Positions 1 through 64,000 of a stretch of 64,000 bases of DNA are shown piece by piece (position 1 is the stretch's first letter; every line of letters starts with the position of its first letter). Under the pieces are notes generated by a model. The model had not been told where the DNA came from and made no database searches. It saw only the letters and a list, made by a program, of their open reading frames with translations. Source of the stretch: Sediminibacterium sp. (lineage in GTDB: Bacteria > Bacteroidota > Bacteroidia > Chitinophagales > Chitinophagaceae); NCBI RefSeq assembly GCF_019264485.1, contig NZ_JAHVAA010000004.1, positions 62,001 to 126,000 on the forward strand, given 5' to 3'. A program made the translations under genes and the position numbers.

Positions 1-412
1 GTTCACGCAGTGCTATCCTGAAATCTTCTTTCAGCTGATAAACGGTTTTACCGGCAATTTCTTCGAGGATATCTTTTGAACCATACTGCTGAATGGCAGC
101 ACGGATACGGTTATCGATGGTAGCATCAATTTCTTCTTCTGTTACCGTCAGTGAATCTTTTTCAGCCTGCAATATGAGTGCTTTCTGAATCAGTTGTCCT
201 TCCAGCACCTGGCATTCGGTTGGGATGATTACATTTTCCTGTCCCTGGTACTGGCGTTTCATATCAGATATGGCATTCAATATATCTGAACGAAGGATGA
301 TCCTGTCGCCTACCTGCCCAACAATTTTATCGGCTACCACTTTTTTGGTTTGTGCCATCACCGATACCATTCCGGCACCAAGTATAACAATTATCAGAAT
401 TACCTTTTTCAT
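1..412 (-). CDS. SurA-like peptidyl-prolyl isomerase, N-terminal part (cut by window edge)
   Basis: Periplasmic chaperone/peptidyl-prolyl isomerase that helps outer-membrane proteins fold. Only about 137 residues are inside the window; the catalytic parvulin domains would lie beyond position 1. The start MKKVILIIVILG...SVMAQ is a signal peptide. It is followed by KIVGQVGDRIILRSDI, the characteristic opening of the SurA N-terminal domain, and by helices ending in an EEIDATIDNRI segment typical of that domain. It is the last visible gene of the rimP-nusA-infB run on this strand, separated from infB by 224 bp that hold a nested inverted repeat, so it may have its own promoter. A second SurA paralogue often sits beside it in Bacteroidota; that cannot be seen here. 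Confidence 0.85.
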   Translation of the reverse strand, partial: MKKVILIIVILGAGMVSVMAQTKKVVADKIVGQVGDRIILRSDILNAISDMKRQYQGQENVIIPTECQVLEGQLIQKALILQAEKDSLTVTEEEIDATIDNRIRAAIQQYGSKDILEEIAGKTVYQLKEDFRIALRE

Positions 413-484
413 GCTTATTCTATGAACGTCAAATTTAGTTAATCGGGGCTTGTTTCCCAGATTGGGGGTTGGTTTTAACAAAAA

Positions 485-629
485 GCTACAAGTTGCAAGT
501 TTCAAGCCACAGGCTACGAATTGAATAAGAGTATGTCTATTATGAGATAAAAGGGAATGAACTCCATTGCTTAAATAGTATTCATTCCCTTCTACTAACT
601 TGAAACTTGTGGCTTGTAGCTTGAAGCTT
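485..629. repeat. Inverted pair of heptamer arrays around an inner hairpin
   Basis: The left array (485-521) reads as imperfect heptamers agctaca, agttgca, agtttca, agccaca. The right array (597-629), read on the other strand, gives agcttca, agctaca, agccaca, agtttca. They form a long imperfect stem. Inside lies a perfect 11-bp inverted repeat, AAGGGAATGAA (551-561) with TTCATTCCCTT (581-591). It sits downstream of infB, so it could act as a processing or termination structure. Confidence 0.8.
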
Positions 630-636
630 TATAACT

Positions 637-3546
637 CTATAAAGTTCTCTTCACTTCCTCTTCCTCAAATGCTTCCACGATATCTCCTACTTTCAGGTCG
701 TTGAAGTTTTTGATGGTCAGACCGCATTCCATATTCGATGCTACATCTTTTACATCGTCTTTGAAACGTTTCAGGCTGCCCAGTTCTGCTGCCTGTCCTT
801 CACCTTTCGGATATTCAACGATACCATCGCGGATAATACGGATCTTACTGTTCCGGCTGATTTTTCCTTCGAGTACAAAACATCCGGCAACGGTGGCTTT
901 ATCAAATTTGTATACTTCGCGTACTTCCACATTGGCGGTAATCTTCTCCTGTATTTTAGGCTCCAGCATCCCCTCCATCGCGCTTTTGATTTCATCGATG
1001 GCGGTGTAGATGATTGAGTACAGTTTAATTTCCACGCCTTCTGTTTCAGACAACCTGTTGGCCTGCATGGATGGTCGTACGTTAAAGCCTATGATGATGG
1101 CATCCGATGCGGTTGCCAGCAATACATCACTTTCAGAAATCTGACCCACACCTTTATGTACCACGCGTACCGCAATTTCTTCGGTTGATAATTTCTGTAA
1201 AGAATCGCTCAGGGCTTCTACCGAACCATCCACATCGCCCTTGATAATGATATTGAGTTCTTTAAAGTTACCCAATGCCAGTCGGCGACCAATCTCGTCA
1301 AGTGTAATATGTTTTCTTGCACGCAGTCCCTGTTCACGTAATATCTGTGCACGTTTGGTCGCTGTTTCTTTTGCTTCGGCTTCATCTTCAAATACTTTGA
1401 ATTTCTCACCGGCTTGTGGTGCTCCGTTCAGACCCAGTATAACAACAGGGGTAGATGGTGGCGCCACTTCAATGCGCTGGTTACGTTCATTGAACATGGC
1501 TTTTACACGTCCGTAGTGCTGACCGGAAACAATCAGGTCGCCCTGACGCAAGGTTCCGTTCTGTACCAGGATGGTAGCCACATAACCACGTCCTTTATCG
1601 AGTGATGCTTCAATGATGGTACCTGAAGCTTCTCTGTCTGGATTGGCTTTCAGGTCGAGCAGTTCAGCTTCCAGCAATACTTTTTCGAGGAGCAGATCAA
1701 CATTTAATCCCTGCTTGGCCGATAGTTCCTGGTTCTGGAACTTACCTCCCCATGCTTCTACCAGGATATTCATCTGTGATAACTGCTCATATATTTTCTG
1801 CGGATTGGCTCCGTCTTTATCGATCTTGTTTACCGCAAAAATCATCGGCACACTGGCAGCCTGTGAGTGGCTGATGGCTTCTCGTGTTTGTGGCATCACT
1901 GCATCATCTGCAGCTACTACAATGATGGATATATCTGTCACTTTTGCACCACGTGCACGCATGGCCGTAAATGCTTCGTGACCCGGTGTATCAAGGAATG
2001 TGATGGCTTTACCTGTAGGTAGTGTTACCTCATAGGCACCGATGTGCTGGGTAATACCTCCCGCTTCACCCGCTACCACATTGGCATTACGGATATAGTC
2101 GAGTAAGGATGTTTTACCATGATCCACGTGACCCATGATGGTTACAATTGGTGGTCTTGGAACCAGGTCTTCTTCACTGTCTTCATCCTGTTCATCATCA
2201 AACTCATCTGTTTCATCAACACCAATGAATTCTACTTCAAACCCATATTCACTTGCTACCAGTTCAATTACTTCTGCATCTAAACGCTGGTTGATGGATA
2301 CCATGATGCCCAGGTTCATACACTTTCCGATTACATCGGCAAAGCTTACATCCATGAGGTTGGCCAACTCACTTACGGTAACAAATTCTGTTACCTGCAG
2401 TTTATTGTCTTCACCCATTTCATTACCCATTGCTTCTGCAGCTTCATCGCGCTTGGCTCTTCTGTATTTGGCTTTCAGGCTTTTTCCGCGACCTCCTGTT
2501 CCGGCCAGTTTGGCCTGTGTTTCGCGTATTTTTTCCTGAATTGCTTTCTGATCAATTTCTTTGTCTTCAACAGGTCCGCCGCCTCTTCTGTTTCTATCGC
2601 GGTTACCGCCGCCACCGCCAGTTCTGTTTCCTCCACCCTGGTTACGGTTGAATCCACCACCGCCACCACCCTGGTTATTCCTGTTATTGGCAGGAACAAT
2701 CGGACGATTCGGTCCGCTTACCGGACGTCCATCCGGACCAACTTGTGGAGGGGGAGGTGTACCACCTTCTTTTTTGTCAACAGGAATACGTTTACGCTTG
2801 CGCTTCTCGTCTCTTGCTGCAGGTTTGGGTCGGGTATCGCTGTTTACGGGTAATTCAATTTTACCAAGGATCTTGGGGCCTTCCAGTTTTTCTGCCCTGA
2901 TATTTTCAATCACAGGCGGTGCATCTATTTCCTCAGGAGCTGCGGGAACAACCGGTGCCGGTGGTTCCGGAACAACAGCCGGGGCAGGTTCTGCTTTTTT
3001 GGCTTTTGGTGCAGGTGCAGGAGTTTCAGCAGGGGCTTCTTCTTTTTTCTTAGACGCTTTTTTAGGACGTGTAGAAGAGTCGATAGTAGACAGATCGATT
3101 TTGTTGATCACTTTCGGTGCCTCAATTTCGGGCGCTTCTGCTTTTACTACTTCTGCCGGTGCTGCTTTTACCTCTATCTCAGGTGCGGGCTCTGCAGGCT
3201 TGGCTTCTACTACAAGTTCTGCTTTTACTTCGGGTTTTGGCTCTTCTTTTGGCGGAGCTTTTTTCTCTTCTTTTTTTACAAAAGAAATTTCTTCCTCATC
3301 TTTTTTCTTCTTTGCTTCTGCCTGAGCGGCTTTAGGTATTTCTACCTGATCGGCCTTGTTTTTGGCTACCTTATCTCCCTGGAACTCTGCCTGTAGGGCA
3401 TAGTATTGGTCTTCCGAAAGCTTGGCGGTAGGCTTCAGGTCATCTTTAGTAAATCCTTTCTTCACCAAAAAGTCAATCAGGGTATCCTGACCAATATTAA
3501 ACTCTTTGGCGGCTGCTAACAGTCTTGGTAATTTCAGTTCTGACAT
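637..3546 (-). CDS. infB: Translation initiation factor IF-2
   Basis: GTPase that brings initiator tRNA to the small ribosomal subunit. It has 969 residues. The first 60 hold an IF2_N-type helical domain ([18 protein letters not shown]). Residues 65-330 are a low-complexity linker rich in K, E, A and P that ends in glycine/arginine/asparagine-rich runs. A second IF2_N-like segment ([21 protein letters not shown]) precedes the G domain. The G1 motif GHVDHGKT lies near residue 470, with DTPGHEAF (G3) and NKID (G4) following, then the beta-barrel and C-terminal initiator-tRNA-binding domains. The long basic linker is usual for this phylum. It follows nusA after 131 bp in the standard rimP-nusA-infB order. 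Confidence 0.98.
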
Positions 3547-3556
3547 TCAAAGTTTT

Positions 3557-3612
3557 TTGGTCCATGGTCCATAGTGATTGGCCCATGGACTATGGACCAT
3601 CGTCCATGGACA
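3557..3612. repeat. Heptamer-repeat hairpin (GGTCCAT family)
   Basis: Between nusA and infB. The sequence divides cleanly into heptamers ggtccat, ggtccat, agtgatt, ggcccat, ggactat, ggaccat, cgtccat, ggacaat. The two halves are mutually inverted, so the transcript would fold into a long hairpin with alternatives. It lies inside an operon and is more likely a repeat element or processing site than a true terminator. Confidence 0.8.
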
Positions 3613-3677
3613 ATTATCTGGTAGCTAATCTGTAGGATTTTCTTTTCCCCGGACAAATATAGCTTCTTAATAGCTGC

Positions 3678-4928
3678 TTATTCCTCTCTGTCGAATTCTT
3701 CCTGTAAGATTCTTCTTACTTCTTCGATGGTTTCTTTTTCCAGATCGGTTCTTCTTTCCAGTTCTTCTGCTGTCAGGTTCAGGATGCTGCGGGCTGTGTC
3801 GCAACCGATGCGTTTGAATTCATCAATTACCCATGGCTCGATCTCATCACTAAATTCATCCAGGTCTATATCAAATTCATCCACCACTTCTTCATCTTCC
3901 CTGAACACATCAATTTCATAACCGGTAAGTTCACATGCCAGTTTGATGTTTACCCCGCGGCGTCCGATGGCCAGTGAAACCTGGTCGGCTTTGAGGTATA
4001 CTTCTGCATGTTTCTTATCATTGTCCAGTTCCATATAGCTGATTTTAGCCGGCGTTAAGGAACGCTGGATCAATAACTGGATATTGGTAGTGAAATTGAT
4101 TACATCAATATTTTCATTCTTCAGTTCGCGAACGATACCGTGTATACGGCTTCCTTTCATACCCACGCAGGCACCAACAGGATCAATACGATCGTCGTAA
4201 GATTCTACGGCTACTTTTGCGCGCTCTCCCGGATCGCGTACAATTTTCTTGATGGCAATAAGACCATCGAAAATTTCAGGCACTTCAATCTCCAGAAGTT
4301 TAGCCAGGAATGTAGGACTGGTTCTTGAAAGGATGATAACCGGTGTATTATTTTTCAGGTCTACACGTTCTACCACAGCACGGATATTTTCTCCTTTTTT
4401 GAAGTAGTCCTGTGGAATCTGTTCAGATTTTGGCAGGATCAGTTCATTGCCTTCTTCATCCAGGAGTAATACCTCTTTTTTCCATACCTGGTAAACTTCA
4501 GCGCTGATAATTTCGCCGATACGATCACCATATTTTTTAATCAGTACATTCTTTTTCAGGTCGCTGATACGGCTTGCCAGTGTTTGTTTGGCGGCGAGGA
4601 TGGCGCGACGGCCAAAGTCAACCATATCAACCTCTTCATAGAGTTCTTCCCCTACTTCAAAGTCGGGTTCTATTTTTACTGCATCTGTATAACCTACTTC
4701 TGCCAGTGGATCAATTACCTCTCCATCTTCTACAATCATTCTTCGGCGAATAATTTCCAGGTCACCTTTCTCTGCGTTTACGATTACATCGAAATTTTCA
4801 TCGCTGCCATATTTCTTACGGAGCAGGGTTTTGAATACGTCTTCCACCACTTTCATCATCGTGGGACGATCGATATTTTCTGCGTCTTTAAATTCCTGGA
4901 ACGCTTCAATGAGGTTGATACTAGCCAT
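3678..4928 (-). CDS. nusA: Transcription termination/antitermination factor NusA
   Basis: RNA-polymerase-bound elongation factor controlling pausing, termination and antitermination. Its 416 residues show the expected order: an N-terminal polymerase-binding domain (1-130), an S1 domain (about 135-200, GDRIGEIISAEVYQVW), then KH1 and KH2 (about 230-350, with GACVGMKGSRIHGIVREL and AIGRRGVNIKLACEL). An acidic tail follows with one helix-hairpin segment (ARSILNLTAEELERRTDL). It lacks the duplicated C-terminal acidic repeats of E. coli NusA, which is normal for this phylum. It lies between rimP and infB, the conserved gene order. Confidence 0.97.
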   Translation of the reverse strand: MASINLIEAFQEFKDAENIDRPTMMKVVEDVFKTLLRKKYGSDENFDVIVNAEKGDLEIIRRRMIVEDGEVIDPLAEVGYTDAVKIEPDFEVGEELYEEVDMVDFGRRAILAAKQTLASRISDLKKNVLIKKYGDRIGEIISAEVYQVWKKEVLLLDEEGNELILPKSEQIPQDYFKKGENIRAVVERVDLKNNTPVIILSRTSPTFLAKLLEIEVPEIFDGLIAIKKIVRDPGERAKVAVESYDDRIDPVGACVGMKGSRIHGIVRELKNENIDVINFTTNIQLLIQRSLTPAKISYMELDNDKKHAEVYLKADQVSLAIGRRGVNIKLACELTGYEIDVFREDEEVVDEFDIDLDEFSDEIEPWVIDEFKRIGCDTARSILNLTAEELERRTDLEKETIEEVRRILQEEFDREE

Positions 4929-4953
4929 GTCTTTAGTTTTAGAAATTCAGAAG

Positions 4954-4987
4954 ACAAGCTTCAAGCTTCAGGCTTCAAGCTACAAGT
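4954..4987. repeat. Heptamer array between rimP and nusA
   Basis: Five imperfect heptamers in one direction: acaagct, tcaagct, tcaggct, tcaagct, acaagtc. The words match those of the array at 485-629, so the same family occurs twice in this operon. Here only one arm is present, without an inverted partner. Confidence 0.75.
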
Positions 4988-4996
4988 CTTACAGAA

Positions 4997-5467
4997 TCAG
5001 AATTTGATTTGAACTGTTGTTGATTTTATATGATTGAATGGAATAACCAGTTGTTGTGTTACTGCTTTTTTACCTTTGCCTTCCGTATGTTCTACTATGA
5101 TATCGGCTTCGGTTACTTCGAGCAGTTTCCCTTCCTTTTTGGTGCCATCCAGAAACAAGACTTCAATAAAACGGCCAATATTCTTTTTATACTGGCGATA
5201 CAATTTCAAAGGTTCATCTAAACCCGGTGATGATACTTCCAGCGAAAATTCACCTTCCGGATACATCCCTGTTTCTTCTATGAGCTTGTAGAGTTTCCTG
5301 TTAAAGGATACACATTTCTCAATGGCGAGCCCCTCATCACCATCCAAAAACACTTTAATATTACTGGTGGGTTTAATGCGTACCGATACCAGGAAATAGG
5401 CTGTTTCGTCAGCCAGCATTGCTGTAATCAGCCCTTCGATCCTTGAAATTTCTGTTTCTGTTGACAT
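4997..5467 (-). CDS. rimP: Ribosome maturation factor RimP
   Basis: Assembly factor for the 30S subunit. About 156 residues, starting at MSTETEISRIEGLI; an upstream in-frame start at 5566 would run through an intergenic hairpin and lacks conservation-like sequence, so it was rejected. The conserved SLEVSSPGLDEPLK motif and the preceding FNRKLYKLIEE region identify the family. The C-terminal half is the SH3-like domain (RFIEVLFLDGTKKEGKLLEV). It is the first gene of the rimP-nusA-infB operon. A perfect 11-bp hairpin with a 4-nt loop lies just 12 bp upstream of the start and may affect its translation. Confidence 0.92.
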   Translation of the reverse strand: MSTETEISRIEGLITAMLADETAYFLVSVRIKPTSNIKVFLDGDEGLAIEKCVSFNRKLYKLIEETGMYPEGEFSLEVSSPGLDEPLKLYRQYKKNIGRFIEVLFLDGTKKEGKLLEVTEADIIVEHTEGKGKKAVTQQLVIPFNHIKSTTVQIKF

Positions 5468-5478
5468 ATTTAAATAGA

Positions 5479-5504
5479 AGAAGGGAACGCTTCCGTTCCC
5501 TTCT
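5479..5504 (-). promoter_or_regulatory. Hairpin in the rimP leader
   Basis: Perfect 11-bp stem AGAAGGGAACG/CGTTCCCTTCT with a four-base loop. Its base lies 11 bases from the rimP start codon. No T-run follows, so it is not a simple terminator. A related AAGGGAA-containing stem lies at 551-591 in the same operon. A role in RNA stability, autogenous control or merely repeat origin is possible. Confidence 0.5.
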
Positions 5505-5566
5505 ATTGTTCTTTTCCAAGTGCAAATGTAGGGTAAAACAGGCTTATGTTCCAAATTTCTTCCCAC

Positions 5567-5614
5567 CCCTGCTCTTCCTGTTCCGGACTTAAGTCCGGAG
5601 CAGGAAGAGCAGGG
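5567..5614. repeat. 48-bp near-perfect palindrome
   Basis: Arms CCCTGCTCTTCCTG (5567-5580) and CAGGAAGAGCAGGG (5601-5614) enclose a perfect 18-bp palindrome TCCGGACTTAAGTCCGGA (5582-5599). Across 24-bp arms only the pair 5581/5600 is not complementary. It lies between divergent rimP and the small gene at 5643. It could form a cruciform or block read-through in both directions. Confidence 0.85.
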
Positions 5615-5642
5615 AGAAGGGAGAATGTTTTATTTTTGTGTG

Positions 5643-5879
5643 ATGAAAATTATTTTATGGGGTCTGCTTATATACTTATTGTACAACCTGATTTTCAAGG
5701 TAGTGGTACCGGCCAGTAAAATCGCCTCACAGATGAAGGATAAAGTACGTGAAATGCAGCAGCAACAGGAAGAAGCCCGCAAAAAATTTGAGCAACAACA
5801 GCAATACCAGCAACAGGCTCAAAAAGCCACAGAAGTAAGGAAAGACGAGGATTATATTGATTTTGAGGAGATAAAGTAG
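5643..5879 (+). CDS. Small single-pass membrane protein, DUF4834-like
   Basis: Protein of 78 residues with one N-terminal transmembrane helix (MKIILWGLLIYLLYNLIFKVV). A charged, glutamine-rich helical stretch (MQQQQEEARKKFEQQQQ) follows, then an acidic tail DYIDFEEIK. This arrangement and the tail match my memory of DUF4834, a Bacteroidota family of unknown function. The start at MKIILWG is preferred over one 18 bases upstream because it opens directly with the hydrophobic helix. It is transcribed alone, divergent from rimP, and ends just before a heptamer repeat. Confidence 0.65.
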   Translation: MKIILWGLLIYLLYNLIFKVVVPASKIASQMKDKVREMQQQQEEARKKFEQQQQYQQQAQKATEVRKDEDYIDFEEIK

Positions 5880-5914
5880 TGAGTAGTGAGTAGTCAATAG
5901 TGAGTCGGTAGTCT
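5879..5914. repeat. Heptamer array (AGTGAGT family)
   Basis: The gap between two convergent genes is filled by heptamers agtgagt, agtgagt, agtcaat, agtgagt, cggtagt. It begins at the stop codon of the upstream gene. Same architecture as the other heptamer elements, with a different word. Confidence 0.7.
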
Positions 5915-5930
5915 TATTGTCTAACCACTA

Positions 5931-6545
5931 TTACAACCCCAGCTCCTGTAATACCATTCCAGGCTCGAGCCAGAGCGTTTGCAGACCGGCCTCTTTGGCT
6001 CCGTTAATATTTTTAAAAGTGTCATCTATAAAAAGGGTTTCTCCCGGAAGAAGGTTTTCCAGCTCCATAATTTTTGTGTAGGATGCCGCATAGGGTTTCC
6101 GCAGCCCCAGCTCATGCGAATAATAGGCCCTGCGGAAATACTGATTGAAGTTTTTTCCTTCAAATGTATCTTCAAACATTTTCATAAAGCATTGATAATG
6201 AATGATATTAGTATTTGAATAGAGATAAACCGGGTATTTTCTTCCGATTGCCTCCAACCATTCCAGCCTGTTTGGCGGGAAATCGAGCAATAAGGCATTC
6301 CAGGCTTTTTCAATGGCTTCATCAGCCAGTGATGTTCCGGTTTCTGCCCTGAAACGGTTATAAAAAGTTTTCGGATCAATCCTTCCTGTTTCCAGGTCCT
6401 CAAAGAGGGTATTGGAGAACTGCTGGTTGAAGCGCTGATCAAAATCGGTGATACCCAAATCAATAAATGCTTTTTCTGTTAGCTGGTAATTGATATCGAG
6501 AAAAACACCACCAAGATCGAAGAGTATATTTTTGATGCTGGTCAT
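5931..6545 (-). CDS. HAD-superfamily phosphatase (YihX-like)
   Basis: Soluble haloacid-dehalogenase-type hydrolase of 204 residues, probably acting on a small phosphorylated metabolite. Motif I is FDLGGVFLDI near residue 10, motif II is the LYSNTN segment near 108, the motif III lysine is in GLRKPYAASY, and motif IV is LFIDDTFKNINGA. The DLGGV form of motif I and the GLRKP context resemble the YihX sugar-phosphatase branch. It is followed on the opposite side by a convergent gene 51 bp away. The substrate cannot be read from the sequence. Confidence 0.85.
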   Translation of the reverse strand: MTSIKNILFDLGGVFLDINYQLTEKAFIDLGITDFDQRFNQQFSNTLFEDLETGRIDPKTFYNRFRAETGTSLADEAIEKAWNALLLDFPPNRLEWLEAIGRKYPVYLYSNTNIIHYQCFMKMFEDTFEGKNFNQYFRRAYYSHELGLRKPYAASYTKIMELENLLPGETLFIDDTFKNINGAKEAGLQTLWLEPGMVLQELGL

Positions 6546-6720
6546 GTTACAAAGCTACCACATGGTTTTTAAGTGTCAGTTTTCTTCAAGTCAATTAACC
6601 AAGTTCATACATATTTTAACCAAGAAGCTGGTTTCATAAAACGCGAAAGTCTTAAACAGTAAATTCATCTTCAGTACCGGAATGAGCTCATCTGACATTC
6701 ACTTTCAAAACAAGCCAACC

Positions 6721-8115
6721 ATGTTAAGCAAGCAATTACTGAAAACATTTTACCTGTTATTATTACCCGCCTGCGTATGGGCACAGGGTGGTAATAATAC
6801 GCCTCCTCCCGAACCTTTTGCACGCATTAAAAAACCGGGTGAAAAAGAATTGTATATCCCCGGTAAAGTATTCCGCATTCCAGATAACAATAATTATAAC
6901 AGCGATACCAGTGAGTTTAGTTATTCGAGAATGGTAGAGTCAAAAAATATTGTAGTCTTCTGGTCAAAAGAATTTGGTCAGGACCCGATGACTAATCCTG
7001 TTGAAACAAAACGTTTCAATGTACAGGATGCTGTAAAAGAGCTGGAGCGTTTTTATGATTTTTATGTAAACAAACTTAAACTGGTGGTAAAAGGAAAATC
7101 AAATACCGATCAGTATAAAATGATTCTTTATGTTATTGGCGGCAGTGGTGCCACAGCATTTGGAGGTGGTACAGAAAACAAGATTGGTTTATTGTGGACA
7201 CCTGCAGCACGTATGAGTAAAGCACCTTATGGTGCGTTGGCGCATGAACTCGGACATTCCTTTCAATACATGATTCGCGCCGATAATGGCCGCGGACCCG
7301 GCGGACCAATTTCTGAAATGTCGGCCCAATATATGTTGTGGCAGGTGTACCCGGAATGGATGACTTTTGAAAATTATCACCTCAAAGATTTTATGAAGAA
7401 AACGCATTTTGCTTTTCTGCATCCTACCAATATGTATCATTCACCTTATGTATTTGAATACTGGTCGAATAACCGTGGTATTGAATTTTTTGGTGAGTTT
7501 TCCCGAGCCACTTTAACTGGTGAAGATCCGGTAACCACTTATAAACGTATCACCAATCTTTCACAGGAACAATTCAATGATGAAATGTTTGATGCATCGC
7601 GTCGTTTCATTACGTGGGACATGAAACGTATTGAGCAGGTAGCCAAACCTTATGCCAATCAACATTTCACTGTGATGAGAACAGCTGCAGATGGATGGTT
7701 CAGAATTGATAGTGCCAATTGTCCACAGAACTACGGTTACAATGGTATACAATTAAAAGTACCGGAAGCCGGTACAACCCTTACACTCGAGTTTAAAGGA
7801 TTAGCAGGTACTACCGGATACAATGCTGTTAAAACCGATAAAGCAGGATGGCGTTATGGTTTTGTAGCTTATCAGAGAAATGGTAAACGTGTATATGGTG
7901 ATGTGGGAAAAGAGGCAAATGGAACTTTGAAATTTAAAGTGCCCAAAGACACAGAATTTCTCTGGTTAACAGTGATGGGTGCCCCAACAGAACACTGGCC
8001 CATTCCCGGCAGACCAAGAAACCCGACTCCCAATGCAGCTCCTGTTCTCGAAGAACAGTGGCCCTATCAAATTAAGTTAACAGGAACCGGTTTGGTAGAT
8101 TCCATTATCAAATAA
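6721..8115 (+). CDS. Secreted HELGH-motif protein, DUF6055-like
   Basis: Protein of 464 residues with a signal peptide ending at VWAQ. The start at MLSKQLLKTFY is preferred to one 39 bases upstream because it begins the signal peptide. Residues near 165-180 contain LAHELGHSFQYM, an HExxH zinc-binding motif, with a possible downstream acidic ligand in the GGPISEMSAQYMLW segment, the pattern of gluzincin-type peptidases. The overall pattern (NIVVFWSKEFG near the start, the ERFYDFYVNKLKL helix) resembles DUF6055, a family of unknown function. The C-terminal third looks beta-rich. It may be a secreted metallopeptidase or a domain that kept only the fold. Confidence 0.6.
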   Translation: MLSKQLLKTFYLLLLPACVWAQGGNNTPPPEPFARIKKPGEKELYIPGKVFRIPDNNNYNSDTSEFSYSRMVESKNIVVFWSKEFGQDPMTNPVETKRFNVQDAVKELERFYDFYVNKLKLVVKGKSNTDQYKMILYVIGGSGATAFGGGTENKIGLLWTPAARMSKAPYGALAHELGHSFQYMIRADNGRGPGGPISEMSAQYMLWQVYPEWMTFENYHLKDFMKKTHFAFLHPTNMYHSPYVFEYWSNNRGIEFFGEFSRATLTGEDPVTTYKRITNLSQEQFNDEMFDASRRFITWDMKRIEQVAKPYANQHFTVMRTAADGWFRIDSANCPQNYGYNGIQLKVPEAGTTLTLEFKGLAGTTGYNAVKTDKAGWRYGFVAYQRNGKRVYGDVGKEANGTLKFKVPKDTEFLWLTVMGAPTEHWPIPGRPRNPTPNAAPVLEEQWPYQIKLTGTGLVDSIIK

Positions 8116-8121
8116 TCAATC

Positions 8122-8213
8122 CTCTGCGAAATTCTCCGTGCCCTCATCTTCTCTGCGGTAAATTTACTCGAATGTTCACCGCAGAGAAAGAAGTTAACAG
8201 AGGTTTCGCAGAG
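8122..8213. repeat. CGCAGAG-type inverted repeat between convergent genes
   Basis: Arms 8122-8159 and 8177-8213 pair through CTCTGCGAAA with TTTCGCAGAG and TTCTCTGCGGT with ACCGCAGAGAA. It exactly fills the space between two convergent stop codons (8115 and 8218), so it may serve as a two-way terminator. The words resemble the widespread CGCAGAG repeats seen in many environmental bacteria (from memory). Confidence 0.75.
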
Positions 8214-8217
8214 TCGT

Positions 8218-9096
8218 TTACAGGATATCATTTGCTGTTATTACTTTTTGGATTGCTGCTTCTGTATCGTTGAATGGTCCGGAAGCGGCAATTTTTATAG
8301 CGGCCATGGCGGCGCCAAATGCGCCTGCATAAGCAATGTCTGCTTCTTTCAAACGTTGATACAGGTAGCCTGCCATATAAGTATCGCCACAGCCTGTTGC
8401 ATCTTTTGTAATGGTTGGTTTGTAGGCTGGTATTTTATACAACTTTTTTCCATCATAGATCAATGATCCTTTACTGCCTGATGTAATGACTACTTCTTTT
8501 ACACCCCAGTCGAATAATCTTTTTGCAGCCGTTTCCATCTTTGTATCACCCGTTAATGTCTCTGCCTCTGTTTCGCTGGCTTTAAGGATGGATATATAGG
8601 GCAGTGCTTTTTGTTTGTCGTTCCAGTCTGTGGGTATTACTGATTCGTTTTTCACTTCCCGCAAATACCCCTGTACATCCAATGATACTGTTGCATTTTT
8701 TGCAAGGTGTTGAATCAGGTCTATTGAGATATCGTTTGCCAGTAGCGGACCAAGATGAATGTATTTCGACCGAACATTCTGGAGTTCTTGTATCTGAAAA
8801 GGATCTGCTTTATGTAATACTTTTTGTATCCTGTTATCACTTTTATCAGGGTAGATATTCTCAAAATAAACAGTATGTGTACTGGCCAAAACAGTTGTTT
8901 CAATGCCTGCATTTTTCAGTTCATCCACAAATACATCATCTTCTTTTGCCAGTGCAGTTATTAAATGATAATGGACAGGCAATGATTTAACAGCATGCGA
9001 AAAATAAAATGAAGTTCCACCGGCCATATGTACGGTATGGTCGGGTGTTACAATTTTATCATGTGTGAGATGGCCTATGCAACAGAGATCGTACAT
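8218..9096 (-). CDS. PfkB-family carbohydrate kinase
   Basis: Sugar or nucleoside kinase of the ribokinase fold, 292 residues, cytoplasmic. The N-terminal substrate region holds MAGGTSFYFSHAV, a GG motif as in PfkB enzymes. The C-terminal signature ATGCGDTYMAGYLYQRL contains the catalytic GD and the anion hole, with KDATGCGD giving the expected context. VVITSGSKGSLIYDGKKL precedes it as in other members. The substrate cannot be told; ribose, adenosine or inositol-type kinases are all plausible. It is monocistronic, facing convergently into the DUF6055-like gene. Confidence 0.9.
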   Translation of the reverse strand: MYDLCCIGHLTHDKIVTPDHTVHMAGGTSFYFSHAVKSLPVHYHLITALAKEDDVFVDELKNAGIETTVLASTHTVYFENIYPDKSDNRIQKVLHKADPFQIQELQNVRSKYIHLGPLLANDISIDLIQHLAKNATVSLDVQGYLREVKNESVIPTDWNDKQKALPYISILKASETEAETLTGDTKMETAAKRLFDWGVKEVVITSGSKGSLIYDGKKLYKIPAYKPTITKDATGCGDTYMAGYLYQRLKEADIAYAGAFGAAMAAIKIAASGPFNDTEAAIQKVITANDIL

Positions 9097-9167
9097 AAAG
9101 TTGAAATACTTCGATCAACAAGATACTAAGTAGCCTGTAAATGGAGAACTCTTACACGTTCTGACAA

Positions 9168-9623
9168 TTAACGCGCCATCTCAAAAACATATGCCCTGAT
9201 ACGCAATAGTATAGCATGTATTTTTTTTACCATCTCCTCCCCTGTTGCTGTAAACTTAATAAGAGCAATGCGGTCATCCTCTGGAGTATTAAAAAAAATA
9301 TACTTATTGGTGGTTATACTGCCCACTGCTTCCGGAACAAATTCAACCCCTGCATCATTATCTCTTATTCTTCCTCTTTTCAACTTAAAAAGATTAAACC
9401 TGAAACCCGATTGATCTCTATCCAGCAGTGCTGTATTACCATTCAGCGAAACCGATAGCTTGTATTGAATACGACCATCCGGACTTGTTTTTAGCAAATG
9501 GTTTACGCTATCTACCATTTGCTGTAAATATTTATCCGGCTGTTCCTGCGCATTTGCAGAATGGGTTGTTGTTATAAAAAACAACATGAACAGAAAACTG
9601 ATAAGGGCTCCTGTGAATTTCAT
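9168..9623 (-). CDS. Secreted protein of unknown function
   Basis: About 151 residues. The start at MKFTGALISFLFMLFF gives a clean signal peptide ending at SANAQ; a longer frame start at 9680 would place 19 non-signal residues in front. The mature part mixes alpha and beta (YLQQMVDSVNHLLKTS, NLFKLKRGRIRDND, DRIALIKFTATGEEMVKKI). I do not recognise the family. It lies between the PfkB gene and the end of the polysaccharide locus, with more than 70 bp on each side, so it is probably a single-gene unit. Confidence 0.6.
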   Translation of the reverse strand: MKFTGALISFLFMLFFITTTHSANAQEQPDKYLQQMVDSVNHLLKTSPDGRIQYKLSVSLNGNTALLDRDQSGFRFNLFKLKRGRIRDNDAGVEFVPEAVGSITTNKYIFFNTPEDDRIALIKFTATGEEMVKKIHAILLRIRAYVFEMAR

Positions 9624-9714
9624 ACATGTATACTTCTTGTACTGAATGTACGCATAATATATTATTTGCGGACCCCGCATTCCTTAACGGATAGTAAAAA
9701 CAAAACTGCTTTAA

Positions 9715-9736
9715 CAATTTTCGTAACAGAAAATTG
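9715..9736 (-). terminator. Possible terminator after the polysaccharide locus
   Basis: Perfect 8-bp A/T-rich stem CAATTTTC/GAAAATTG with a six-base loop, 50 bp downstream of the last GH43 gene. The T-run on the minus strand is poor (TTAAAG follows), so this is a weak call. On the plus strand a run of A follows. Confidence 0.35.
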
Positions 9737-9787
9737 AAAAAATAGTTAGTGTCTTATTATTTCACCTATTACCTGATCGTATTGTAG

Positions 9788-10900
9788 TTAGTATTTTATT
9801 ATTTGCTCAGTCCATGTTGGTCCCTTTATATAAAATCTTCCATCTTTATAATACACCGGTTCAAAACCCATTTGCGGTGTTTTCTCCCAGGGTAAAAATG
9901 TCTGGCTGTATGGGTATGGCCTTTTTTCATACATAAAATAGTGACAGGAGCTCCAGAGTTGTCCATCCGGACCAATAAATAATGCATTATGACCTGTTTC
10001 CTGATAGGGATCTTCGGTATCCTGAAATTGAAGATGTGCATAGCCTCCACCTTTTGCCAGTTCGGGGCGATATCCCTTTTTGCGTGTGCCGAATATGGGT
10101 TCTCGTGATACAAGTTCCCAGGGTCCCAATGGCGATTTAGATTTTAGTAATCCTACTTCATAGCCTCTTGTCCAGGTTGAGAAGAACATAAAATAAGTGC
10201 CCTCTTTTTTAATCACAAAAGGTCCTTCTATTCCTCCGACCATCCATTCAGGATAGCCGGGTTGTTTTTTATCCAGAAATTTTTCAATCGGGGTTGTCAG
10301 CTTGCCTGATTTCAAATCAATCTTTGCCTGAAATAATCCATTGCCGCTGCAATAGAGATAGGTTTGTCCGTCTTCATCCTCAAACAAAGTGGCATCGTTA
10401 TTATACTGCGGAGTAAGCGGTCCATTCACCAGTTTATATGGACCTGTTACCTGATCAGATGAAAATAACCAAACACTATGTGTCTTCATTCCTTTAGGAT
10501 CTTCTGCTGTTACTTTCCCACTGTTAACAATGAGCCAGTATTTATTTTGAATGAAATGTATTTCAGGTGCCCAGAACCGTCCGTTATAAGGGCAGTCTGG
10601 CGGTAATGTAGCAGCATCGATCAGAAAGGAATGTTGTTTCCAGTTAATGAGATCTTCAGAGACCAATAAGCGGACACCGGGATTTGGCCCCGTCCATACA
10701 GGTTCCGATGTTCCTACACAGTACCATTTATTGTTTGCCTTGATAATAAAATGATCGCGCATTGAAATAGCTGAGTCGCGCGTAATGGGGTTGGTGTACC
10801 TGAATTCACGCCCGGGTACTGCTGCTGTCTGTGCAAATGCTTCAATATTCAACAGCATTATTGTTACCAAAACAAACTGCAACATGGTTTTCTTTTTCAT
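9788..10900 (-). CDS. Secreted glycoside hydrolase family 43 protein
   Basis: Probable alpha-L-arabinofuranosidase or beta-xylosidase of the five-bladed propeller GH43 fold, 370 residues. The start at MKKKTMLQFVLV gives a signal peptide ending at EAFAQ; an ATG six bases upstream (10906) is equally possible. Candidate catalytic positions are the Asp in SMRDHFIIK, the Asp in NNDATLFEDEDGQTYLY and the Glu in GGIEGPFVIKKEGTYFMF. It is the last gene of the polysaccharide operon, 13-19 bp after the previous GH43. The N-terminal TNPITRDSAIS is less canonical than in its neighbours, so the subfamily is unclear. Confidence 0.85.
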   Translation of the reverse strand: MKKKTMLQFVLVTIMLLNIEAFAQTAAVPGREFRYTNPITRDSAISMRDHFIIKANNKWYCVGTSEPVWTGPNPGVRLLVSEDLINWKQHSFLIDAATLPPDCPYNGRFWAPEIHFIQNKYWLIVNSGKVTAEDPKGMKTHSVWLFSSDQVTGPYKLVNGPLTPQYNNDATLFEDEDGQTYLYCSGNGLFQAKIDLKSGKLTTPIEKFLDKKQPGYPEWMVGGIEGPFVIKKEGTYFMFFSTWTRGYEVGLLKSKSPLGPWELVSREPIFGTRKKGYRPELAKGGGYAHLQFQDTEDPYQETGHNALFIGPDGQLWSSCHYFMYEKRPYPYSQTFLPWEKTPQMGFEPVYYKDGRFYIKGPTWTEQIIKY

Positions 10901-10919
10901 AAACATTACTGATTTTATT

Positions 10920-12299
10920 TTATTCAAACCGAATCCAGTCAATTTCAAGTGCCTTACCTTCTTTGAGTACCATGAAAAGGTTTTGAACACCACTTGTTTT
11001 TTTAATATCGTCTGACCCGACAATCATCCACTGGTTTGTTTTGCGGATGATTACTGTGCTGAGTAAAGGCCCTGTTGTGCTACCCGTTCTTATTTCAATG
11101 GTACCATCCTGTTCTGCCAGCATTTTGAATATCACTTTTTTAATGGGTTGGCTACCAAAATCAACGGTATTGTACTGCACCCATGCACCCGGTTCTCTGA
11201 ATTGGGTCTTCCATCCTTTAAATGTATCTGCAGTATCCAGAAATGCTATTGAAGCCCGCTCGTCAATTTTACTATACCTGTCAATCTGAATTTCAGTTCT
11301 TGCATTTGTTACACCTGCTCCTCTTAAAGTAGGTATTACTTTCTGAATAGTACCATCAGCATTAAAAGATAAACTATCTAACCTTACTGATCTGGCTTTA
11401 TCAAATTTGGGTGAGTAATCGTTGTGGTGATAAAAAAGGTACCACTGTTTTTTATACTGAATAATCGAATGATGATTGGTCCAGCAGCCTGTGGGTGATT
11501 CATCCATGATAACACCTGTAACTTTAAAAGGTCCCATCGGGTTATCGCCAATCGCATATTCCAGCCGCTCTGTTTTATTTTCTACATGTGGATAGGTTAA
11601 ATAGTAAATACCATTTCTTTCAAATACAAAGGGCCCTTCTTTCAATCCTTTTGTTGGCAAATTGGGAATGGTTACTACTTCTGATGCCAGCTCTTTCATA
11701 TTGTCTTTCAGTTTTGCCACATAAATATTTCCCTGCGACCAGTAGAGGTATGCCTGTCCATCTTTGTCAATAAATATATTCGGATCTATTCCCTTTACCC
11801 CTTTTATGGGTTCAGGCTCCGGAATAAATGGCCCTGCAGGATTGTCCGATACCGCCACACCAATACCAAAACTTCTGCCATACAGCGTTGTATCTTTAGG
11901 GAGTGTGGGGAAATAGAAATAATATTTTCCATTACGTTCAATACAATCGGGTGCCCACATACTATAACCTGTTGGATTGGCCCATGGTACTTTAGTCTGG
12001 CTCACAATCATTCCATGATCGGTCCAGTCAGTAAGATTGGCTGAAGAAAAAACATGATAATCTTCCATGCAAAACCAGCCAACCCTTCCTTTACCGGGTT
12101 GTGCAAGAATATCATGTGAGGGATATACATATACCCGGTCGCCAAAAACCCTTGCAGTAGGATCGGCTGTAAACTGATTACGTATAAAAGGATTTTGTGA
12201 AAAAGCATGTTTAGACAAAACTGTAACCAAAAAAATCAACAGCAATACACCTGGGTGTTTCACAGCTATTATTTTATGTAAATTTTTCATTTCGGTCAT
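10920..12299 (-). CDS. GH43 glycoside hydrolase with C-terminal CBM6-like domain
   Basis: Secreted GH43 enzyme of 459 residues. A hydrophobic signal (LLLIFLVTVLSKHAFSQ) follows a basic start. Catalytic candidates are Asp in NQFTADPTARVF, Asp in KGIDPNIFIDKDGQAYLYW and Glu in LKEGPFVFERNGIYYLTYP. After about residue 325 a beta-sandwich with GAWVQYNTVDFG, KVIFKMLAEQDGTIEIR and ALEIDWIRFE matches the CBM6 family that binds xylan or arabinan ends. The start overlaps the previous gene's stop by four bases (ATGA), implying translational coupling; an in-frame ATG at 12290 is an alternative. Likely an arabinofuranosidase or xylosidase. Confidence 0.9.
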   Translation of the reverse strand: MTEMKNLHKIIAVKHPGVLLLIFLVTVLSKHAFSQNPFIRNQFTADPTARVFGDRVYVYPSHDILAQPGKGRVGWFCMEDYHVFSSANLTDWTDHGMIVSQTKVPWANPTGYSMWAPDCIERNGKYYFYFPTLPKDTTLYGRSFGIGVAVSDNPAGPFIPEPEPIKGVKGIDPNIFIDKDGQAYLYWSQGNIYVAKLKDNMKELASEVVTIPNLPTKGLKEGPFVFERNGIYYLTYPHVENKTERLEYAIGDNPMGPFKVTGVIMDESPTGCWTNHHSIIQYKKQWYLFYHHNDYSPKFDKARSVRLDSLSFNADGTIQKVIPTLRGAGVTNARTEIQIDRYSKIDERASIAFLDTADTFKGWKTQFREPGAWVQYNTVDFGSQPIKKVIFKMLAEQDGTIEIRTGSTTGPLLSTVIIRKTNQWMIVGSDDIKKTSGVQNLFMVLKEGKALEIDWIRFE

Positions 12300-13897
12300 T
12301 TGTTTATTGATGAAATAGTATCGGTAATATGAAAGAAATCGAAATCAGCAGTACCACCTGTAATTTTTGTGGCATAGTTGAACAGAGCAAAACGATACCC
12401 TATAAACTGTGGAATGGTATAAGCCATTTTAAGTTGTGTTCCGATAGCCGTCCATGTTTTACCATCCAGACTATAGAAGAAATGGGCAATGTCTTTTTTG
12501 TTAGTGAAATTGCACTCCGCTTTCAGATATACTGTTGACTGCGTTAATGGTATTCTTACTTCTTCTACCGGTTTACCTGAACTGCCATTGATCATTACAA
12601 GTTCTTTCCGGTTGCCGTTTACCTGTACACCCAATTGTCCGAAGTTTTTTTGTAACAAACCAAGTCCTGCAAAATCACCCTCTTTCATATTACTTATGTC
12701 AAGCGATGTTGCACCTGTACAAACCGGACCAATGGTTCTTTGAGTAAGTGAATTACGGGCGAGTAAAAAGCTCGTATCTATTCTCCCTGTTTTCAAACGC
12801 AGATAACCCTTTCTTTCTGTTACAGACCATAAATTATTATCGGGATTATGATTCCACTGCCATGCTAATGGCAAAGCTGGTTCTCCTTTTTTTTGTGTAA
12901 ACTCATCTGATGCCACTATACCCGGTATCAGTCCCTTACCTGCAGGCAGATCGAGCGTTGCCGGCACTTTACCTTCTACTCCTAACACCGGCCATCCGTC
13001 TTTCCATTCAACGGGTACGAGGTATGGAATACGTCCTACAGCACCATAATCGCGAAAAAGATATGAATACCATCTTCCATCAGGCATATCAATTAAACCT
13101 CCCTGTGCCACACCCAAATCCTGTAATGCCAGCTTGCCTTCCCATGGTCCGGTTAATTTATCTGCTCTATGTATTACCACTGTTCGCATTCCACCACGTG
13201 GCCAGGTGATATTAAACAGATAATATTTACCCTTTACTTTGAACAGTTGCGAGCCTTCACCCAAACCGCTGTTACCAACTGACTGACTTGGTGCTGTTAC
13301 ATCTTCAATAACTACCTGGTTAATCCCTCCCTCTTTTATGCCAGTAAGATCATCTTTTAATTCAACCAATATGAGTTTACGGTTGCTATAAAGCATATAC
13401 ACTTTCCCATCATCATCAAAAAACAATGAATGATCGTGCAGACTGGGTTTGAATGACCATGATTTCCATGGACCTTTTTCAATATTTTTTGTGGAATAGA
13501 TATGAGTTCTACCGGTTGTTTGTGCAAATGTGGTTACATAAAATATTCCTTTATGGTAGCGGATACTACTTGCCCATGAACCTCTTCCATAAGTGCTTTT
13601 ACCATTGGTAAGATTCAACTCATCTATACTGGCCAGCGTATCATAGGCATAACCAATCATTTTCCAGTTTACAAGGTCTGTTGATTTCATGATGGGTACC
13701 CCCGGACTCATGTGCATGGTGGTACTACTCATGTAGTATGCATTCCCAACTCTGATCATAGAAGCATCAGGAACATCGGCAAATATGATTGGGTTTATTG
13801 CTTTGTCAGACTGTGCTGATAGTTGATTACTACAATTCAACACGATCAGTAACTGTATAAACAAAACTTTAGGTATTATCGTATATTTTACCGGCAT
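12296..13897 (-). CDS. GH43 beta-xylosidase-like protein with C-terminal lectin-like domain
   Basis: Protein of about 533 residues. The start at MPVKYTIIPKVLFIQ precedes a signal peptide ending at NQLSAQ; a longer frame beginning at 13972 overlaps the upstream gene and was not used. Catalytic candidates are Asp in IIFADVPDASMIRVG, Asp in LHDHSLFFDDDGKVY and Glu in GLGEGSQLFKVKGKYYLF. The C-terminal 200 residues (LPLAWQWNHNPDNNLWSV onward) form the beta-sandwich found after the propeller in GH43 beta-xylosidase/arabinofuranosidase enzymes such as the subfamily 12 group. Tightly packed between two other GH43 genes. Confidence 0.9.
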   Translation of the reverse strand: MPVKYTIIPKVLFIQLLIVLNCSNQLSAQSDKAINPIIFADVPDASMIRVGNAYYMSSTTMHMSPGVPIMKSTDLVNWKMIGYAYDTLASIDELNLTNGKSTYGRGSWASSIRYHKGIFYVTTFAQTTGRTHIYSTKNIEKGPWKSWSFKPSLHDHSLFFDDDGKVYMLYSNRKLILVELKDDLTGIKEGGINQVVIEDVTAPSQSVGNSGLGEGSQLFKVKGKYYLFNITWPRGGMRTVVIHRADKLTGPWEGKLALQDLGVAQGGLIDMPDGRWYSYLFRDYGAVGRIPYLVPVEWKDGWPVLGVEGKVPATLDLPAGKGLIPGIVASDEFTQKKGEPALPLAWQWNHNPDNNLWSVTERKGYLRLKTGRIDTSFLLARNSLTQRTIGPVCTGATSLDISNMKEGDFAGLGLLQKNFGQLGVQVNGNRKELVMINGSSGKPVEEVRIPLTQSTVYLKAECNFTNKKDIAHFFYSLDGKTWTAIGTQLKMAYTIPQFIGYRFALFNYATKITGGTADFDFFHITDTISSINK

Positions 13898-13907
13898 GAT
13901 CTGTTGT

Positions 13908-14864
13908 TTATTTTGATACAGGTTTAACACCTTCTTTTGTTTGAATAATTTTTTGAATCGTACCATCTTCATTATAGTACATATAATCTACGCAAACAGA
14001 ACGCCTGTAACTGCCGCCAGTAGGTAGTGTGCCATTATGGTAAAAGAAATAAGATTTCCCTTTGTAATCTATGATACCCGGATGTGTGGTAAAACTGTTA
14101 GGAACGTTCTCCTGAATAATGCCCTGATAATTCCACGGACCTGTTGGACTGTTTGCAGTAGCATATTCAATCATTTCGGGTTTGGTTCCTCTGCCTGCAT
14201 ATACCAGGTAATACAATCCTTTACGTTTATATAACCATGGTCCTTCAATAAAATTTTTTACATCCACTACGGTAATCAGTCCTTCGGTTTCAATCATGTT
14301 TTCTTTTAGTTTCACCCATTTACAACTACCGTTACCCCAATACAGGTATGCCTGTTTATCGTCATCAATAAATACAGTTGGGTCTATATCATCCCAGGCA
14401 TGTGGTTTGTCTTTGGTCATTTCATTCGTAATTAATGCTTTACCAATAGCGTCTTTGAACGGACCTGTAGGACGATCGGAAACCGCTACACCGATAGCAG
14501 CTCCACCATTGCTATTACTGTCTTTTTTATGAAATGTAGAAACAAACCAATAGAACTTACCATTTCGTTCGATGCATTGTGCCGCATAGGCATCACCCGT
14601 TGCCCATGAAAATGTATGCGGAGAAAGCAAGCTGCCATGATCCTTCCAGTTCACCATATCTGTGGTTGAAAATAAACGCCAGTCGGGCATTTTATAGTTG
14701 GTGGCTGTTACAGATGCAGTATCCTGACCCGTGTACAGAAACAATGTGTCTCTGTAAACAATAGGTGAAGGATCGGCGGTAAATATGTGTTTAATGATTG
14801 GGTTTTGCGCGAAAGACACAAAACCAATCACTACTGAAATACTGGTGAGAATAATCTTTTTCAT
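13908..14864 (-). CDS. GH43 glycoside hydrolase, single domain
   Basis: Compact secreted GH43 propeller of 318 residues with signal peptide MKKIILTSISVVIGFVSFAQ. All three catalytic candidates are clear: Asp in HIFTADPSPIVYRD, Asp in DDIDPTVFIDDDKQAYLYWG and Glu in FIEGPWLYKRKGLYYLVYAG. NSPTGPWNYQG is a typical propeller-blade signature. Closest in feel to exo-acting arabinofuranosidase/xylosidase members. It is separated from GH95 upstream by 51 bp and from the next GH43 by 10 bp. Confidence 0.92.
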   Translation of the reverse strand: MKKIILTSISVVIGFVSFAQNPIIKHIFTADPSPIVYRDTLFLYTGQDTASVTATNYKMPDWRLFSTTDMVNWKDHGSLLSPHTFSWATGDAYAAQCIERNGKFYWFVSTFHKKDSNSNGGAAIGVAVSDRPTGPFKDAIGKALITNEMTKDKPHAWDDIDPTVFIDDDKQAYLYWGNGSCKWVKLKENMIETEGLITVVDVKNFIEGPWLYKRKGLYYLVYAGRGTKPEMIEYATANSPTGPWNYQGIIQENVPNSFTTHPGIIDYKGKSYFFYHNGTLPTGGSYRRSVCVDYMYYNEDGTIQKIIQTKEGVKPVSK

Positions 14865-14915
14865 TGTTTTAAATTCAGGATGAATAAAGGGCGATATGTT
14901 TTAGTGTTAAATAGT

Positions 14916-17372
14916 TTATTCCTTGGTAATTAACTTATACAATTCACCTTTTCTTGTATTAATATCATATAACCATGTTTGCTTCAGATCTGGTTTAGTA
15001 ATAATTGCTTCAGGAGAAATAAGTGGATTAGTTATGATGTTCGTTTCGAAAAATGGATTGCTGTTTTCTCCTTTTGCTTTTTTCAATTCAATTCCACTTT
15101 CCGTTTTCATTTCATTCGGAGTTCTCAAACGAAGATTGCCACCCAGTTTTGATCTGATGATCAGGCTAACCAGTTTTCCCGCTTTCCATTCCATGTTTAC
15201 AATCTCAAAACCACCTATGGCTCTGAGTCCGCTGATGCTTCCCTCTTCTTTCCAAACATCCGGAAGGGCTGGCAAAATATGAACCGCACCATCTGCACTT
15301 TGCATCAGCATTTCGGTGATGCCTGATGTACATCCGAAATTGCCGTCTATCTGAAAAGGAGGATGTGCATCAAAAAGATTATTATAAGTTCCTCCTTCAC
15401 CTGTACCAACAGGTGTAAGCTGGTTTTGTATCAGTTTATACGCATGGTTACCATCAAGCATTCTTGCCCACCAGTTTACTTTCCATCCCATACTCCATCC
15501 GGTAGATATATCGCCCCGTTGTACTAATGTTGTTTTTGCCGCACTGTATAATTCAGGATTCCGGTAAGGAGAAATCTGGTTGGATGGAAACAATCCGTAT
15601 AAATGAGAAATGTGTCTATGTTTGTCTTTCGGATCATCCAGATCATCCAGCCATTCCTGCAACTGACCATGCCGGCCAATTTGCATGGGTGGCAATCGTT
15701 TACGCAAAGCGGTAAGTGTATCTGCAAATGCTTTATCTGTCTGTAGTATGCCCGCAGCGCTGATAGTAGCACTGAAAATATCAAACACAATCTGGTTGGT
15801 CATTGTTGTTCCGGCATCAATCGATGCACCCTGATGACCCGCAGGAGAATTTTCCGGCGACATATCGGGATTGATGACCAGCCAGTTCTTTTTTGGATGT
15901 GCCACTAAAAAGTCGACATAAAAAATTGCTGCTGCTTTTAATACCGGATACGCTGATGCAAGAAATTTTTTATCACCGCTGTAGAGATAATGCTCCCATA
16001 AATGCTGGCTCATCCATCCTCCTGCGGCATTCCATACGCCCCACAATGCCCCATCAACCGCACCATTCGTTCGCCATATATCTGTATTATGATGTGCTAC
16101 CCAACCTCTTGCTCCATACATTTCTCTGGCCGTTTGTTTGCCTGTTTCAGACAACTCTCTTACCATTTTCAAGAAAGGTTCATGCAGTTCAGCCAAATTG
16201 GTTTTTTCTGCAGGCCAGTAATTCATTTCTGCGTTGATGTTGATGGTGTACTTACTGTCCCAGGGTGGTCTTATTTTATTGTTCCAGATGCCTTGCAGAT
16301 TAGCAGGTTGTCCGCCGGGTTGCGATGAACAGATGAGCAGGTAACGTCCGTATTGGTAATATAGTGTTACCAGTTGCGGATCATTTACCTGATTGAAATT
16401 TTTTAACCGCTCGTCTGTAGGAAGCTTTGCTGCATCAGTATTTCCAAGGTTCAGTTTTACCCTGTTAAAGTATTGCTGATAAAATTTTATATGCGATGCT
16501 GCCATCGTATTATATGGCTTCACGTATGCTTTTGTCATATCGTCTGCCGCCCGCTTATTTTCATCCCCACTTATATCCTGATAATTATTAAAACCGGTAG
16601 CGATAGAAATATAAATGGTAGCTGCATCTGCATTGGTAATAGTTAAAGAAGTATCATTTCTTTGAATCGATCCACCTTCTGTTTTAATCCGAACTATTCC
16701 CTTATACTTCAGTAATCCTTTCACAGTTTCATGATCCATTGTGGTGCCTGCAATGGTGAGTTCCTGGTTACTGGTGGTAGTAGTAAGTGCTTTGGGTTGC
16801 TGTGTTTTAAAAAAAGTGGTAAATGATATGCTTGCTTTTTTGTCTGCACTCAAACGAACAACAATTACCCGATCGGTAAACGAAGCCATTGCTTCTCTCC
16901 GATAATTAATTCCATTTACAGTGTAGGTTGTTCTTGCCAATGCTTTTTCAATATCCAGTTCGCGGTAATAGTCGGTGTATTGTTCATGCCCCTCGAAAAC
17001 AAGCTGCAGATCGCCAAGTGGCTGAAACATCTGTCCATGCGATTTTTTGGTAATGATTACTTTGTTGGCCAGGCTTTCGGCTTCTTTATACTTGCCATCG
17101 AAAATAAGCTGTCTCAACACCCCCAGGGAATCAAGTGCCATCTGGTTATCATTTCTGTTGGGGCTGCCACTCCACAATGTGTGTTCATTTAGCTGGATGG
17201 TTTCTCTACTCACGTTACCATATACCATAGCACCAAGCCTGCCGTTACCAATGGGTAATGCATTCTCCCAGATTGCACCTGCGGGTTGCCGGTACCATAG
17301 CTTCAGGTTTTGTTGCTGCGCTAACCCATGCACAACCAGTACAGAAAAAAATATGGTCCACCATTTTTTCAT
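14916..17372 (-). CDS. Glycoside hydrolase family 95 (alpha-L-fucosidase/alpha-L-galactosidase type)
   Basis: Secreted enzyme of 818 residues with a signal peptide ending near HGLAQQ. The N-terminal beta-sandwich begins [31 protein letters not shown], matching GH95 openings, and the (alpha/alpha)6 barrel carries [29 protein letters not shown], where the conserved Asn residues activate water. Later signatures include [28 protein letters not shown] and [20 protein letters not shown], which holds the catalytic Asp region. GH95 members cleave alpha-1,2-L-fucose or alpha-L-galactose, the latter found on complex arabinoxylans. Specificity cannot be read by eye. Confidence 0.93.
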
Positions 17373-17382
17373 ACTTAGTTTA

Positions 17383-19797
17383 TTATTGTCTCACCAGCCG
17401 AATCTGATAAAATGCCCCCGCAGTATTACCCGGCAGTGGTTGAAACCGGATGCTGATCTGTTTTTTATTATTGAGCAGGCTATCCGGAATTGCGTATTCT
17501 GTTTCTTTAAAAGTTTGCTCATTCCACTTATCAGTCAGGTCTTCTGTTATTAGTTTCTGATCGTCAATGTAGATATCAAATTTTCTGCTCCCGCGTTCTG
17601 CGCCCCAGTAACGAATCCTGAGTGATAATGCTGTTTCATGATTGGTGGTTAAGAGATAACTGAGCGATCCTCCATTTCTTACTTCGCGCCAGAATTCATC
17701 CAGGCGGTTTCCTGTTCCTGTGTTTCTTTGTTGTATTAAATGATCTGCTTCGGGTTGCTGTTCTCCGGCTATAATTACATCCACTGTTCTTTTTTGTAAT
17801 GCCAGTCTCACTGTTTCCTGTTTCTTGAGAGAATCTACATAAGAATTGTATTCACCATCAGTAAGCATCATCCAGTACAACATATACCTCGCATCGTGTA
17901 GCTGATAAAAAGGCTCTAATTCAAGACTCACTGCATTTCCCATTTTCAGACCGGAAAAAGTATAATGCAATGGTTTGTTTTTTACAGGTGTTAAACTGTT
18001 GAGTATAGCTGACTTATTTTTTGCTATCAGTACCGGCGCCTCATTAACAGGCAAACGCTTCCCACTGGCTATATGTCCCCAGCGACTATCATCTGCTACC
18101 ATTCCTTTCATTTCTTCCGTTCCCGTTTTTGCTGCCAGAACAATCGGGCCATGCAACAGTGCAACATAATTGGAAACATTCGGCATTTGCTCGATGCTGT
18201 TCTGCATGGGTAATTGTATCTCTACCTTATCTCCTTTCTTCCATATCCGATTAATAGCTATATATGAGGAAGGACCGGCATTGTGGGCAACTGTTTTACC
18301 ATTTACTTTTATCTTCAACGCTTTTGGTGCTACCCATGAAGGGTATCGGATCATCATCGTGAATTTGCTGTTTCCCTCTTTGATCACCAAACCTGTTTGT
18401 TCTTCTTCAGGAAAACGGGTTTGCTGTTCTATTTCAATTTTTTTTGCTTTCCATTGCAGCGATGATGAAATAAACAGGTTTACATACAATGAATCGTTCT
18501 GGTGTGTATATATCAGTTCATTGTATTTGCCATGATTCTCCATACCACTTCCCACACAACACCACATGCCTTTATTGGGAGCTGAATAAACGCGGTAATG
18601 ACGTGGTCTTACAGGTGTGAAATACACATATCCGCCATGTTCAGGATGTTGTGTAGAAAGAATATGATTATAGATTGTGCGCTCATAATAATCCATATAC
18701 CGTGCATCATTACTAACCCTAAACAAGCCTGCTGAAAGTCTTAACATGTTGTAGGAATTGCAGGATTCCGGCCCTTCTACTTCTGTAATAAAATCTGTAC
18801 TGGCAGTTATACTCGGAAAGAATTCTCGTCTGCTGTTTCCGCCAAATGCCAGGGTTCTGTTTTGCGTTACAGTTTCCCAGAAAAACTGTCCGGCTGTAAC
18901 ATACTGTTCCTCTTTTGTTAGTTCAGCAATACGTTGAAAACCGATGGCTTTCGGAACCTGTGTATTCGCATGTTTGTTGTCGAGATTATCTTTTCGCTGC
19001 CCCATTGCGTTCAGTAACATGCGATGCGAAAATCTTTTGGCTGCTCGCAAATATTTTTCTTCCCCTGTTATCTGATAAGCATCTGCAAATATTTCATTCA
19101 TACCTCCATACTCAATATCAAGCATAGACTCCATCTGTTCATCAGTAAGTGTATTTGTGACATTTATTCCCCAGGCACAAAAATTTAGGAACATTGTTTT
19201 TGCAGACTCATTTCCGGTGTATAGCCAGGCATCACGAAGACCGGCATACATTTTATGTACATTGTACCATGGCACCCATGCGTTGCGCAGGGCTGTGAGA
19301 TCTCCCTTTTTCAATGTACTCCAAATTTTCTGACTGCCGGGTACGGCACCAAGATAACCGTTTCCCCAGTCTGCATGATTGGTTGTGTGCGCATCCTGAC
19401 AGGCTTTTAATTCTGCCAGCATATACAACATGCGGTCACGGCAAGCAGTATTACCTGTTGCAGCATAATTCATAGCAAGTGCAGAGAGATAGTGCCCGCC
19501 AACATGCCCATCGAGTCCGTCCCAGTTTGTATAGATAACTGCCTTGGCTGGCAAGCCTGCTTCTTTTCTATAGCCTGCCAATAATCGATCGGTATCGTAT
19601 TGTAACAGTGTTTGAATGTTAAGATTTCTTGCATGACTAAACCTTGTATCTGATACTTGTACATCTGCCAAGGGAAAGCTATTCGCATACAGACTCTGTT
19701 GTGCCGATACGGCACCTACCGTCGTTAAACCGGCCGTTAACAGGATAAGCGTATTGCGGAACATTACAGATATTATACTCTTTGGTATCATACACAA
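17383..19797 (-). CDS. Beta-L-arabinofuranosidase-like protein, GH127/GH146 type (DUF1680) with DUF4986-like tail
   Basis: Secreted (alpha/alpha)6-barrel protein of 804 residues with a signal ending VGAVSAQ. Family features include [23 protein letters not shown] near residue 95 and [21 protein letters not shown]. The zinc/catalytic cysteine set is complete: the Glu and Cys in [14 protein letters not shown] and the paired Cys in [13 protein letters not shown]. The segment [32 protein letters not shown] matches DUF4986, often found in GH146 proteins. It would remove beta-linked L-arabinofuranose. The first ATG or the ATG at residue 12 could be the true start. Confidence 0.9.
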
Positions 19798-19811
19798 ATT
19801 TTTAATCGTGC

Positions 19812-21785
<1,974 letters not shown>

Positions 21786-21790
21786 TCAAT

Positions 21791-23905
21791 CTATTTAAAC
21801 TGTATCAGTTGATCAAGCGCTTTAACCAGATCCTCTTCAGGTCTTTTACACAGTTGATTGCTACATACATAAATCAGGGTCTTACCTGCTTTATATTTTT
21901 GTTGCATCAATGGCAGTGTTTCTTTTGTTGTATTACCCATTATGATACTGGTAGGCAAATAAAATAACTGTAACTGTTGGCTGACATAGCTGGCATCGGC
22001 ACCCATAATCACCACTTCATATGATTTACCAGCCAGTAAGCCGGCAAAACTTACCCATTGCAAATGGAACCTCGATTGCTTCTTTACACGGGCAGTTACA
22101 GCCGCAGACATTTTTATACTGATACTGGTATATGCTGTATCCAGGTAAATTGTTCCGAGTTGGTACAATACTTTGGCCATTACAGCATTGGCAGCAGGTA
22201 AATCATCATCCGATAAAGCAGTTTTACGCATAATCAGGTCCTGCGAATTAGAGCGGGTATAATAAAACAAACCTGTCTGCGGATGCATAAAGTGGGTAGC
22301 AGCAAAATCGGTTATTTTTTTTGCTGTAGCCAGCCAGTGTTCATCAAAACTCAATTCATAAAGTCTGGTAAATGCTGAAGCGGTCCATGCATAGTCGTCC
22401 AGGAAGCCATCTATTGCGGCTTTACCATCTTTATAAATTCTTTTCACTGAGCCATCTTGCATGATCAGGTTTTTTTCGATGAAAGAGGCGCAGGCAATTG
22501 CTTTTTTCAAATAGTCCTCATTTTGGGTAGCAGCATAGGCATCAACCAATCCTTTTATCAAAATACTGTTCCATGATGTAATAATTTTGGTGTCTATAGC
22601 TGGTTTCTCTCTTCTCAAACGCTCACTCAATAATTTCTTTTTGCCCGTTGCCAATCTTTGTCTGAATTCTTCTGCTGTGATCCGCTTGCTGATAGCAAAA
22701 CTGCCGGGTGCCTTATCGGCATAGACAATATTTTTACCGTTTTTCCAGTTGCCCTTTTCTGTAATGTTGAAATAGTCTGCAAGCAGGGGATCATCACCCA
22801 ATACATTCATCCACTCTTTTCTTGTCCACAAATAATAATCACCTTCACCCGCTTCAGTATCGGCATTCAATGAGCTGTAATAACCACCGCCCTGTGCATA
22901 CATCGATTTTTCTACAAAGTCGATGGTTTCGGTACATATCTGTTTGTACCATTCATCTTTGGTAAGTTGATAAGCGTGTGCGTATAAACTGATCATCTGT
23001 CCATTGTCGTACAGCATTTTTTCAAAATGCGGTATTCGCCAGAGGCTATCAGTTGTATATCGCGCAAAACCGCCGCCAATATGATCATAGATGCCACCCA
23101 GCGCCATTTTTTTCAGATTGGTGTTTACGGTCTGCAAAGCCCGCTGATCGCCTGTCAGGTAATAATGTTGCAACAGAAATTCAGATAATGCAGGAACCGG
23201 AAATTTTTGTGTGCCTTTGAGTCCTCCATTGTTGAGGTCAGCAGATTGATAAATACTGTCGAATAAAGCCCTGTATTCCTGCATCAAAGGCTTTTCGGTT
23301 GAGGGAGCCAGATTAATGAGTGAAAACTCTTCATCGGTCATTCCATTCACTAATGCATTGGCCTGAGTTGTTACCAAACTACGCTGTGTGGTATAGGCTT
23401 TACTGATACTTTGTAATAAACTCTTCCAGTTTTTATTGGTGTAATAAGTGCCGGCAAAAAATGGTTTTCCATCCGGTAATGCAAATGCATTGAGTGGCCA
23501 GCCTGAATTACCTGTAATCAACTGCAGCGTGTTCATGTATATATTGTCGATATCGGGTCTTTCCTCGCGGTCTACCTTAATACAGACAAATTTTTCATTC
23601 ATGATCCTGGCTACAGCAGTATCCATGAATGATTCTTTTTCCATTTCATGGCACCAGTGACAGGATGCATAACCTATACTGATGAGTAAGGGTTTGTTTT
23701 CATTCTTTGCTTTGTTCAGTGCTTCATCACCCCATTCATACCAGTCTACCGGATTATCAGCATGCTCCTGCAGGTATGGACTTGAAGCATATTGCAACCT
23801 GTTTTTTTTACCCATTATTCCTGAACAGGCAGACAAAAACAATACCACTATCAGTAGCATATTTACCGACACAAGGTTCTCCCTGCTGCTGATCCTCTTC
23901 AACAT
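21791..23905 (-). CDS. DUF255/YyaL-family thioredoxin-like lipoprotein
   Basis: Protein of 704 residues. A hydrophobic start leads to the lipobox LFLSACSG, so it is a predicted lipoprotein; an internal ATG at 23860 would begin exactly at the signal. The N-terminal thioredoxin-fold domain has [22 protein letters not shown] and the redox-like motif [13 protein letters not shown] (CxxC). [24 protein letters not shown]-like context is typical of DUF255 (human SPATA20 relatives). The rest is an (alpha/alpha)6 toroid as in N-acylglucosamine epimerases and unsaturated glucuronyl hydrolases. The role is unknown; being inside a polysaccharide operon and membrane-anchored suggests sugar or redox work in the periplasm. 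Confidence 0.88.
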
Positions 23906-23914
23906 ATTTCTCCC

Positions 23915-26900
23915 TTATTTTTTAGTAGCAAAAATTCTCAGGCGGTCGTTATTAGCGCTTACCAATATGCCTGAGCCATTGGCTAATTTTATCGGTTGAA
24001 TATCTTTTACATTATACGGTGCAAAAAAGCCACTTTCCATCGGCTTATACGGTTTGAAATTCATGTCACCCAATCCTTTAAGGAATAAACCAGGTGATGC
24101 ATCTGCTGGTGTTGTCTCTACTTCTACATCAAATTTATTACCAGCCAGAAGTATGTCTTTTTTACCGTCGCCATCAAAATCTTTTACTATGATTCCGTTA
24201 ACCGTTGAAAGCTGGGCTTCTGTTGGCAATCTTTTAGAGATGAATTTTCCCTTATCATTTATAAATACAACCGTTGAAAATAGATGCGCCTGGTGATGCA
24301 GGGCTGTTTTCATTTCTTCTTCTCCCAATATTCCCGATATATCGCTTTCAGCAAATGATAAATAAGTAGGAAATTTCTGTGCAATCATCGGGCACTGTTG
24401 CGAGGTACATTCCCGCCCACGAATTGGTACAATGGTATTATCGTTCAGGTGGCGGGCCAGAAAAATATCGTTGGTGCCATTTCCATCGAAATCTTTGGCC
24501 CATACTTCAAATGGTTTTTTTTCTGATGCTTTGAATTTATAATTCTCTCCCAGATTGCCTGCTACCAGATCCATATCACCATCACCATCTATGTCATCAG
24601 CTACCAGTTTATCCCACCAGCCTTCAGTTTGTTGTAAACCGTATGATGAAGACTGATCCTTCATTTTTCCTTTTTTGTATTCAAATACTTTTATGGGCAT
24701 CCATTCACCGGCTATTACCAGTTCTGCACGTTTATCGCCATTCAGATCGGTCCAGAGAGCCGATTTTACCATACCCACTCTGCTCAGTTCAGGTGCTATG
24801 TCTGATGTTCTGTCTACAAAAGTTCCTTTATCATTTACCAGTAAATAACTCTGCGGCGCCTGCGGGTATTTATGGGGCAATACTTCTCCTCCCCTGAAAA
24901 TATCCAGGTCGCCATCTGCATCCATATCAAAAACAGCAACACAGGAGCCACTGCTGGCTGTTACCGGTATTGACAGATTGGCTTTCGAAAAATTACCCTT
25001 ACCGTCGTTGAGGTAAAGCCTGTCCTGGTACATAGGTGAACCTTCATCGAATTCACTTCCACCACTTACCACATATAGATCCATATCGCCATCTTTATCT
25101 GCATCGAAAAATGCAGCTCCCATATCTTCATATTTTTTATCTGCTTCAAAAGCAGCGATGGTTCTGGGTGTAAATTTTCCGTTTTGTTGTATATATAAAA
25201 CGCCGGACTGGTCTTTTGCTCCTCCGATATAAAAATCATCCATTCCGTCTCCATTCACATCTGCTGTTGTTACAAAGGGCCCGCTGCGGCTGAATTCATG
25301 TGGTAACAAGACCTGATCTACATACTCATCGTATTTATTTTCTTTGTGAAGAAAGGGTGCCGACAAAATCTGATCCGTTGTTTCCACAAACAAAGGATTA
25401 TATACAGGCATATAATTAATACCTGACACCGCTTCTTTATAATTTACTTTTAGTACCTGATTGGTTGTGATATTTTTTACGCTGTTCGATTTCCCATCGG
25501 GCCATACAACCACTATGCTGTCTAGTTTTGCTGTTTTACCCAAACCAAAATGTACCGCCGGCTCATTGGTAGATAAATAACCTCTTACCAGTTTTTGCTG
25601 AAAAAACTGTTGCATTTTTCCATCGTAATAAAGCGCCAGTTTTGCCCCTATACCATCCCTGTTTTTCTCTGGCCCTTCCAGTTTTATACGGAGATAATTG
25701 TTTTTGTTGTTGACTATATTTTCATACAGGTCTGACTCACCGTCAAGGTTATTGATGATCATGTCCAGATCGCCATCATTATCAAAATCAGCTACTGCTG
25801 CACCGTTTGAAAAAGTGCTGTCTTTAAAACCCCAGGCTTCTGATACATTTTCAAACTGAAGGTCTCCTTTGTTTTTAAAAAGATAATTTCTTGCTTTGAT
25901 AGGACTATAGATATCCATGTATTCTTTAAACCCTTTTTCAAACATTTCAGCAGATGAGCTGTACTTATGTGCGTTTGCCTGGATATACATATCCTGTTTC
26001 TGCTGTATGTCGCCATCGAATAAATCTCTTCTGTAACCATTGGCTACAAAAATGTCTCTCTGTCCATCATTATCGAAATCGGCTGCCAGTGTTGACCAGC
26101 TCCATTCTGTTTTAGAAATGCCTGCCATTTGCGATACATCACTAAAAAATCCATTTCCATGGTTCAGGTGCAGGGCATTATGCATGTATTGTTTATGAAA
26201 ACCACTGTCTACAATAGCCCAGAAACCTTCTACATCCATTCTCGGCATCGATACTTTTGAACGCTTATAGTTTTCAGGAAGCATTTCCATTACCAGAATA
26301 TCTTCGAGGCCGTCGTTATTGATGTCGGCAATATCTGCACCCATGGAAAACAATGACAGGTGGTTGGTCATTGTTTTTACTTCATCTTTAAATGTTCCGT
26401 TTCGCTGGTTGATATAGATATAGTCATTATCAGCATAATCATTCGACACAAAAATATCTGTGTACCCGTCGTTGTTAAGGTCAGATGTAACTACAGACAA
26501 TGCATAACCAAAATTGTGATTGATGCCCGCCTGTTTTCCAATCTCTGTAAATTTCCTATTATCGTTTCTGTACAATTTATCTCTTGCATAATCAGGTGGG
26601 GTTCTTTTTCCTGCTACCATTTGAGATAAGCCTAAATAAAAATCCTGTGGACGATTGGTTAAATACATATCCAGGTCATTATCATTATCCATATCGAAAA
26701 ACGCCGCATGAATAGAATAGCCCGGATCATCCAGTCCGTACTGCTTTGCTTCTTCTTTAAAAGTGAGATTACCCTGGTTGATGTATAAAAGATTTCTTCT
26801 TTCAGCCTCGGTTTCTTTTGTGGTGCCGCCTTTGCATACGTATATATCGAGCCAGCCATCGTTGTTAATGTCTACCAGCGTAACGCCATTATCCCAACCA

Positions 26901-27292
26901 GTGGTTCCTTCAACTCCTGCTGATTGACTGATATCGGAAAATTTCATTCCTCCTTTATTGAGATAAAGTTTGTTGGCTACTTCATTACCTGTGAAATAGA
27001 TATCCATCAGTCCATCGTTGTTAAAATCACCGGTTGCCACACCTGCACCATTGTAAACATAGGCGAATGTGTCGAAATAATTTTTCTGGTAATTCTCATC
27101 CAACCTGTTGGTAAATGTGATACCGCTTTCAGCCGATGCAATTTTTTTAAATACCGGGTCTTCTGTTTTAGCCGGGTTACTCTTACAGGCCGGCATCAGT
27201 ACACAAAACAGTGTGGCTGCACTTAAGAATGAAAGTGCAAAAGCAATCCTTTTTAACATACGCGTATTTTTAATACTACTTCTATTTTCCAT
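23915..27292 (-). CDS. FG-GAP/VCBS-repeat lipoprotein with ASPIC/UnbV domain
   Basis: Protein of 1125 residues, predicted lipoprotein (lipobox LMPAC). At least a dozen Ca-binding-type loops of the form D-x-(N/D)-x-D-G-x-x-D are visible (DFNNDGLMDI, DINNDGWLDI, DLNNDGYTDI, DFDNDGDLDM, DVNGDGMDDF, DFDGDGKKDI), so it should fold as one or two calcium-loaded beta-propellers. An ASPIC/UnbV segment lies near residues 530-620 (RDGIGAKLALYYDGKMQQ, HFGLGKTAKLDSIVVVWPDG). It overlaps the haloperoxidase gene by 11 bases, or starts 22 bases after it if the ATG at 27259 is used. Likely a surface glycan- or protein-binding partner; exact role unknown. Confidence 0.9.
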   Translation of the reverse strand: MENRSSIKNTRMLKRIAFALSFLSAATLFCVLMPACKSNPAKTEDPVFKKIASAESGITFTNRLDENYQKNYFDTFAYVYNGAGVATGDFNNDGLMDIYFTGNEVANKLYLNKGGMKFSDISQSAGVEGTTGWDNGVTLVDINNDGWLDIYVCKGGTTKETEAERRNLLYINQGNLTFKEEAKQYGLDDPGYSIHAAFFDMDNDNDLDMYLTNRPQDFYLGLSQMVAGKRTPPDYARDKLYRNDNRKFTEIGKQAGINHNFGYALSVVTSDLNNDGYTDIFVSNDYADNDYIYINQRNGTFKDEVKTMTNHLSLFSMGADIADINNDGLEDILVMEMLPENYKRSKVSMPRMDVEGFWAIVDSGFHKQYMHNALHLNHGNGFFSDVSQMAGISKTEWSWSTLAADFDNDGQRDIFVANGYRRDLFDGDIQQKQDMYIQANAHKYSSSAEMFEKGFKEYMDIYSPIKARNYLFKNKGDLQFENVSEAWGFKDSTFSNGAAVADFDNDGDLDMIINNLDGESDLYENIVNNKNNYLRIKLEGPEKNRDGIGAKLALYYDGKMQQFFQQKLVRGYLSTNEPAVHFGLGKTAKLDSIVVVWPDGKSNSVKNITTNQVLKVNYKEAVSGINYMPVYNPLFVETTDQILSAPFLHKENKYDEYVDQVLLPHEFSRSGPFVTTADVNGDGMDDFYIGGAKDQSGVLYIQQNGKFTPRTIAAFEADKKYEDMGAAFFDADKDGDMDLYVVSGGSEFDEGSPMYQDRLYLNDGKGNFSKANLSIPVTASSGSCVAVFDMDADGDLDIFRGGEVLPHKYPQAPQSYLLVNDKGTFVDRTSDIAPELSRVGMVKSALWTDLNGDKRAELVIAGEWMPIKVFEYKKGKMKDQSSSYGLQQTEGWWDKLVADDIDGDGDMDLVAGNLGENYKFKASEKKPFEVWAKDFDGNGTNDIFLARHLNDNTIVPIRGRECTSQQCPMIAQKFPTYLSFAESDISGILGEEEMKTALHHQAHLFSTVVFINDKGKFISKRLPTEAQLSTVNGIIVKDFDGDGKKDILLAGNKFDVEVETTPADASPGLFLKGLGDMNFKPYKPMESGFFAPYNVKDIQPIKLANGSGILVSANNDRLRIFATKK

Positions 27293-28730
27293 TTGTGTGA
27301 TAGAGGTATTTTTCCCATACTGCAGCCGCTACGTTTCTCCCCATTTTTAAACCCTCCAGGTTTTCACATTGTATATGGTATCCACCTAAAACCCTTGATA
27401 TACCTGCCATTTCGGCTGTTGCAGTAAAAGTTGGAAAATTCAGTGTTATTTCTGCTCCTGTATGATCGGGTTCGGTCATTGCGCCTGCCACTCTTTTTAT
27501 GGTTGCACCAAATTTGTCGTTACCTGTAAACAGTCTTAATATTTCTGCGCAGGCGCCACTAATGGTACTGTGTCCTGATACATAACTCGGGAAAGGCGGA
27601 CACAAAAAAGTTTCGGGAGAATAGGGTCTCCATTCCTGACCCAACATTTCAATCATTCCTTTGCCAGGACCACCCCAGCCTTTTATTTTTTTGTCTTTAT
27701 AATAGTAATGTACCAATGAATAGGGGCGTGCATAGTCATATTTCATTTTAGTATCCCAACAGGCTATAAATCCATCCATTGCTGCAGCTTCTACTGCAAA
27801 ATACATTTTCACATCCTGATCGAGTGTATGTTTATCTCTTACTGATACGTCCTGTGCAAACATGAGCCAATGCCCTGCCTGCTGAACAGATTTTGGTCCG
27901 TCGCGCATAAATTCTACCAATGCTTTCTGGCTGTCTGATAATGCAGCCTGCAGTTCTACTACTTCTTTTATTTCTTTTTCCAATTGTGCTGATCCGATGG
28001 CCGGCGGTGCCGGACTTCTGAACTGACTTCCCGAATCAAGCAGCAGGGGTTTTACATTACCCCAGTGTGGTGTTAAACAGGCTGGTGCAAATTTGCCGCC
28101 TTTACCATCAGCAAAATATTTGGGTTGCCAGCGTTTGATGTCGCGTAAAGTATCGGCGCTGTTAACGGGTTGGTAGGCGGTATAGTCTGAATAAACATTT
28201 CCATTCGATCCTGCCATAGTACCTGATTGATTAGAGCCATCATTCAGTCTTGCTTCAGTAATGGTTTTAGCTGCAAGGTTGCCAATACCTTCCGGTGTAG
28301 TGGGGTCGAGTGAATGATTAGCAGGATCAAAACCCAACTCTTTCATCTTATTTTTCAGCATCAGTGAGTCTGAAAAAAAATAAGTGAGCATGCTGCGGTA
28401 TGCTGCATAGCTGATGGCCTTTTCTTTATTTTTTAGTGTTCTTTCTGTTTCGGGAACACGTTCCACATTTTTAAGGTAAACAGGAATGGCAGTGGCATCA
28501 TATCTCGACCATGCATCAAAAATGGCCGTTTGCACCAATGCCAGCATTCGTGCTGTTACGGTGGGGCGTGGCCTGAATTTCTCTGTATCGTTTGCCGTTG
28601 CTTCCAATGCAATGCGTCCCCATTTATAGGCCAGGTTATTTTCTCCTTTAGGCTCATCCAATTGCTGCTGGGTTGAATTACAGCTTACTGAAAACAGAAA
28701 AAAGAATAAAATTTTGAAAGCGTGTTTCAT
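27282..28730 (-). CDS. Vanadium-dependent haloperoxidase-like lipoprotein (PAP2 superfamily)
   Basis: Protein of 482 residues with lipobox FSVSCNS. The helical bundle carries the three oxyanion-binding patches expected of the family: KYDYARPYSLV with the K/R-P pair, PSYVSGHSTISGACAEIL with the SGH motif, and GISRVLGGYHIQCENLEGLKMG with the late Arg/His. It could bind vanadate (haloperoxidase) or act as a phosphatase; the fold serves both. It stands immediately after SusD in transcription, but beyond a terminator-like hairpin, and is coupled to the FG-GAP gene. This pairing is seen beside other SusCD pairs in the phylum (from memory). Confidence 0.85.
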   Translation of the reverse strand: MKHAFKILFFFLFSVSCNSTQQQLDEPKGENNLAYKWGRIALEATANDTEKFRPRPTVTARMLALVQTAIFDAWSRYDATAIPVYLKNVERVPETERTLKNKEKAISYAAYRSMLTYFFSDSLMLKNKMKELGFDPANHSLDPTTPEGIGNLAAKTITEARLNDGSNQSGTMAGSNGNVYSDYTAYQPVNSADTLRDIKRWQPKYFADGKGGKFAPACLTPHWGNVKPLLLDSGSQFRSPAPPAIGSAQLEKEIKEVVELQAALSDSQKALVEFMRDGPKSVQQAGHWLMFAQDVSVRDKHTLDQDVKMYFAVEAAAMDGFIACWDTKMKYDYARPYSLVHYYYKDKKIKGWGGPGKGMIEMLGQEWRPYSPETFLCPPFPSYVSGHSTISGACAEILRLFTGNDKFGATIKRVAGAMTEPDHTGAEITLNFPTFTATAEMAGISRVLGGYHIQCENLEGLKMGRNVAAAVWEKYLYHTNGK

Positions 28731-28861
28731 ATTGCGTTCCGTGTAATAGTCAAACTGTTTTTCATGTAATACCGGCCCTATGCCCGATAAAAGGTACTAA
28801 TTCATTTTTCAACAAACAATAGTCCGTTGGTGAATCATCATATGTTGTCCAGCTGTTTTAT

Positions 28862-28899
28862 TAAAAAGAAAACCGGGGATTCGCATCACACCGGTTTTC
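28862..28899 (-). terminator. Terminator/attenuator after susD
   Basis: Stem GAAAACCGG (28868-28876) with CCGGTTTTC (28891-28899), followed on the minus strand by five T. It lies in the 192-bp gap between SusD and the haloperoxidase gene. No other clear promoter was seen in the gap, so partial read-through would give high SusCD and lower enzyme expression. Confidence 0.75.
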
Positions 28900-28922
28900 A
28901 TTTTTGCTTACATATGAAAATC

Positions 28923-30710
28923 TTAATATCCTGTGTTCTGCGGATATTTAGGTCCTTCTGTTACAAGGTCAATCTGCGATTGCGGAATCGGCCTCAACAT
29001 ATTGAATGGCTGAACACCAGCTGCTGCTTCAGCATTGTGCAGTTGTACCCTTTCAACCAGTTTCTTGGTTCGTGCCAGATCCCACCAGCGACAGTCTTCC
29101 GCATAGAGTTCTCTGGTTCTCTCATCCAGCAGGAAGTCGAGTGTAACCTGAGCTGCTGTAATTTGCTGCGCTACCACTGCGGCTGCATATTCAGCAGGTG
29201 TCTGTCCAATTTTCAATGCAGCTCTTGTTCTGAGTACATTAATCATATTGGCAGCATCCTGTAAGGTAGCACCACCTCTTAAAGCTGCTTCTGCTGCAAT
29301 GAGGTACACTTCTGCAAAACGGAAGAGGATATAAGGCCTGTCTGAATAATCGTTCATATGACCTCTGGTAGAATCATCAAATTTTCTTACGCTTGGGAAG
29401 TATGCTGCTGTATATTTTACAGTTGAAGCCGGAATATGATCTGGTTCAAAAATAATTCCTTTAAACCTTGCTCTCTCTGTTGATGTTACCACTCTGTCAG
29501 CCATCCAGATAGCCGTATCCACACCATTAATCAGTGTTCCTCTTGGTGTAGTAGCACCCGTTGTACCATTTGCAGATTCTGCTGTACTATTCGATAACCA
29601 TACTGTTTGGAAAGTTCCATCGTAACGGGAGTCTGTTGCCCTGTTCGCAAATGCTACATCCATTACATATTTTGTATTGGGTCTGAGACGTACGAAAGGA
29701 CGGCCGTTTCTGGTATCACGCACGGTTACGTTGGCGCCAGAATTGGTTGGCCAGTTGGCAGGAATAGTTGGATAGTTCGGTTTCCAGAAGAAATTAGATT
29801 TGTTCTCACTAAAGCTGGTTGCTCCTGCTCCTACAGCAGAGTTCTGACCAAACTTAAGGTCTTTGGTATGATCAATTACCATCAATACTTCCGGACCATA
29901 CTCATTACCTTCTCTGAAGGCATTACCGAAATAAGGTGTAAGATCTAATCCATAAGTAGCTTTGTTATCAATGATACTTTTTGCAATGGTATATGCCTGC
30001 TGGTTATCATTTGCCTGTGCAGCAGTTGACCAGCCTCTCCACAAATAGGTTTTTGATAAGAGAAACAGCGCTGTTGATTTGGTAGCAGGTTTACCGGTTC
30101 CTGGTGCAGGTGTATTTGGTAAGTCTGCAGCAGCTTCGGTAAAGTCTTTGATGATTTGCGCATACAAATCGGCCAAAGGTGCCGGTGCATCGGCAGCAGA
30201 TGCCGATGAACTAAACGTTGTGTGCAAAGGCACTTGTCCGAATGTAGTTACCAGATAGAAATAACAGAAACCACGCAGGAATTTTGCCTGTGCCAGTAAC
30301 TGTGTTTTTGTTGCTGCCGGAATATTGGCATTCGCTCCATATTCCAGTACACCATTGGCTGTATTGATATCAATAAATAAAGTATTCCAGAAACCTTCGT
30401 AGTTATTGGTATTACTTCTGATTACCGGGTTATTGTACACAAACCAGTGTACTGCTCCGTTATCTACAGAACCTCCACGGAGGCTTTCATCTGTTCCACT
30501 GTTGAATAACTGGGTCCATATCTGCGTGGCCCACTGTCCTCTGAAGCTGGAATAAATACCAGATATCGCACCCTGAATACCATCATTTGTTGTGAAGAAT
30601 GAAGGTGTAAAACCTGTTCTGGGTTGCTCCTCCAGTAACTTTTTACAACCACTGGCTGTAAAAAGTATAATGCCAAGGAAAAGGCTGTATTTTAAAATTT
30701 TATGTCTCAT
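28923..30710 (-). CDS. SusD/RagB-family glycan-binding lipoprotein
   Basis: Surface lipoprotein of 595 residues that caps the partner SusC channel and binds oligosaccharides. The lipobox is FTASGC followed by KKLLEEQPRTGF. TPR-like helices include LLAQAKFLRGFCYFYLVTTFGQVPL, a hallmark of the family, then FRFAEVYLIAAEAALRGG and LDFLLDERTRELYAEDCRWWDLARTKKL near the C-terminus. It lies 18 bp after SusC, as usual. Confidence 0.97.
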   Translation of the reverse strand: MRHKILKYSLFLGIILFTASGCKKLLEEQPRTGFTPSFFTTNDGIQGAISGIYSSFRGQWATQIWTQLFNSGTDESLRGGSVDNGAVHWFVYNNPVIRSNTNNYEGFWNTLFIDINTANGVLEYGANANIPAATKTQLLAQAKFLRGFCYFYLVTTFGQVPLHTTFSSSASAADAPAPLADLYAQIIKDFTEAAADLPNTPAPGTGKPATKSTALFLLSKTYLWRGWSTAAQANDNQQAYTIAKSIIDNKATYGLDLTPYFGNAFREGNEYGPEVLMVIDHTKDLKFGQNSAVGAGATSFSENKSNFFWKPNYPTIPANWPTNSGANVTVRDTRNGRPFVRLRPNTKYVMDVAFANRATDSRYDGTFQTVWLSNSTAESANGTTGATTPRGTLINGVDTAIWMADRVVTSTERARFKGIIFEPDHIPASTVKYTAAYFPSVRKFDDSTRGHMNDYSDRPYILFRFAEVYLIAAEAALRGGATLQDAANMINVLRTRAALKIGQTPAEYAAAVVAQQITAAQVTLDFLLDERTRELYAEDCRWWDLARTKKLVERVQLHNAEAAAGVQPFNMLRPIPQSQIDLVTEGPKYPQNTGY

Positions 30711-30728
30711 TGAAATAGGTTTTAATAA

Positions 30729-33700
30729 TTAAAATCTCACATTAATTCCAAAAATGATCTGACGTGTTGGAGGAACACCCATACCCACGGTAACTGCACG
30801 TTGTGGTACAGAGGCGGCACCGCCACCCTGCGTTCCAACTACCGCAGTATTTGACTGGTTTCCTTCCGGATCAATACCTAACCCATCTCTTACTAATGGC
30901 GACCATAAGATGAATGGATTCTGTGCAGATACATAAGCTCTCAGTGAATTGATACCGGTTTTACCCAGGAATTTGGCTGAGAATGTATAACCCAGATCAA
31001 TTGTTCTGATCTTAATAAAAGAACCATCTCTGTAAGTAAGTGTTGAAGTAAACGGCAGACCATCTACACCTGCATCAGGTTGAGGGAAATCATTACTAGG
31101 ATTGGTTGGGGTCCAGTAGTCTACTTTATGTTGGTTTACACGACTGTTCATAAAGAATGGATAACCATTTCCGCCACCATCGGCTGCCAGATAACCGGCA
31201 ACCACTGTCTGACCAAAACGACCAAACATCACGATATTCAGATCGAAGTTTTTATACTCGAAACGGTTGCTTAAACCAGCTACTAATGTTGGCTGGAAAT
31301 TACCTATGATTTGTCTGTCTGCTGCTGTAATAGCATTGTCTTTGTTGCGGTCTTCAATTTTAATATCACCTGGTTTTGCACCATATACTGCAGCCTGAGT
31401 AGCTTCACCGGTTTGCCAGATACCTAATTTTTTATAATCGAAGATGGTAGTTACTGGCTGACCTACAAACCAACCATTACCTAAATCCTGTGAAAGATTA
31501 TTCTGTAAAGCATCAATACGCTCTCTGTTAAAGAACAGGTTCAGGTCTGAAGTCCATTTGAAACCACGTTTATTCTGCACATTCACACTGCTCAGTGTAA
31601 ACTCCATACCATATGATGATGTTCCACCCACGTTTGTTAAGATAGAGTTGGTACCATTACTACGTGGTAATTGACGTTGTAACAGGATATCTGTTGTTTT
31701 AGTGCTGTAATATTCAATTGTACCGGAAAGTCGGTTTTTGAATAGAGAAAAGTCAACACCAATATTCAGACCCGCTGTTTTTTCCCAGGTAAGGTTAGGG
31801 TTGGGGCTTGTATTAATGGTATAACCATTTACCCAATTGGTACCCACTGTTGTTCCCTGACCATAATTATAGAAGCTGGTTCCCAAACTACCTAATGTAG
31901 TGTAAGGGTTGATACCTGCATTTGAACTGATACCATAACCAGCTCTTAATTTCAGACTGGAAACAAATTTTACATTCTCCATGAATTTCTCACGATCCAT
32001 GTTCCAGCCTGCAGAAACCGCCGGATAAGTTACCCACTGGTTTCCGGGAGACAGTACAGAAGCACCATCTGTTCTTACGGTTGCAGTAATACTATATTTA
32101 TTATCGAAAGTATAAATGGCACGACCCATATAACCCACTACTGCCGACTCGCTAAAGTTTCCACCCTGTGGTGTAACTGTATTTACCTGCTGCCAGTTAT
32201 AGTCCTGCATAAAATCGGCCGGTACGCCTACACCATTAAACTGCTGTGCTCTGAAATGATTTTTCTGAACTTCCTGAAGTGCGAGTACCTGTAATTTATG
32301 TTTGGTTCCAATGTTCTTGTTGTACTCTAAAGAGTTGTTGATGGTGTACTGCCATCCTTCAGAGTTCGCTATGCTAAGACCGGAGTTTGCCACATTGGTA
32401 TTGATATTAAATACCGTGTTAGGACCATTATAGTTACTGTTAAATGACTGTGACCATCCAAAACCGAAAGTTGATTTGAATTTCAGGTCTTTAATAATGC
32501 CCACTTCAGCATAGAAATTATGCTGAACCTGGTACCTGCGCTGGAATGCTTTGATCAGATCATTATTGCCGATAGAAGTAAGCGGACTGATCTGTGCATC
32601 ATCAACACCTTGTGAACTGGCTGGTTTAAAGTTAATGGAACCATCGTCGTTATAAGGTTTGAATAGAGGCCCCAGACGGGTAGCTGAACCATAAGCATTT
32701 GTTCCCAGCCTGTTTGATCTTAATAATGTGCTGAAACTTGAGAAACCTACTTTGATACGGTCTGATACTTTATGATCAATGTTTACATTAAATGAATAAC
32801 GTTCTAATTTCTGATCATGAATGATACCTGTTTCATTATAATAACCCATGCCAAAAAAGTATTGGGTTCTTTCATTACCGCCACGAACACTTAAATCGTG
32901 ACTGGTTCTTAAACCAGTAGTAAGCAGCAGTTTCTGCCAGTCCGTACTTACACCCGCAGTAAGGTTTGTTTGTTCAATGGGGCGAAGTGCATATAAACTG
33001 GCATTCGGAGCTGTTGAGTTACCAACTGCAGCATCTGCTTTAAACTGTGCATATTCTGCACCATTAAAAAGCCTGTAAGTATCCAATGCACTTACTATAC
33101 CAACAAAACCACTATAAGTAGTAACTGGTTTTTGAGTTGAAGTACCACGTTTTGTGGTAACAATGATTACCCCATTTGCACCACGTGAACCGTAGATAGC
33201 CGTTGCAGATGCATCTTTTAAGATATCTACCGTAGAAATATTTTCAGGATTCAGGTCATTTACACTACCCCCATATACCATACCATCAACCACAATCAAT
33301 GGGTTGTTGTTACCGGTTATAGAACGGTTACCACGGATACGGATTTCACCACCAGCGCCGATCTGTGAGCTGTTGCTTACAATATCAACACCCGCAGCAC
33401 GACCCTGTAACTGGTTAAAGATATTTGGTGCTTTAATTTCATTCAGCACTTCACTTTTAATGGTAATGGTAGATCCGGTTACATCTTTCTTCTTTTGTGT
33501 ACCGTAACCAATTACCACCACTTCATTCAGTTCATCTGTTGAGGCAGCAAGGGTAACATTTACGGTGGTGTTATTACCTACACTGATTTCAGATGTAGCA
33601 TAGTTAACACTTGATACTACCAATACTGCACCACGTGCAGCCGCAATGGTAAAATTACCGGCATTATCGGTAGTGGTACCTGTTTGTGTACCCTTAACCT

Positions 33701-33887
33701 GTACCGATGCACCAACTACAGGTTCTCCTGTGGCATTGGTTACACGGCCACGCACAGTGTTTGTCTGTGCTAAAGCATTGTTTGTTATTGTAAGCAGTCC
33801 CAACAATATCACTCCCGTCAACACCCATGCTTTCAAGCGAAACAAGCTCTGTAAGATTTGTTTTGTTTTGTTTAGAGGCTTTTTCAT
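30729..33887 (-). CDS. SusC-family TonB-dependent outer-membrane transporter
   Basis: Protein of about 1052 residues importing glycan fragments across the outer membrane with SusD. The start at MKKPLNKTKQILQ precedes a long signal ending NNALAQ; a start 30 bases upstream is less likely. Residues about 45-125 are the carboxypeptidase-regulatory-like domain (VRGRVTNATGEPVVGASVQVKG). Then come the plug, opened by VVIGYGTQKKKDVTGS and holding IRIRGNRSITGNNNPLIVVDG, and a 22-strand barrel ending in IIFGINVRF. First gene of the polysaccharide operon. Confidence 0.97.
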   Translation of the reverse strand: MKKPLNKTKQILQSLFRLKAWVLTGVILLGLLTITNNALAQTNTVRGRVTNATGEPVVGASVQVKGTQTGTTTDNAGNFTIAAARGAVLVVSSVNYATSEISVGNNTTVNVTLAASTDELNEVVVIGYGTQKKKDVTGSTITIKSEVLNEIKAPNIFNQLQGRAAGVDIVSNSSQIGAGGEIRIRGNRSITGNNNPLIVVDGMVYGGSVNDLNPENISTVDILKDASATAIYGSRGANGVIIVTTKRGTSTQKPVTTYSGFVGIVSALDTYRLFNGAEYAQFKADAAVGNSTAPNASLYALRPIEQTNLTAGVSTDWQKLLLTTGLRTSHDLSVRGGNERTQYFFGMGYYNETGIIHDQKLERYSFNVNIDHKVSDRIKVGFSSFSTLLRSNRLGTNAYGSATRLGPLFKPYNDDGSINFKPASSQGVDDAQISPLTSIGNNDLIKAFQRRYQVQHNFYAEVGIIKDLKFKSTFGFGWSQSFNSNYNGPNTVFNINTNVANSGLSIANSEGWQYTINNSLEYNKNIGTKHKLQVLALQEVQKNHFRAQQFNGVGVPADFMQDYNWQQVNTVTPQGGNFSESAVVGYMGRAIYTFDNKYSITATVRTDGASVLSPGNQWVTYPAVSAGWNMDREKFMENVKFVSSLKLRAGYGISSNAGINPYTTLGSLGTSFYNYGQGTTVGTNWVNGYTINTSPNPNLTWEKTAGLNIGVDFSLFKNRLSGTIEYYSTKTTDILLQRQLPRSNGTNSILTNVGGTSSYGMEFTLSSVNVQNKRGFKWTSDLNLFFNRERIDALQNNLSQDLGNGWFVGQPVTTIFDYKKLGIWQTGEATQAAVYGAKPGDIKIEDRNKDNAITAADRQIIGNFQPTLVAGLSNRFEYKNFDLNIVMFGRFGQTVVAGYLAADGGGNGYPFFMNSRVNQHKVDYWTPTNPSNDFPQPDAGVDGLPFTSTLTYRDGSFIKIRTIDLGYTFSAKFLGKTGINSLRAYVSAQNPFILWSPLVRDGLGIDPEGNQSNTAVVGTQGGGAASVPQRAVTVGMGVPPTRQIIFGINVRF

Positions 33888-34164
33888 ATTTAATTTATCG
33901 CTTTGAGAAGTATACATAAATAGATAATCATTGTGTGTAATAAATAGCGTTGAGCTAACCGTCGCGTATGTTGAACTTAAACGGATGTCTGTCCCGTATA
34001 GAAAACAGGGATGTAATCAGGAGTAATATGATGCTGATGTTGTGCTGGTAAGGCGAGGGAGATAACAGAACTGCCCTGCAATCGTACACAGGTGTGTGCA
34101 CGATGCGCTGAAGAGAAAGTGGCAAGTTCATTCTATTCGTCATATAGCAGCAATTGGTCGTAGA

Positions 34165-34181
34165 ACTTTGTCAGACAAAGT
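34165..34181. promoter_or_regulatory. 17-bp palindrome next to operator 1
   Basis: ACTTTGTCAGACAAAGT is a perfect palindrome around a central A, five bases from the first LacI-type operator. On the minus strand it contains AACTTTG, near the TAnnTTTG consensus of this phylum, so it may overlap the susC promoter. It could also bind a second regulator. Confidence 0.45.
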
Positions 34182-34186
34182 TTTTA

Positions 34187-34200
34187 TGCAATCCGTTGCA
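34187..34200. promoter_or_regulatory. LacI-type operator 1 (susC side)
   Basis: TGCAATCCGTTGCA: perfect five-base arms TGCAA/TTGCA around four bases. It matches operators 2 and 3 in the same intergenic region and is placed about 300 bp upstream of the susC start. Confidence 0.75.
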
Positions 34201-34398
34201 AAAGTGTAAAAAAAACAATTATTCCTTGTATAACTACCCTTTCAGGCTACCGGCCCCGTATTTCATTTTTATCGTTTCCGATTTTCGTTTGGCGCTTGAA
34301 ATACAGTATCAGTAAGGGTTATAAGGACTTTTTACAGCTTTTTCTCCGTTTTGCTTTTGATTTTCGTTTGACTAATGTAAATAAATTTTTGAAAAAAA

Positions 34399-34412
34399 TG
34401 CAATCGCTTGCA
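34399..34412. promoter_or_regulatory. LacI-type operator 2 (middle)
   Basis: TGCAATCGCTTGCA: perfect TGCAA/TTGCA arms with central CG, the form typical of LacI-family sites. It lies 212 bp from operator 1 and 518 bp from operator 3, which would allow DNA looping by a tetramer or two dimers. Confidence 0.75.
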
Positions 34413-34884
34413 TAAAATTCTAAAAATAATCCCCTTTTCTTTCCTGATTGGCTCTTTTCCGGGTCGGGATCGGGGTTTTCAGCTACCGGACTGGCTGCTC
34501 TAAGCCATTTATCAACCCTGGAGATAATTTATTAAAAAAGAACGCTTCATTTATCGAAAACCTGTCCTTAGAGTAGATGGTCTGCATTCGCTTTTGGTAG
34601 AACAGAATTCCGCCAGAAGAAACTTATTCAACCCATTCTTTACAAAACTTAACCTTACATCAACGAATAATAACCCCGGAAGCCATTTACATGGTTTCAG
34701 CTACAGGATTTGTCTGTTCCCTGCTATGGTATTTTATAGTTGTTTTATCAAGAAAATCATTCCCGGTTTAGTTTTGTATTTCCACAGTTGCACATCAAAC
34801 CATTGTGAACCATACGCTCAAGAGCTGATTGAGACAAGATTTGCTTGCCTATTCAGTTGTAACCGCATCATATTTAAAAGAAAA

Positions 34885-34918
34885 CTTTGTACATTGTATT
34901 TTAGATCAACTATTATCG
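34885..34918 (+). promoter_or_regulatory. Candidate promoter of the LacI-family gene
   Basis: A TTTG (34886-34889) is followed after 21 bases by TATTATCG (34911-34918), a loose match to the TTTG/TAnnTTTG pattern of this phylum. The implied transcription start would fall in operator 3 and leave a leader of only a few bases. Weak on sequence alone, but supported by the operator position. Confidence 0.35.
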
Positions 34919-34930
34919 CAACCGATTGCA
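34917..34930. promoter_or_regulatory. LacI-type operator 3, overlapping the regulator's start region
   Basis: CGCAACCGATTGCA, one mismatch from the TGCAA/TTGCA arm pair, with central CG. It ends one base before the ATG of the regulator (34932), so binding there should block the regulator's own transcription. This is direct evidence for autoregulation. Confidence 0.75.
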
Positions 34931-34931
34931 A

Positions 34932-35972
34932 ATGAAGCCCAAAAAAGAGACCACGATTTATGATATTGCAGCACATCTGAATCTCTCCTCAGCAACGGTG
35001 AGTCGTGGATTACAGGATCACCCGGCCATTAATAAAAACACCAAAAAGAAAATACAGACGGCCGCCAAGGAACTGGGCTATCGACATAATAATTTTGCCA
35101 GTAACCTCCGCAAACAGAAAACCAATACGATCGGTATCATGATGCATGAGCTGAACAGTAACTTCATGTCATCAGTACTGGCCGGTATTGAAAAAATTAC
35201 AACCGAATCGGGTTACGATATTATTATAGCCCACTCTTCAGAAAGTTATGAGAAAGAGGCTGCCAATGCACTCAACCTTTTTCACAAGAGAGTAGACGGA
35301 TTGATCGCTTCTCTTTCTTTCAACACCAAAAACCTCGATCATTTCCAGGCTTTTAACGATAAAGGCATTCCGGTTGTATTTTTTGACCGTGTGGAAGAGA
35401 AGAGCGAGAATACCAAAGTCATTATAGATAACCATAAATGTGGCTACGAAGCAACACAACACCTCATTGAGCAAGGTTGTAAAAGAATTGTGCTTGTTAC
35501 AGCCAGCCTCCAGCGAAATGTATATGCGCAAAGACATAAGGGTTATACAGATGCACTGCGCGATAACAATATACCATTCGACAAAAGCCTTGTGCTGATT
35601 AAAGACCTGAGTGAACAGGGTGGGCGTGAAGCAGCAATGGAAATACTGAAGATGAAACCCTTACCGGACGGCGCTTTTATCACCAACGATTTTTCGGCAG
35701 CGGTGTGTATGAAAACACTGAAAGAAAATGGCATCCGCGTTCCCGAAGATATTGCCATTGTTGGCTTTAACAATGATGCCATCAGTAAAATTGTTGAACC
35801 CCAACTTACAACCGTTCATTACCCCGGTATTGATGTAGGTGAAATAGCCGCCCGTAATCTCATCAATCATTTAAAAGGTATTTCCAATCTTAAACACACA
35901 CAAACCATTGTGGTGAGATCTGAATTGCTGATCAGAAAATCTTCACTGAAGAAGAAAACTAAACATTCATAA
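34932..35972 (+). CDS. LacI-family transcriptional regulator
   Basis: DNA-binding regulator of 346 residues. The N-terminal helix-turn-helix reads TIYDIAAHLNLSSATVSRGL, with the hinge helix region NFASNLRKQKTNTIG after it. The rest is a periplasmic-binding-protein-like sensor domain (IGIMMHELNSNFMSSVLAGIE, VIIDNHKCGYEATQHLIEQGCKRI, DGAFITNDFSAAVCMKTLKENGIRVPEDIAIVGFNND) that should bind a sugar. The ATG at 34932 is chosen over a TTG two codons upstream. It is divergent from the polysaccharide operon and probably controls it through the TGCAA operators. Polysaccharide loci of this phylum more often use hybrid two-component or sigma/anti-sigma regulators. Confidence 0.93.
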   Translation: MKPKKETTIYDIAAHLNLSSATVSRGLQDHPAINKNTKKKIQTAAKELGYRHNNFASNLRKQKTNTIGIMMHELNSNFMSSVLAGIEKITTESGYDIIIAHSSESYEKEAANALNLFHKRVDGLIASLSFNTKNLDHFQAFNDKGIPVVFFDRVEEKSENTKVIIDNHKCGYEATQHLIEQGCKRIVLVTASLQRNVYAQRHKGYTDALRDNNIPFDKSLVLIKDLSEQGGREAAMEILKMKPLPDGAFITNDFSAAVCMKTLKENGIRVPEDIAIVGFNNDAISKIVEPQLTTVHYPGIDVGEIAARNLINHLKGISNLKHTQTIVVRSELLIRKSSLKKKTKHS

Positions 35973-36053
35973 TTAACCGCAGGAATACTTTCGCCCCTGC
36001 TGTCTGATTAATTTTGTAAACAGAGAAGCTTTACTATTGGGTCTTATTTGAAA

Positions 36054-38237
36054 CTAATACGTTATAGATATGCCTGCCCCAAAACCCATATCACTGTCGT
36101 AATGTGTGGAGAGAGACATGTATTTGGTAAGGATATACCTGAACCCGGTCATATATTCTTTATCGGTATTCCACATAAAATTCAATCTTAGCCTGCTGCT
36201 TAAAGGCATATCTTCTCTTCCAAACTGCACCCTGATTTTTCCGTCTGTATCAACACGTGCGTCTGCCCTGATCAACATGGGCATCGTATATTGAAATCCA
36301 AAACATACAACCCCTCGCTGATTTTTGGTATTTACCTGCCCAAAAAGATTTTTTTCAACTTCACCATGATTTCTGTAACGCCAGTCGAATCCGATATAGG
36401 GCATAAACCATTGGTTTCTTCCAATCAGCCTGCCAATATGAAATTCATTTTCATAACCCTGCTCACGATTGGTTCCCAAACGCCATTCATTCTGTATCAT
36501 CCAACGGGTATTGGAATACATGATTTCACCATCGGAACCATTCGTTTCCAGACCTATTTGTGCGCCCAGGTAAAACCGCCGGTCGTCACGATATACTTTA
36601 CGCAGTGCTTTTTTAGGATCTGGAATTTGTAGATTAGGTGGTGTGTTTTCATAGGAAAATATTCGCCCCATTCCACTCATCATATGATAAAGGATATGAC
36701 AGTGAAAATACCAGTCGCCATATTTTTCAGAAGCGTGAAACTCAATCGTATCAGTCTCCATCGGCATAATATCCAACACTGTTTTCAGGGGAGAATATTC
36801 ACCCTGTCCATTCAATGTTCTGAAAAAATGACCATGTAGATGCATAGGATGACGCATCATAGAATTGTTGATCAGCACAATCCGTATATTCTCTCCCTGC
36901 TTAATCAGTATTTTATCCGATTCAGAAATGGTTTTGTTGTTAAGCGTCCACACATACCTGTTCATATTCCCCGTTAACTCAAATTTCAACTCCCTGAACG
37001 GTCCGGGTGGTAGAGTGGTTTTATGCGGAGCTTTGAGCATGGCATAATTCAATGTGGTAATCTGCTGGTTGCTATCGGTAATTTCCGGATACATAACCAT
37101 ATTCATATCCATTTGCTGCAGGCTCATTTTCATACCCATATCATTCATACTGCCATCCATGTTCATCATCCCATTCATCATCTTCATCCCTTCAAAATAT
37201 TTAAGTCGGGGTAAAACCGGTGCAGGAAATTTTTCACCTTCCCCCAGCCACATAGATGTGGCACGGGTTCTGTCTTCTGCTGTAGCACGTAATTCGTAAC
37301 TTCCTGTATCGGGCAATGTAACCATTACATCATAGGTTTCAGATACGCCAATAATCATCCGGTCTACTTCCACCGGTTCCACTGCTGCACCATCATTGGC
37401 CACAACAGACATTTTACCACCTCCAAAACCAATCCAGAAATAAGTTGACGAACTTCCATTGATGATCCGCAACCTGATTTTATCCCCGGCCTTGTATTTC
37501 TTTTTTATCTCTTCCATGTTACCATTGGTAAACAAGGCATCATAATAAACATCACTTACATCCATGGCCATCATACGCTTCCATTCATTCCCCAGTTTTA
37601 CACCCAATTTTTTTTCTTTGATGGCTTGAAAATAATTCTGTGTTGCTCCTTTTTTTATAGCGTACCAGTCAGTGGCATAATGCAGCGACCGCTCTACCTG
37701 ATTCGGGTTTTCATTTGTCCAGTCGCTCAGTAATACCACTTCTTCGTTTACGGGCAAATATTGTTTGGGCTGTATCACAATTGCGCCATACATACCGCTT
37801 TGCTCCTGCAACATGGTATGGGAGTGATACCAGTAGGTTCCCTGCTGTACGATCGGAAACCTGAATATATGCGTGCTGTGTTCTTTTATGGGAGCAGTGG
37901 TGAGGTATGGAACACCATCCTGTTCATTAGGAAGAATTAGTCCATGCCAATGAATGGAAGTTTCCATATGCATGAGGTTGTGTACATGAATTTCTGCGCT
38001 ATCGCCTTCCGTAAAATACAATGTAGGTGCCGGAATACTCCCATTAATGGCTACGCCCTTTGCTTTCTTACCGGTATAATTCACCAGCGTATCTGTTACG
38101 TATAAATGATATACTATTTTGCCTCCTGTTCTGATCAGTAAAGGCATTCGCTGATCCTGACTGCTAACAGCCATATGTTGTGCTTTTATAGCAGTAACAT
38201 TTATCGCCAGCAGAAAAAGAAGACAGATACGCAGCAT
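36054..38237 (-). CDS. Multicopper oxidase fused to a C-terminal outer-membrane-type beta-barrel (CopA-CopB-like)
   Basis: Copper-resistance oxidase of 727 residues with signal peptide ending AIKAQ. Copper ligands are visible at IHWHGLI, GTYWYHSHTML, RHPMHLHGHFF and DWYFHCHILYHMMSGM, so all type 1, 2 and 3 sites look present. A methionine-rich stretch near residues 350-385 (MKMMNGMMNMDGSMNDMGM) should bind Cu(I). After about residue 545 the sequence changes to alternating aromatic beta-strands (FYLGAQIGLETNG, EWRLGTNREQGYENEFHIG, FMPYIGFDWRYRN) ending GISITY, like CopB, a separate protein in Proteobacteria. First of a copper cluster with DUF3347 four bases upstream. Confidence 0.9.
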   Translation of the reverse strand: MLRICLLFLLAINVTAIKAQHMAVSSQDQRMPLLIRTGGKIVYHLYVTDTLVNYTGKKAKGVAINGSIPAPTLYFTEGDSAEIHVHNLMHMETSIHWHGLILPNEQDGVPYLTTAPIKEHSTHIFRFPIVQQGTYWYHSHTMLQEQSGMYGAIVIQPKQYLPVNEEVVLLSDWTNENPNQVERSLHYATDWYAIKKGATQNYFQAIKEKKLGVKLGNEWKRMMAMDVSDVYYDALFTNGNMEEIKKKYKAGDKIRLRIINGSSSTYFWIGFGGGKMSVVANDGAAVEPVEVDRMIIGVSETYDVMVTLPDTGSYELRATAEDRTRATSMWLGEGEKFPAPVLPRLKYFEGMKMMNGMMNMDGSMNDMGMKMSLQQMDMNMVMYPEITDSNQQITTLNYAMLKAPHKTTLPPGPFRELKFELTGNMNRYVWTLNNKTISESDKILIKQGENIRIVLINNSMMRHPMHLHGHFFRTLNGQGEYSPLKTVLDIMPMETDTIEFHASEKYGDWYFHCHILYHMMSGMGRIFSYENTPPNLQIPDPKKALRKVYRDDRRFYLGAQIGLETNGSDGEIMYSNTRWMIQNEWRLGTNREQGYENEFHIGRLIGRNQWFMPYIGFDWRYRNHGEVEKNLFGQVNTKNQRGVVCFGFQYTMPMLIRADARVDTDGKIRVQFGREDMPLSSRLRLNFMWNTDKEYMTGFRYILTKYMSLSTHYDSDMGFGAGISITY

Positions 38238-38240
38238 AGT

Positions 38241-38723
38241 TTAGTGTTTAATGGTTTCCTTTATATTTCCACAGGATAACATCATATTTCCATAATAGGG
38301 GTTTCGGATGGCTTTGTCGGCACTCAGCCAGAACACTTTTTTCATGGGACAATAATCCACATACAACTCGGTTTCACCTATTGATATTGATTTTGCCAAC
38401 TGTATCATAAGATCAGATAATCCAGAAAAAATTTCTCTTTGTTGCTGAATATCTTTTGCTGCAATGAAAGCAGAAAGATGATCCGACATTTTCACTTTTA
38501 CCTGACTAAAGGCTTTCCATGCATCTGTGTCCATGTTTTTAGTACTGGCTGCATCGGTAAATTCCTTTAATGCAACAGCTGCTTTTTTACTGTTGGCAGT
38601 ATTACCGCTTACCAGTTCATTTTTTATTTCCAGGTAATTTTTCAATACCGGGTTCAGGTGTTTCACCTGCCCAACAGCAATTTGGGCAATCAACAAAAAG
38701 TAAAAAAATAATAGCTTTTTCAT
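38241..38723 (-). CDS. DUF3347 protein, probable periplasmic copper binder
   Basis: Secreted protein of 160 residues, signal peptide ending AVGQ. The C-terminal part has DYCPMKKVFWLSADKAIRNPYYGNMMLSCG; the CP-M...NPYYG...CG arrangement of Cys and Met is the DUF3347 signature, often found fused to or beside copper efflux components. It lies 3 bp before the multicopper oxidase gene and 40 bp after the copper chaperone, so the three form one transcript. Confidence 0.88.
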   Translation of the reverse strand: MKKLLFFYFLLIAQIAVGQVKHLNPVLKNYLEIKNELVSGNTANSKKAAVALKEFTDAASTKNMDTDAWKAFSQVKVKMSDHLSAFIAAKDIQQQREIFSGLSDLMIQLAKSISIGETELYVDYCPMKKVFWLSADKAIRNPYYGNMMLSCGNIKETIKH

Positions 38724-38763
38724 ATCGTAAATGGTTGGTTAATGAGTAAAAATGCAAAACCTG

Positions 38764-38979
38764 TTATTGAACAGGTTCTGCCTTATATCCGGCCTCTTGT
38801 ATTGCTTTGATGATATCAGTAGCTGTAACATCCTGCTCTACTTCTACCTGAAGAATTTTTTCGGGATTCTGAATATCTACTTCCCAGTTGTCTTCGCCGG
38901 CAACCTTATTAAGGAAAGGGGTAACATTGGTTACACAGCCCATACACTTAATTGTTGTTTTAAACTTTAAAACTTCCAT
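38764..38979 (-). CDS. HMA-domain copper chaperone
   Basis: Small cytosolic metal carrier of 71 residues with a single heavy-metal-associated ferredoxin-like fold. The metal site is IKCMGCVTNV (CxxC); the rest follows the usual beta-alpha-beta-beta-alpha-beta pattern, ending IKAIQEAGYKAEPV. It presumably hands copper to the P-type ATPase encoded divergently. Same strand and spacing as the DUF3347 and oxidase genes. Confidence 0.93.
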   Translation of the reverse strand: MEVLKFKTTIKCMGCVTNVTPFLNKVAGEDNWEVDIQNPEKILQVEVEQDVTATDIIKAIQEAGYKAEPVQ

Positions 38980-39104
38980 TTTTCTACATTTAATTATTCT
39001 TCCGGAATATCCCGTCTGAATGATGATGTAAAATTAGAATGGAGAGAACCTGTCTTTGTTATATAATCATGGAAGGGATGTATATAATTTCCAGTAGCGA
39101 GCCT

Positions 39105-39680
39105 TTAGTCTGTGATTTTATCCAGCGGTTTTCTTCTATTTTCCTTAAGCTGTTTAAAATGAGAAGGGGTAAGGTCTGTAATTTTTTTGAACTGCTGTGA
39201 GAGATGCTGTACACTGCTGTAACCCATTTCATAGGCAATTTCACTCAGGCTTTTCTCATCATACATTAATAATTCTTTCACTTTTTCAATACGCTGAAGT
39301 ATAGCATAGCGTTCTATTGTAATCCCTTCCACCGAAGAAAAAAGTGTGCTGAGATAATGGTAATCAACCCCCAGTCTCTCCTCGAGTAAGGCAGATAGTT
39401 TAAGATTAAACTCTTCATCTGAATTACCATGAATCATGGAAACAATCACCGTTTTAATGCGGTCTACAATTTTAGATTTCTTGTCATCCAGTAACTCAAA
39501 GCCCAGTTCCTGTAACCTGGTTCTTAATATTTCGAGTTGTTGGGGGTCTGGTTCTTCTTTTAATTCAACCTGACCCAGTTGAATACCGGAAAAAGACAGA
39601 CCAGCATTTATAAACACATCCTTCACTACCATTATACAACGGTCACAAACCATGTTTTTGATATGAAGGAGTTTCGACAT
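39105..39680 (-). CDS. AraC-family regulator with N-terminal HMA-like metal-sensing domain
   Basis: Protein of 191 residues. The first 70 residues look like a heavy-metal-associated fold: KNMVCDRCIMVVKDVFINAGL carries a CxxC pair where HMA domains bind copper. The C-terminal 100 residues are an AraC/XylS double helix-turn-helix (YHYLSTLFSSVEGITIERYAILQRIEKVKELL, LSEIAYEMGYSSVQHLSQQFKKITDLTPSHFK). It stands divergent to the copper ATPase and upstream of the chaperone/oxidase genes. Inference: it senses cytosolic copper directly and activates both directions. Confidence 0.88.
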   Translation of the reverse strand: MSKLLHIKNMVCDRCIMVVKDVFINAGLSFSGIQLGQVELKEEPDPQQLEILRTRLQELGFELLDDKKSKIVDRIKTVIVSMIHGNSDEEFNLKLSALLEERLGVDYHYLSTLFSSVEGITIERYAILQRIEKVKELLMYDEKSLSEIAYEMGYSSVQHLSQQFKKITDLTPSHFKQLKENRRKPLDKITD

Positions 39681-39687
39681 AGTAATT

Positions 39688-39695
39688 CAAAGATA
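39688..39695 (-). promoter_or_regulatory. Possible -7 box of the HMA-AraC gene
   Basis: On the minus strand this reads TATCTTTG, an exact match to TAnnTTTG. It lies only 8 bases before the start codon, implying a nearly leaderless message; no clear -33 element was seen. Confidence 0.35.
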
Positions 39696-39875
39696 CCTAT
39701 ATTCTTAAAATCACCATGTTCATTTCCCTGCTGTCTCTGCAGACCTTATTCTTTTTATACAAATAATATGAATGAAAAGAAAACCAAAAAAATGAGTTGC
39801 CTGTAAAGACTCCATTAATCTTAATGAAGTAGTTTTTAAACGCAGCTCAGGAAGCACTACTCGTTACCAATCAGG

Positions 39876-39907
39876 TAAATTATATACAGGTTTCCCTGAA
39901 TTATATA
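39876..39907 (+). promoter_or_regulatory. Direct repeat with 21-bp period upstream of copA (candidate AraC-type site)
   Basis: The nine-base word AATTATATA occurs at 39878 and again at 39899, exactly 21 bp apart, with matching T two bases before each. Two helical turns is the spacing of half-sites bound by AraC-type proteins. The second copy ends 23 bases before the predicted -7 box, a position suited to activation. Confidence 0.5.
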
Positions 39908-39930
39908 ATGATAACAGGTGATGACCAAAA

Positions 39931-39938
39931 TACTTTTG
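39931..39938 (+). promoter_or_regulatory. -7 promoter box of copA
   Basis: TACTTTTG is an exact TAnnTTTG match 16 bases before the ATG. No good TTTG lies about 20 bases upstream, which fits a promoter that depends on an activator. Confidence 0.5.
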
Positions 39939-39954
39939 TAAAAAATTGATCATC

Positions 39955-42201
39955 ATGAAAACCGATCAGCCAAATTCAGAAAAAGCGCCCATAGTAAGAA
40001 AGAATTTCCCTGTCCTTGAAATGACCTGTGCTGCATGTGCAATAAGTGTAGAGTCAACATTGAAATCTGTAGATGGTGTAAAAGATGCAGGTGTAAATTT
40101 TGCTAACCAGGATGCCTGGGTATCTTATGATCCTTCTGTTACCGGACCTGAGAAATTTCAAACAGCTATTCGCTCTATAGGATATGATATCGTAATTACA
40201 GAAGATAATCAACAGCAGGTTAAAGAAGAAGCGCAGCTAAAACATTATGCATTTATCAAACAAAGAACCATCTGGTCTTCTGTTTTATCTGTTCCGATAG
40301 TTATAATAGGCATGTTTTTTATGGATATACCATATGCCAATTATATTATGCTGGTTTTATCAACCCCGGTTATATTTTATTTTGGTAAAAGTTTTTTTAT
40401 CACTGCATGGAAACAGGCCAAGCACGGAAAAGCCAATATGGATACGCTGGTGGCTTTAAGTACAGGTATTGCCTGGCTTTTCAGTTGTTTCAATACCTTT
40501 TTTGCTTCGTTCTGGCATGCCCGTGGACTTCATGCACATGTATATTTTGAAGCGGCGGCTGTAATTATAGCATTTATCTCTCTTGGAAAATTATTGGAAG
40601 AAAGGGCAAAGTCTAATACTTCTTCTGCGATAAAAAAACTGATCGGGCTGCAACCTAAAACGGTTACACTTGTGCTCAGTAATGATGAAACCATGGAAGT
40701 ACCTGTTGCTGCTGTTGAAAAAAATGCAATCATACTGGTGAAGCCCGGCGAAAAAATTCCGGTAGATGGCTCCGTCATCAACGGTAGCTCTTTTGTAGAT
40801 GAGAGCATGATTACCGGAGAACCCGTACCCGTTGAGAAAAAAGCTGATGACAAAGTATTCGCCGGCACCATCAATCAAAAAGGTAGTTTTCGGTTCAGGG
40901 CAGAAAAAATTGGCTCAGAAACATTTCTGGCACAGATTATACGAATGGTAGAACAGGCACAGGGAAGTAAAGCTCCTGTTCAAAAACTGGTAGATAAAAT
41001 TGCCGGTGTTTTTGTTCCCGTTGTAATTGGTATTTCCGTTATTACTTTTTTGGCCTGGACATTTTCCGGTGCCGATAATGCTTTTACCCACGCGCTCATG
41101 AATGCTGTTACCGTACTGGTGATTGCCTGCCCCTGTGCTCTCGGACTTGCCACTCCTACCGCTATCATGGTTGGAATTGGAAAAGGCGCTGAAAACAATA
41201 TCCTGATAAAAGATGCTGAAAGTCTTGAACTGGCACACAAAATAAATGCGATCGTATTAGATAAAACAGGCACTATCACTGAAGGCAAACCAGAAGTGAG
41301 TGATATGATTTTTTCAGAATGGACAAACGAAAAAAAATTACAAAGCATACTGCTTGCCATCGAAACGCAGTCTGAGCACCCGCTGGCAGAAGCTGTGGTT
41401 CGTTTTCTTGACAAAGAAAATATAGAAAAAATCTCTGTTGAAAAAGTGGAAAGCATTACCGGAAAAGGTATCATGGCTGTATATGAAGAACGACTGTATG
41501 CTGTTGGTAGTCCTTCAATGATGAAAGAAAACAAAGTAGCAATTGATGATGTTTTACAAAAAAATATAACCAGTTTACAGCAACAGGCAAAAACTGTTAT
41601 TCTTTTTTCGGAAGATAAGACAGCCAAAGCCCTTATTGCCATAACCGATAAAATAAAAACAAGTTCCAAACAGGCCATTGATGAACTGAGTGCACTGGGT
41701 ATTGATGTATATATGCTCACAGGCGACAATCCTCAAACGGCTAAAGCCATTGCCGATGAAGTGGGTATAAAAACATTCAGGGCAGAAGTGTTACCATCTG
41801 AAAAAGGAGAATTTATTGAAAATCTGCAACAGGCTGGTAAAACTGTTGCCATGGTGGGTGATGGTATTAACGATAGTCATGCGTTGGCTCTTGCCGATGT
41901 AAGTATTGCAATGGGTAAGGGAAGCGATATTGCTATGGATGTAGCTAAAATGACCCTTATTACATCTGACCTCACCAGCATACCAAAAGCCATCCGTCTT
42001 TCAAAAACTACTGTGGCTACTATTAAACAGAATTTATTCTGGGCTTTTATCTATAACCTCATTGGTATTCCCATTGCAGCGGGTCTTCTTTTCCCTATCA
42101 ATGGTTTTTTACTAAACCCTATGATTGCTGGTGCGGCAATGGCCCTCAGCAGTGTAAGTGTGGTAAGTAATAGTTTAAGACTTAAATTTTCATCACTTTA
42201 A
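39955..42201 (+). CDS. copA: Copper-exporting P1B-type ATPase
   Basis: Inner-membrane Cu(I) export pump of 748 residues. One N-terminal HMA domain has [11 protein letters not shown] at residue 23. The membrane metal site is [11 protein letters not shown] near residue 390; DKTGTITEG carries the phosphorylated Asp near 436; [19 protein letters not shown] and [17 protein letters not shown] complete the ATPase signatures. [12 protein letters not shown] marks the early helices. The ATG at 39955 is used because the only alternative in frame is a TTG three codons upstream. Its promoter region is shared with the divergent HMA-AraC regulator. A strong hairpin terminator follows. Confidence 0.96.
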
Positions 42202-42236
42202 TATAGGCTACTTATTGTTCAATGATTGGTTTTTAG

Positions 42237-42260
42237 CCCGGCATATCCTGCCGGGTTTTA
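42237..42260 (+). terminator. Rho-independent terminator of copA
   Basis: Stem CCCGGCA/TGCCGGG with a five-base loop followed by TTTTATT, 36 bp after the copA stop. The T-run overlaps the stop of the convergent gene. Confidence 0.85.
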
Positions 42261-42983
42261 TTACACCAGCTCCTGCTTTTTCCATGACAGCACTTTAACA
42301 CCTTCCGAATAATGAACTAAATCCGGTGTTTCAGTTAACCGGATATTACCTACGGAATAATTCAGCGCTACACTTTTTATACTGGCCTCTTTTAATATCC
42401 ATTCTTTATGATGAATATCGTAGCGATACAATTTATTGCCACCTTCCAGGTATAAACAGTAACGTTCGGTTAACCATTGGTGTAATAAAGGTTTGTCCTG
42501 AAATTCTTTCCCCAATTCAAAAGAGCAATCGAAATAATTACCGGTCTCCTTATTTGAGCAATGGTATTCTTGTGCTGTTCTTTTAATCGTTGCTTTCTGA
42601 TAGGGTAAACCTGATAAGCTTTTTGCAATATGGGTCGACAAAAACTTTTCGGCTTCAATACTCAGAAAATAAACCCCTTGCTTCTCCTGGTTAGTCACAT
42701 AGGTTCTGATATTTACTTCATGAAATTCTGATATAAATTTTATAGCCGGCAGGTAGCGTGGTCTGATATGTTCCATGGTAAATGCTACCAATGAAATATA
42801 ACATTGGCCCTTAAACCGGTCTATCTGTAGTTTGGCAGGAACATAAGGCCGCAGTAATTCATAGGGTACCTGCCAATGCAGGAATAAAGCATGGTTCCAC
42901 TCCTGGTAATACCACCAGTTTCCCTTCGGCAGTAAATAGGGTCTGTGTGTGGTTGATGAAAGTATTTCCCTGATATGTGTCAA
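42261..42983 (-). CDS. DUF2071 (YqjF-like) protein
   Basis: Protein of 240 residues, no signal peptide. WNHALFLHWQVPYELLRPYVPAKLQIDRFKGQCYISLVAFTM near the N-terminus is the DUF2071 signature, and FHEVNIRTYVTNQEKQGVYFLSIEAE continues it. The fold is related to acetoacetate decarboxylase but no catalytic Lys is evident, and the function of the family is unknown. It follows the OmpH-like gene by 3 bp and so is likely co-transcribed with it. Confidence 0.85.
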   Translation of the reverse strand: MTHIREILSSTTHRPYLLPKGNWWYYQEWNHALFLHWQVPYELLRPYVPAKLQIDRFKGQCYISLVAFTMEHIRPRYLPAIKFISEFHEVNIRTYVTNQEKQGVYFLSIEAEKFLSTHIAKSLSGLPYQKATIKRTAQEYHCSNKETGNYFDCSFELGKEFQDKPLLHQWLTERYCLYLEGGNKLYRYDIHHKEWILKEASIKSVALNYSVGNIRLTETPDLVHYSEGVKVLSWKKQELV

Positions 42984-42986
42984 TAC

Positions 42987-43538
42987 TTATAAAACTGAAT
43001 TAATGTATCGGATCAGTTCATTGGTCAGGTTAATCACTTCCTCATCATTCATCCAAAGGATAAGCCCATTATTATCTTTAGAAACGTCTATCAGTGCTAT
43101 ATAGTTTTTTTGGCTACACCATGTTTTCATATGTATACCAATCTGCTGTTGCAGGGGCGACATTAATGTTTGATAGCGTTTTTTTAATTGCCCGTCATAA
43201 TCTTCCGATTTTCTCCGGATCGTATTTTCCAGTGCTACTGCATCATCAACCAGTTTCTGTCTTGCCGCATTCACATTCTGGTTTTGATCAATCTGCTTTT
43301 TTAGTTCATTGAGTTTAGTAGTCATTGACTCTACTTCATCACGTCTTGGTTTAAACTCTGCATTGAGGTTATTTTGCAGATCCAATAATTTTTTTATCCC
43401 TCCTTTTACATCCTGGAACATATAGCTGTCTATCAGTGCAACTGCATTGGCTTTAGTGGCAGTTTGGGCAGCGCTTTGTATAGTGATTGTAACAAAAACA
43501 AAAAAAATCAGGTAACGAAGTCTTAAAAGGTTTCTCAT
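42987..43538 (-). CDS. OmpH/Skp-family periplasmic protein
   Basis: Protein of 183 residues with a signal peptide ending SAAQ. The mature part begins with a beta-strand (NAVALIDSYMFQD), then long coiled-coil helices (LDLQNNLNAEFKPRRDEVESMTTKLNELKKQI...) and a final beta segment YIALIDVSKDNNGLILWMNDEEVINLTNEL, the tentacle-and-body layout of Skp/OmpH chaperones. It is not in the usual bamA neighbourhood, so it is an extra paralogue. It precedes the DUF2071 gene by 3 bp. Confidence 0.8.
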   Translation of the reverse strand: MRNLLRLRYLIFFVFVTITIQSAAQTATKANAVALIDSYMFQDVKGGIKKLLDLQNNLNAEFKPRRDEVESMTTKLNELKKQIDQNQNVNAARQKLVDDAVALENTIRRKSEDYDGQLKKRYQTLMSPLQQQIGIHMKTWCSQKNYIALIDVSKDNNGLILWMNDEEVINLTNELIRYINSVL

Positions 43539-43728
43539 AACAGATGGTTTATATTATTCGTGCAGCATTATTTAATGCGCTGCTTGCTGAACTGACTGCT
43601 ACAAACATAAAGCAGTATACCCGTAATCGGCTTAAAAAGAAATGATTACCGAGTTTTAGGTATGATAATATTTAAAGCAAGGTTAAGTTTTTTAGTCTTC
43701 GCATAACGCTAGCTAAGGCAATCCGGTA

Positions 43729-44244
43729 TCAAATTTTGAAAATATTAGTAAAAGCTTTCCAGGTGCTGAACTTTTCGCTTCCCAGATCATCAAATGAATC
43801 GCTTATCAGTGATTTCATCGGCTCATAATTACGAAAGTAAAACTGCGAGATTTGTAACAGCTCTTTTTCATGGCTTACCAGTATGATACTTTCATAGGGC
43901 AATGGCAATGCTGGCTCTAACATTATTTTATATCCGGTTATCTGGTTATGACTGTAGCTGGTCTTTCTCCCCCATCCTAAAAAAGGAATACATTCTATGG
44001 CATCTTCTCTGAAATAGATACGAACAGCCTTTAACCTTAATTCACCCCACACAAAAACGATCCAGATAACCGTGAGTAAAACAAAAAATACCAGTCCGCC
44101 AATAATATCATAGATAGCTGACGATGTGAAAATATACCATACAGTTGCCGGTATCAGCAAAGTGGTAATCAAACTGTAAAAAACCGGTAAAAAGATCCGG
44201 CCAGAAAAGGATGATGTTTGTACAATCTGAATTTTATCTGTCAA
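43729..44244 (-). CDS. Unknown membrane protein with two N-terminal helices
   Basis: Protein of 171 residues. Two adjacent transmembrane helices (FYSLITTLLIPATVWYIF and IIGGLVFFVLLTVIWIVFVW) are followed by a soluble beta-rich part (RLKAVRIYFREDAIECIPFLGWGRKTSYSHNQITGYKI) that resembles a PH-like domain. The helices-plus-PH-like layout is shared with the protein at 45087-45641. I do not recognise the family. It is downstream of that gene and the secreted protein between them, on the same strand. Confidence 0.65.
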   Translation of the reverse strand: MTDKIQIVQTSSFSGRIFLPVFYSLITTLLIPATVWYIFTSSAIYDIIGGLVFFVLLTVIWIVFVWGELRLKAVRIYFREDAIECIPFLGWGRKTSYSHNQITGYKIMLEPALPLPYESIILVSHEKELLQISQFYFRNYEPMKSLISDSFDDLGSEKFSTWKAFTNIFKI

Positions 44245-44280
44245 GTTTTAGATTTTTAAAATCAGGTAAGAAGCAATGAT

Positions 44281-45087
44281 TTAAGGTTTATTTCGCATCA
44301 GATCGGTGAGGTGAATCAACAAACGATAAATCATTGTCTGCGACCATCTGTCTCCGGAAGTGAATTGCAGAAACCCCAACTGCTCTTTACCATTTTGAAA
44401 AACAATACGCGCACCAGTTCCAAATCCATCTTTTATATAGGGTATAAAACCAATTCCTTTTACTTGTAATACGGGTAGCCCTTCTGTATTTTTCAATTTT
44501 GTTACATCTATATTGTAGCGGATGGACGGCATTTGTGAGGTCTTGAATACAGTATCATTTAATACGGTTATCTCCGCCATGTCGTTATTAAAGAGGCGCA
44601 GTAAGGAATTAATTGAGTCGGTGGTTTGACTGATCGTGAGCGGGAAACCTGGCCGGTAATTTTCATGGTCTGCTTTTACAATAAGGCGAATCTGGTTATA
44701 CGTGTCTTTCGCTTTCGCAGCAGTATTGAAGCGTATTGCCTGCGTACTCATTTCATCTGTTCTGAATTCAACCGTTCTGCTGCCTGTTTTATAGTATAGG
44801 CCGAGTGGTGCCTGCTCATTTTTGTATAGTTCGTAGAGATTGAAAGAAACAGGGGGGCGGCCATTATTATAAACAATGGTCATGGCCCCTCCTTCCGAAA
44901 TGAGTACAGTGGTTGCTTTGAATGAACCGGAGCCGGGAAATGCTGCTGAACAGCATCGCATATTGTTTTTGATGGCATTTGCTGATGCAGTAAATGCTTT
45001 ATGCTGTTTTTGTGCATTTACAGCATACGCACATAAAAAAGCAATAAAGGCAAAACAAAAATTGGCACACCTGATAGTTAAGCTCAT
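44281..45087 (-). CDS. Secreted protein of unknown function
   Basis: Protein of 268 residues with a signal peptide ending YAVNAQ. The mature part is beta-rich with segments such as TTVLISEGGAMTIVYNNG and SRTVEFRTDEMSTQAIRFNTAA and a C-terminal helix (SQTMIYRLLIHLTDLM). No family recognised. The start overlaps the preceding gene's stop by one base (TAATG), so translation is coupled to the STM3941-like protein. Confidence 0.65.
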   Translation of the reverse strand: MSLTIRCANFCFAFIAFLCAYAVNAQKQHKAFTASANAIKNNMRCCSAAFPGSGSFKATTVLISEGGAMTIVYNNGRPPVSFNLYELYKNEQAPLGLYYKTGSRTVEFRTDEMSTQAIRFNTAAKAKDTYNQIRLIVKADHENYRPGFPLTISQTTDSINSLLRLFNNDMAEITVLNDTVFKTSQMPSIRYNIDVTKLKNTEGLPVLQVKGIGFIPYIKDGFGTGARIVFQNGKEQLGFLQFTSGDRWSQTMIYRLLIHLTDLMRNKP

Positions 45088-45641
45088 TATACTGCTTTGT
45101 TTTTACTCTCATCCCAGTATTTCATCATCAATGAAAATACTTCTTCGCCTTGTTTACCGAAACTACTCAGCCTAAAAAAAATATCGCCGTCGTACATTGT
45201 TTTATTCAATCTCATCAACCCTTTCATCAATGGATTGAATTGATCGCGGTACAAAGAAGGATCTTTCAGTTTAATTGTAAGTGCCCGCTCCCAAACAGGA
45301 CCATTTAACTGCCCCTGGGTTGTTCGTACATCTACATACTTTATTTCGGCAACATTGGTCCATTGCATAAACCCAGACGATACCCCGCCCGGATTATATT
45401 CAAATCCCTTTTCGTTGATAACAATAACATCTGGATTTACAATAATCATTCTGATGGCCATAAATAAAACAACAGCTCCTATTATACCAATAATGCTGAT
45501 GATAATTAAACCGGTACCCTCAAATGGTACAGGGTCTTCTTTGAAAAAGAAAGCCCAAACAACAATAGACATTAGTAGCAATACGGCCAGTATTACAATA
45601 AAATGGCCTGCCCTGTTGTTTTTAATCCGGAAAGTATGCAT
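45087..45641 (-). CDS. STM3941-like membrane protein
   Basis: Protein of 184 residues with two N-terminal transmembrane helices (FIVILAVLLLMSIVVWAFFF and LIIISIIGIIGAVVLFMAIRMII) and a soluble PH-like domain (DVIVINEKGFEYNPGGVSSGFMQWTNVAEIKYVDVRT). This matches my memory of the STM3941 family, function unknown. It is the first of three co-directional genes and is divergent from the secreted orphan at 45790. Confidence 0.65.
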   Translation of the reverse strand: MHTFRIKNNRAGHFIVILAVLLLMSIVVWAFFFKEDPVPFEGTGLIIISIIGIIGAVVLFMAIRMIIVNPDVIVINEKGFEYNPGGVSSGFMQWTNVAEIKYVDVRTTQGQLNGPVWERALTIKLKDPSLYRDQFNPLMKGLMRLNKTMYDGDIFFRLSSFGKQGEEVFSLMMKYWDESKNKAV

Positions 45642-45789
45642 GCAATATGATTTTCAGTATTGAAACTAAAACAAAAACTTATTGCAATTGTTGTTAGCGT
45701 TGGTTTTATCATCTAAAATTATAACAATACTGATATTTAGGTATTGGTATAAAAGAGGAATGAAGTTATTTTGAAAACAACATTACTGT

Positions 45790-46452
45790 ATGAATAGACT
45801 CTTCCGGATATCTGTCCTTCTGCTAATTGTTTTTATTTCGTTCAAAGCCCGGTCACAGGCCACTTTAACAAAAGGCGAAACAGTTTCGTATCTCGATAAA
45901 AAGATAAAAGAAGTGCTCGGCTATCAGCGACTTGTTCCTTATCAAAACAGCGCCACTAATTATTATTACTATAATGCCAGCGTTAATTTAGATGGCAATA
46001 AACTTACCCTCTTCACCGAAAGAGGCACTACTGTAAATAAAACCATCGGATATCGGGCGTATGTACCCAATGTGGGATACCGTTACATTTATCCCTGCAC
46101 CTATATAGAACAAACACATACCATTTCTTTTAACCCGATGCAAATAAAGTCGATTGATCTGGAAACGACTTCTATTTCGGGGCAGACAGTGGGTATGATT
46201 AAGATTACGCTGAAGGCCACATCTGCACAATACAATTTTGTTGCCACTACTGTTAATGATAAATTCAATGCCAATGCCGGTCAGTTTAACGGACAATGTA
46301 CTTCGTTCAGGGAAGTTGGAGGCGAGCGCAAAACAACCAATGAAGTGTTATTTACTTATTTAAAAGCAGACGATACCAATTTCAATAAAATTAAAAAAGC
46401 TTTACTCCATCTCCAGGCTTTATTGAATGCAGAAGATGATCCGTTTGGGTAA
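45790..46452 (+). CDS. Secreted orphan protein
   Basis: Protein of 220 residues, signal peptide ending FKARSQ. The mature part is beta-rich (NYYYYNASVNLDGNKLTLFTERG, GYRYIYPCTYIEQTHTISFNPMQIKSIDLE) with a helical end containing ADDTNFNKIKKALLHLQALL. That end resembles the C-terminal part of the secreted protein at 44281-45087 in spirit but not in sequence. No family recognised. Transcribed alone, convergent with the ion-channel gene 37 bp away. Confidence 0.6.
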   Translation: MNRLFRISVLLLIVFISFKARSQATLTKGETVSYLDKKIKEVLGYQRLVPYQNSATNYYYYNASVNLDGNKLTLFTERGTTVNKTIGYRAYVPNVGYRYIYPCTYIEQTHTISFNPMQIKSIDLETTSISGQTVGMIKITLKATSAQYNFVATTVNDKFNANAGQFNGQCTSFREVGGERKTTNEVLFTYLKADDTNFNKIKKALLHLQALLNAEDDPFG

Positions 46453-46489
46453 ACCGAATCAGTTAAAACTGTTATCGCTTCCAATAGCA

Positions 46490-47449
46490 TTATCCATTTT
46501 TTGCATTACTGATTAAATAAGTATTAATCAGCACATAGATCAATAAAAAGATTACCGCTGCTATTGAATCAAACCGGTTTGCCTGTTTTAATTTATTGGC
46601 TTTGGCCAGTTGAAGCGAGTATACGGATGTGGTTACCACCAGAAAAATAAACAGCAATGTTATACCATGCAACGCATCTACCAGTGTAAAAGAAGTGGCT
46701 TCGGGCATCGACGATTCTACTACATATTTATTACCGATAACGGCAAACAAAGCACCTACGCTTAAACCAAAACGCGAGTCTATATTGTCTGCATGAATAA
46801 AAAAGCAGATAAAAGAAATGAGGAAGGCGGCATACATGCCTAAAAACATTTTCCAGAAAAGATCGGTGGCGTCTCTGTGTAAGCTTACTTTTACCCGGAA
46901 AGAACTGTAATCCATATGCGGGGTTTCGAGTTCAGGATCGCCAAAACCTGTTTCGTATGCTTTTGTTGCTGTGGATAGTGTAAAGCTATCAATCTGCCAG
47001 CCCCTGAGTACAAAACGGGGATCGAAGTTTTTACCTACCGTATCGGCTACAAATATTAATGAACTGGCATCGTATTGCGAGTTTTCAATCGAAAACCATA
47101 AGCGTTGTTTATCGAAGGGGAAGTTTTTGATGGTCCAGGAGTCTTTCATCACACATTGCAGTTTCATGAGCATATAAATACCCTCATCTGTACTGTCGAT
47201 GGTGCTGTAGAGTTTGGTTACGGTTTTTGCCTGAGGTAGTTCGAGGTATTTTTCAAAATCGAAATCTTTATTCTTATAGCGTAACCATAACCAGAGATTG
47301 ATGGTGTATTCTTTTTGTTTGAAGTCTATATCGTGTATACTGGTAATATAGATACCCGTTTTCACCGTATCGGGTTTACTATCGGCTTGTGCATGGGCGG
47401 TATTGAAATAAGAAAACAGAAAAGCGATTATGACCCATGTTCTTTTCAT
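46490..47449 (-). CDS. Prokaryotic pentameric ligand-gated ion channel homologue (Cys-loop receptor family)
   Basis: Protein of 319 residues with signal peptide ending TAHAQ. The extracellular beta-sandwich domain has LWLWLRYKNKDFDF and the Pro-loop signature NFPFDKQRLWFSIEN, the counterpart of the animal Cys-loop without its two cysteines, as in GLIC and ELIC. Four transmembrane helices follow: M1 LFWKMFLGMYAAFLISFICFF, M2 SRFGLSVGALFAVIGNKYVV (pore), M3 LHGITLLFIFLVVTTSVYSL, M4 IAAVIFLLIYVLINTYLI. There is no long cytoplasmic insert between M3 and M4. Ligand unknown; it could be protons, amines or another metabolite. It is monocistronic. Confidence 0.88.
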   Translation of the reverse strand: MKRTWVIIAFLFSYFNTAHAQADSKPDTVKTGIYITSIHDIDFKQKEYTINLWLWLRYKNKDFDFEKYLELPQAKTVTKLYSTIDSTDEGIYMLMKLQCVMKDSWTIKNFPFDKQRLWFSIENSQYDASSLIFVADTVGKNFDPRFVLRGWQIDSFTLSTATKAYETGFGDPELETPHMDYSSFRVKVSLHRDATDLFWKMFLGMYAAFLISFICFFIHADNIDSRFGLSVGALFAVIGNKYVVESSMPEATSFTLVDALHGITLLFIFLVVTTSVYSLQLAKANKLKQANRFDSIAAVIFLLIYVLINTYLISNAKNG

Positions 47450-47535
47450 ATAACCGGTTGGTTTAGTTTGGGTAAGTTAGCAAAATTGCAGGAATACCTG
47501 GTTCATCTTTTCGTTATTGTGCTTTTTGTACGGGT

Positions 47536-47611
47536 AATGGAACGCAGATGGTCATGATTATGATGATTTATCATGAAAGATCATCATCATCATGACCATC
47601 CGCGTCCCATT
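47536..47611 (-). repeat. Long intergenic hairpin with compensatory wobble pairs
   Basis: Arms of 23 bases (47536-47558 and 47589-47611) flank a shorter inner ATGATGAT-type stem. The two arms differ at two positions. On the minus strand both become G-U pairs, whereas on the plus strand they are mismatches. It lies between the AAA ATPase and the ion-channel gene, both on the minus strand, so the transcribed strand is the one that pairs. Confidence 0.75.
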
Positions 47612-47687
47612 TTCTTTCCCGATGTTGGTCGCCTGACCAGCATCAACAAAAGTGTATGACTCGATTGTATTTTCTTTCCAATTCAAA

Positions 47688-48944
47688 TCACCAAAGTGCA
47701 AAGAATGGAACCGCCCAGAGATTCTTACCAAAGGGAACCGCTTCTTTACCTGAATACAGTACAATACCACCGGTAAAATCCTTACCCGTTAATTCCTGAA
47801 ATGCTTTGATGCCTTTAAAATCATCTGCATTTACTGTTTCAGATTTTTTTACTTCGATGGCAAATACGGAGCCGTCCGGTTTTTCGATGATAAAATCAAC
47901 TTCTTTGTTATCGCTTGTTCTGAAATGATATAGTTCAGCTTTTATATCGCTGTTGCTTAATTGTTTCTTTAATTCTGTTGCCACAAAATTTTCTACCAGA
48001 TGTCCAAACAATTCAGGTTTTGTTTTGGAAATATCTTCAAGGTTATAATCCAGTAAGTGACAGATCATAGATGTATCTAGAAAATAGCCTTTGGCCGATT
48101 TTACCAATCGCTTACCAACATTACGGAACCAGGGATTTACATCGAAAGTTAAAAACATGAGTTTTAAAATATTCCGATACGATTTTCCTGTTACCGAGTT
48201 CAATCCCACTTCACGTGCAATATCGGAGTCATTCATCAAACCACCTGCACGGGTTGCAAGTACCCGCAGGAGATGTGGCAGCAATGAACTTTTTTCTAAT
48301 TCAGCTATTTGCTTCACATCACGCTGCAGAATGGTGGTGATGTAACCATCGAACCAGGTTCTCCTGTTTTCTTCTGTGGCAGATGCTATTTCAGGAAATG
48401 TGGCGCGCTTCATGGCATCAAGCAGGGTTAATCCTCTGTCTGTAATATGCTGAAAATCCAGTTGCATGATTTTTTCCAACTGACCCGCATTATTATTGGT
48501 GGCTTCTGCTGCTGAGAATGGATATAAGGTTAAGATAGCCATTCTACCCACCAGCGGGTCTGACAAATTGGGCAATGCCAATATATTCGCCGATCCGGTA
48601 AGCAGGTATTTGCCATTGGCTGTTTCCTGCTGTTCAAACCGCGCGGCATCTACCACTATTTTTAGTGTGCGAAACAATTCGGGCACCAATTGCACTTCAT
48701 CTATAATTAATGGCAGATCGTAGCTTGTTAAAAATGCTTCCGGTTCAGAAGATGCCGCGGCCATTTGTGTGGGTCTGTCGAAAGTTACATACTGGGCCGG
48801 TTTACCATGCGTTCCTATTTCTGCAGCCATTGTTTTAACAAGCGTACTCTTTCCGGTTTGTCTTGCTCCATTGAGAAAAACAATCGGATGATTTTTGAGG
48901 GTTTGTTTTATCCTGGTATTGATATGTCGGTGAAAGAAACTCAT
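47688..48944 (-). CDS. AAA-type ATPase with DUF4143 nuclease-like C-terminal domain
   Basis: Protein of 418 residues. Walker A is GARQTGKST near residue 28 and Walker B is LPLIIDEVQLVPEL near 78; sensor YLLTGSANILALPNLSDPLVGRM follows. After a winged-helix stretch comes DUF4143, a restriction-endonuclease-like fold (LFGHLVENFVATELKKQ, NKEVDFIIEKPDGSVFAIEVKKSE: the D...E-x-K pattern). Such proteins are widespread, often in variable regions, and poorly understood. It lies 367 bp downstream of the restriction-like operon and may share its island. Confidence 0.9.
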   Translation of the reverse strand: MSFFHRHINTRIKQTLKNHPIVFLNGARQTGKSTLVKTMAAEIGTHGKPAQYVTFDRPTQMAAASSEPEAFLTSYDLPLIIDEVQLVPELFRTLKIVVDAARFEQQETANGKYLLTGSANILALPNLSDPLVGRMAILTLYPFSAAEATNNNAGQLEKIMQLDFQHITDRGLTLLDAMKRATFPEIASATEENRRTWFDGYITTILQRDVKQIAELEKSSLLPHLLRVLATRAGGLMNDSDIAREVGLNSVTGKSYRNILKLMFLTFDVNPWFRNVGKRLVKSAKGYFLDTSMICHLLDYNLEDISKTKPELFGHLVENFVATELKKQLSNSDIKAELYHFRTSDNKEVDFIIEKPDGSVFAIEVKKSETVNADDFKGIKAFQELTGKDFTGGIVLYSGKEAVPFGKNLWAVPFFALW

Positions 48945-49311
48945 AGTGATTCTTGCAAATTTAAAGCAAAGGTTTAAATATTTTAAAGCTTGACTTTAAA
49001 TTTACAAATTTTATTGATTATCAATTAATTATGAGAGAAATTTGTGGTGGGACTGAGCAGAAATAGGGTTGATAGATCGATTTTTTGCTTCTTTGGGAGA
49101 AGACATGTCTTGAAACAGTTGTTTGGTTTGGTTAAAAAGGTCTATCCTTTTAGCGTGTTTTGCAGATGCTTGTGCAGGTTATAATTATAGGGTTCATTCG
49201 GGGTGGGGTGGATGAAGTGTTTTTGAAGCAAGGTTGCTTTAACTAATAGCATTATTGGGAGATGATGAACTTTGGGAAGTTTTAGAACTTTCCAAAAGCT
49301 GTTACTCAATT
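48945..49311. other. Gap between the AAA ATPase and the restriction-like operon
   Basis: No supported gene. It holds an A/T-rich stretch (48970-49030) just upstream of the ATPase that probably carries its promoter. A 64-codon frame at 49142-49336 overlaps the end of the operon and looks random. No terminator was recognised after the operon. Confidence 0.5.
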
Positions 49312-50046
49312 TCAGGCTATGCCAGGCGTTTTCCATCTAGAAAACTCAGAGGGCAACAAAGAAACAATTTCATTTCCCGACATTGAATTTAAATCATACG
49401 TCATCTGATACTGTCTGATAATTCTGACCATCCTTCGCGCAGAGCCTCCTCCTTTTCCTGCAGCACCTCTTTTAAGACTTGATGTAGTTTCATCCCAATA
49501 CATAATATTTGCAGCATCAAGTATTCCTTTGTTTAGGGCAATTTCCTGGTAAGCCCCGAACTGCTCTGTTATTTCTCCACGTTTCTGAAATGTACCGATC
49601 AGAAATATTCTGGAAGATTCTCCTAATTCTGAATACAACCTGCTTGGATATGCGAGCAGGTGGCGATAGTATTTTGTATAATTCTTAGGGTCCTTGAGAA
49701 TATAAAAAGCGGCTTCATTAATTTTTCTCTTCCCATTAGCATCAACAGGACAGATATTATCAAAATAAAAAGCGGACAGCCATGTCCATAACCCTTTATC
49801 AAAATATAGATGTTTGTGGTTCTTGAGGTTTAACTGGTTTACCAGATAAGGAACAAGCTGATTCTTGTTTTTAAAATCAACCTTTTCAATATTAATAATT
49901 GGCTCTAGCAAATCTGATAACTGAGGGTCGAATAACAAAGTTTCAGGTATGACATTAAGGTTGTTATTGCGTATTTCTCCTACAATTCTTTCAAACTCAC
50001 TAAGTCCGTCGTCGTTAAATATTCTTATAGCAGTTATATTACTCAT
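49312..50046 (-). CDS. Restriction-operon accessory protein, DUF6339-like
   Basis: Soluble protein of 244 residues, last gene of the operon; its ATG overlaps the previous stop by four bases. The mid-part KGLWTWLSAFYFDNICPVDANGKRKI and YYRHLLAYPSRLYSELGESSRIFL gives a mostly helical pattern that resembles DUF6339 (from memory). The C-terminal third is basic (KRGAAGKGGGSARRMVRIIRQYQM), so it could bind DNA or RNA. No catalytic motif recognised. Co-conservation with the ATPases would be the best clue to its role. Confidence 0.7.
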   Translation of the reverse strand: MSNITAIRIFNDDGLSEFERIVGEIRNNNLNVIPETLLFDPQLSDLLEPIINIEKVDFKNKNQLVPYLVNQLNLKNHKHLYFDKGLWTWLSAFYFDNICPVDANGKRKINEAAFYILKDPKNYTKYYRHLLAYPSRLYSELGESSRIFLIGTFQKRGEITEQFGAYQEIALNKGILDAANIMYWDETTSSLKRGAAGKGGGSARRMVRIIRQYQMTYDLNSMSGNEIVSLLPSEFSRWKTPGIA

Positions 50047-50807
50047 TGCGCAGTGAATTTTTCAAATAGCTGTAATTTTTTACAATATTCATTCACACAA
50101 TCATCAACCCATACTTCCTGTTCAGGTGTAAGTTCATCATTATCACTCTTGGTATCTGGCTGGTTTTTAATACCCAGCACTGCTATCGTAAATTTTAACC
50201 AATCGGCTATCCATGTGCCTTCTTCTGCATCAAAATCATCCTGCTCCAATAATAATTTTATCAAAACAGATCTGAATGCTGCGGGATAAACAAGGCTGAT
50301 AAATTTGACATCGTTTCTCGCCATTTCAAGAATATCAGGAATGTTTTTGTTGATCTCAAGCACCGGTCTTCCTTCATCACCGGAATCGAATGTTAATTTC
50401 CAGAACTGGTTTTTTAAATCAACCGGGTTAACTGGCAACAATGAGATTCTGTCGTTTGGGCTACCATCTGTACTTACGACTATTCCTTTGGCACTACCCA
50501 GCAGCAGACCTACCTTTCCAGCTTCGTCAACAATCGCTATATCAAAATAGGCCAACTCTGTTTCCGGGAGTTCATTCAACCTTGTGCTTTCCGGCTCTTT
50601 AAAATGAGCAATTGTTCCGAATGCAAACCTCTGGTAAACTCCTTTATAATTTGCTTCTATATAAATCTTTGCTTGCGGTGGCATTTCGAGCCCCTCCAGG
50701 TTAATTTTTGCACGGAAATACTTCCCATCTCTGTCCTTGAACAAAGAAATGTCAATTCTGTTTCTGTCGATTTTCAGACGGTTCGTATAATTAAAGCGAC
50801 GGATCAT
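50043..50807 (-). CDS. Restriction-operon accessory protein of unknown family
   Basis: Soluble protein of 254 residues. The first half is beta-rich (IDISLFKDRDGKYFRAKINLEGLEM, KIYIEANYKGVYQRFAFGTI, ELAYFDIAIVDEAGKVGLLLGSAKG), the second half helical (SLVYPAAFRSVLIKLLLEQDDFDAEEGTWIADWLKF...). The start codon directly abuts the stop of the second GHKL ATPase (TAAATG), so it is translationally linked and may be its partner. I do not recognise the family. Confidence 0.7.
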   Translation of the reverse strand: MIRRFNYTNRLKIDRNRIDISLFKDRDGKYFRAKINLEGLEMPPQAKIYIEANYKGVYQRFAFGTIAHFKEPESTRLNELPETELAYFDIAIVDEAGKVGLLLGSAKGIVVSTDGSPNDRISLLPVNPVDLKNQFWKLTFDSGDEGRPVLEINKNIPDILEMARNDVKFISLVYPAAFRSVLIKLLLEQDDFDAEEGTWIADWLKFTIAVLGIKNQPDTKSDNDELTPEQEVWVDDCVNEYCKKLQLFEKFTAQ

Positions 50808-52772
50808 TTATTGCAGTTTTAAAAATAAATCCCGTTTTTCATCAAAACCTGTCAGTTGTATTTCAAACTGCTCTTTATTTTCTATCTCAAACTCCAGTTC
50901 GTTTTTTTCTTTCTTCGTAAAATAGACGCCTGTAGACTCTATTATAATAGGCAATTTTGACAGATCGAAATCCAGTTGCTGGTAACTTTTAATGGGATTC
51001 CCTCTTGGTACATCATATCCCAATTTCAATCGCATACTCTCCGGCATTTCTTCAGCAGCTGGATTGCTTGTAATTTTTAATCCTGACAAAATTTTCTCAA
51101 CCAGTACAGGTCTTTTTTTTCCTTGTACAATTGGAATATCAGGCTCCTCTGTATCATCTTCTCCTTTACTGTCATGACCGGTTTTATCTTTTGGTTTTTT
51201 CTCCTCCGGTTCCTGAGTCTCTACAGGAATAGAGAAAAAATCTATCAACAGGTCTTTCTGAATTCCATCCAGGGGTCGTTGCAACTGATCATATAATTTT
51301 TTCAGTGTTGCTTTTACAAATGCCAATGCCTCCTTTCCATCTACATATTTTCCTTTAAAATTTCTTGAATCCGGTTGCCACTCGGTATGTGCCGGATTTT
51401 CAGAATCACCCAGCATACGGGCCAGATCAATATCCTGAATTACAACCACTCCCCTTACCAGTCCCTTGTCGAGAGATGTTATCCCGGAAATGGTAATACC
51501 GTCTCTTACAAATAAATTTTCGGGTTTAACCAGCGTTGTATCTTTTTCAAGAAATGCCTGATACCAGCATGTTTTTGCTTCCCCGTTCACTGGTTGATAT
51601 TTAAGCGGAATGGAAAAAGCCACTCTTTCATTTTGTTCAAACCTGTCTCTTAATAAGTTCAACCCTTCTTGATCTCCAAACATTGCTTTTGAATTCCATC
51701 TTGGTTTTGCTTTAAGATCAAGTTCTTTCAGTCTAAAAAAATCTTCTTCCTTTAAGCCAAAGGACCATTGTGCAAATTCAAAAAGCCTGATGAGGCTTTC
51801 TTTTGTTTTAAGCTTCTTATCCCCTTCGTTCAGTAATTGCAGAAAGTTTATTTGTTCAACCGCACGCCGAATAGAATCCTTCTTTAGTTCAATACAATGA
51901 TCTTCTTCTGTAATTTCCACTTCCAACCTGCCTTCAAGAATAGGATAAAAGTATTGTTCAATTACTGCGTAAGCCAGATGGTTAACCGTTATCTCATCGG
52001 TTACAAACGGAACGATCAGGGAAAAACCCGGCTGATCTTTTCTCTGCAGGTGAAAAAGACTCTCAAAACAGTTCAGTTCGCTCTCTGTTTCTACAGGTTC
52101 AGCAAAGCAATCGGTACTACCTTCGTATTTTCCAAACATTCCATAAGGCTTGTATCCGCACTCTTCTTTTTTTTCATCCTCTCTGTTGTGAATACGCAGA
52201 ATACTTTGGCCCATCAGCATTTTCCGTCGGTCGCTTTTCCTGACAGTTATTCCCCAGAATGAATTGATATTGGAAGAAGCAGGAAAAACAGTTTTTCCAA
52301 GGCCCCATCTACCCAGTTTATCGTCTATTTTACCTGAACGGCCAACATTACGCCAGAAATAATAAAAATTATGGGGCTGACCATCTTTAATGTTTTCTAC
52401 ATAATGCTCTTTAGGATTACCCTCCAGCCCTTTTGTATTGAAATCCTCAAATACAAGGAATTTCATCGGAGTTTCAAAATCTGGTAAAGCTGATATTCCA
52501 GACGCTTTTGCTTTTAAGTGTGGTGTCAGTGTTTCTAAGAAAGGAAGATAAGCCTGCGGCTGTAAAGCATATTTATTTCCTGAGAGAAATATCCTCACTC
52601 TTACCGTTTCAAAATGATCTGCCCGGTTTCTTTCATCTAGTGCATTCTGAATACCTTCCCGCACCACCGCAGTCGATATGTTATCAATATCTCTGGTGGT
52701 AAAAAACTCGCCTTGGATGGGGTCTACATCCATATCATCGCGGGAGTTGGGTTTAAAGCGCCATTCAATCAT
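50808..52772 (-). CDS. GHKL-fold ATPase (second of two) of the restriction-like operon
   Basis: Protein of 654 residues. The N-terminal part carries GHKL/Bergerat motifs: N-box STAVVREGIQNALDER, a D-x-x-T-x-G-like FEDFNTKGLEG, and the glycine-lid GRWGLGKTVFPASSNINSFWG. The middle contains long mixed segments, and a charged linker (KKPKDKTGHDSKGEDDTEEPDI) leads to a C-terminal beta-rich domain of about 100 residues that starts after the KRPVLVEKIL segment. It is unlike the other GHKL protein beside it apart from the ATPase motifs. Related ATPases occur in restriction and MORC-like systems. It follows that gene by 3 bp. Confidence 0.8.
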   Translation of the reverse strand: MIEWRFKPNSRDDMDVDPIQGEFFTTRDIDNISTAVVREGIQNALDERNRADHFETVRVRIFLSGNKYALQPQAYLPFLETLTPHLKAKASGISALPDFETPMKFLVFEDFNTKGLEGNPKEHYVENIKDGQPHNFYYFWRNVGRSGKIDDKLGRWGLGKTVFPASSNINSFWGITVRKSDRRKMLMGQSILRIHNREDEKKEECGYKPYGMFGKYEGSTDCFAEPVETESELNCFESLFHLQRKDQPGFSLIVPFVTDEITVNHLAYAVIEQYFYPILEGRLEVEITEEDHCIELKKDSIRRAVEQINFLQLLNEGDKKLKTKESLIRLFEFAQWSFGLKEEDFFRLKELDLKAKPRWNSKAMFGDQEGLNLLRDRFEQNERVAFSIPLKYQPVNGEAKTCWYQAFLEKDTTLVKPENLFVRDGITISGITSLDKGLVRGVVVIQDIDLARMLGDSENPAHTEWQPDSRNFKGKYVDGKEALAFVKATLKKLYDQLQRPLDGIQKDLLIDFFSIPVETQEPEEKKPKDKTGHDSKGEDDTEEPDIPIVQGKKRPVLVEKILSGLKITSNPAAEEMPESMRLKLGYDVPRGNPIKSYQQLDFDLSKLPIIIESTGVYFTKKEKNELEFEIENKEQFEIQLTGFDEKRDLFLKLQ

Positions 52773-52775
52773 CTT

Positions 52776-54629
52776 TTATATAACTGATTTATTATAGAGT
52801 TCGATAAATTCTTTGTGGTTTTGTTTTGATTGCTCCAATAATTCTGCATATGTTTTAACAAAAACCTCTCCTGATTTTATATAAGTCGCCTCTTTAGATT
52901 TAAAATATGGGTCATTCGATTTTTTTCCTCCAATCACATAACAAATAACTCTTGAAAATCCTGACTGTGACGAAAAATGGTTCTCTAAAAAAACTTTATA
53001 CCGATTTGCTTGTTCCAGTGCACTTTCATCTACACTATATAAACTCCTTTTTATTTCAATTACATACAAAATTTCTCCTAACGCATTACTACATAAAAAA
53101 TCTATACGTCTATTAGCTTCAGTAAGTTTCTCTTCCGGAAAGTTTACTTTTAATAAATTGGAATAGTGTACCTCATCTTTAAATTCTAAAATTCTAGGGT
53201 CTAATAGCCAAGAAAATTGCTTTAAAAAATTATGTAAAGTCGGAACTTCTTTAGTATCTGTTTTAATATACTGTTCGAATTGTTTTATTACTTCAACTCT
53301 AGATAAAGCGATACCTCTATATTGTTTAGCTTCTACTATCTTCCATTCTTCCATTAATTTCAGAAGAGTCGGAATCTCTTCAGAATTAGAAATATCTGCA
53401 ATCCTAGAAGCATAATCTTTAAAAATTTTATTATCAAATTTATCAACAACATTTCCAATTATCTGACTTGACTCATCAACGTCTATGTTCTGGTTTTCAA
53501 GAATAGGAGTAATGATTTTATTACTTAATTCTTTTTCATATGTTGGCAAAGAGTTTTGCCATTGATCAACATCAATTCCTTTTTTAATTTTTATTTGATC
53601 CTTTTTTAAAGTGCCGCGCAATAATCTCCACTCGCTTCCAATTTTTTTTATTATATGTTGAAGATAATTCTGTAATTCCTTTGTTTTGTCATTTTCCCAA
53701 ATAAGTGAATGCCTATCAGTAGATATAACATCTTCACTGAATTCATCAATGAAATCGATTTCAAGATATCCAGTCACATAAGTATGAAAATTGTCATTAT
53801 CTCTTAATCCATAAAAACTTGCATTATTTACAATCTTTCCACGTGAAGTCAAGTAGACACCACTCATTTCTGTGTCTTTAATGGGGGTTTCTGTTGTAAA
53901 TACTGATCCAGAAAACCGTTTCCAGTATTCATAATGTTCACCATATTTACTATCTGGAAAATTCCATTTAAACTGAACATTAAGCCCATTAAACTTAAGC
54001 TCATTGACTACATCTACTCGTTGACCTTCAGTTGACGAGAGCGTAACTGACATTTTATCAAATATCAAAAATTTCTTTGAAAGACTTATTGCAATATTAT
54101 CAAGATCAAAGCCTGACTTTCTTCTGATTTGTTTTAGTAAAATTTTTGTTCCGCGCTCATTTGTTTCAGCAATAGTATCCTTTGGAATTATTAGCTCTGG
54201 TGAATAGTTACCACTACTTTTTTTGATATCATCAAGATTCATTCTAAAATGATTTTTAAAACCATTCTTAATAGAAATTACTTCTATAACATCACAAACA
54301 CCAAAGACTGAAAGTTTACCAAGTCCTTTCTTCCCAATTACTTTTCTTCCGCTTGCGCTAGTCTCTTTATTTTCATGAATACGCCTATTTCTTCCTATCA
54401 CTAAATATTTTTCGTTTAATTCTGAAAAAGTCATTCCATCACCATAATCAACATACTCAATTTCTTTTCGGGCATCTCTATCTGCAAAGATTATCTCTAC
54501 TTTATCTGAATCAGCATCCCAAGAATTAGAAATCAACTCAGATAAAACACTTGGCAATTTTGAGTACAATGAAATACCTAAGTGTTCAATTGTATTGGGA
54601 TCAAATTTTAAAGAAAGTTTATCACTCAT
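52776..54629 (-). CDS. MutL/MORC-like GHKL ATPase fused to a PD-(D/E)XK nuclease-like domain
   Basis: Protein of 617 residues. N-box VLSELISNSWDADSDKVEI, DYGDGM (G1) and VIGKKGLGKLSVFGVCD (G2) define a GHKL ATPase at residues 1-200 in the MutL/MORC style. The C-terminal 130 residues hold RRIDFLCSNALGEILYVIEIKRSLYSVDESALEQANRYKVFLE, a PD-(D/E)XK-type core (D...E-I-K) that is probably the DNA-cleaving part. The DNA is visibly more A/T-rich than its neighbours, hinting at separate transfer. The start overlaps the methyltransferase stop by four bases (ATGA). Inference: ATP-gated restriction enzyme paired with the methyltransferase. Confidence 0.82.
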   Translation of the reverse strand: MSDKLSLKFDPNTIEHLGISLYSKLPSVLSELISNSWDADSDKVEIIFADRDARKEIEYVDYGDGMTFSELNEKYLVIGRNRRIHENKETSASGRKVIGKKGLGKLSVFGVCDVIEVISIKNGFKNHFRMNLDDIKKSSGNYSPELIIPKDTIAETNERGTKILLKQIRRKSGFDLDNIAISLSKKFLIFDKMSVTLSSTEGQRVDVVNELKFNGLNVQFKWNFPDSKYGEHYEYWKRFSGSVFTTETPIKDTEMSGVYLTSRGKIVNNASFYGLRDNDNFHTYVTGYLEIDFIDEFSEDVISTDRHSLIWENDKTKELQNYLQHIIKKIGSEWRLLRGTLKKDQIKIKKGIDVDQWQNSLPTYEKELSNKIITPILENQNIDVDESSQIIGNVVDKFDNKIFKDYASRIADISNSEEIPTLLKLMEEWKIVEAKQYRGIALSRVEVIKQFEQYIKTDTKEVPTLHNFLKQFSWLLDPRILEFKDEVHYSNLLKVNFPEEKLTEANRRIDFLCSNALGEILYVIEIKRSLYSVDESALEQANRYKVFLENHFSSQSGFSRVICYVIGGKKSNDPYFKSKEATYIKSGEVFVKTYAELLEQSKQNHKEFIELYNKSVI

Positions 54630-55879
54630 AAGAGATTTTTTAGTTTTGTAGCAATTTTTTCTCCCATGAGGACTGGCACAGCGTTTCCAATTTGCTTGAA
54701 TGCAGCGGTTCTGTTTTTCCCTTCCTTCACTCCTTCAAAATAAAAATCATCAGGAAATGATTGCAACCGGGCTGCTTCTCTTACTGTTAAGGATCTATTT
54801 TGTTTTATATCGGGATGTATATAGTAATGTCCGTCTTTGGCAATATGCGCCACCACTGTTTGCGAATAAGCGGCTTTATCATTTACCACCTTAAACCGAT
54901 CAAAAAAAGAATGTTCATTTTTATGTGTACGCAATCGTTTAGGCAGAGATGTATAAGAAAGTCTTTCGCCTGCCTGCATTTTCTCTACTGCTATACGGTA
55001 TATTTCTTTATCCTGCTCAGTATTCGGCCTGGCCACATGCTGGGTTAATATATCAATCCCATTACGGATACCGCTTTCATTCAGATAGGCTGTTGTTGGT
55101 TTTGCGTAGGTAACATATTTATCTGTTCCTTCTCCAGCCTGTAGCATTGGTAAATCACTCAACAATTCTTTTACCGTGTGATTTACCTTACTACGTATAG
55201 CTTCCAGATCAGGCAATGTAATCTGTTTATGGTTCTGCCATCCGATGATAATTACCCGTTTCCTGTTTTGCAATACACCAAAGTTGTTTGCTTCTACTGT
55301 AAACAGCTTCATGTGATAACCTTTACTGTCAAACAGTTTTTCCATATTCCGGAGGTAAATACCATTACCGGCAGATTTAAGACCAAGCACATTTTCAAAT
55401 ACAAAAATCTTTGGCTCATATTTTTCCAGATATTTTGCATATTGTACGTACAGGTAATTACGATGATCGCCTTTCATACCATGCCGGCTTCTGGCTCTTC
55501 CCACCAGAGAATATGCCTGGCAGGGTGGGCCACCGATTATCAGGTCTACTTTTCGACCGTTACGTAATTTTTCGATGGTTTTGTGTATTTCAGGGTTGTT
55601 TTCACCGCCTATCGGCAGGTTAATTACGCTCTCCAGCAATTCAGCAGGTACATTGCTGTATAATTCTGTCCTGTTTATTTTTCCTTCCAGGTATTTCTTG
55701 TACTCATTAAACTTTCCATTTGCTTTCAGATAATGATACGCAACCCTTGTTTTTAAGGTATAACAGGCCGCCTCGTCCATCTCTACGTGAGCAATAGGCT
55801 CAAATCCTGCCCGGATAAATCCTTCTGATAAACCTCCTGCACCTGCAAAGAGGTCGATAAAAGTCAACTTCTTTGTCAT
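54626..55879 (-). CDS. C5-cytosine DNA methyltransferase
   Basis: Modification enzyme of 417 residues. Conserved motifs in order: I FIDLFAGAGGLSEGF, IV GGPPCQAYSLVGRARS (catalytic Cys), VI FVFENVLGLKSAG, VIII NRKRVIIIGW, IX and X SLTVREAARLQSFPDDF and FKQIGNAVPVLMGEKIA. The variable region between VIII and IX is the target-recognition domain; its specificity cannot be read. It overlaps the XRE gene's stop (TAATG) and the nuclease-ATPase gene, so the three are translated in step. It should protect self DNA from the operon's nuclease. Confidence 0.96.
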   Translation of the reverse strand: MTKKLTFIDLFAGAGGLSEGFIRAGFEPIAHVEMDEAACYTLKTRVAYHYLKANGKFNEYKKYLEGKINRTELYSNVPAELLESVINLPIGGENNPEIHKTIEKLRNGRKVDLIIGGPPCQAYSLVGRARSRHGMKGDHRNYLYVQYAKYLEKYEPKIFVFENVLGLKSAGNGIYLRNMEKLFDSKGYHMKLFTVEANNFGVLQNRKRVIIIGWQNHKQITLPDLEAIRSKVNHTVKELLSDLPMLQAGEGTDKYVTYAKPTTAYLNESGIRNGIDILTQHVARPNTEQDKEIYRIAVEKMQAGERLSYTSLPKRLRTHKNEHSFFDRFKVVNDKAAYSQTVVAHIAKDGHYYIHPDIKQNRSLTVREAARLQSFPDDFYFEGVKEGKNRTAAFKQIGNAVPVLMGEKIATKLKNLL

Positions 55880-56097
55880 TATTTAAATTCTTTACTATCA
55901 AAAAAATCTTTCGAAGAAATCTCTAATGCTTTTAATATCTTATCCAATGTTGAAAGCGATATATTTTTTCTTCCGTTCTCAATATGTGTCAGGTATGTTC
56001 TTTCCATATCAGCCTCATAAGAAAATTTCTCCTGTGAAAGACTTTTCTTTTTTCTGAGCTGGGTAATTCTTTTACCAACTTTCGTTTTTAAATCCAT
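55879..56097 (-). CDS. XRE-family helix-turn-helix regulator (controller-protein type)
   Basis: Protein of 72 residues, all helix-turn-helix: GKRITQLRKKKSLSQEKFSYEADMERTYLTHIENGRKNISLSTLDKILKAL. Size and position, immediately before the methyltransferase and overlapping it by one base, match C proteins that time restriction-modification expression. A candidate promoter with repeats lies 37 bp upstream. Confidence 0.9.
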   Translation of the reverse strand: MDLKTKVGKRITQLRKKKSLSQEKFSYEADMERTYLTHIENGRKNISLSTLDKILKALEISSKDFFDSKEFK

Positions 56098-56133
56098 GCT
56101 TAGGGTAAACAGGTTTGTAATACTGGGGGAGGG

Positions 56134-56153
56134 TATGCAAACGTACTATGCAA
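56134..56153 (-). promoter_or_regulatory. Candidate promoter/operator of the XRE gene
   Basis: On the minus strand TTGCATA is repeated with a six-base spacer GTACGT, and the second copy overlaps an exact TAnnTTTG box (TACGTTTG, 56138-56145). The repeats are placed where the XRE protein could repress or activate its own promoter. No separate -33 element was seen. Confidence 0.5.
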
Positions 56154-56275
56154 TTTATATATGTGTCTTTTAAAACACCGTATATTATAGGACACATTCC
56201 TAACATCTTTTCAAGATGCCGTATTTACACTTAAAATATAAGCACTGCTTCTTACCCGATGGTATCGAAGAACGG

Positions 56276-56692
56276 CTATTGAGAGAATTTTTTCAACAAA
56301 GAGCGCAATGTTTTATCCAATCTGGGTGGCTTTAATGCACACTCCCAGATTGTAATAATTTTCCACTGGTTTTTCTTCAAAGCTGCTATTGCCTTTGCAT
56401 CGTTTGCAGTATTTATGGCAATTTTTTCTACCCACCACTCCGTCCTTGTTTTAGGAATAACAAAGTAGCGGCAGTTTTTATGACCATGCCAAAAGCATCC
56501 ATGAACAAAAACAACTGTTTTATACTTAGGCAGCACTATATCAGGTTTTCCCGGAAGGGTTTTATCATGCAGTTTGTATCTTAATCCCTGTGCATGCAAA
56601 AAGCGCCGAACCAGCATTTCGGGTTTTGTGTCTTTCCCTTTAATGCGGCTCATATTGTAGCTGCGTTGCTCTTTTGTATGCACGTCTGCCAT
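56276..56692 (-). CDS. vsr: Very-short-patch-repair (Vsr) endonuclease
   Basis: Mismatch endonuclease of 138 residues that nicks at T:G mismatches formed when methylated cytosine deaminates. Conserved features: NMSRIKGKDTKPEMLVRRFLHAQGLRYKLH at the start, LPGKPDIVLPKYKTVVFVHGCFWHGHKNC (catalytic Asp, zinc site), and FVIPKTRTEWWVEKI (aromatic intercalating segment). It is the usual partner of C5-cytosine methyltransferases. It lies 178 bp before the XRE gene on the same strand and may have its own promoter. Confidence 0.95.
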   Translation of the reverse strand: MADVHTKEQRSYNMSRIKGKDTKPEMLVRRFLHAQGLRYKLHDKTLPGKPDIVLPKYKTVVFVHGCFWHGHKNCRYFVIPKTRTEWWVEKIAINTANDAKAIAALKKNQWKIITIWECALKPPRLDKTLRSLLKKFSQ

Positions 56693-57159
56693 TGTACTAA
56701 TTTATATGATATTCAGAAATCCTCTTTTCAGATTTTAATACTAGTAAACCCTACTCGTGCCGGCGCTCACACATTCACCCTGCCGTTCAGGCACTTCTTT
56801 ATCCAGTAACGCAGTACAAATGGCTCGGTTTATACCCGCTTTTAGCACCGTGTCAACTCACCGCCTCTACAATGTTCAACACAAAAACAGTGTTAAATTG
56901 TGTTTTTACTGTGTTGTTGGTGCCTGCTCATACCGGGCAGAGCTAGTACAAAGTATGAGCATGGTAGGTGACCAGTAGTCGATGCTCTTCTTTTGTCAGT
57001 TTGGCTGTAAAAGGGCTTCTCCCTCTTCACAGTACCTGCGCCGAAAGAAAGTTACAAGCACAAAAAAAGCGAAGCCCTGCATCTTCGCTTTTTTTCATTC
57101 CAGAGTTTGGTTTGCACTTCATCTCCGAAACCCTCAGCACTTTACCACAAACAACTCGT
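56693..57159. other. Gene-free 467-bp region with a structured element of unknown type
   Basis: No full gene. From about 56745 to 57060 the composition differs from the usual gaps. It contains a perfect 9-bp inverted repeat TGCTCATAC/GTATGAGCA (56925-56933 and 56953-56961) and a bulged stem from AACACAAAAACA-type arms (56878-56917). Short frames on the minus strand look like remnants interrupted by stops. It may be a dispersed repeat or a non-coding RNA gene. A terminator-like hairpin closes it at 57062-57095. Confidence 0.5.
57062..57095. terminator. Two-way terminator hairpin
   Basis: AAAAAAAGCGAAG pairs with CTTCGCTTTTTTT across an eight-base loop. It is downstream of the membrane-protein gene (stop at 57160) on the minus strand and has T-runs in both directions. 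The GCGAAG stem is the same as in the two tRNA-linked terminators. Confidence 0.85.
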
Positions 57160-58008
57160 TCAGACCATAAAAAAGATCCAGCCAAAATCAAGTACAATTA
57201 AACAGATCAGCAGGAAAAATCTAACCCACCATTTCTTGTCGCCAATATATTGTTGCAGTATGCGGTAGGTGGACCGCAGGAACAGGTAAGATCCCCAGAA
57301 AAAAAACAACATCCCGATAAGTAATACTATTTCCGACGTTAACAACGGACTTTCCTCTGTAGTAGTGGTTGGAATAAAAATGGTACAAAGCATCATCAGC
57401 AGCGTCGGTAAATTCAAATAGCTCTTTGCATAGACCATGGAGAAAAAAGATCGTCGGAAAACATCGCCGGGAAATATTTGTTTTCGTATACGCCCCAATA
57501 TGAGTGCAAGCAACATGGCATCTAAGTTTGATACCAGGAAAATAAGCAGTGATTGCTCCACCAAATTGAGTTTGCTCAGTGATGCTATTAATGACTCAAT
57601 CAGGTGATTGGCCCTGTTCGCTTCGTTTTCAACAATTTCTTCTTCCGTTTCTACAACAGCACTTGTATCTACCAGGGTATCACTGGCTATTATGGTTGTG
57701 TCGGTTACCATTGCAGCCGAATCTACAACACCAGTAATTTCTGCCTGGCCCATTGTATCATCAATGGTAGTAGCCTGCTGTAATGCAAACAATGTTACAA
57801 TGGTAAGCATCATAGCAAGTTTTACCGGCGAGGTTATGTTAAGGTAACGGCCTTCTTCCTGAGGAATATTTTCTTCCCTTTCTACAATCGTGTAACAGTT
57901 TTTCGTATTACTGAATAACCGTTTGATGGTGATGGGTAATAGTATAATTTCTATAATAATGCGGTACAATAGTTTTTCTATTCCGCCGATAATTCGTTCG
58001 AAATCCAT
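57160..58008 (-). CDS. Unknown membrane protein
   Basis: Protein of 282 residues. An N-terminal amphipathic helix (LLYRIIIEIILLPITIKRLF) is followed by TYPICAL-length transmembrane helices near residues 70 (MLTIVTLFALQQ), 155 (LLIFLVSNLDAMLLALIL), 200 (LPTLLMMLCTIFIP), 225 and 255. A periplasmic or loop region rich in T, D, V and E lies between the first two. It resembles DUF3667/Yip1-like membrane proteins loosely, not enough to name it. Monocistronic, followed by the GCGAAG terminator. Confidence 0.7.
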   Translation of the reverse strand: MDFERIIGGIEKLLYRIIIEIILLPITIKRLFSNTKNCYTIVEREENIPQEEGRYLNITSPVKLAMMLTIVTLFALQQATTIDDTMGQAEITGVVDSAAMVTDTTIIASDTLVDTSAVVETEEEIVENEANRANHLIESLIASLSKLNLVEQSLLIFLVSNLDAMLLALILGRIRKQIFPGDVFRRSFFSMVYAKSYLNLPTLLMMLCTIFIPTTTTEESPLLTSEIVLLIGMLFFFWGSYLFLRSTYRILQQYIGDKKWWVRFFLLICLIVLDFGWIFFMV

Positions 58009-58082
58009 AGGGCTCAGGGTTTAGAAGGAAGTTAAGGATTTCTCTACTTTTTTGATGCGGCTAAAGGCGTTTGTTACCTACA

Positions 58083-58110
58083 AAAAAGCGAAGACTTTCA
58101 TCTTCGCTTT
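58083..58110 (-). terminator. Terminator copy downstream of the decayed tRNA
   Basis: AAAGCGAAGA/TCTTCGCTTT stem with a six-base loop and T-run on the minus strand. It is identical to the terminator after the intact tRNA, showing that tRNA and terminator were duplicated together. Confidence 0.8.
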
Positions 58111-58111
58111 G

Positions 58112-58187
58112 TGGGCCCATCCCGATTGAATCGGGACATGATCCTGAGACCCCCTGATTATTAGTTAATTACTCTAACCTATAAGCA
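58112..58187 (-). pseudogene. Decayed tRNA copy
   Basis: The acceptor 3' end TGGGCCCA, the T-arm start ATCATG, GGGGGTC and the anticodon-arm side ATAATCAGG match the intact tRNA 116 bp away. The D-loop is mostly deleted, the anticodon CAT has become AAT-like, and the 5' acceptor strand is lost. A 17-base palindrome TCCCGATTGAATCGGGA (58120-58136) has been inserted into the T-arm. Not functional. Confidence 0.85.
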
Positions 58188-58197
58188 GCTTGAAATA

Positions 58198-58226
58198 AAA
58201 AAAGCGAAGACTTTCATCTTCGCTTT
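58198..58226 (-). terminator. Terminator of the CAU tRNA
   Basis: AAAGCGAAGA/TCTTCGCTTT with a six-base loop, then TTTTATTT on the minus strand, beginning just 1 base after the tRNA end. Confidence 0.9.
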
Positions 58227-58227
58227 G

Positions 58228-58301
58228 TGGGCCCACCAGGGCATGATCCTGGGACCCCCTGATTATGAGTCAGGTGCTCTAACCAACTGAGCTATAGGCC
58301 C
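58228..58301 (-). tRNA. tRNA with CAU anticodon (elongator Met or lysidine-type Ile)
   Basis: 74 bases without CCA. Acceptor GGGCCTA pairs with TGGGCCC, then A73. The D-arm has AGCTCAGTTGGTTAGAGC, the anticodon stem CCTGA/TCAGG encloses CTCATAA (anticodon CAT), and the T-stem is CCAGG/CCTGG. The anticodon stem lacks the GGG/CCC pairs of initiators and base 1 pairs with 72, so it is not the initiator. Met versus Ile depends on lysidine modification and cannot be read. The T-loop is ATCATGC instead of the usual TTC-R-A, with bases 54 and 58 swapped. Confidence 0.9.
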
Positions 58302-58356
58302 GAAAACAACAGAAGCTGTTTTCAAAAAAGTTTATCCTATTGCCAACACCAAAAAA

Positions 58357-58394
58357 GGTGCTCTTACTCCGCCTCAGGCGAAAGCTATAGGCCC
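58357..58394 (-). pseudogene. Second tRNA relic (5' part only)
   Basis: GGTGCTCT (58357-58364) and GCTATAGGCCC (58384-58394) match the D-arm side and 5' end of the intact tRNA in the same order and orientation. Between them the D-loop is replaced by a segment with the inverted repeat CGCCT-C-AGGCG (58370-58380). The rest of the tRNA is absent. Confidence 0.7.
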
Positions 58395-58474
58395 GGAGTA
58401 ATCTTTTCAGATTGCTCTTGGGCGGCAAAAATAATGAATTACAGTTAATTTTTGAAAGCTAATTGGAGTTTATC

Positions 58475-58589
58475 GGCTATGAGCCGTGAGCTATGAGCTA
58501 TGAGCAAATTGGTACATGCTCAGGCGATAATTCTTGAAACAACTTCTCTGGTTCTGGCTCGAAGCTCAAGGCTCATAGCTCATAGCCTC
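58475..58589. repeat. Inverted heptamer arrays (GAGCTAT family)
   Basis: Left array 58475-58504 reads ggctatg, agccgtg, agctatg, agctatg. The right array 58563-58589 is the same words on the other strand (agctcaa, ggctcat, agctcat). About 58 bases separate them. It lies between the tRNA and the PhnA gene, just after the latter's stop. Confidence 0.8.
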
Positions 58590-58591
58590 TT

Positions 58592-59173
58592 CTAGCTCTG
58601 TTTCCTCACATATTTGGTCAAAATCACAATCATCTGATTCTCTATTTTCCCCTCTATCTGTTCGGTATTGTCTCTTACGAGGCGAATGTTTTTTACAATC
58701 GTTCCCTGACGGGCGGTAAAGCTGGTGCCTTTTACGTCAAGATTTTGTACCAGTATTATGGTGTCGCCATCCTGTAAAAAATTACCATGAGCATCGGTAT
58801 GTAATTCTGCTTCACCATCATTTTCATGATCGCCGGTGGCTTTGGCCCAGGCCAGGTTTTCATCGGTTAAGTATAACATGTCTAACTGGTCTACCGCCCA
58901 GCTTTCTTTACGCAACCGGTTCAGCATACGCCAGGCCATTACCTGTACACCCGGTACTTCGCTCCACATGGTTTCGGTGAGGGCTTTCCAATGTGTATAA
59001 TCCAGCGGCTCTTTTTTCTCTATCTGTGTTTCACATTTAGTACAGATCATAATACAGTTCTCGGGATAAGAATGATCCTGTGGTGGTACTTTATACAATT
59101 GCAGTTTCTCATTCGATCCGCATAATTCGCAGGCATTGCCCGCCCTGTTCATTAACATTTCTTCGAGCTTCAT
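58592..59173 (-). CDS. PhnA/YjdM-family zinc-ribbon protein
   Basis: Cytosolic protein of 193 residues. The N-terminal zinc ribbon has GNACELCGSNEKL and MICTKCETQI (two CxxC pairs). The C-terminal SH3-like PhnA domain includes DAHGNFLQDGDTIILVQNLDVKGTSFTARQGTIVKNIRLV and ends IEGKIENQMIVILTKYVRK, matching the alkylphosphonate-utilisation PhnA/YjdM family. Despite the name its true role is uncertain. Longer than the E. coli protein because of a middle segment of about 60 residues. Monocistronic. Confidence 0.92.
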   Translation of the reverse strand: MKLEEMLMNRAGNACELCGSNEKLQLYKVPPQDHSYPENCIMICTKCETQIEKKEPLDYTHWKALTETMWSEVPGVQVMAWRMLNRLRKESWAVDQLDMLYLTDENLAWAKATGDHENDGEAELHTDAHGNFLQDGDTIILVQNLDVKGTSFTARQGTIVKNIRLVRDNTEQIEGKIENQMIVILTKYVRKQS

Positions 59174-59289
59174 ACTATTTCAATTAGGCGGGCAAGGTAG
59201 GTTAACTGCGTTGTATGTAGCATGATAAAACTCATGTTCTGTTTATTAATACCTCATTTCATTACGCTAGCAATAAATAGTTGACCTCC

Positions 59290-59321
59290 GTTTACTTTTT
59301 TTTCTTGATAAAAAAAGTAAC
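59290..59321. repeat. A/T-rich hairpin GTTTACTTTTTTT...AAAAAAAGTAAC
   Basis: Almost perfect 13-base arms around a short TCTTGAT-type loop. Poly-T on either strand could make it a bidirectional terminator. It lies upstream of the PhnA gene. Confidence 0.65.
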
Positions 59322-59372
59322 AAAAAAAATCTCTAAAGGAGTCCTTCGGACAAGGCTGTCGAAGAGAATAAT

Positions 59373-59428
59373 CAATATTGAATATTGAATGTCCAATATC
59401 GAGTTTCGATATTGGATATTCGATATTT
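59373..59428. repeat. Heptamer hairpin (CAATATT/GATATTG family)
   Basis: Exactly eight heptamers: caatatt, gaatatt, gaatgtc, caatatc, gagtttc, gatattg, gatattc, gatattt. The second half is the complement of the first, so it folds on itself. Confidence 0.85.
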
Positions 59429-59436
59429 CTCTGTTC

Positions 59437-59455
59437 TCCGAAGGAGTCCTTCGGA
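59437..59455. repeat. TCCGAAGGA-G-TCCTTCGGA palindrome
   Basis: Perfect 9-bp arms around one base. A damaged copy (AAAGGAGTCCTTCGGA) is at 59336-59351, 100 bp away. Confidence 0.8.
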
Positions 59456-59463
59456 CCTCTGTT

Positions 59464-59498
59464 CCAAAAAAAGACCCGCTTTACAAGAAAGCGGGTCT
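59464..59498 (-). terminator. Terminator of the HYR surface-protein gene
   Basis: Stem AGACCCGCTTT/AAAGCGGGTCT with a five-base loop, followed on the minus strand by seven T. It lies 60 bp after the stop codon. Confidence 0.9.
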
Positions 59499-59557
59499 GG
59501 CTGTATTCAGCGGGGGGTCAAAGTGCTATTCGTTCCTAATCCCCCCGGACTATGTAC

Positions 59558-62500
59558 TTATTGCACTTTGATCAACTGAATTACTTTTCTGCGGTTACCC
59601 TGTACCAGTTCGGCAAAGTAGTTACCTGCATGGTAATTATGTCCAATCTGTATGGTACTGTTTGAACCGATTTTTGCGCGACTGTCTATCACCCTTCCAG
59701 AAGCATCTACCACTCGTAATGTTACCGGTGCTTCGTATTTGCTTTCCAGTTTCAGTGTGAAGTAGGTTCTTGATGGGTTCGGCATCACCGTTACCTTCAG
59801 CTCTTCCTCGCTTCTGCTTATTGCTTGTGTCTTGGCACTTGCAGCTTCTTCCGTTACACTTGCTTTGTTGTTGTTCGACGTAAGCGCTGTTACCGGTGCC
59901 GATGGTGCCGCACAGTTGTAACTGTTCCAGATTACATTCTTTCCTTCACTCTCTACTTCTTCTGCTATAAACAGACCCGTCATAAATACATCGTCTCTGC
60001 AATCCCTGTCTCCATGACCTCTGTGGTCGCAGTCGTGGTGTCCATGGCCTCTGTGTCGGCAACTGTTAGAACTGTGTGGTTTGTGATCACACTTGTCATC
60101 ACCGTAATTACCACCGGTTACTTTCAGTTTACCATCGGGCAGGATGATGTTTGCAGTAATGCGCGTATCATCTCCTTTCACATGGAATTTCTCTTCATCT
60201 CTTCTGTTATCGGCCATGTAGAAAGTTACCTGATAAGCTTCCGGATTTACTATTACGTCGCTGCCGATCGTTACTTTCTTACTCACTCTTACACTGGTAT
60301 TTGGCGCAAAGCGGATATAACTGTAACCTCCTGTTTTCGGTCCTTTTTCAATCTGTATTTCTTCTACATCGATGGTAGTAGAGGTAAAGCGTACGCTTGC
60401 ACCTTCTTCCAGTTTAATTTTTCCAAAGATGGTTCCGGTTAAGGTTACGTTTGAACCTTTCTTCAGTGTTATATCATCGTAGTTACCATTTACCGTTGTT
60501 GTAACATTTGAGTTGATGGTTTTATCCTGCAGGTACCTGGTGCTGCTGGTATTGTACTGCATGGTAGGCAGGGTTACACTGGCTATGCCATAGATTTTAC
60601 TGTTAATGGTTACACCTTTATCAGTATCAATCCTTGGTGCTTTTACAAAACTTCCTGCACCTGTTACAGCACTGTATTTGTCGAACTCAGCTTCTCCTCT
60701 GCTGCTCATTACACCTACACTTCCGGTTTCTACTTTGTTATACTGACCCAGTTTTACTTCTTTCATACCCAGTATGGTATAACTGCTCACCAGTGTTTGT
60801 TTCTGGTAGTTATACGTAGCAGGCATTTCACTTCTGCAACCATTGGCATCTGTTGTGTACACGCTGTATACCCCATCTGCATCTGTTAAACCAAGACCTA
60901 ACTGTTGTGTGGTTGCTTTTGTATTGTTATTGTACAACCACTGGTAAGTAAATGGTCCGCTTAATGTGCTGTTGGCAGTAAGTGTAAACTGGTTACACAA
61001 TGCATCTGCTGTTGCTGCTGTAATACTGGCTACCGGTAATGGGTTAACTGTTACCGTAAAGCTGCAGGTACTTATATTACCATGTATATCGGTTACAGTA
61101 AATGTTACCGTTGATGTACCGATGGCAAAGCTTCCACTTGCATTGGTGCCAGTTCCTGTTCTGTTCGTTGCACCACTAATACTGTAAGTAGTGCTGGCAA
61201 TACCACAGTTATCAGACTGGTTCAGTACAGGAATAGCGTACTGTGTATTGCCACCTGTATTGGCACAGAATACCTGGTTGGCCGCACATACAATCACTGG
61301 TTTTTCATTGTCGGTTACCACAATTGTTTGTGTAGCTGTTTTGATATTACCATTTACATCTCTCACCGTCCAGTTGATGGTAGTAGTTCCAACAGGATAA
61401 TCTTCTGTGAGCAGTTTATTATCGCTGCGTTCACCCATTACTGTTGCTACTCCACAATTATCGGCTGTTTCAGGCAAGCTGATTACAACAGTGGCTCCAC
61501 ATTTACCCGCATCGTTGTTTACACTGATATTGTTGATGCTGATGGATGGTTTCTCATTATCTATCACCACTACTTCCTGTGTAGCCGTATCTGTAATATT
61601 ACCATGAATATCTGTTACTATCCAGCGAACAATGGTTGAACCCACAGGGAACAATGCAGGAGCATTATTCGTTACCGTGGCCACACCACAATTATCGCTG
61701 GTAATTGGTGTACCTAAATCAACGCTGGCCATACATGAGCCCGGAATATTTACCACACTTACCAATGCAGGTGCAGTAATTTTTGGTTTTTCTGTATCGG
61801 TAATCACTACTGTTTGTGTAGCTGTGTTGCTGTTACCGTTTGCATCTGTAACAGTCCAGGTAACTACAGTTGTACCTACAGGGAACAGCGTTGGCGCGTC
61901 ATTGGTTACTGAGGCTACAGAACAGTTGTCGGCTGTTACAGGTATACCCAGGTTCACCGTGGCACCGCATACACCTGCATCTGTACCCTGGCTGATAGCA
62001 GCAGGAGCAGTAATGGATGGCGCAATTGCATCAACTACGGTTACGGTTGCAGGCGCTGTTGATACATTACCATTTACATCTGTAACGGTCAGTATCACAT
62101 TATTCACACCCACATTGCTGCAATCGAAACTTGTTTTATTTACACTGATCGATGCAATACCACAGTTATCAGTTGATCCATTATTGATCTGTGCCGCTGT
62201 AATACCTGCCGCACCATTCGCATCCAGGTTTATAACCAGGCTTTGTGCAATAGCTATTGGTGGCGTAATATCTGTTACGATTACATCAAATTCAGCAAGT
62301 ACTGTACTGCATGGGTTTACCGCAGTTACTACAACATGTGTGGTTCCCTGATTAAATGTTTGTCCACTACCTGTTCCTGCACCATTACCTGTTGTGGCGC
62401 CGCTGAAACTATAGCTCAGTGCGGGTGCAGGAATACCTGTTACGGCGAGCGGATAATTTACCACTGCATTACATGTTGTTGCTGTTGTATTGACCTGTAC

Positions 62501-64000
62501 CTGTGCGTTAAAGTTTACAAACACAGGGTTCGTACAGGTTACTTCTGCTTTCACTGTAAAACTATAAGACCCTTCATTACAATCGTTATTGTTTACGGTT
62601 ACCACAGCAGTCTGCACACCCAGTGTCGTTGAAGCAAAGCTCACCGTAAAGCTGGCTGTCTGACCAGGCTGTATGGTTGCCGGTAAACTGATGCCGCTTC
62701 TGGTGAATGCCGCATTATTGATATTGATAGATGAAACCGTGAGCGCAGATGTACCATTATTGGCAATCACAAATGTTTTGCTGATGCTGTTGCCCGGTAT
62801 GGTTCCACCGAGATCAGTATGGTCTGTTCCAGATGGCGTGTTATCACCACTTGAAATTGGGGTACCATTACCACTGATATTGATCTCAGGAGCATTCACT
62901 GTTACATTAAAGCTGCATGTGGTTTTATTACCAGCCAGATCAGTTACTTCAAATGTATTGATGGTTGTTCCGATCGGGAAAGTGGAGCCTGATGGCAGAC
63001 CCGCTTTCTGTACAATAGATACAGAAGGACCAGAACCAATACCAAATGTTCCGCATGTTGTGCTTGCGCTGCCCACTGTCCAGCCACTGTAATTACCTGT
63101 TTCAAAACTTCCGTTCACCAAACTGCTGCCTGGTACTGTGATATTATCAAGCTGTACATCGAGGAAGAAATTATTGATGGTTGCATCCACCACCTGCAAA
63201 CGCACCTGCTGACCTGCATAAGCCGACAGATCGAAATTGTAATGCGTCATTGGTGTTGATTGTGGTGCGCCAGGATTTGTTTTGAACAGTGTAGCGATAA
63301 TGGCATTGGTTGAAGGATTCCTTAACTCAATAGCAATAAACTGGTTGGTACTGAAACCAGGTGCATAATGGTTGGTGTACTTCATATCCAACCCTAAATT
63401 GATGGGCCCACTTGATGGCAGGGTGATATTCTGGTACATATAATGTGTAGAACCACAGTTCACGAGGAAGACTGCCAGTTTCTGTCCGTCGGTTGGGAAG
63501 AAACTCATAGGCAGACCCGGACTATACTGGTTCTCCATTCTGTTATCTGCATAATCAAAGAACTGGGCACCACTGGCAAGTGTATGAACACCTGTATTGC
63601 CAGATGAGCAATTATCTGTTACTGTTGGCTGATTATAGGTTACTACTGCGCCACACTGGTTCGATGGAGCAGTTACAGTAATTGGAGCAGGACAGGTTAC
63701 CACTGGTGGTGTTATATCCTGTACAATTACGGTTTGTGTTTGTGTGCTGCTATTACCAGCTGCATCTGTATACTTCCAGGTAATGGTATAAGTACCCTGG
63801 CTATTATATGTTAAAGGGCTGGTAGTTGTTGCATTAATCGTACCCGAACAGTTGTCTGTTGCTGTCGGTATAGTTGTTACTGTAACATTACACTCCGCAG
63901 TAATATTCGGTAAACTGGCCAGCACCGGTACAGGAGCTGTACCATCTTTTACTGTTACGGTTTGTGTGGCCTGGGCAGTGTTACCCGAAGCATCGGTTAC
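59558..64000 (-). CDS. Giant HYR-repeat surface protein with T9SS sorting tail (N-terminus outside window)
   Basis: C-terminal 1480 residues of a cell-surface or secreted protein; the frame is open to the window edge, so the true start lies upstream. Modules in order: HYR repeats (DITPPVVTCPAPITVTAPSNQCGAVV), a lectin-like sandwich (FFDYADNRMENQYSPG...QVRLQVVDATINNFFLD), a choice-of-anchor D domain (FVIANNGTSALTVSSININNAAF), then five or more HYR repeats with TATQTVVITDTEKP linkers. A beta-helix-like region (VNGNYDDITLKKGSNVTLTGTIFGKI) holds a His/Asp/Cys-rich insert, and the end is a type IX secretion sorting domain (VMPNPSRTYFTLKLES). Probably adhesive. Confidence 0.9.
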   Translation of the reverse strand, partial: VTDASGNTAQATQTVTVKDGTAPVPVLASLPNITAECNVTVTTIPTATDNCSGTINATTTSPLTYNSQGTYTITWKYTDAAGNSSTQTQTVIVQDITPPVVTCPAPITVTAPSNQCGAVVTYNQPTVTDNCSSGNTGVHTLASGAQFFDYADNRMENQYSPGLPMSFFPTDGQKLAVFLVNCGSTHYMYQNITLPSSGPINLGLDMKYTNHYAPGFSTNQFIAIELRNPSTNAIIATLFKTNPGAPQSTPMTHYNFDLSAYAGQQVRLQVVDATINNFFLDVQLDNITVPGSSLVNGSFETGNYSGWTVGSASTTCGTFGIGSGPSVSIVQKAGLPSGSTFPIGTTINTFEVTDLAGNKTTCSFNVTVNAPEINISGNGTPISSGDNTPSGTDHTDLGGTIPGNSISKTFVIANNGTSALTVSSININNAAFTRSGISLPATIQPGQTASFTVSFASTTLGVQTAVVTVNNNDCNEGSYSFTVKAEVTCTNPVFVNFNAQVQVNTTATTCNAVVNYPLAVTGIPAPALSYSFSGATTGNGAGTGSGQTFNQGTTHVVVTAVNPCSTVLAEFDVIVTDITPPIAIAQSLVINLDANGAAGITAAQINNGSTDNCGIASISVNKTSFDCSNVGVNNVILTVTDVNGNVSTAPATVTVVDAIAPSITAPAAISQGTDAGVCGATVNLGIPVTADNCSVASVTNDAPTLFPVGTTVVTWTVTDANGNSNTATQTVVITDTEKPKITAPALVSVVNIPGSCMASVDLGTPITSDNCGVATVTNNAPALFPVGSTIVRWIVTDIHGNITDTATQEVVVIDNEKPSISINNISVNNDAGKCGATVVISLPETADNCGVATVMGERSDNKLLTEDYPVGTTTINWTVRDVNGNIKTATQTIVVTDNEKPVIVCAANQVFCANTGGNTQYAIPVLNQSDNCGIASTTYSISGATNRTGTGTNASGSFAIGTSTVTFTVTDIHGNISTCSFTVTVNPLPVASITAATADALCNQFTLTANSTLSGPFTYQWLYNNNTKATTQQLGLGLTDADGVYSVYTTDANGCRSEMPATYNYQKQTLVSSYTILGMKEVKLGQYNKVETGSVGVMSSRGEAEFDKYSAVTGAGSFVKAPRIDTDKGVTINSKIYGIASVTLPTMQYNTSSTRYLQDKTINSNVTTTVNGNYDDITLKKGSNVTLTGTIFGKIKLEEGASVRFTSTTIDVEEIQIEKGPKTGGYSYIRFAPNTSVRVSKKVTIGSDVIVNPEAYQVTFYMADNRRDEEKFHVKGDDTRITANIILPDGKLKVTGGNYGDDKCDHKPHSSNSCRHRGHGHHDCDHRGHGDRDCRDDVFMTGLFIAEEVESEGKNVIWNSYNCAAPSAPVTALTSNNNKASVTEEAASAKTQAISRSEEELKVTVMPNPSRTYFTLKLESKYEAPVTLRVVDASGRVIDSRAKIGSNSTIQIGHNYHAGNYFAELVQGNRRKVIQLIKVQ

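Follow-up and report, generated by a model that had tools for sequence, protein, structure and literature searches.

A GHKL ATPase trio joined to a BbrUII/HgiDII-kind restriction-modification operon in Sediminibacterium sp.

Background

Accounts of restriction-modification (RM) systems usually recognise two activities, one that modifies DNA and one that cleaves it. Some RM operons also encode GHKL ATPases: the sections of Iyer, Abhiman and Aravind (2008, PMC2292703) that deal with such operons place MORC and paraMORC ATPases together with C5 methyltransferase and Vsr genes, report operons in which MORC and paraMORC1 form a set of two GHKL proteins, and propose that these ATPases loop DNA between cleavage and recognition sites. 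In type II systems of the BbrUII/HgiDII kind, a C5 methyltransferase adjoins a restriction enzyme that combines a GHKL ATPase with a nuclease; M.HgiDII is listed as the m5C methyltransferase for GTCGAC in the relevant part of PMC5867850. The PADLOC models further contain a candidate system, PDC-M33, made up of a GHKL ATPase (A), a protein B and a DUF6339 protein (C). In the open-licence PMC literature we found no mention of PDC-M33 or DUF6339, and no description of the gene trio that is the subject of this study.

The trio lies in a window of 64,000 nucleotides from Sediminibacterium sp. (contig NZ_JAHVAA010000004.1, positions 62,001 to 126,000). We conclude, with a probability of about 90%, that the operon found there is a BbrUII/HgiDII-kind type II m5C RM system, complete with controller and Vsr genes, and that the three genes joined to it are a portable module belonging to a divergent branch of PDC-M33.

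Results and discussion

Gene order and the restriction-modification core

All seven open reading frames named in a preliminary description were confirmed on the minus strand at the same coordinates, and its reading of them as a single operon running in one direction is borne out by the reading frames and their junctions. The last six are joined by overlaps or gaps of at most 3 bp, as that description had claimed: the XRE and methyltransferase genes overlap by one base (TAATG), the methyltransferase and GHKL-nuclease genes by four (ATGA), a gap of three bases leads to the second GHKL gene (GHKL2), which abuts the next gene, U254, without a gap (TAAATG), and U254 overlaps the last gene, P244, by four bases (ATGA). 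Because these frames are long, overlapping and on the same strand, and have relatives in the same order elsewhere, they are not chance open reading frames. A scan for promoters and terminators gave a result no richer than that of shuffled sequences.

The first gene (56276..56692) encodes a Vsr very-short-patch repair endonuclease of 138 amino acids (Pfam PF03852, 6.7e-37; TIGR00632, 143.6 bits, above the cut-off of 97.85). It is separated by 178 bp (56098..56275) from the XRE gene, and this intergenic region holds a C-box-like inverted repeat of the GTGTCC ... GGACAC type (18 nucleotides, 78% complementary), a motif also found upstream of XRE in two related loci, L007 and L009. The XRE family protein (55879..56097; 72 amino acids; HTH_3, 8.9e-12) resembles C-protein controllers (PADLOC Control_protein, 4e-20). 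The C5 cytosine DNA methyltransferase follows (54626..55879; 417 amino acids; PF00145, 8.6e-62). It matches the PADLOC MTase_II and DrmMII models, the latter being its best PADLOC match (8.7e-173), but membership in DISARM was rejected, as none of the ten window proteins scanned with Pfam is a helicase (drmA), a DUF1998 protein (drmB) or a PLD protein.

The fusion protein that comes next (52776..54629; 617 amino acids) matches the BbrUII/HgiDII model NF050001 over nearly its full length (residues 7-612, 3.1e-91), with a score of 306.9 bits that falls below the equivalog cut-off of 550, and its recognition site therefore cannot be assumed. The GHKL ATPase domain occupies residues 26-146 (HATPase_c_3, 2e-18). 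Towards the C terminus, residues 501-565 show similarity to HSDR_N_2 (0.0019, 18.7 bits, under the cut-off of 25), and a PD-(D/E)xK-like motif, D510...E525-x-K527, can be read from the sequence. The claim of a nuclease core fused to a MutL/MORC-like ATPase thus holds; the accompanying claim that no ordinary type II restriction enzyme is present does not, as this fusion belongs to a known restriction family and is not a novel fused nuclease. It is also not MzaB of the MZA system by that model's cut-off of 850 (23.4 bits, 1.7e-05, residues 27-138). On these profile matches, the Vsr, XRE, methyltransferase and GHKL-nuclease genes together are classified as a type II RM system of the BbrUII/HgiDII kind. 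What sets the window operon apart from that kind is the presence of three extra genes downstream.

Compared with the MORC/paraMORC operons, the GHKL-nuclease shares with paraMORC3 a C-terminal RE-fold nuclease, and the window operon likewise has two GHKL proteins, GHKL2 being compared here by description and without assignment to any of paraMORC1-5; unlike them, it has no helicase among the window proteins scanned, and the portion of PMC2292703 on these operons holds no recognisable counterpart of U254 or P244. The hallmarks of these families are GHKL motifs with an S5 domain behind them and, for MORC, a GhXhhpXXRhl motif; the GHKL motifs are seen in the alignment of GHKL2. The two GHKL proteins of the window belong to different families, as first supposed: they cannot be aligned in register (best BLASTP E 0.096), and an origin by duplication was rejected.

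The trio and its relationship to PDC-M33

GHKL2 (50808..52772; 654 amino acids) matches PADLOC PDC-M33A in two stretches (1.8e-16). Its ATPase motifs are intact: E39-N43-D46, D110/T113/G115 and G154-G157-G159-K160 are invariant in 11 aligned sequences, including that of the window. U254 (50043..50807; 254 amino acids) is modelled with an Ig/FN3-like N-terminal sandwich and a helical C-terminal part (pLDDT 67.4); its best VIA-align match has a Z of 9.0 with an rmsd of 2.5 over 98 aligned residues, and Foldseek returned no match to the model at E<=0.001. P244 (49312..50046; 244 amino acids) is modelled as mainly helical (pLDDT 69.5), with no clear fold match in the PDB. Sequence searches of the PDB with trio profiles gave no match in two cases and five short matches at E 0.07-0.3 in a third.

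The preliminary description had called P244 DUF6339-like. Neither a Pfam family at E<=1 nor a PADLOC model matches it directly; it does occupy the position that true DUF6339 genes hold in PDC-M33 loci, and profile comparison with DUF6339 (PF19866) is only suggestive of kinship (hhalign E 0.0022 at a probability of 13%, where the remaining pairings gave E 0.023, 0.17 and 0.18). U254 has no PADLOC match at E<=1, and its comparison with PDC-M33B gave an hhalign E of 0.18 at a probability of 0.3%. Since homology of U254 to M33B is not demonstrable and that of P244 to DUF6339 is weak, the assignment to a branch of PDC-M33 rests on gene A, on the A-B-C order and on protein sizes, which the window trio shares with PDC-M33 along with an RM neighbourhood, a likeness judged from the PADLOC models. 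The differences are that U254 and P244 are unmatched by the B and C models, that the window trio is joined to an RM operon while the gene or genes ahead of it vary among relatives, and that a first gene of about 75 amino acids, found upstream of A in 11 of 26 loci, is missing from all six loci of the window clade. The second ATPase is thus not wholly without a name, given the PDC-M33A match, and for two GHKL proteins in one RM operon there is the precedent in the operons section of PMC2292703.

Linkage to methyltransferases

A C5 methyltransferase lies within 6 kb of the trio ATPase in 20 of 26 loci, compared with 1 of 32 Shedu control loci (Fisher p 2e-9), a comparison in which 12 of the 26 loci are seeds of the methyltransferase model itself, the window counts as a locus despite being chosen for its RM genes, the controls come from Bacteroidota genomes only whereas the trio loci come from a wider range, and contig ends leave less than the full 12 kb window in four of the trio loci and nine of the controls. 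Among Bacteroidota trio loci only, the figure is 13 of 15. Of 26 plasmid records, seven were examined, the other L. salivarius, Lactococcus and Priestia records among those listed being treated as repeats; six records beyond those listed were left out, and so were Enterococcus and Halobaculum, while Acetoanaerobium and Rhizobium loci were taken in from other searches. L018 repeats L007, L002 and L013 lie within L006, and the two copies of L022 were counted once. Also left out were L016/L021 (G726, E 8.5e-5), a chance match with no adjoining GHKL gene, G062 (a fragment, 4.9e-4) and G010 (DUF6339 below cut-off). Scans of viral contigs gave one trio locus, L040 (the same as L053), and phage records one relative, L025.

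In the genomes sampled, the two small genes were not found scattered without the ATPases. All five Bacteroidota genomes with an above-cut-off DUF6339 match, among 395, carry an adjoining GHKL gene; a sixth match, in G010, is below cut-off, has three internal stops and is in a genome with no GHKL match. Matches to P244 occur in 6 of 394 genomes, five of them trios and the sixth weak and chance-like.

This linkage bears on the strongest alternative, that the trio is a self-sufficient phage defence, PDC-M33 proper, clustered with RM genes only through shared defence islands and joint travel. PADLOC does model the trio under its own candidate-system name, the small first gene is present in nearly half of the loci, the trio is convergent to the methyltransferase in L017, L019 and L020, and no C5 methyltransferase lies within the 12 kb examined at L042 and L023. 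The association far exceeds that of Shedu, however, and in every locus of the window clade, six in all, the trio starts -20 to +34 bases from the preceding gene. We regard stand-alone defence as having perhaps one chance in four.

Varied cassettes on a conserved backbone

All five close relatives keep the complete trio in the same gene order, each with a C5 methyltransferase upstream (in L010, the contig holds only the end of this gene). Within the window clade, the methyltransferase and the trio are conserved, and the genes between them are an HgiDII-like nuclease, a kinase/regulator pair or a three-gene set. Four of the five close relatives have other genes in place of the GHKL-nuclease; what recurs is the set of the last three genes, and not of the last four as had been proposed.

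Two trees point to exchange of the cassettes. The methyltransferase tree groups the window with L006 and L009 (98.3/99), yet L009 has a kinase/regulator pair and no nuclease, and the trio tree pairs L007 with L008 (100/99) despite their different cassettes; the placement of L009 beside the window and L006 in the trio tree is weak (63.2/62). The kinase/regulator pairs of L007 and L009 have diverged (44% and 35%), which suggests separate gains of the pair but does not prove them, because the methyltransferases of these loci share only 63%. Each pair consists of a HATPase_c_3+HATPase_c kinase and a regulator-like protein near a C5 methyltransferase and Vsr, an arrangement resembling the two-component-like HEF_HK / Response_reg_2 pairs described beside RM systems by Bellieny-Rabelo et al. 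(2021, PMC8011034, in the section on these pairs), where no mention of the trio was found; those Pfam families are, however, unmatched in three of the four L007/L009 proteins, as scanned with the L009 regulator left out.

In the window, the GHKL-nuclease cassette has a GC content of 0.300, compared with 0.400 in the methyltransferase gene and 0.390 in that of GHKL2, and the cassette is lower than both in L006-L009 as well. The window XRE gene is as AT-rich as the cassette (0.288). The flanking gene on the upstream side was sought across the genus in the hope of an empty site, but it is present in its own genome only (1 of 13).

Neighbouring restriction systems and the possible role of the trio

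At least nine kinds of restriction enzyme occur near the trio, some by annotation only: HgiDII-like, EcoRII, HpaII, NgoFVII, FokI-like, HNH and type I enzymes, and by annotation AlwI and Sau3AI/MutH. Such variety makes it improbable that the trio relies on a single nuclease or recognition site. The trio cannot simply read m5C either, since some of its loci are without a C5 enzyme: L045, L051 and L052 have the trio beside type I or other systems, in L042 its neighbour is a reverse transcriptase of retron-like type (1.6e-43 and 149 bits with the St85 model, whose cut-off is 235), and in L023 no other RM gene was noticed. In nine loci (L007, L008, L009, L017, L019, L020, L024, L043 and L047) a C5 methyltransferase accompanies the trio, and no restriction enzyme was recognised among neighbouring open reading frames scanned in part (none for L024), so that an enzyme there may be unrecognised or unlinked.

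That the trio is itself the restriction nuclease was rejected: its proteins contain no nuclease or toxin domain by Pfam, NCBIfam, PADLOC or PHROGs, and no convincing match by PDB fold and sequence searches, an absence of evidence, as U254 and P244 were modelled with only moderate confidence (pLDDT 67-69).

Our tentative preference, held at somewhat under even odds, is for the trio as a portable addition that gives RM systems a second arm, acting as an ATP-driven clamp complex on incoming DNA. GHKL2 would form a dimeric clamp worked by ATP, U254 would serve it as an adaptor with an Ig fold, and P244 would be a helical member of the same complex. Whichever modification core adjoins the trio would license the complex, which would bind the same unmodified incoming DNA and arrest or remodel it. 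Such an arm would not be tied to one nuclease, and the HgiDII-like nuclease would be an exchangeable first arm.

A general helper of restriction enzymes, in which a MutL-like clamp loads, loops or holds DNA for better cutting or for masked sites, would fit the looping proposed for RM operons in the MORC/paraMORC section of PMC2292703, the close coupling of restriction enzyme and GHKL2 in the window, L006 and L010, and the many nuclease folds tolerated. We consider it rather unlikely, about as improbable as one in five, given the methyltransferase and trio without a recognised restriction enzyme in L017, L019, L020 and L043, where neighbours were scanned in part.

PrrC is an abortive-infection guard, and the partners of retrons are usually toxins. 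By analogy, the trio might be an effector that stays silent while RM works and fires on phage inhibition of RM or on a build-up of DNA ends, which would suit its association with many RM types, the retron-like neighbour in L042 and a small first gene of antitoxin size and place, but is the least probable of these readings, as none of the three proteins has a toxin or nuclease domain and the window clade lacks the small gene.

Conclusions

Judged from gene neighbourhoods, the trio recurs near about nine kinds of restriction enzyme and stays with the methyltransferase even where the nuclease slot is occupied by other genes, which suggests that it may be a general partner of restriction-type immunity. 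The window operon allows a direct test of whether DNA in RM systems is manipulated by MutL/MORC-like ATPases, as proposed in the RM section of Iyer et al. (2008, PMC2292703), and it is tractable for this purpose, being one gene cluster with clear ATPase mutants and natural cassette-swap controls.

A wider reading, which we hold a little more doubtfully than the clamp itself, is that the GHKL-clamp trio would be an unrecognised third limb of RM in at least five bacterial phyla, working with almost any modification enzyme, and that in Bacteroidota the methyltransferase and trio would form a chassis for plug-in restriction effectors (GHKL-nuclease, kinase/regulator pair, ATPase set). Phages would then select for change in the effector, with self-marking and the clamp kept constant. 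If true, a component of the best-known bacterial defence would have been overlooked.

A known-family restriction enzyme within the window operon

The seven ORFs of the window operon (49312-56692, minus strand) were confirmed from the sequence, as were the tight junctions of the preliminary description: neighbours among the last six genes overlap or lie no more than 3 bases apart, and Vsr sits 178 bases upstream of XRE. Judged by profile matches, Vsr (6.7e-37), XRE (PADLOC Control_protein models, 4e-20) and the C5 methyltransferase (8.6e-62) are ordinary genes. The same description had seen no ordinary type II restriction enzyme, but the operon does hold one of a known family: the GHKL-nuclease (52776-54629, minus strand) matches NCBIfam NF050001 (BbrUII/HgiDII restriction enzymes) over residues 7-612 of 617 (3.1e-91; 306.9 bits against an equivalog cut-off of 550), carries a PD-(D/E)xK-like core, read from the sequence as D510...E525-x-K527, C-terminal to its ATPase, and fits the ATPase-plus-nuclease architecture described for paraMORC3 in extracts of Iyer et al. 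2008 (PMC2292703). PADLOC REase_II models also match it, as does Pfam HSDR_N_2 over the region of the core (residues 501-565, below its cut-off). This HgiDII-like protein further matches phage family phrog_6203 (function not annotated; 1.2e-108), so phages or prophages too carry such enzymes.

Two neighbours lie outside the operon. An AAA_14/DUF4143 gene (47688-48944, minus strand; PADLOC candidate PDC-S01, 7.5e-138), 367 bp downstream, is possibly a second defence gene, and a tRNA-Met gene (58227-58301, minus strand), 1.5 kb upstream, is a possible integration site.

The trio and its relatives

For the last three proteins, GHKL2, U254 and P244 (the trio), NCBIfam yielded nothing and Pfam nothing above cut-off. 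GHKL2 is matched by PDC-M33A (1.8e-16), the gene A model of a PADLOC candidate system; the B and C models match neither U254 nor P244. M33C is DUF6339 (PF19866), and profile comparison of P244 with it gave E 0.0022 at 13% probability (remaining pairings E 0.023, 0.17 and 0.18); that of U254 with M33B gave nothing. One contig labelled as phage (L025) has, in order, M33A (4.4e-96), M33B (3.6e-48), M33C (1.1e-20), an HNH restriction enzyme and a C5 methyltransferase. Because of gene A, gene order and protein size, we call the trio a putative divergent branch of PDC-M33, not a proven member. GHKL motifs are invariant across 11 aligned sequences. The U254 model (pLDDT 67.4) has an Ig/FN3-like sandwich at residues 9-121 followed by helices, with a best structural match of Z 9.0 (rmsd 2.5, 98 residues aligned) and no Foldseek match at E<=0.001; sharing a fold does not establish a function. 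P244 is modelled as mainly helical (pLDDT 69.5; best Foldseek E 2.3, best Z 3.1). Domain and fold searches, the latter with these two models, revealed no nuclease in the trio proteins.

Scanning genome contigs with GHKL2 yielded L006-L010, five relatives that are 68-83% identical in their best segment; U254 and P244 follow in every one. Among 395 Bacteroidota genomes, the GHKL profile (11 sequences) matches in 10 and DUF6339 in six, five of them above cut-off, each at a GHKL match site; the remaining match falls below cut-off, contains three stops and lies in a genome without a GHKL match. The P244 profile matches six of 394 genomes of the family, five being trios and one a weak match with no GHKL beside it. 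A Rhizobium plasmid carries a trio as well, and there are PDC-M33-type loci in Bacillota, Actinomycetota and Deinococcota. In 11 of 26 loci, from which its model was built, a protein of ~75 aa stands before the ATPase, and in 0 of 32 controls; it was not found in the window clade (the window and L006-L010), where a cassette or restriction gene directly precedes GHKL2.

Linkage to restriction-modification genes

We counted 26 ATPase loci (the window, L006-L010, L017, L019, L020, L022-L025 and L040-L052) against 32 occurrences of the Shedu domain PF14082 in 27 of the same 395 genomes. Within 6 kb lies a C5 methyltransferase in 20 of the 26 (19/25 without the window; 13/15 in Bacteroidota), versus 1/32 controls (Fisher p 2.2e-9), and Vsr in 10 versus none, with Vsr just beyond the limit in L007-L009 and L041. 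The comparison carries biases: 12 of the 26 loci provided seeds for the methyltransferase model, the window was chosen for its restriction-modification genes, the controls but not all of the ATPase loci are from Bacteroidota, and contig ends leave four ATPase loci and nine controls short of the full 12 kb. The six loci lacking a C5 enzyme in this range have an N-6 methylase, S subunit and type IIG enzyme (L045), a type I system (L052), AlwI with two methyltransferases (L051), a retron-like reverse transcriptase (L042), a contig end (L040) or no restriction-modification (RM) gene shown (L023).

Fourteen loci have an identified restriction enzyme: HgiDII-like (window, L006), EcoRII (L010, L049 and, by the same PADLOC model, L046), HpaII (L041), NgoFVII and FokI-like (L044), FokI-like just below cut-off with a Z1 protein on the same contig (L022), AlwI (L051 and, by record annotation, L048), Sau3AI/MutH (L050, by record annotation), HNH (L025), and type IIG or I (L045, L052). 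None was identified, with neighbouring ORFs partly scanned, in L007, L008, L009, L017, L019, L020, L023, L024, L040, L042, L043 and L047, the last also having a NOV_C-domain protein; nine of these 12 have a C5 methyltransferase.

Several of these loci show further features. In L042 (G198, 6658-12332), XRE is followed in one run by the reverse transcriptase (matching the St85 family model at 1.6e-43, under its cut-off), the ~75-aa gene, GHKL, B and a DUF6339 protein extended at its C-terminus; this is possibly a retron with the trio as partner. On an Acetoanaerobium plasmid, L052 (547-11714) carries in succession on one strand the type I system, the trio and a gene for a DarT-like ADP-ribosyltransferase (2.4e-14). 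L022 (G094 contig 16) has two diverged ATPase copies, each with two small genes, within 20 kb of the Z1-domain protein, two C5 methyltransferases and the FokI-like protein. The ATPase frame of L023 (G394, 8372-9947) is broken into two ORFs of 76 and 439 aa, which may reflect decay or a frameshift.

Exchange of the middle cassette

Between methyltransferase and trio, the window and L006 carry the HgiDII-like enzyme, L007 and L009 a 719-753-aa double-GHKL kinase with a 356-380-aa regulator-like protein, L008 three proteins (280, 259 and 816 aa, the third of them KaiC-like) and L010 EcoRII. The methyltransferases of the window, L006 and L009, with 79-82% identity, group together with support (98.3/99), yet L009 has the kinase pair. 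The trio tree places L007 with L008 (100/99) despite different cassettes and the window with L006 (100/95), and L009 joins the latter two weakly (63.2/62). Given that kinase (43.7% shared) and regulator (35.4%) are more diverged between L007 and L009 than GHKL2 (80.9%) and methyltransferase (63.2%), the pair was likely gained separately, though this is not proven. Only part of the L010 methyltransferase is visible, and there the exchange may extend to it. The regulator-like proteins (L007 8925-9995; L009 8852-9994) occupy the nuclease slot of the window operon and share a PACD motif in their C-terminal part.

Cassette GC is lower than that of methyltransferase and GHKL2, respectively, in the window (0.300 vs 0.400 and 0.390), L006 (0.317 vs 0.415 and 0.406) and L009 (0.336/0.321 vs 0.400 and 0.412), with smaller contrasts in L007 (0.317/0.289 vs 0.360 and 0.350) and L008 (0.330-0.346 vs 0.362 and 0.366). 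Restriction genes are often AT-rich, so composition alone is a weak sign of exchange; the window XRE gene is likewise AT-rich (0.288).

Three window-clade loci have an XRE match, and upstream of XRE in each, inverted repeats of GTGTCC...GGACAC type (window 56098-56275, L007 5044-5192, L009 5001-5211; 1, 2 and 3 matches vs 0.02-0.05 expected) are a likely controller operator. No such sites precede the methyltransferase in L006 or Vsr in L008, neither of which has an XRE match. That the sites accompany XRE suggests one controller for cassette and backbone (methyltransferase plus trio). A second palindrome, of GTGACT...AGTCAC type, is apparently common to L007, L009 and L019.

Role of the trio

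According to extracts of Iyer et al. 2008 (PMC2292703), RM operons can contain GHKL ATPases together with methyltransferases and Vsr, and some have two GHKL proteins; extracts of Bellieny-Rabelo et al. 2021 (PMC8011034) describe kinase/regulator pairs adjoining RM. PADLOC includes models of PDC-M33 as a candidate. Our searches of open-licence PMC papers found no account of the trio recurring across RM types or of middle-cassette exchange.

Our tentative reading (probability about 0.4) is that the trio would form a second arm of RM, built on an ATP-operated clamp, a mechanism we infer. Stand-alone defence is a less likely role. That the trio helps a nuclease is somewhat less probable again: loci that have methyltransferase and trio but lack a recognised nuclease favour a trio that acts independently. 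A guard function is the most doubtful. Neighbours of type I and retron-like kind argue against any model in which the trio itself reads m5C. Because the nucleases beside it are many and the modification enzymes of more than one kind, the trio would hardly depend on one site or one nuclease.
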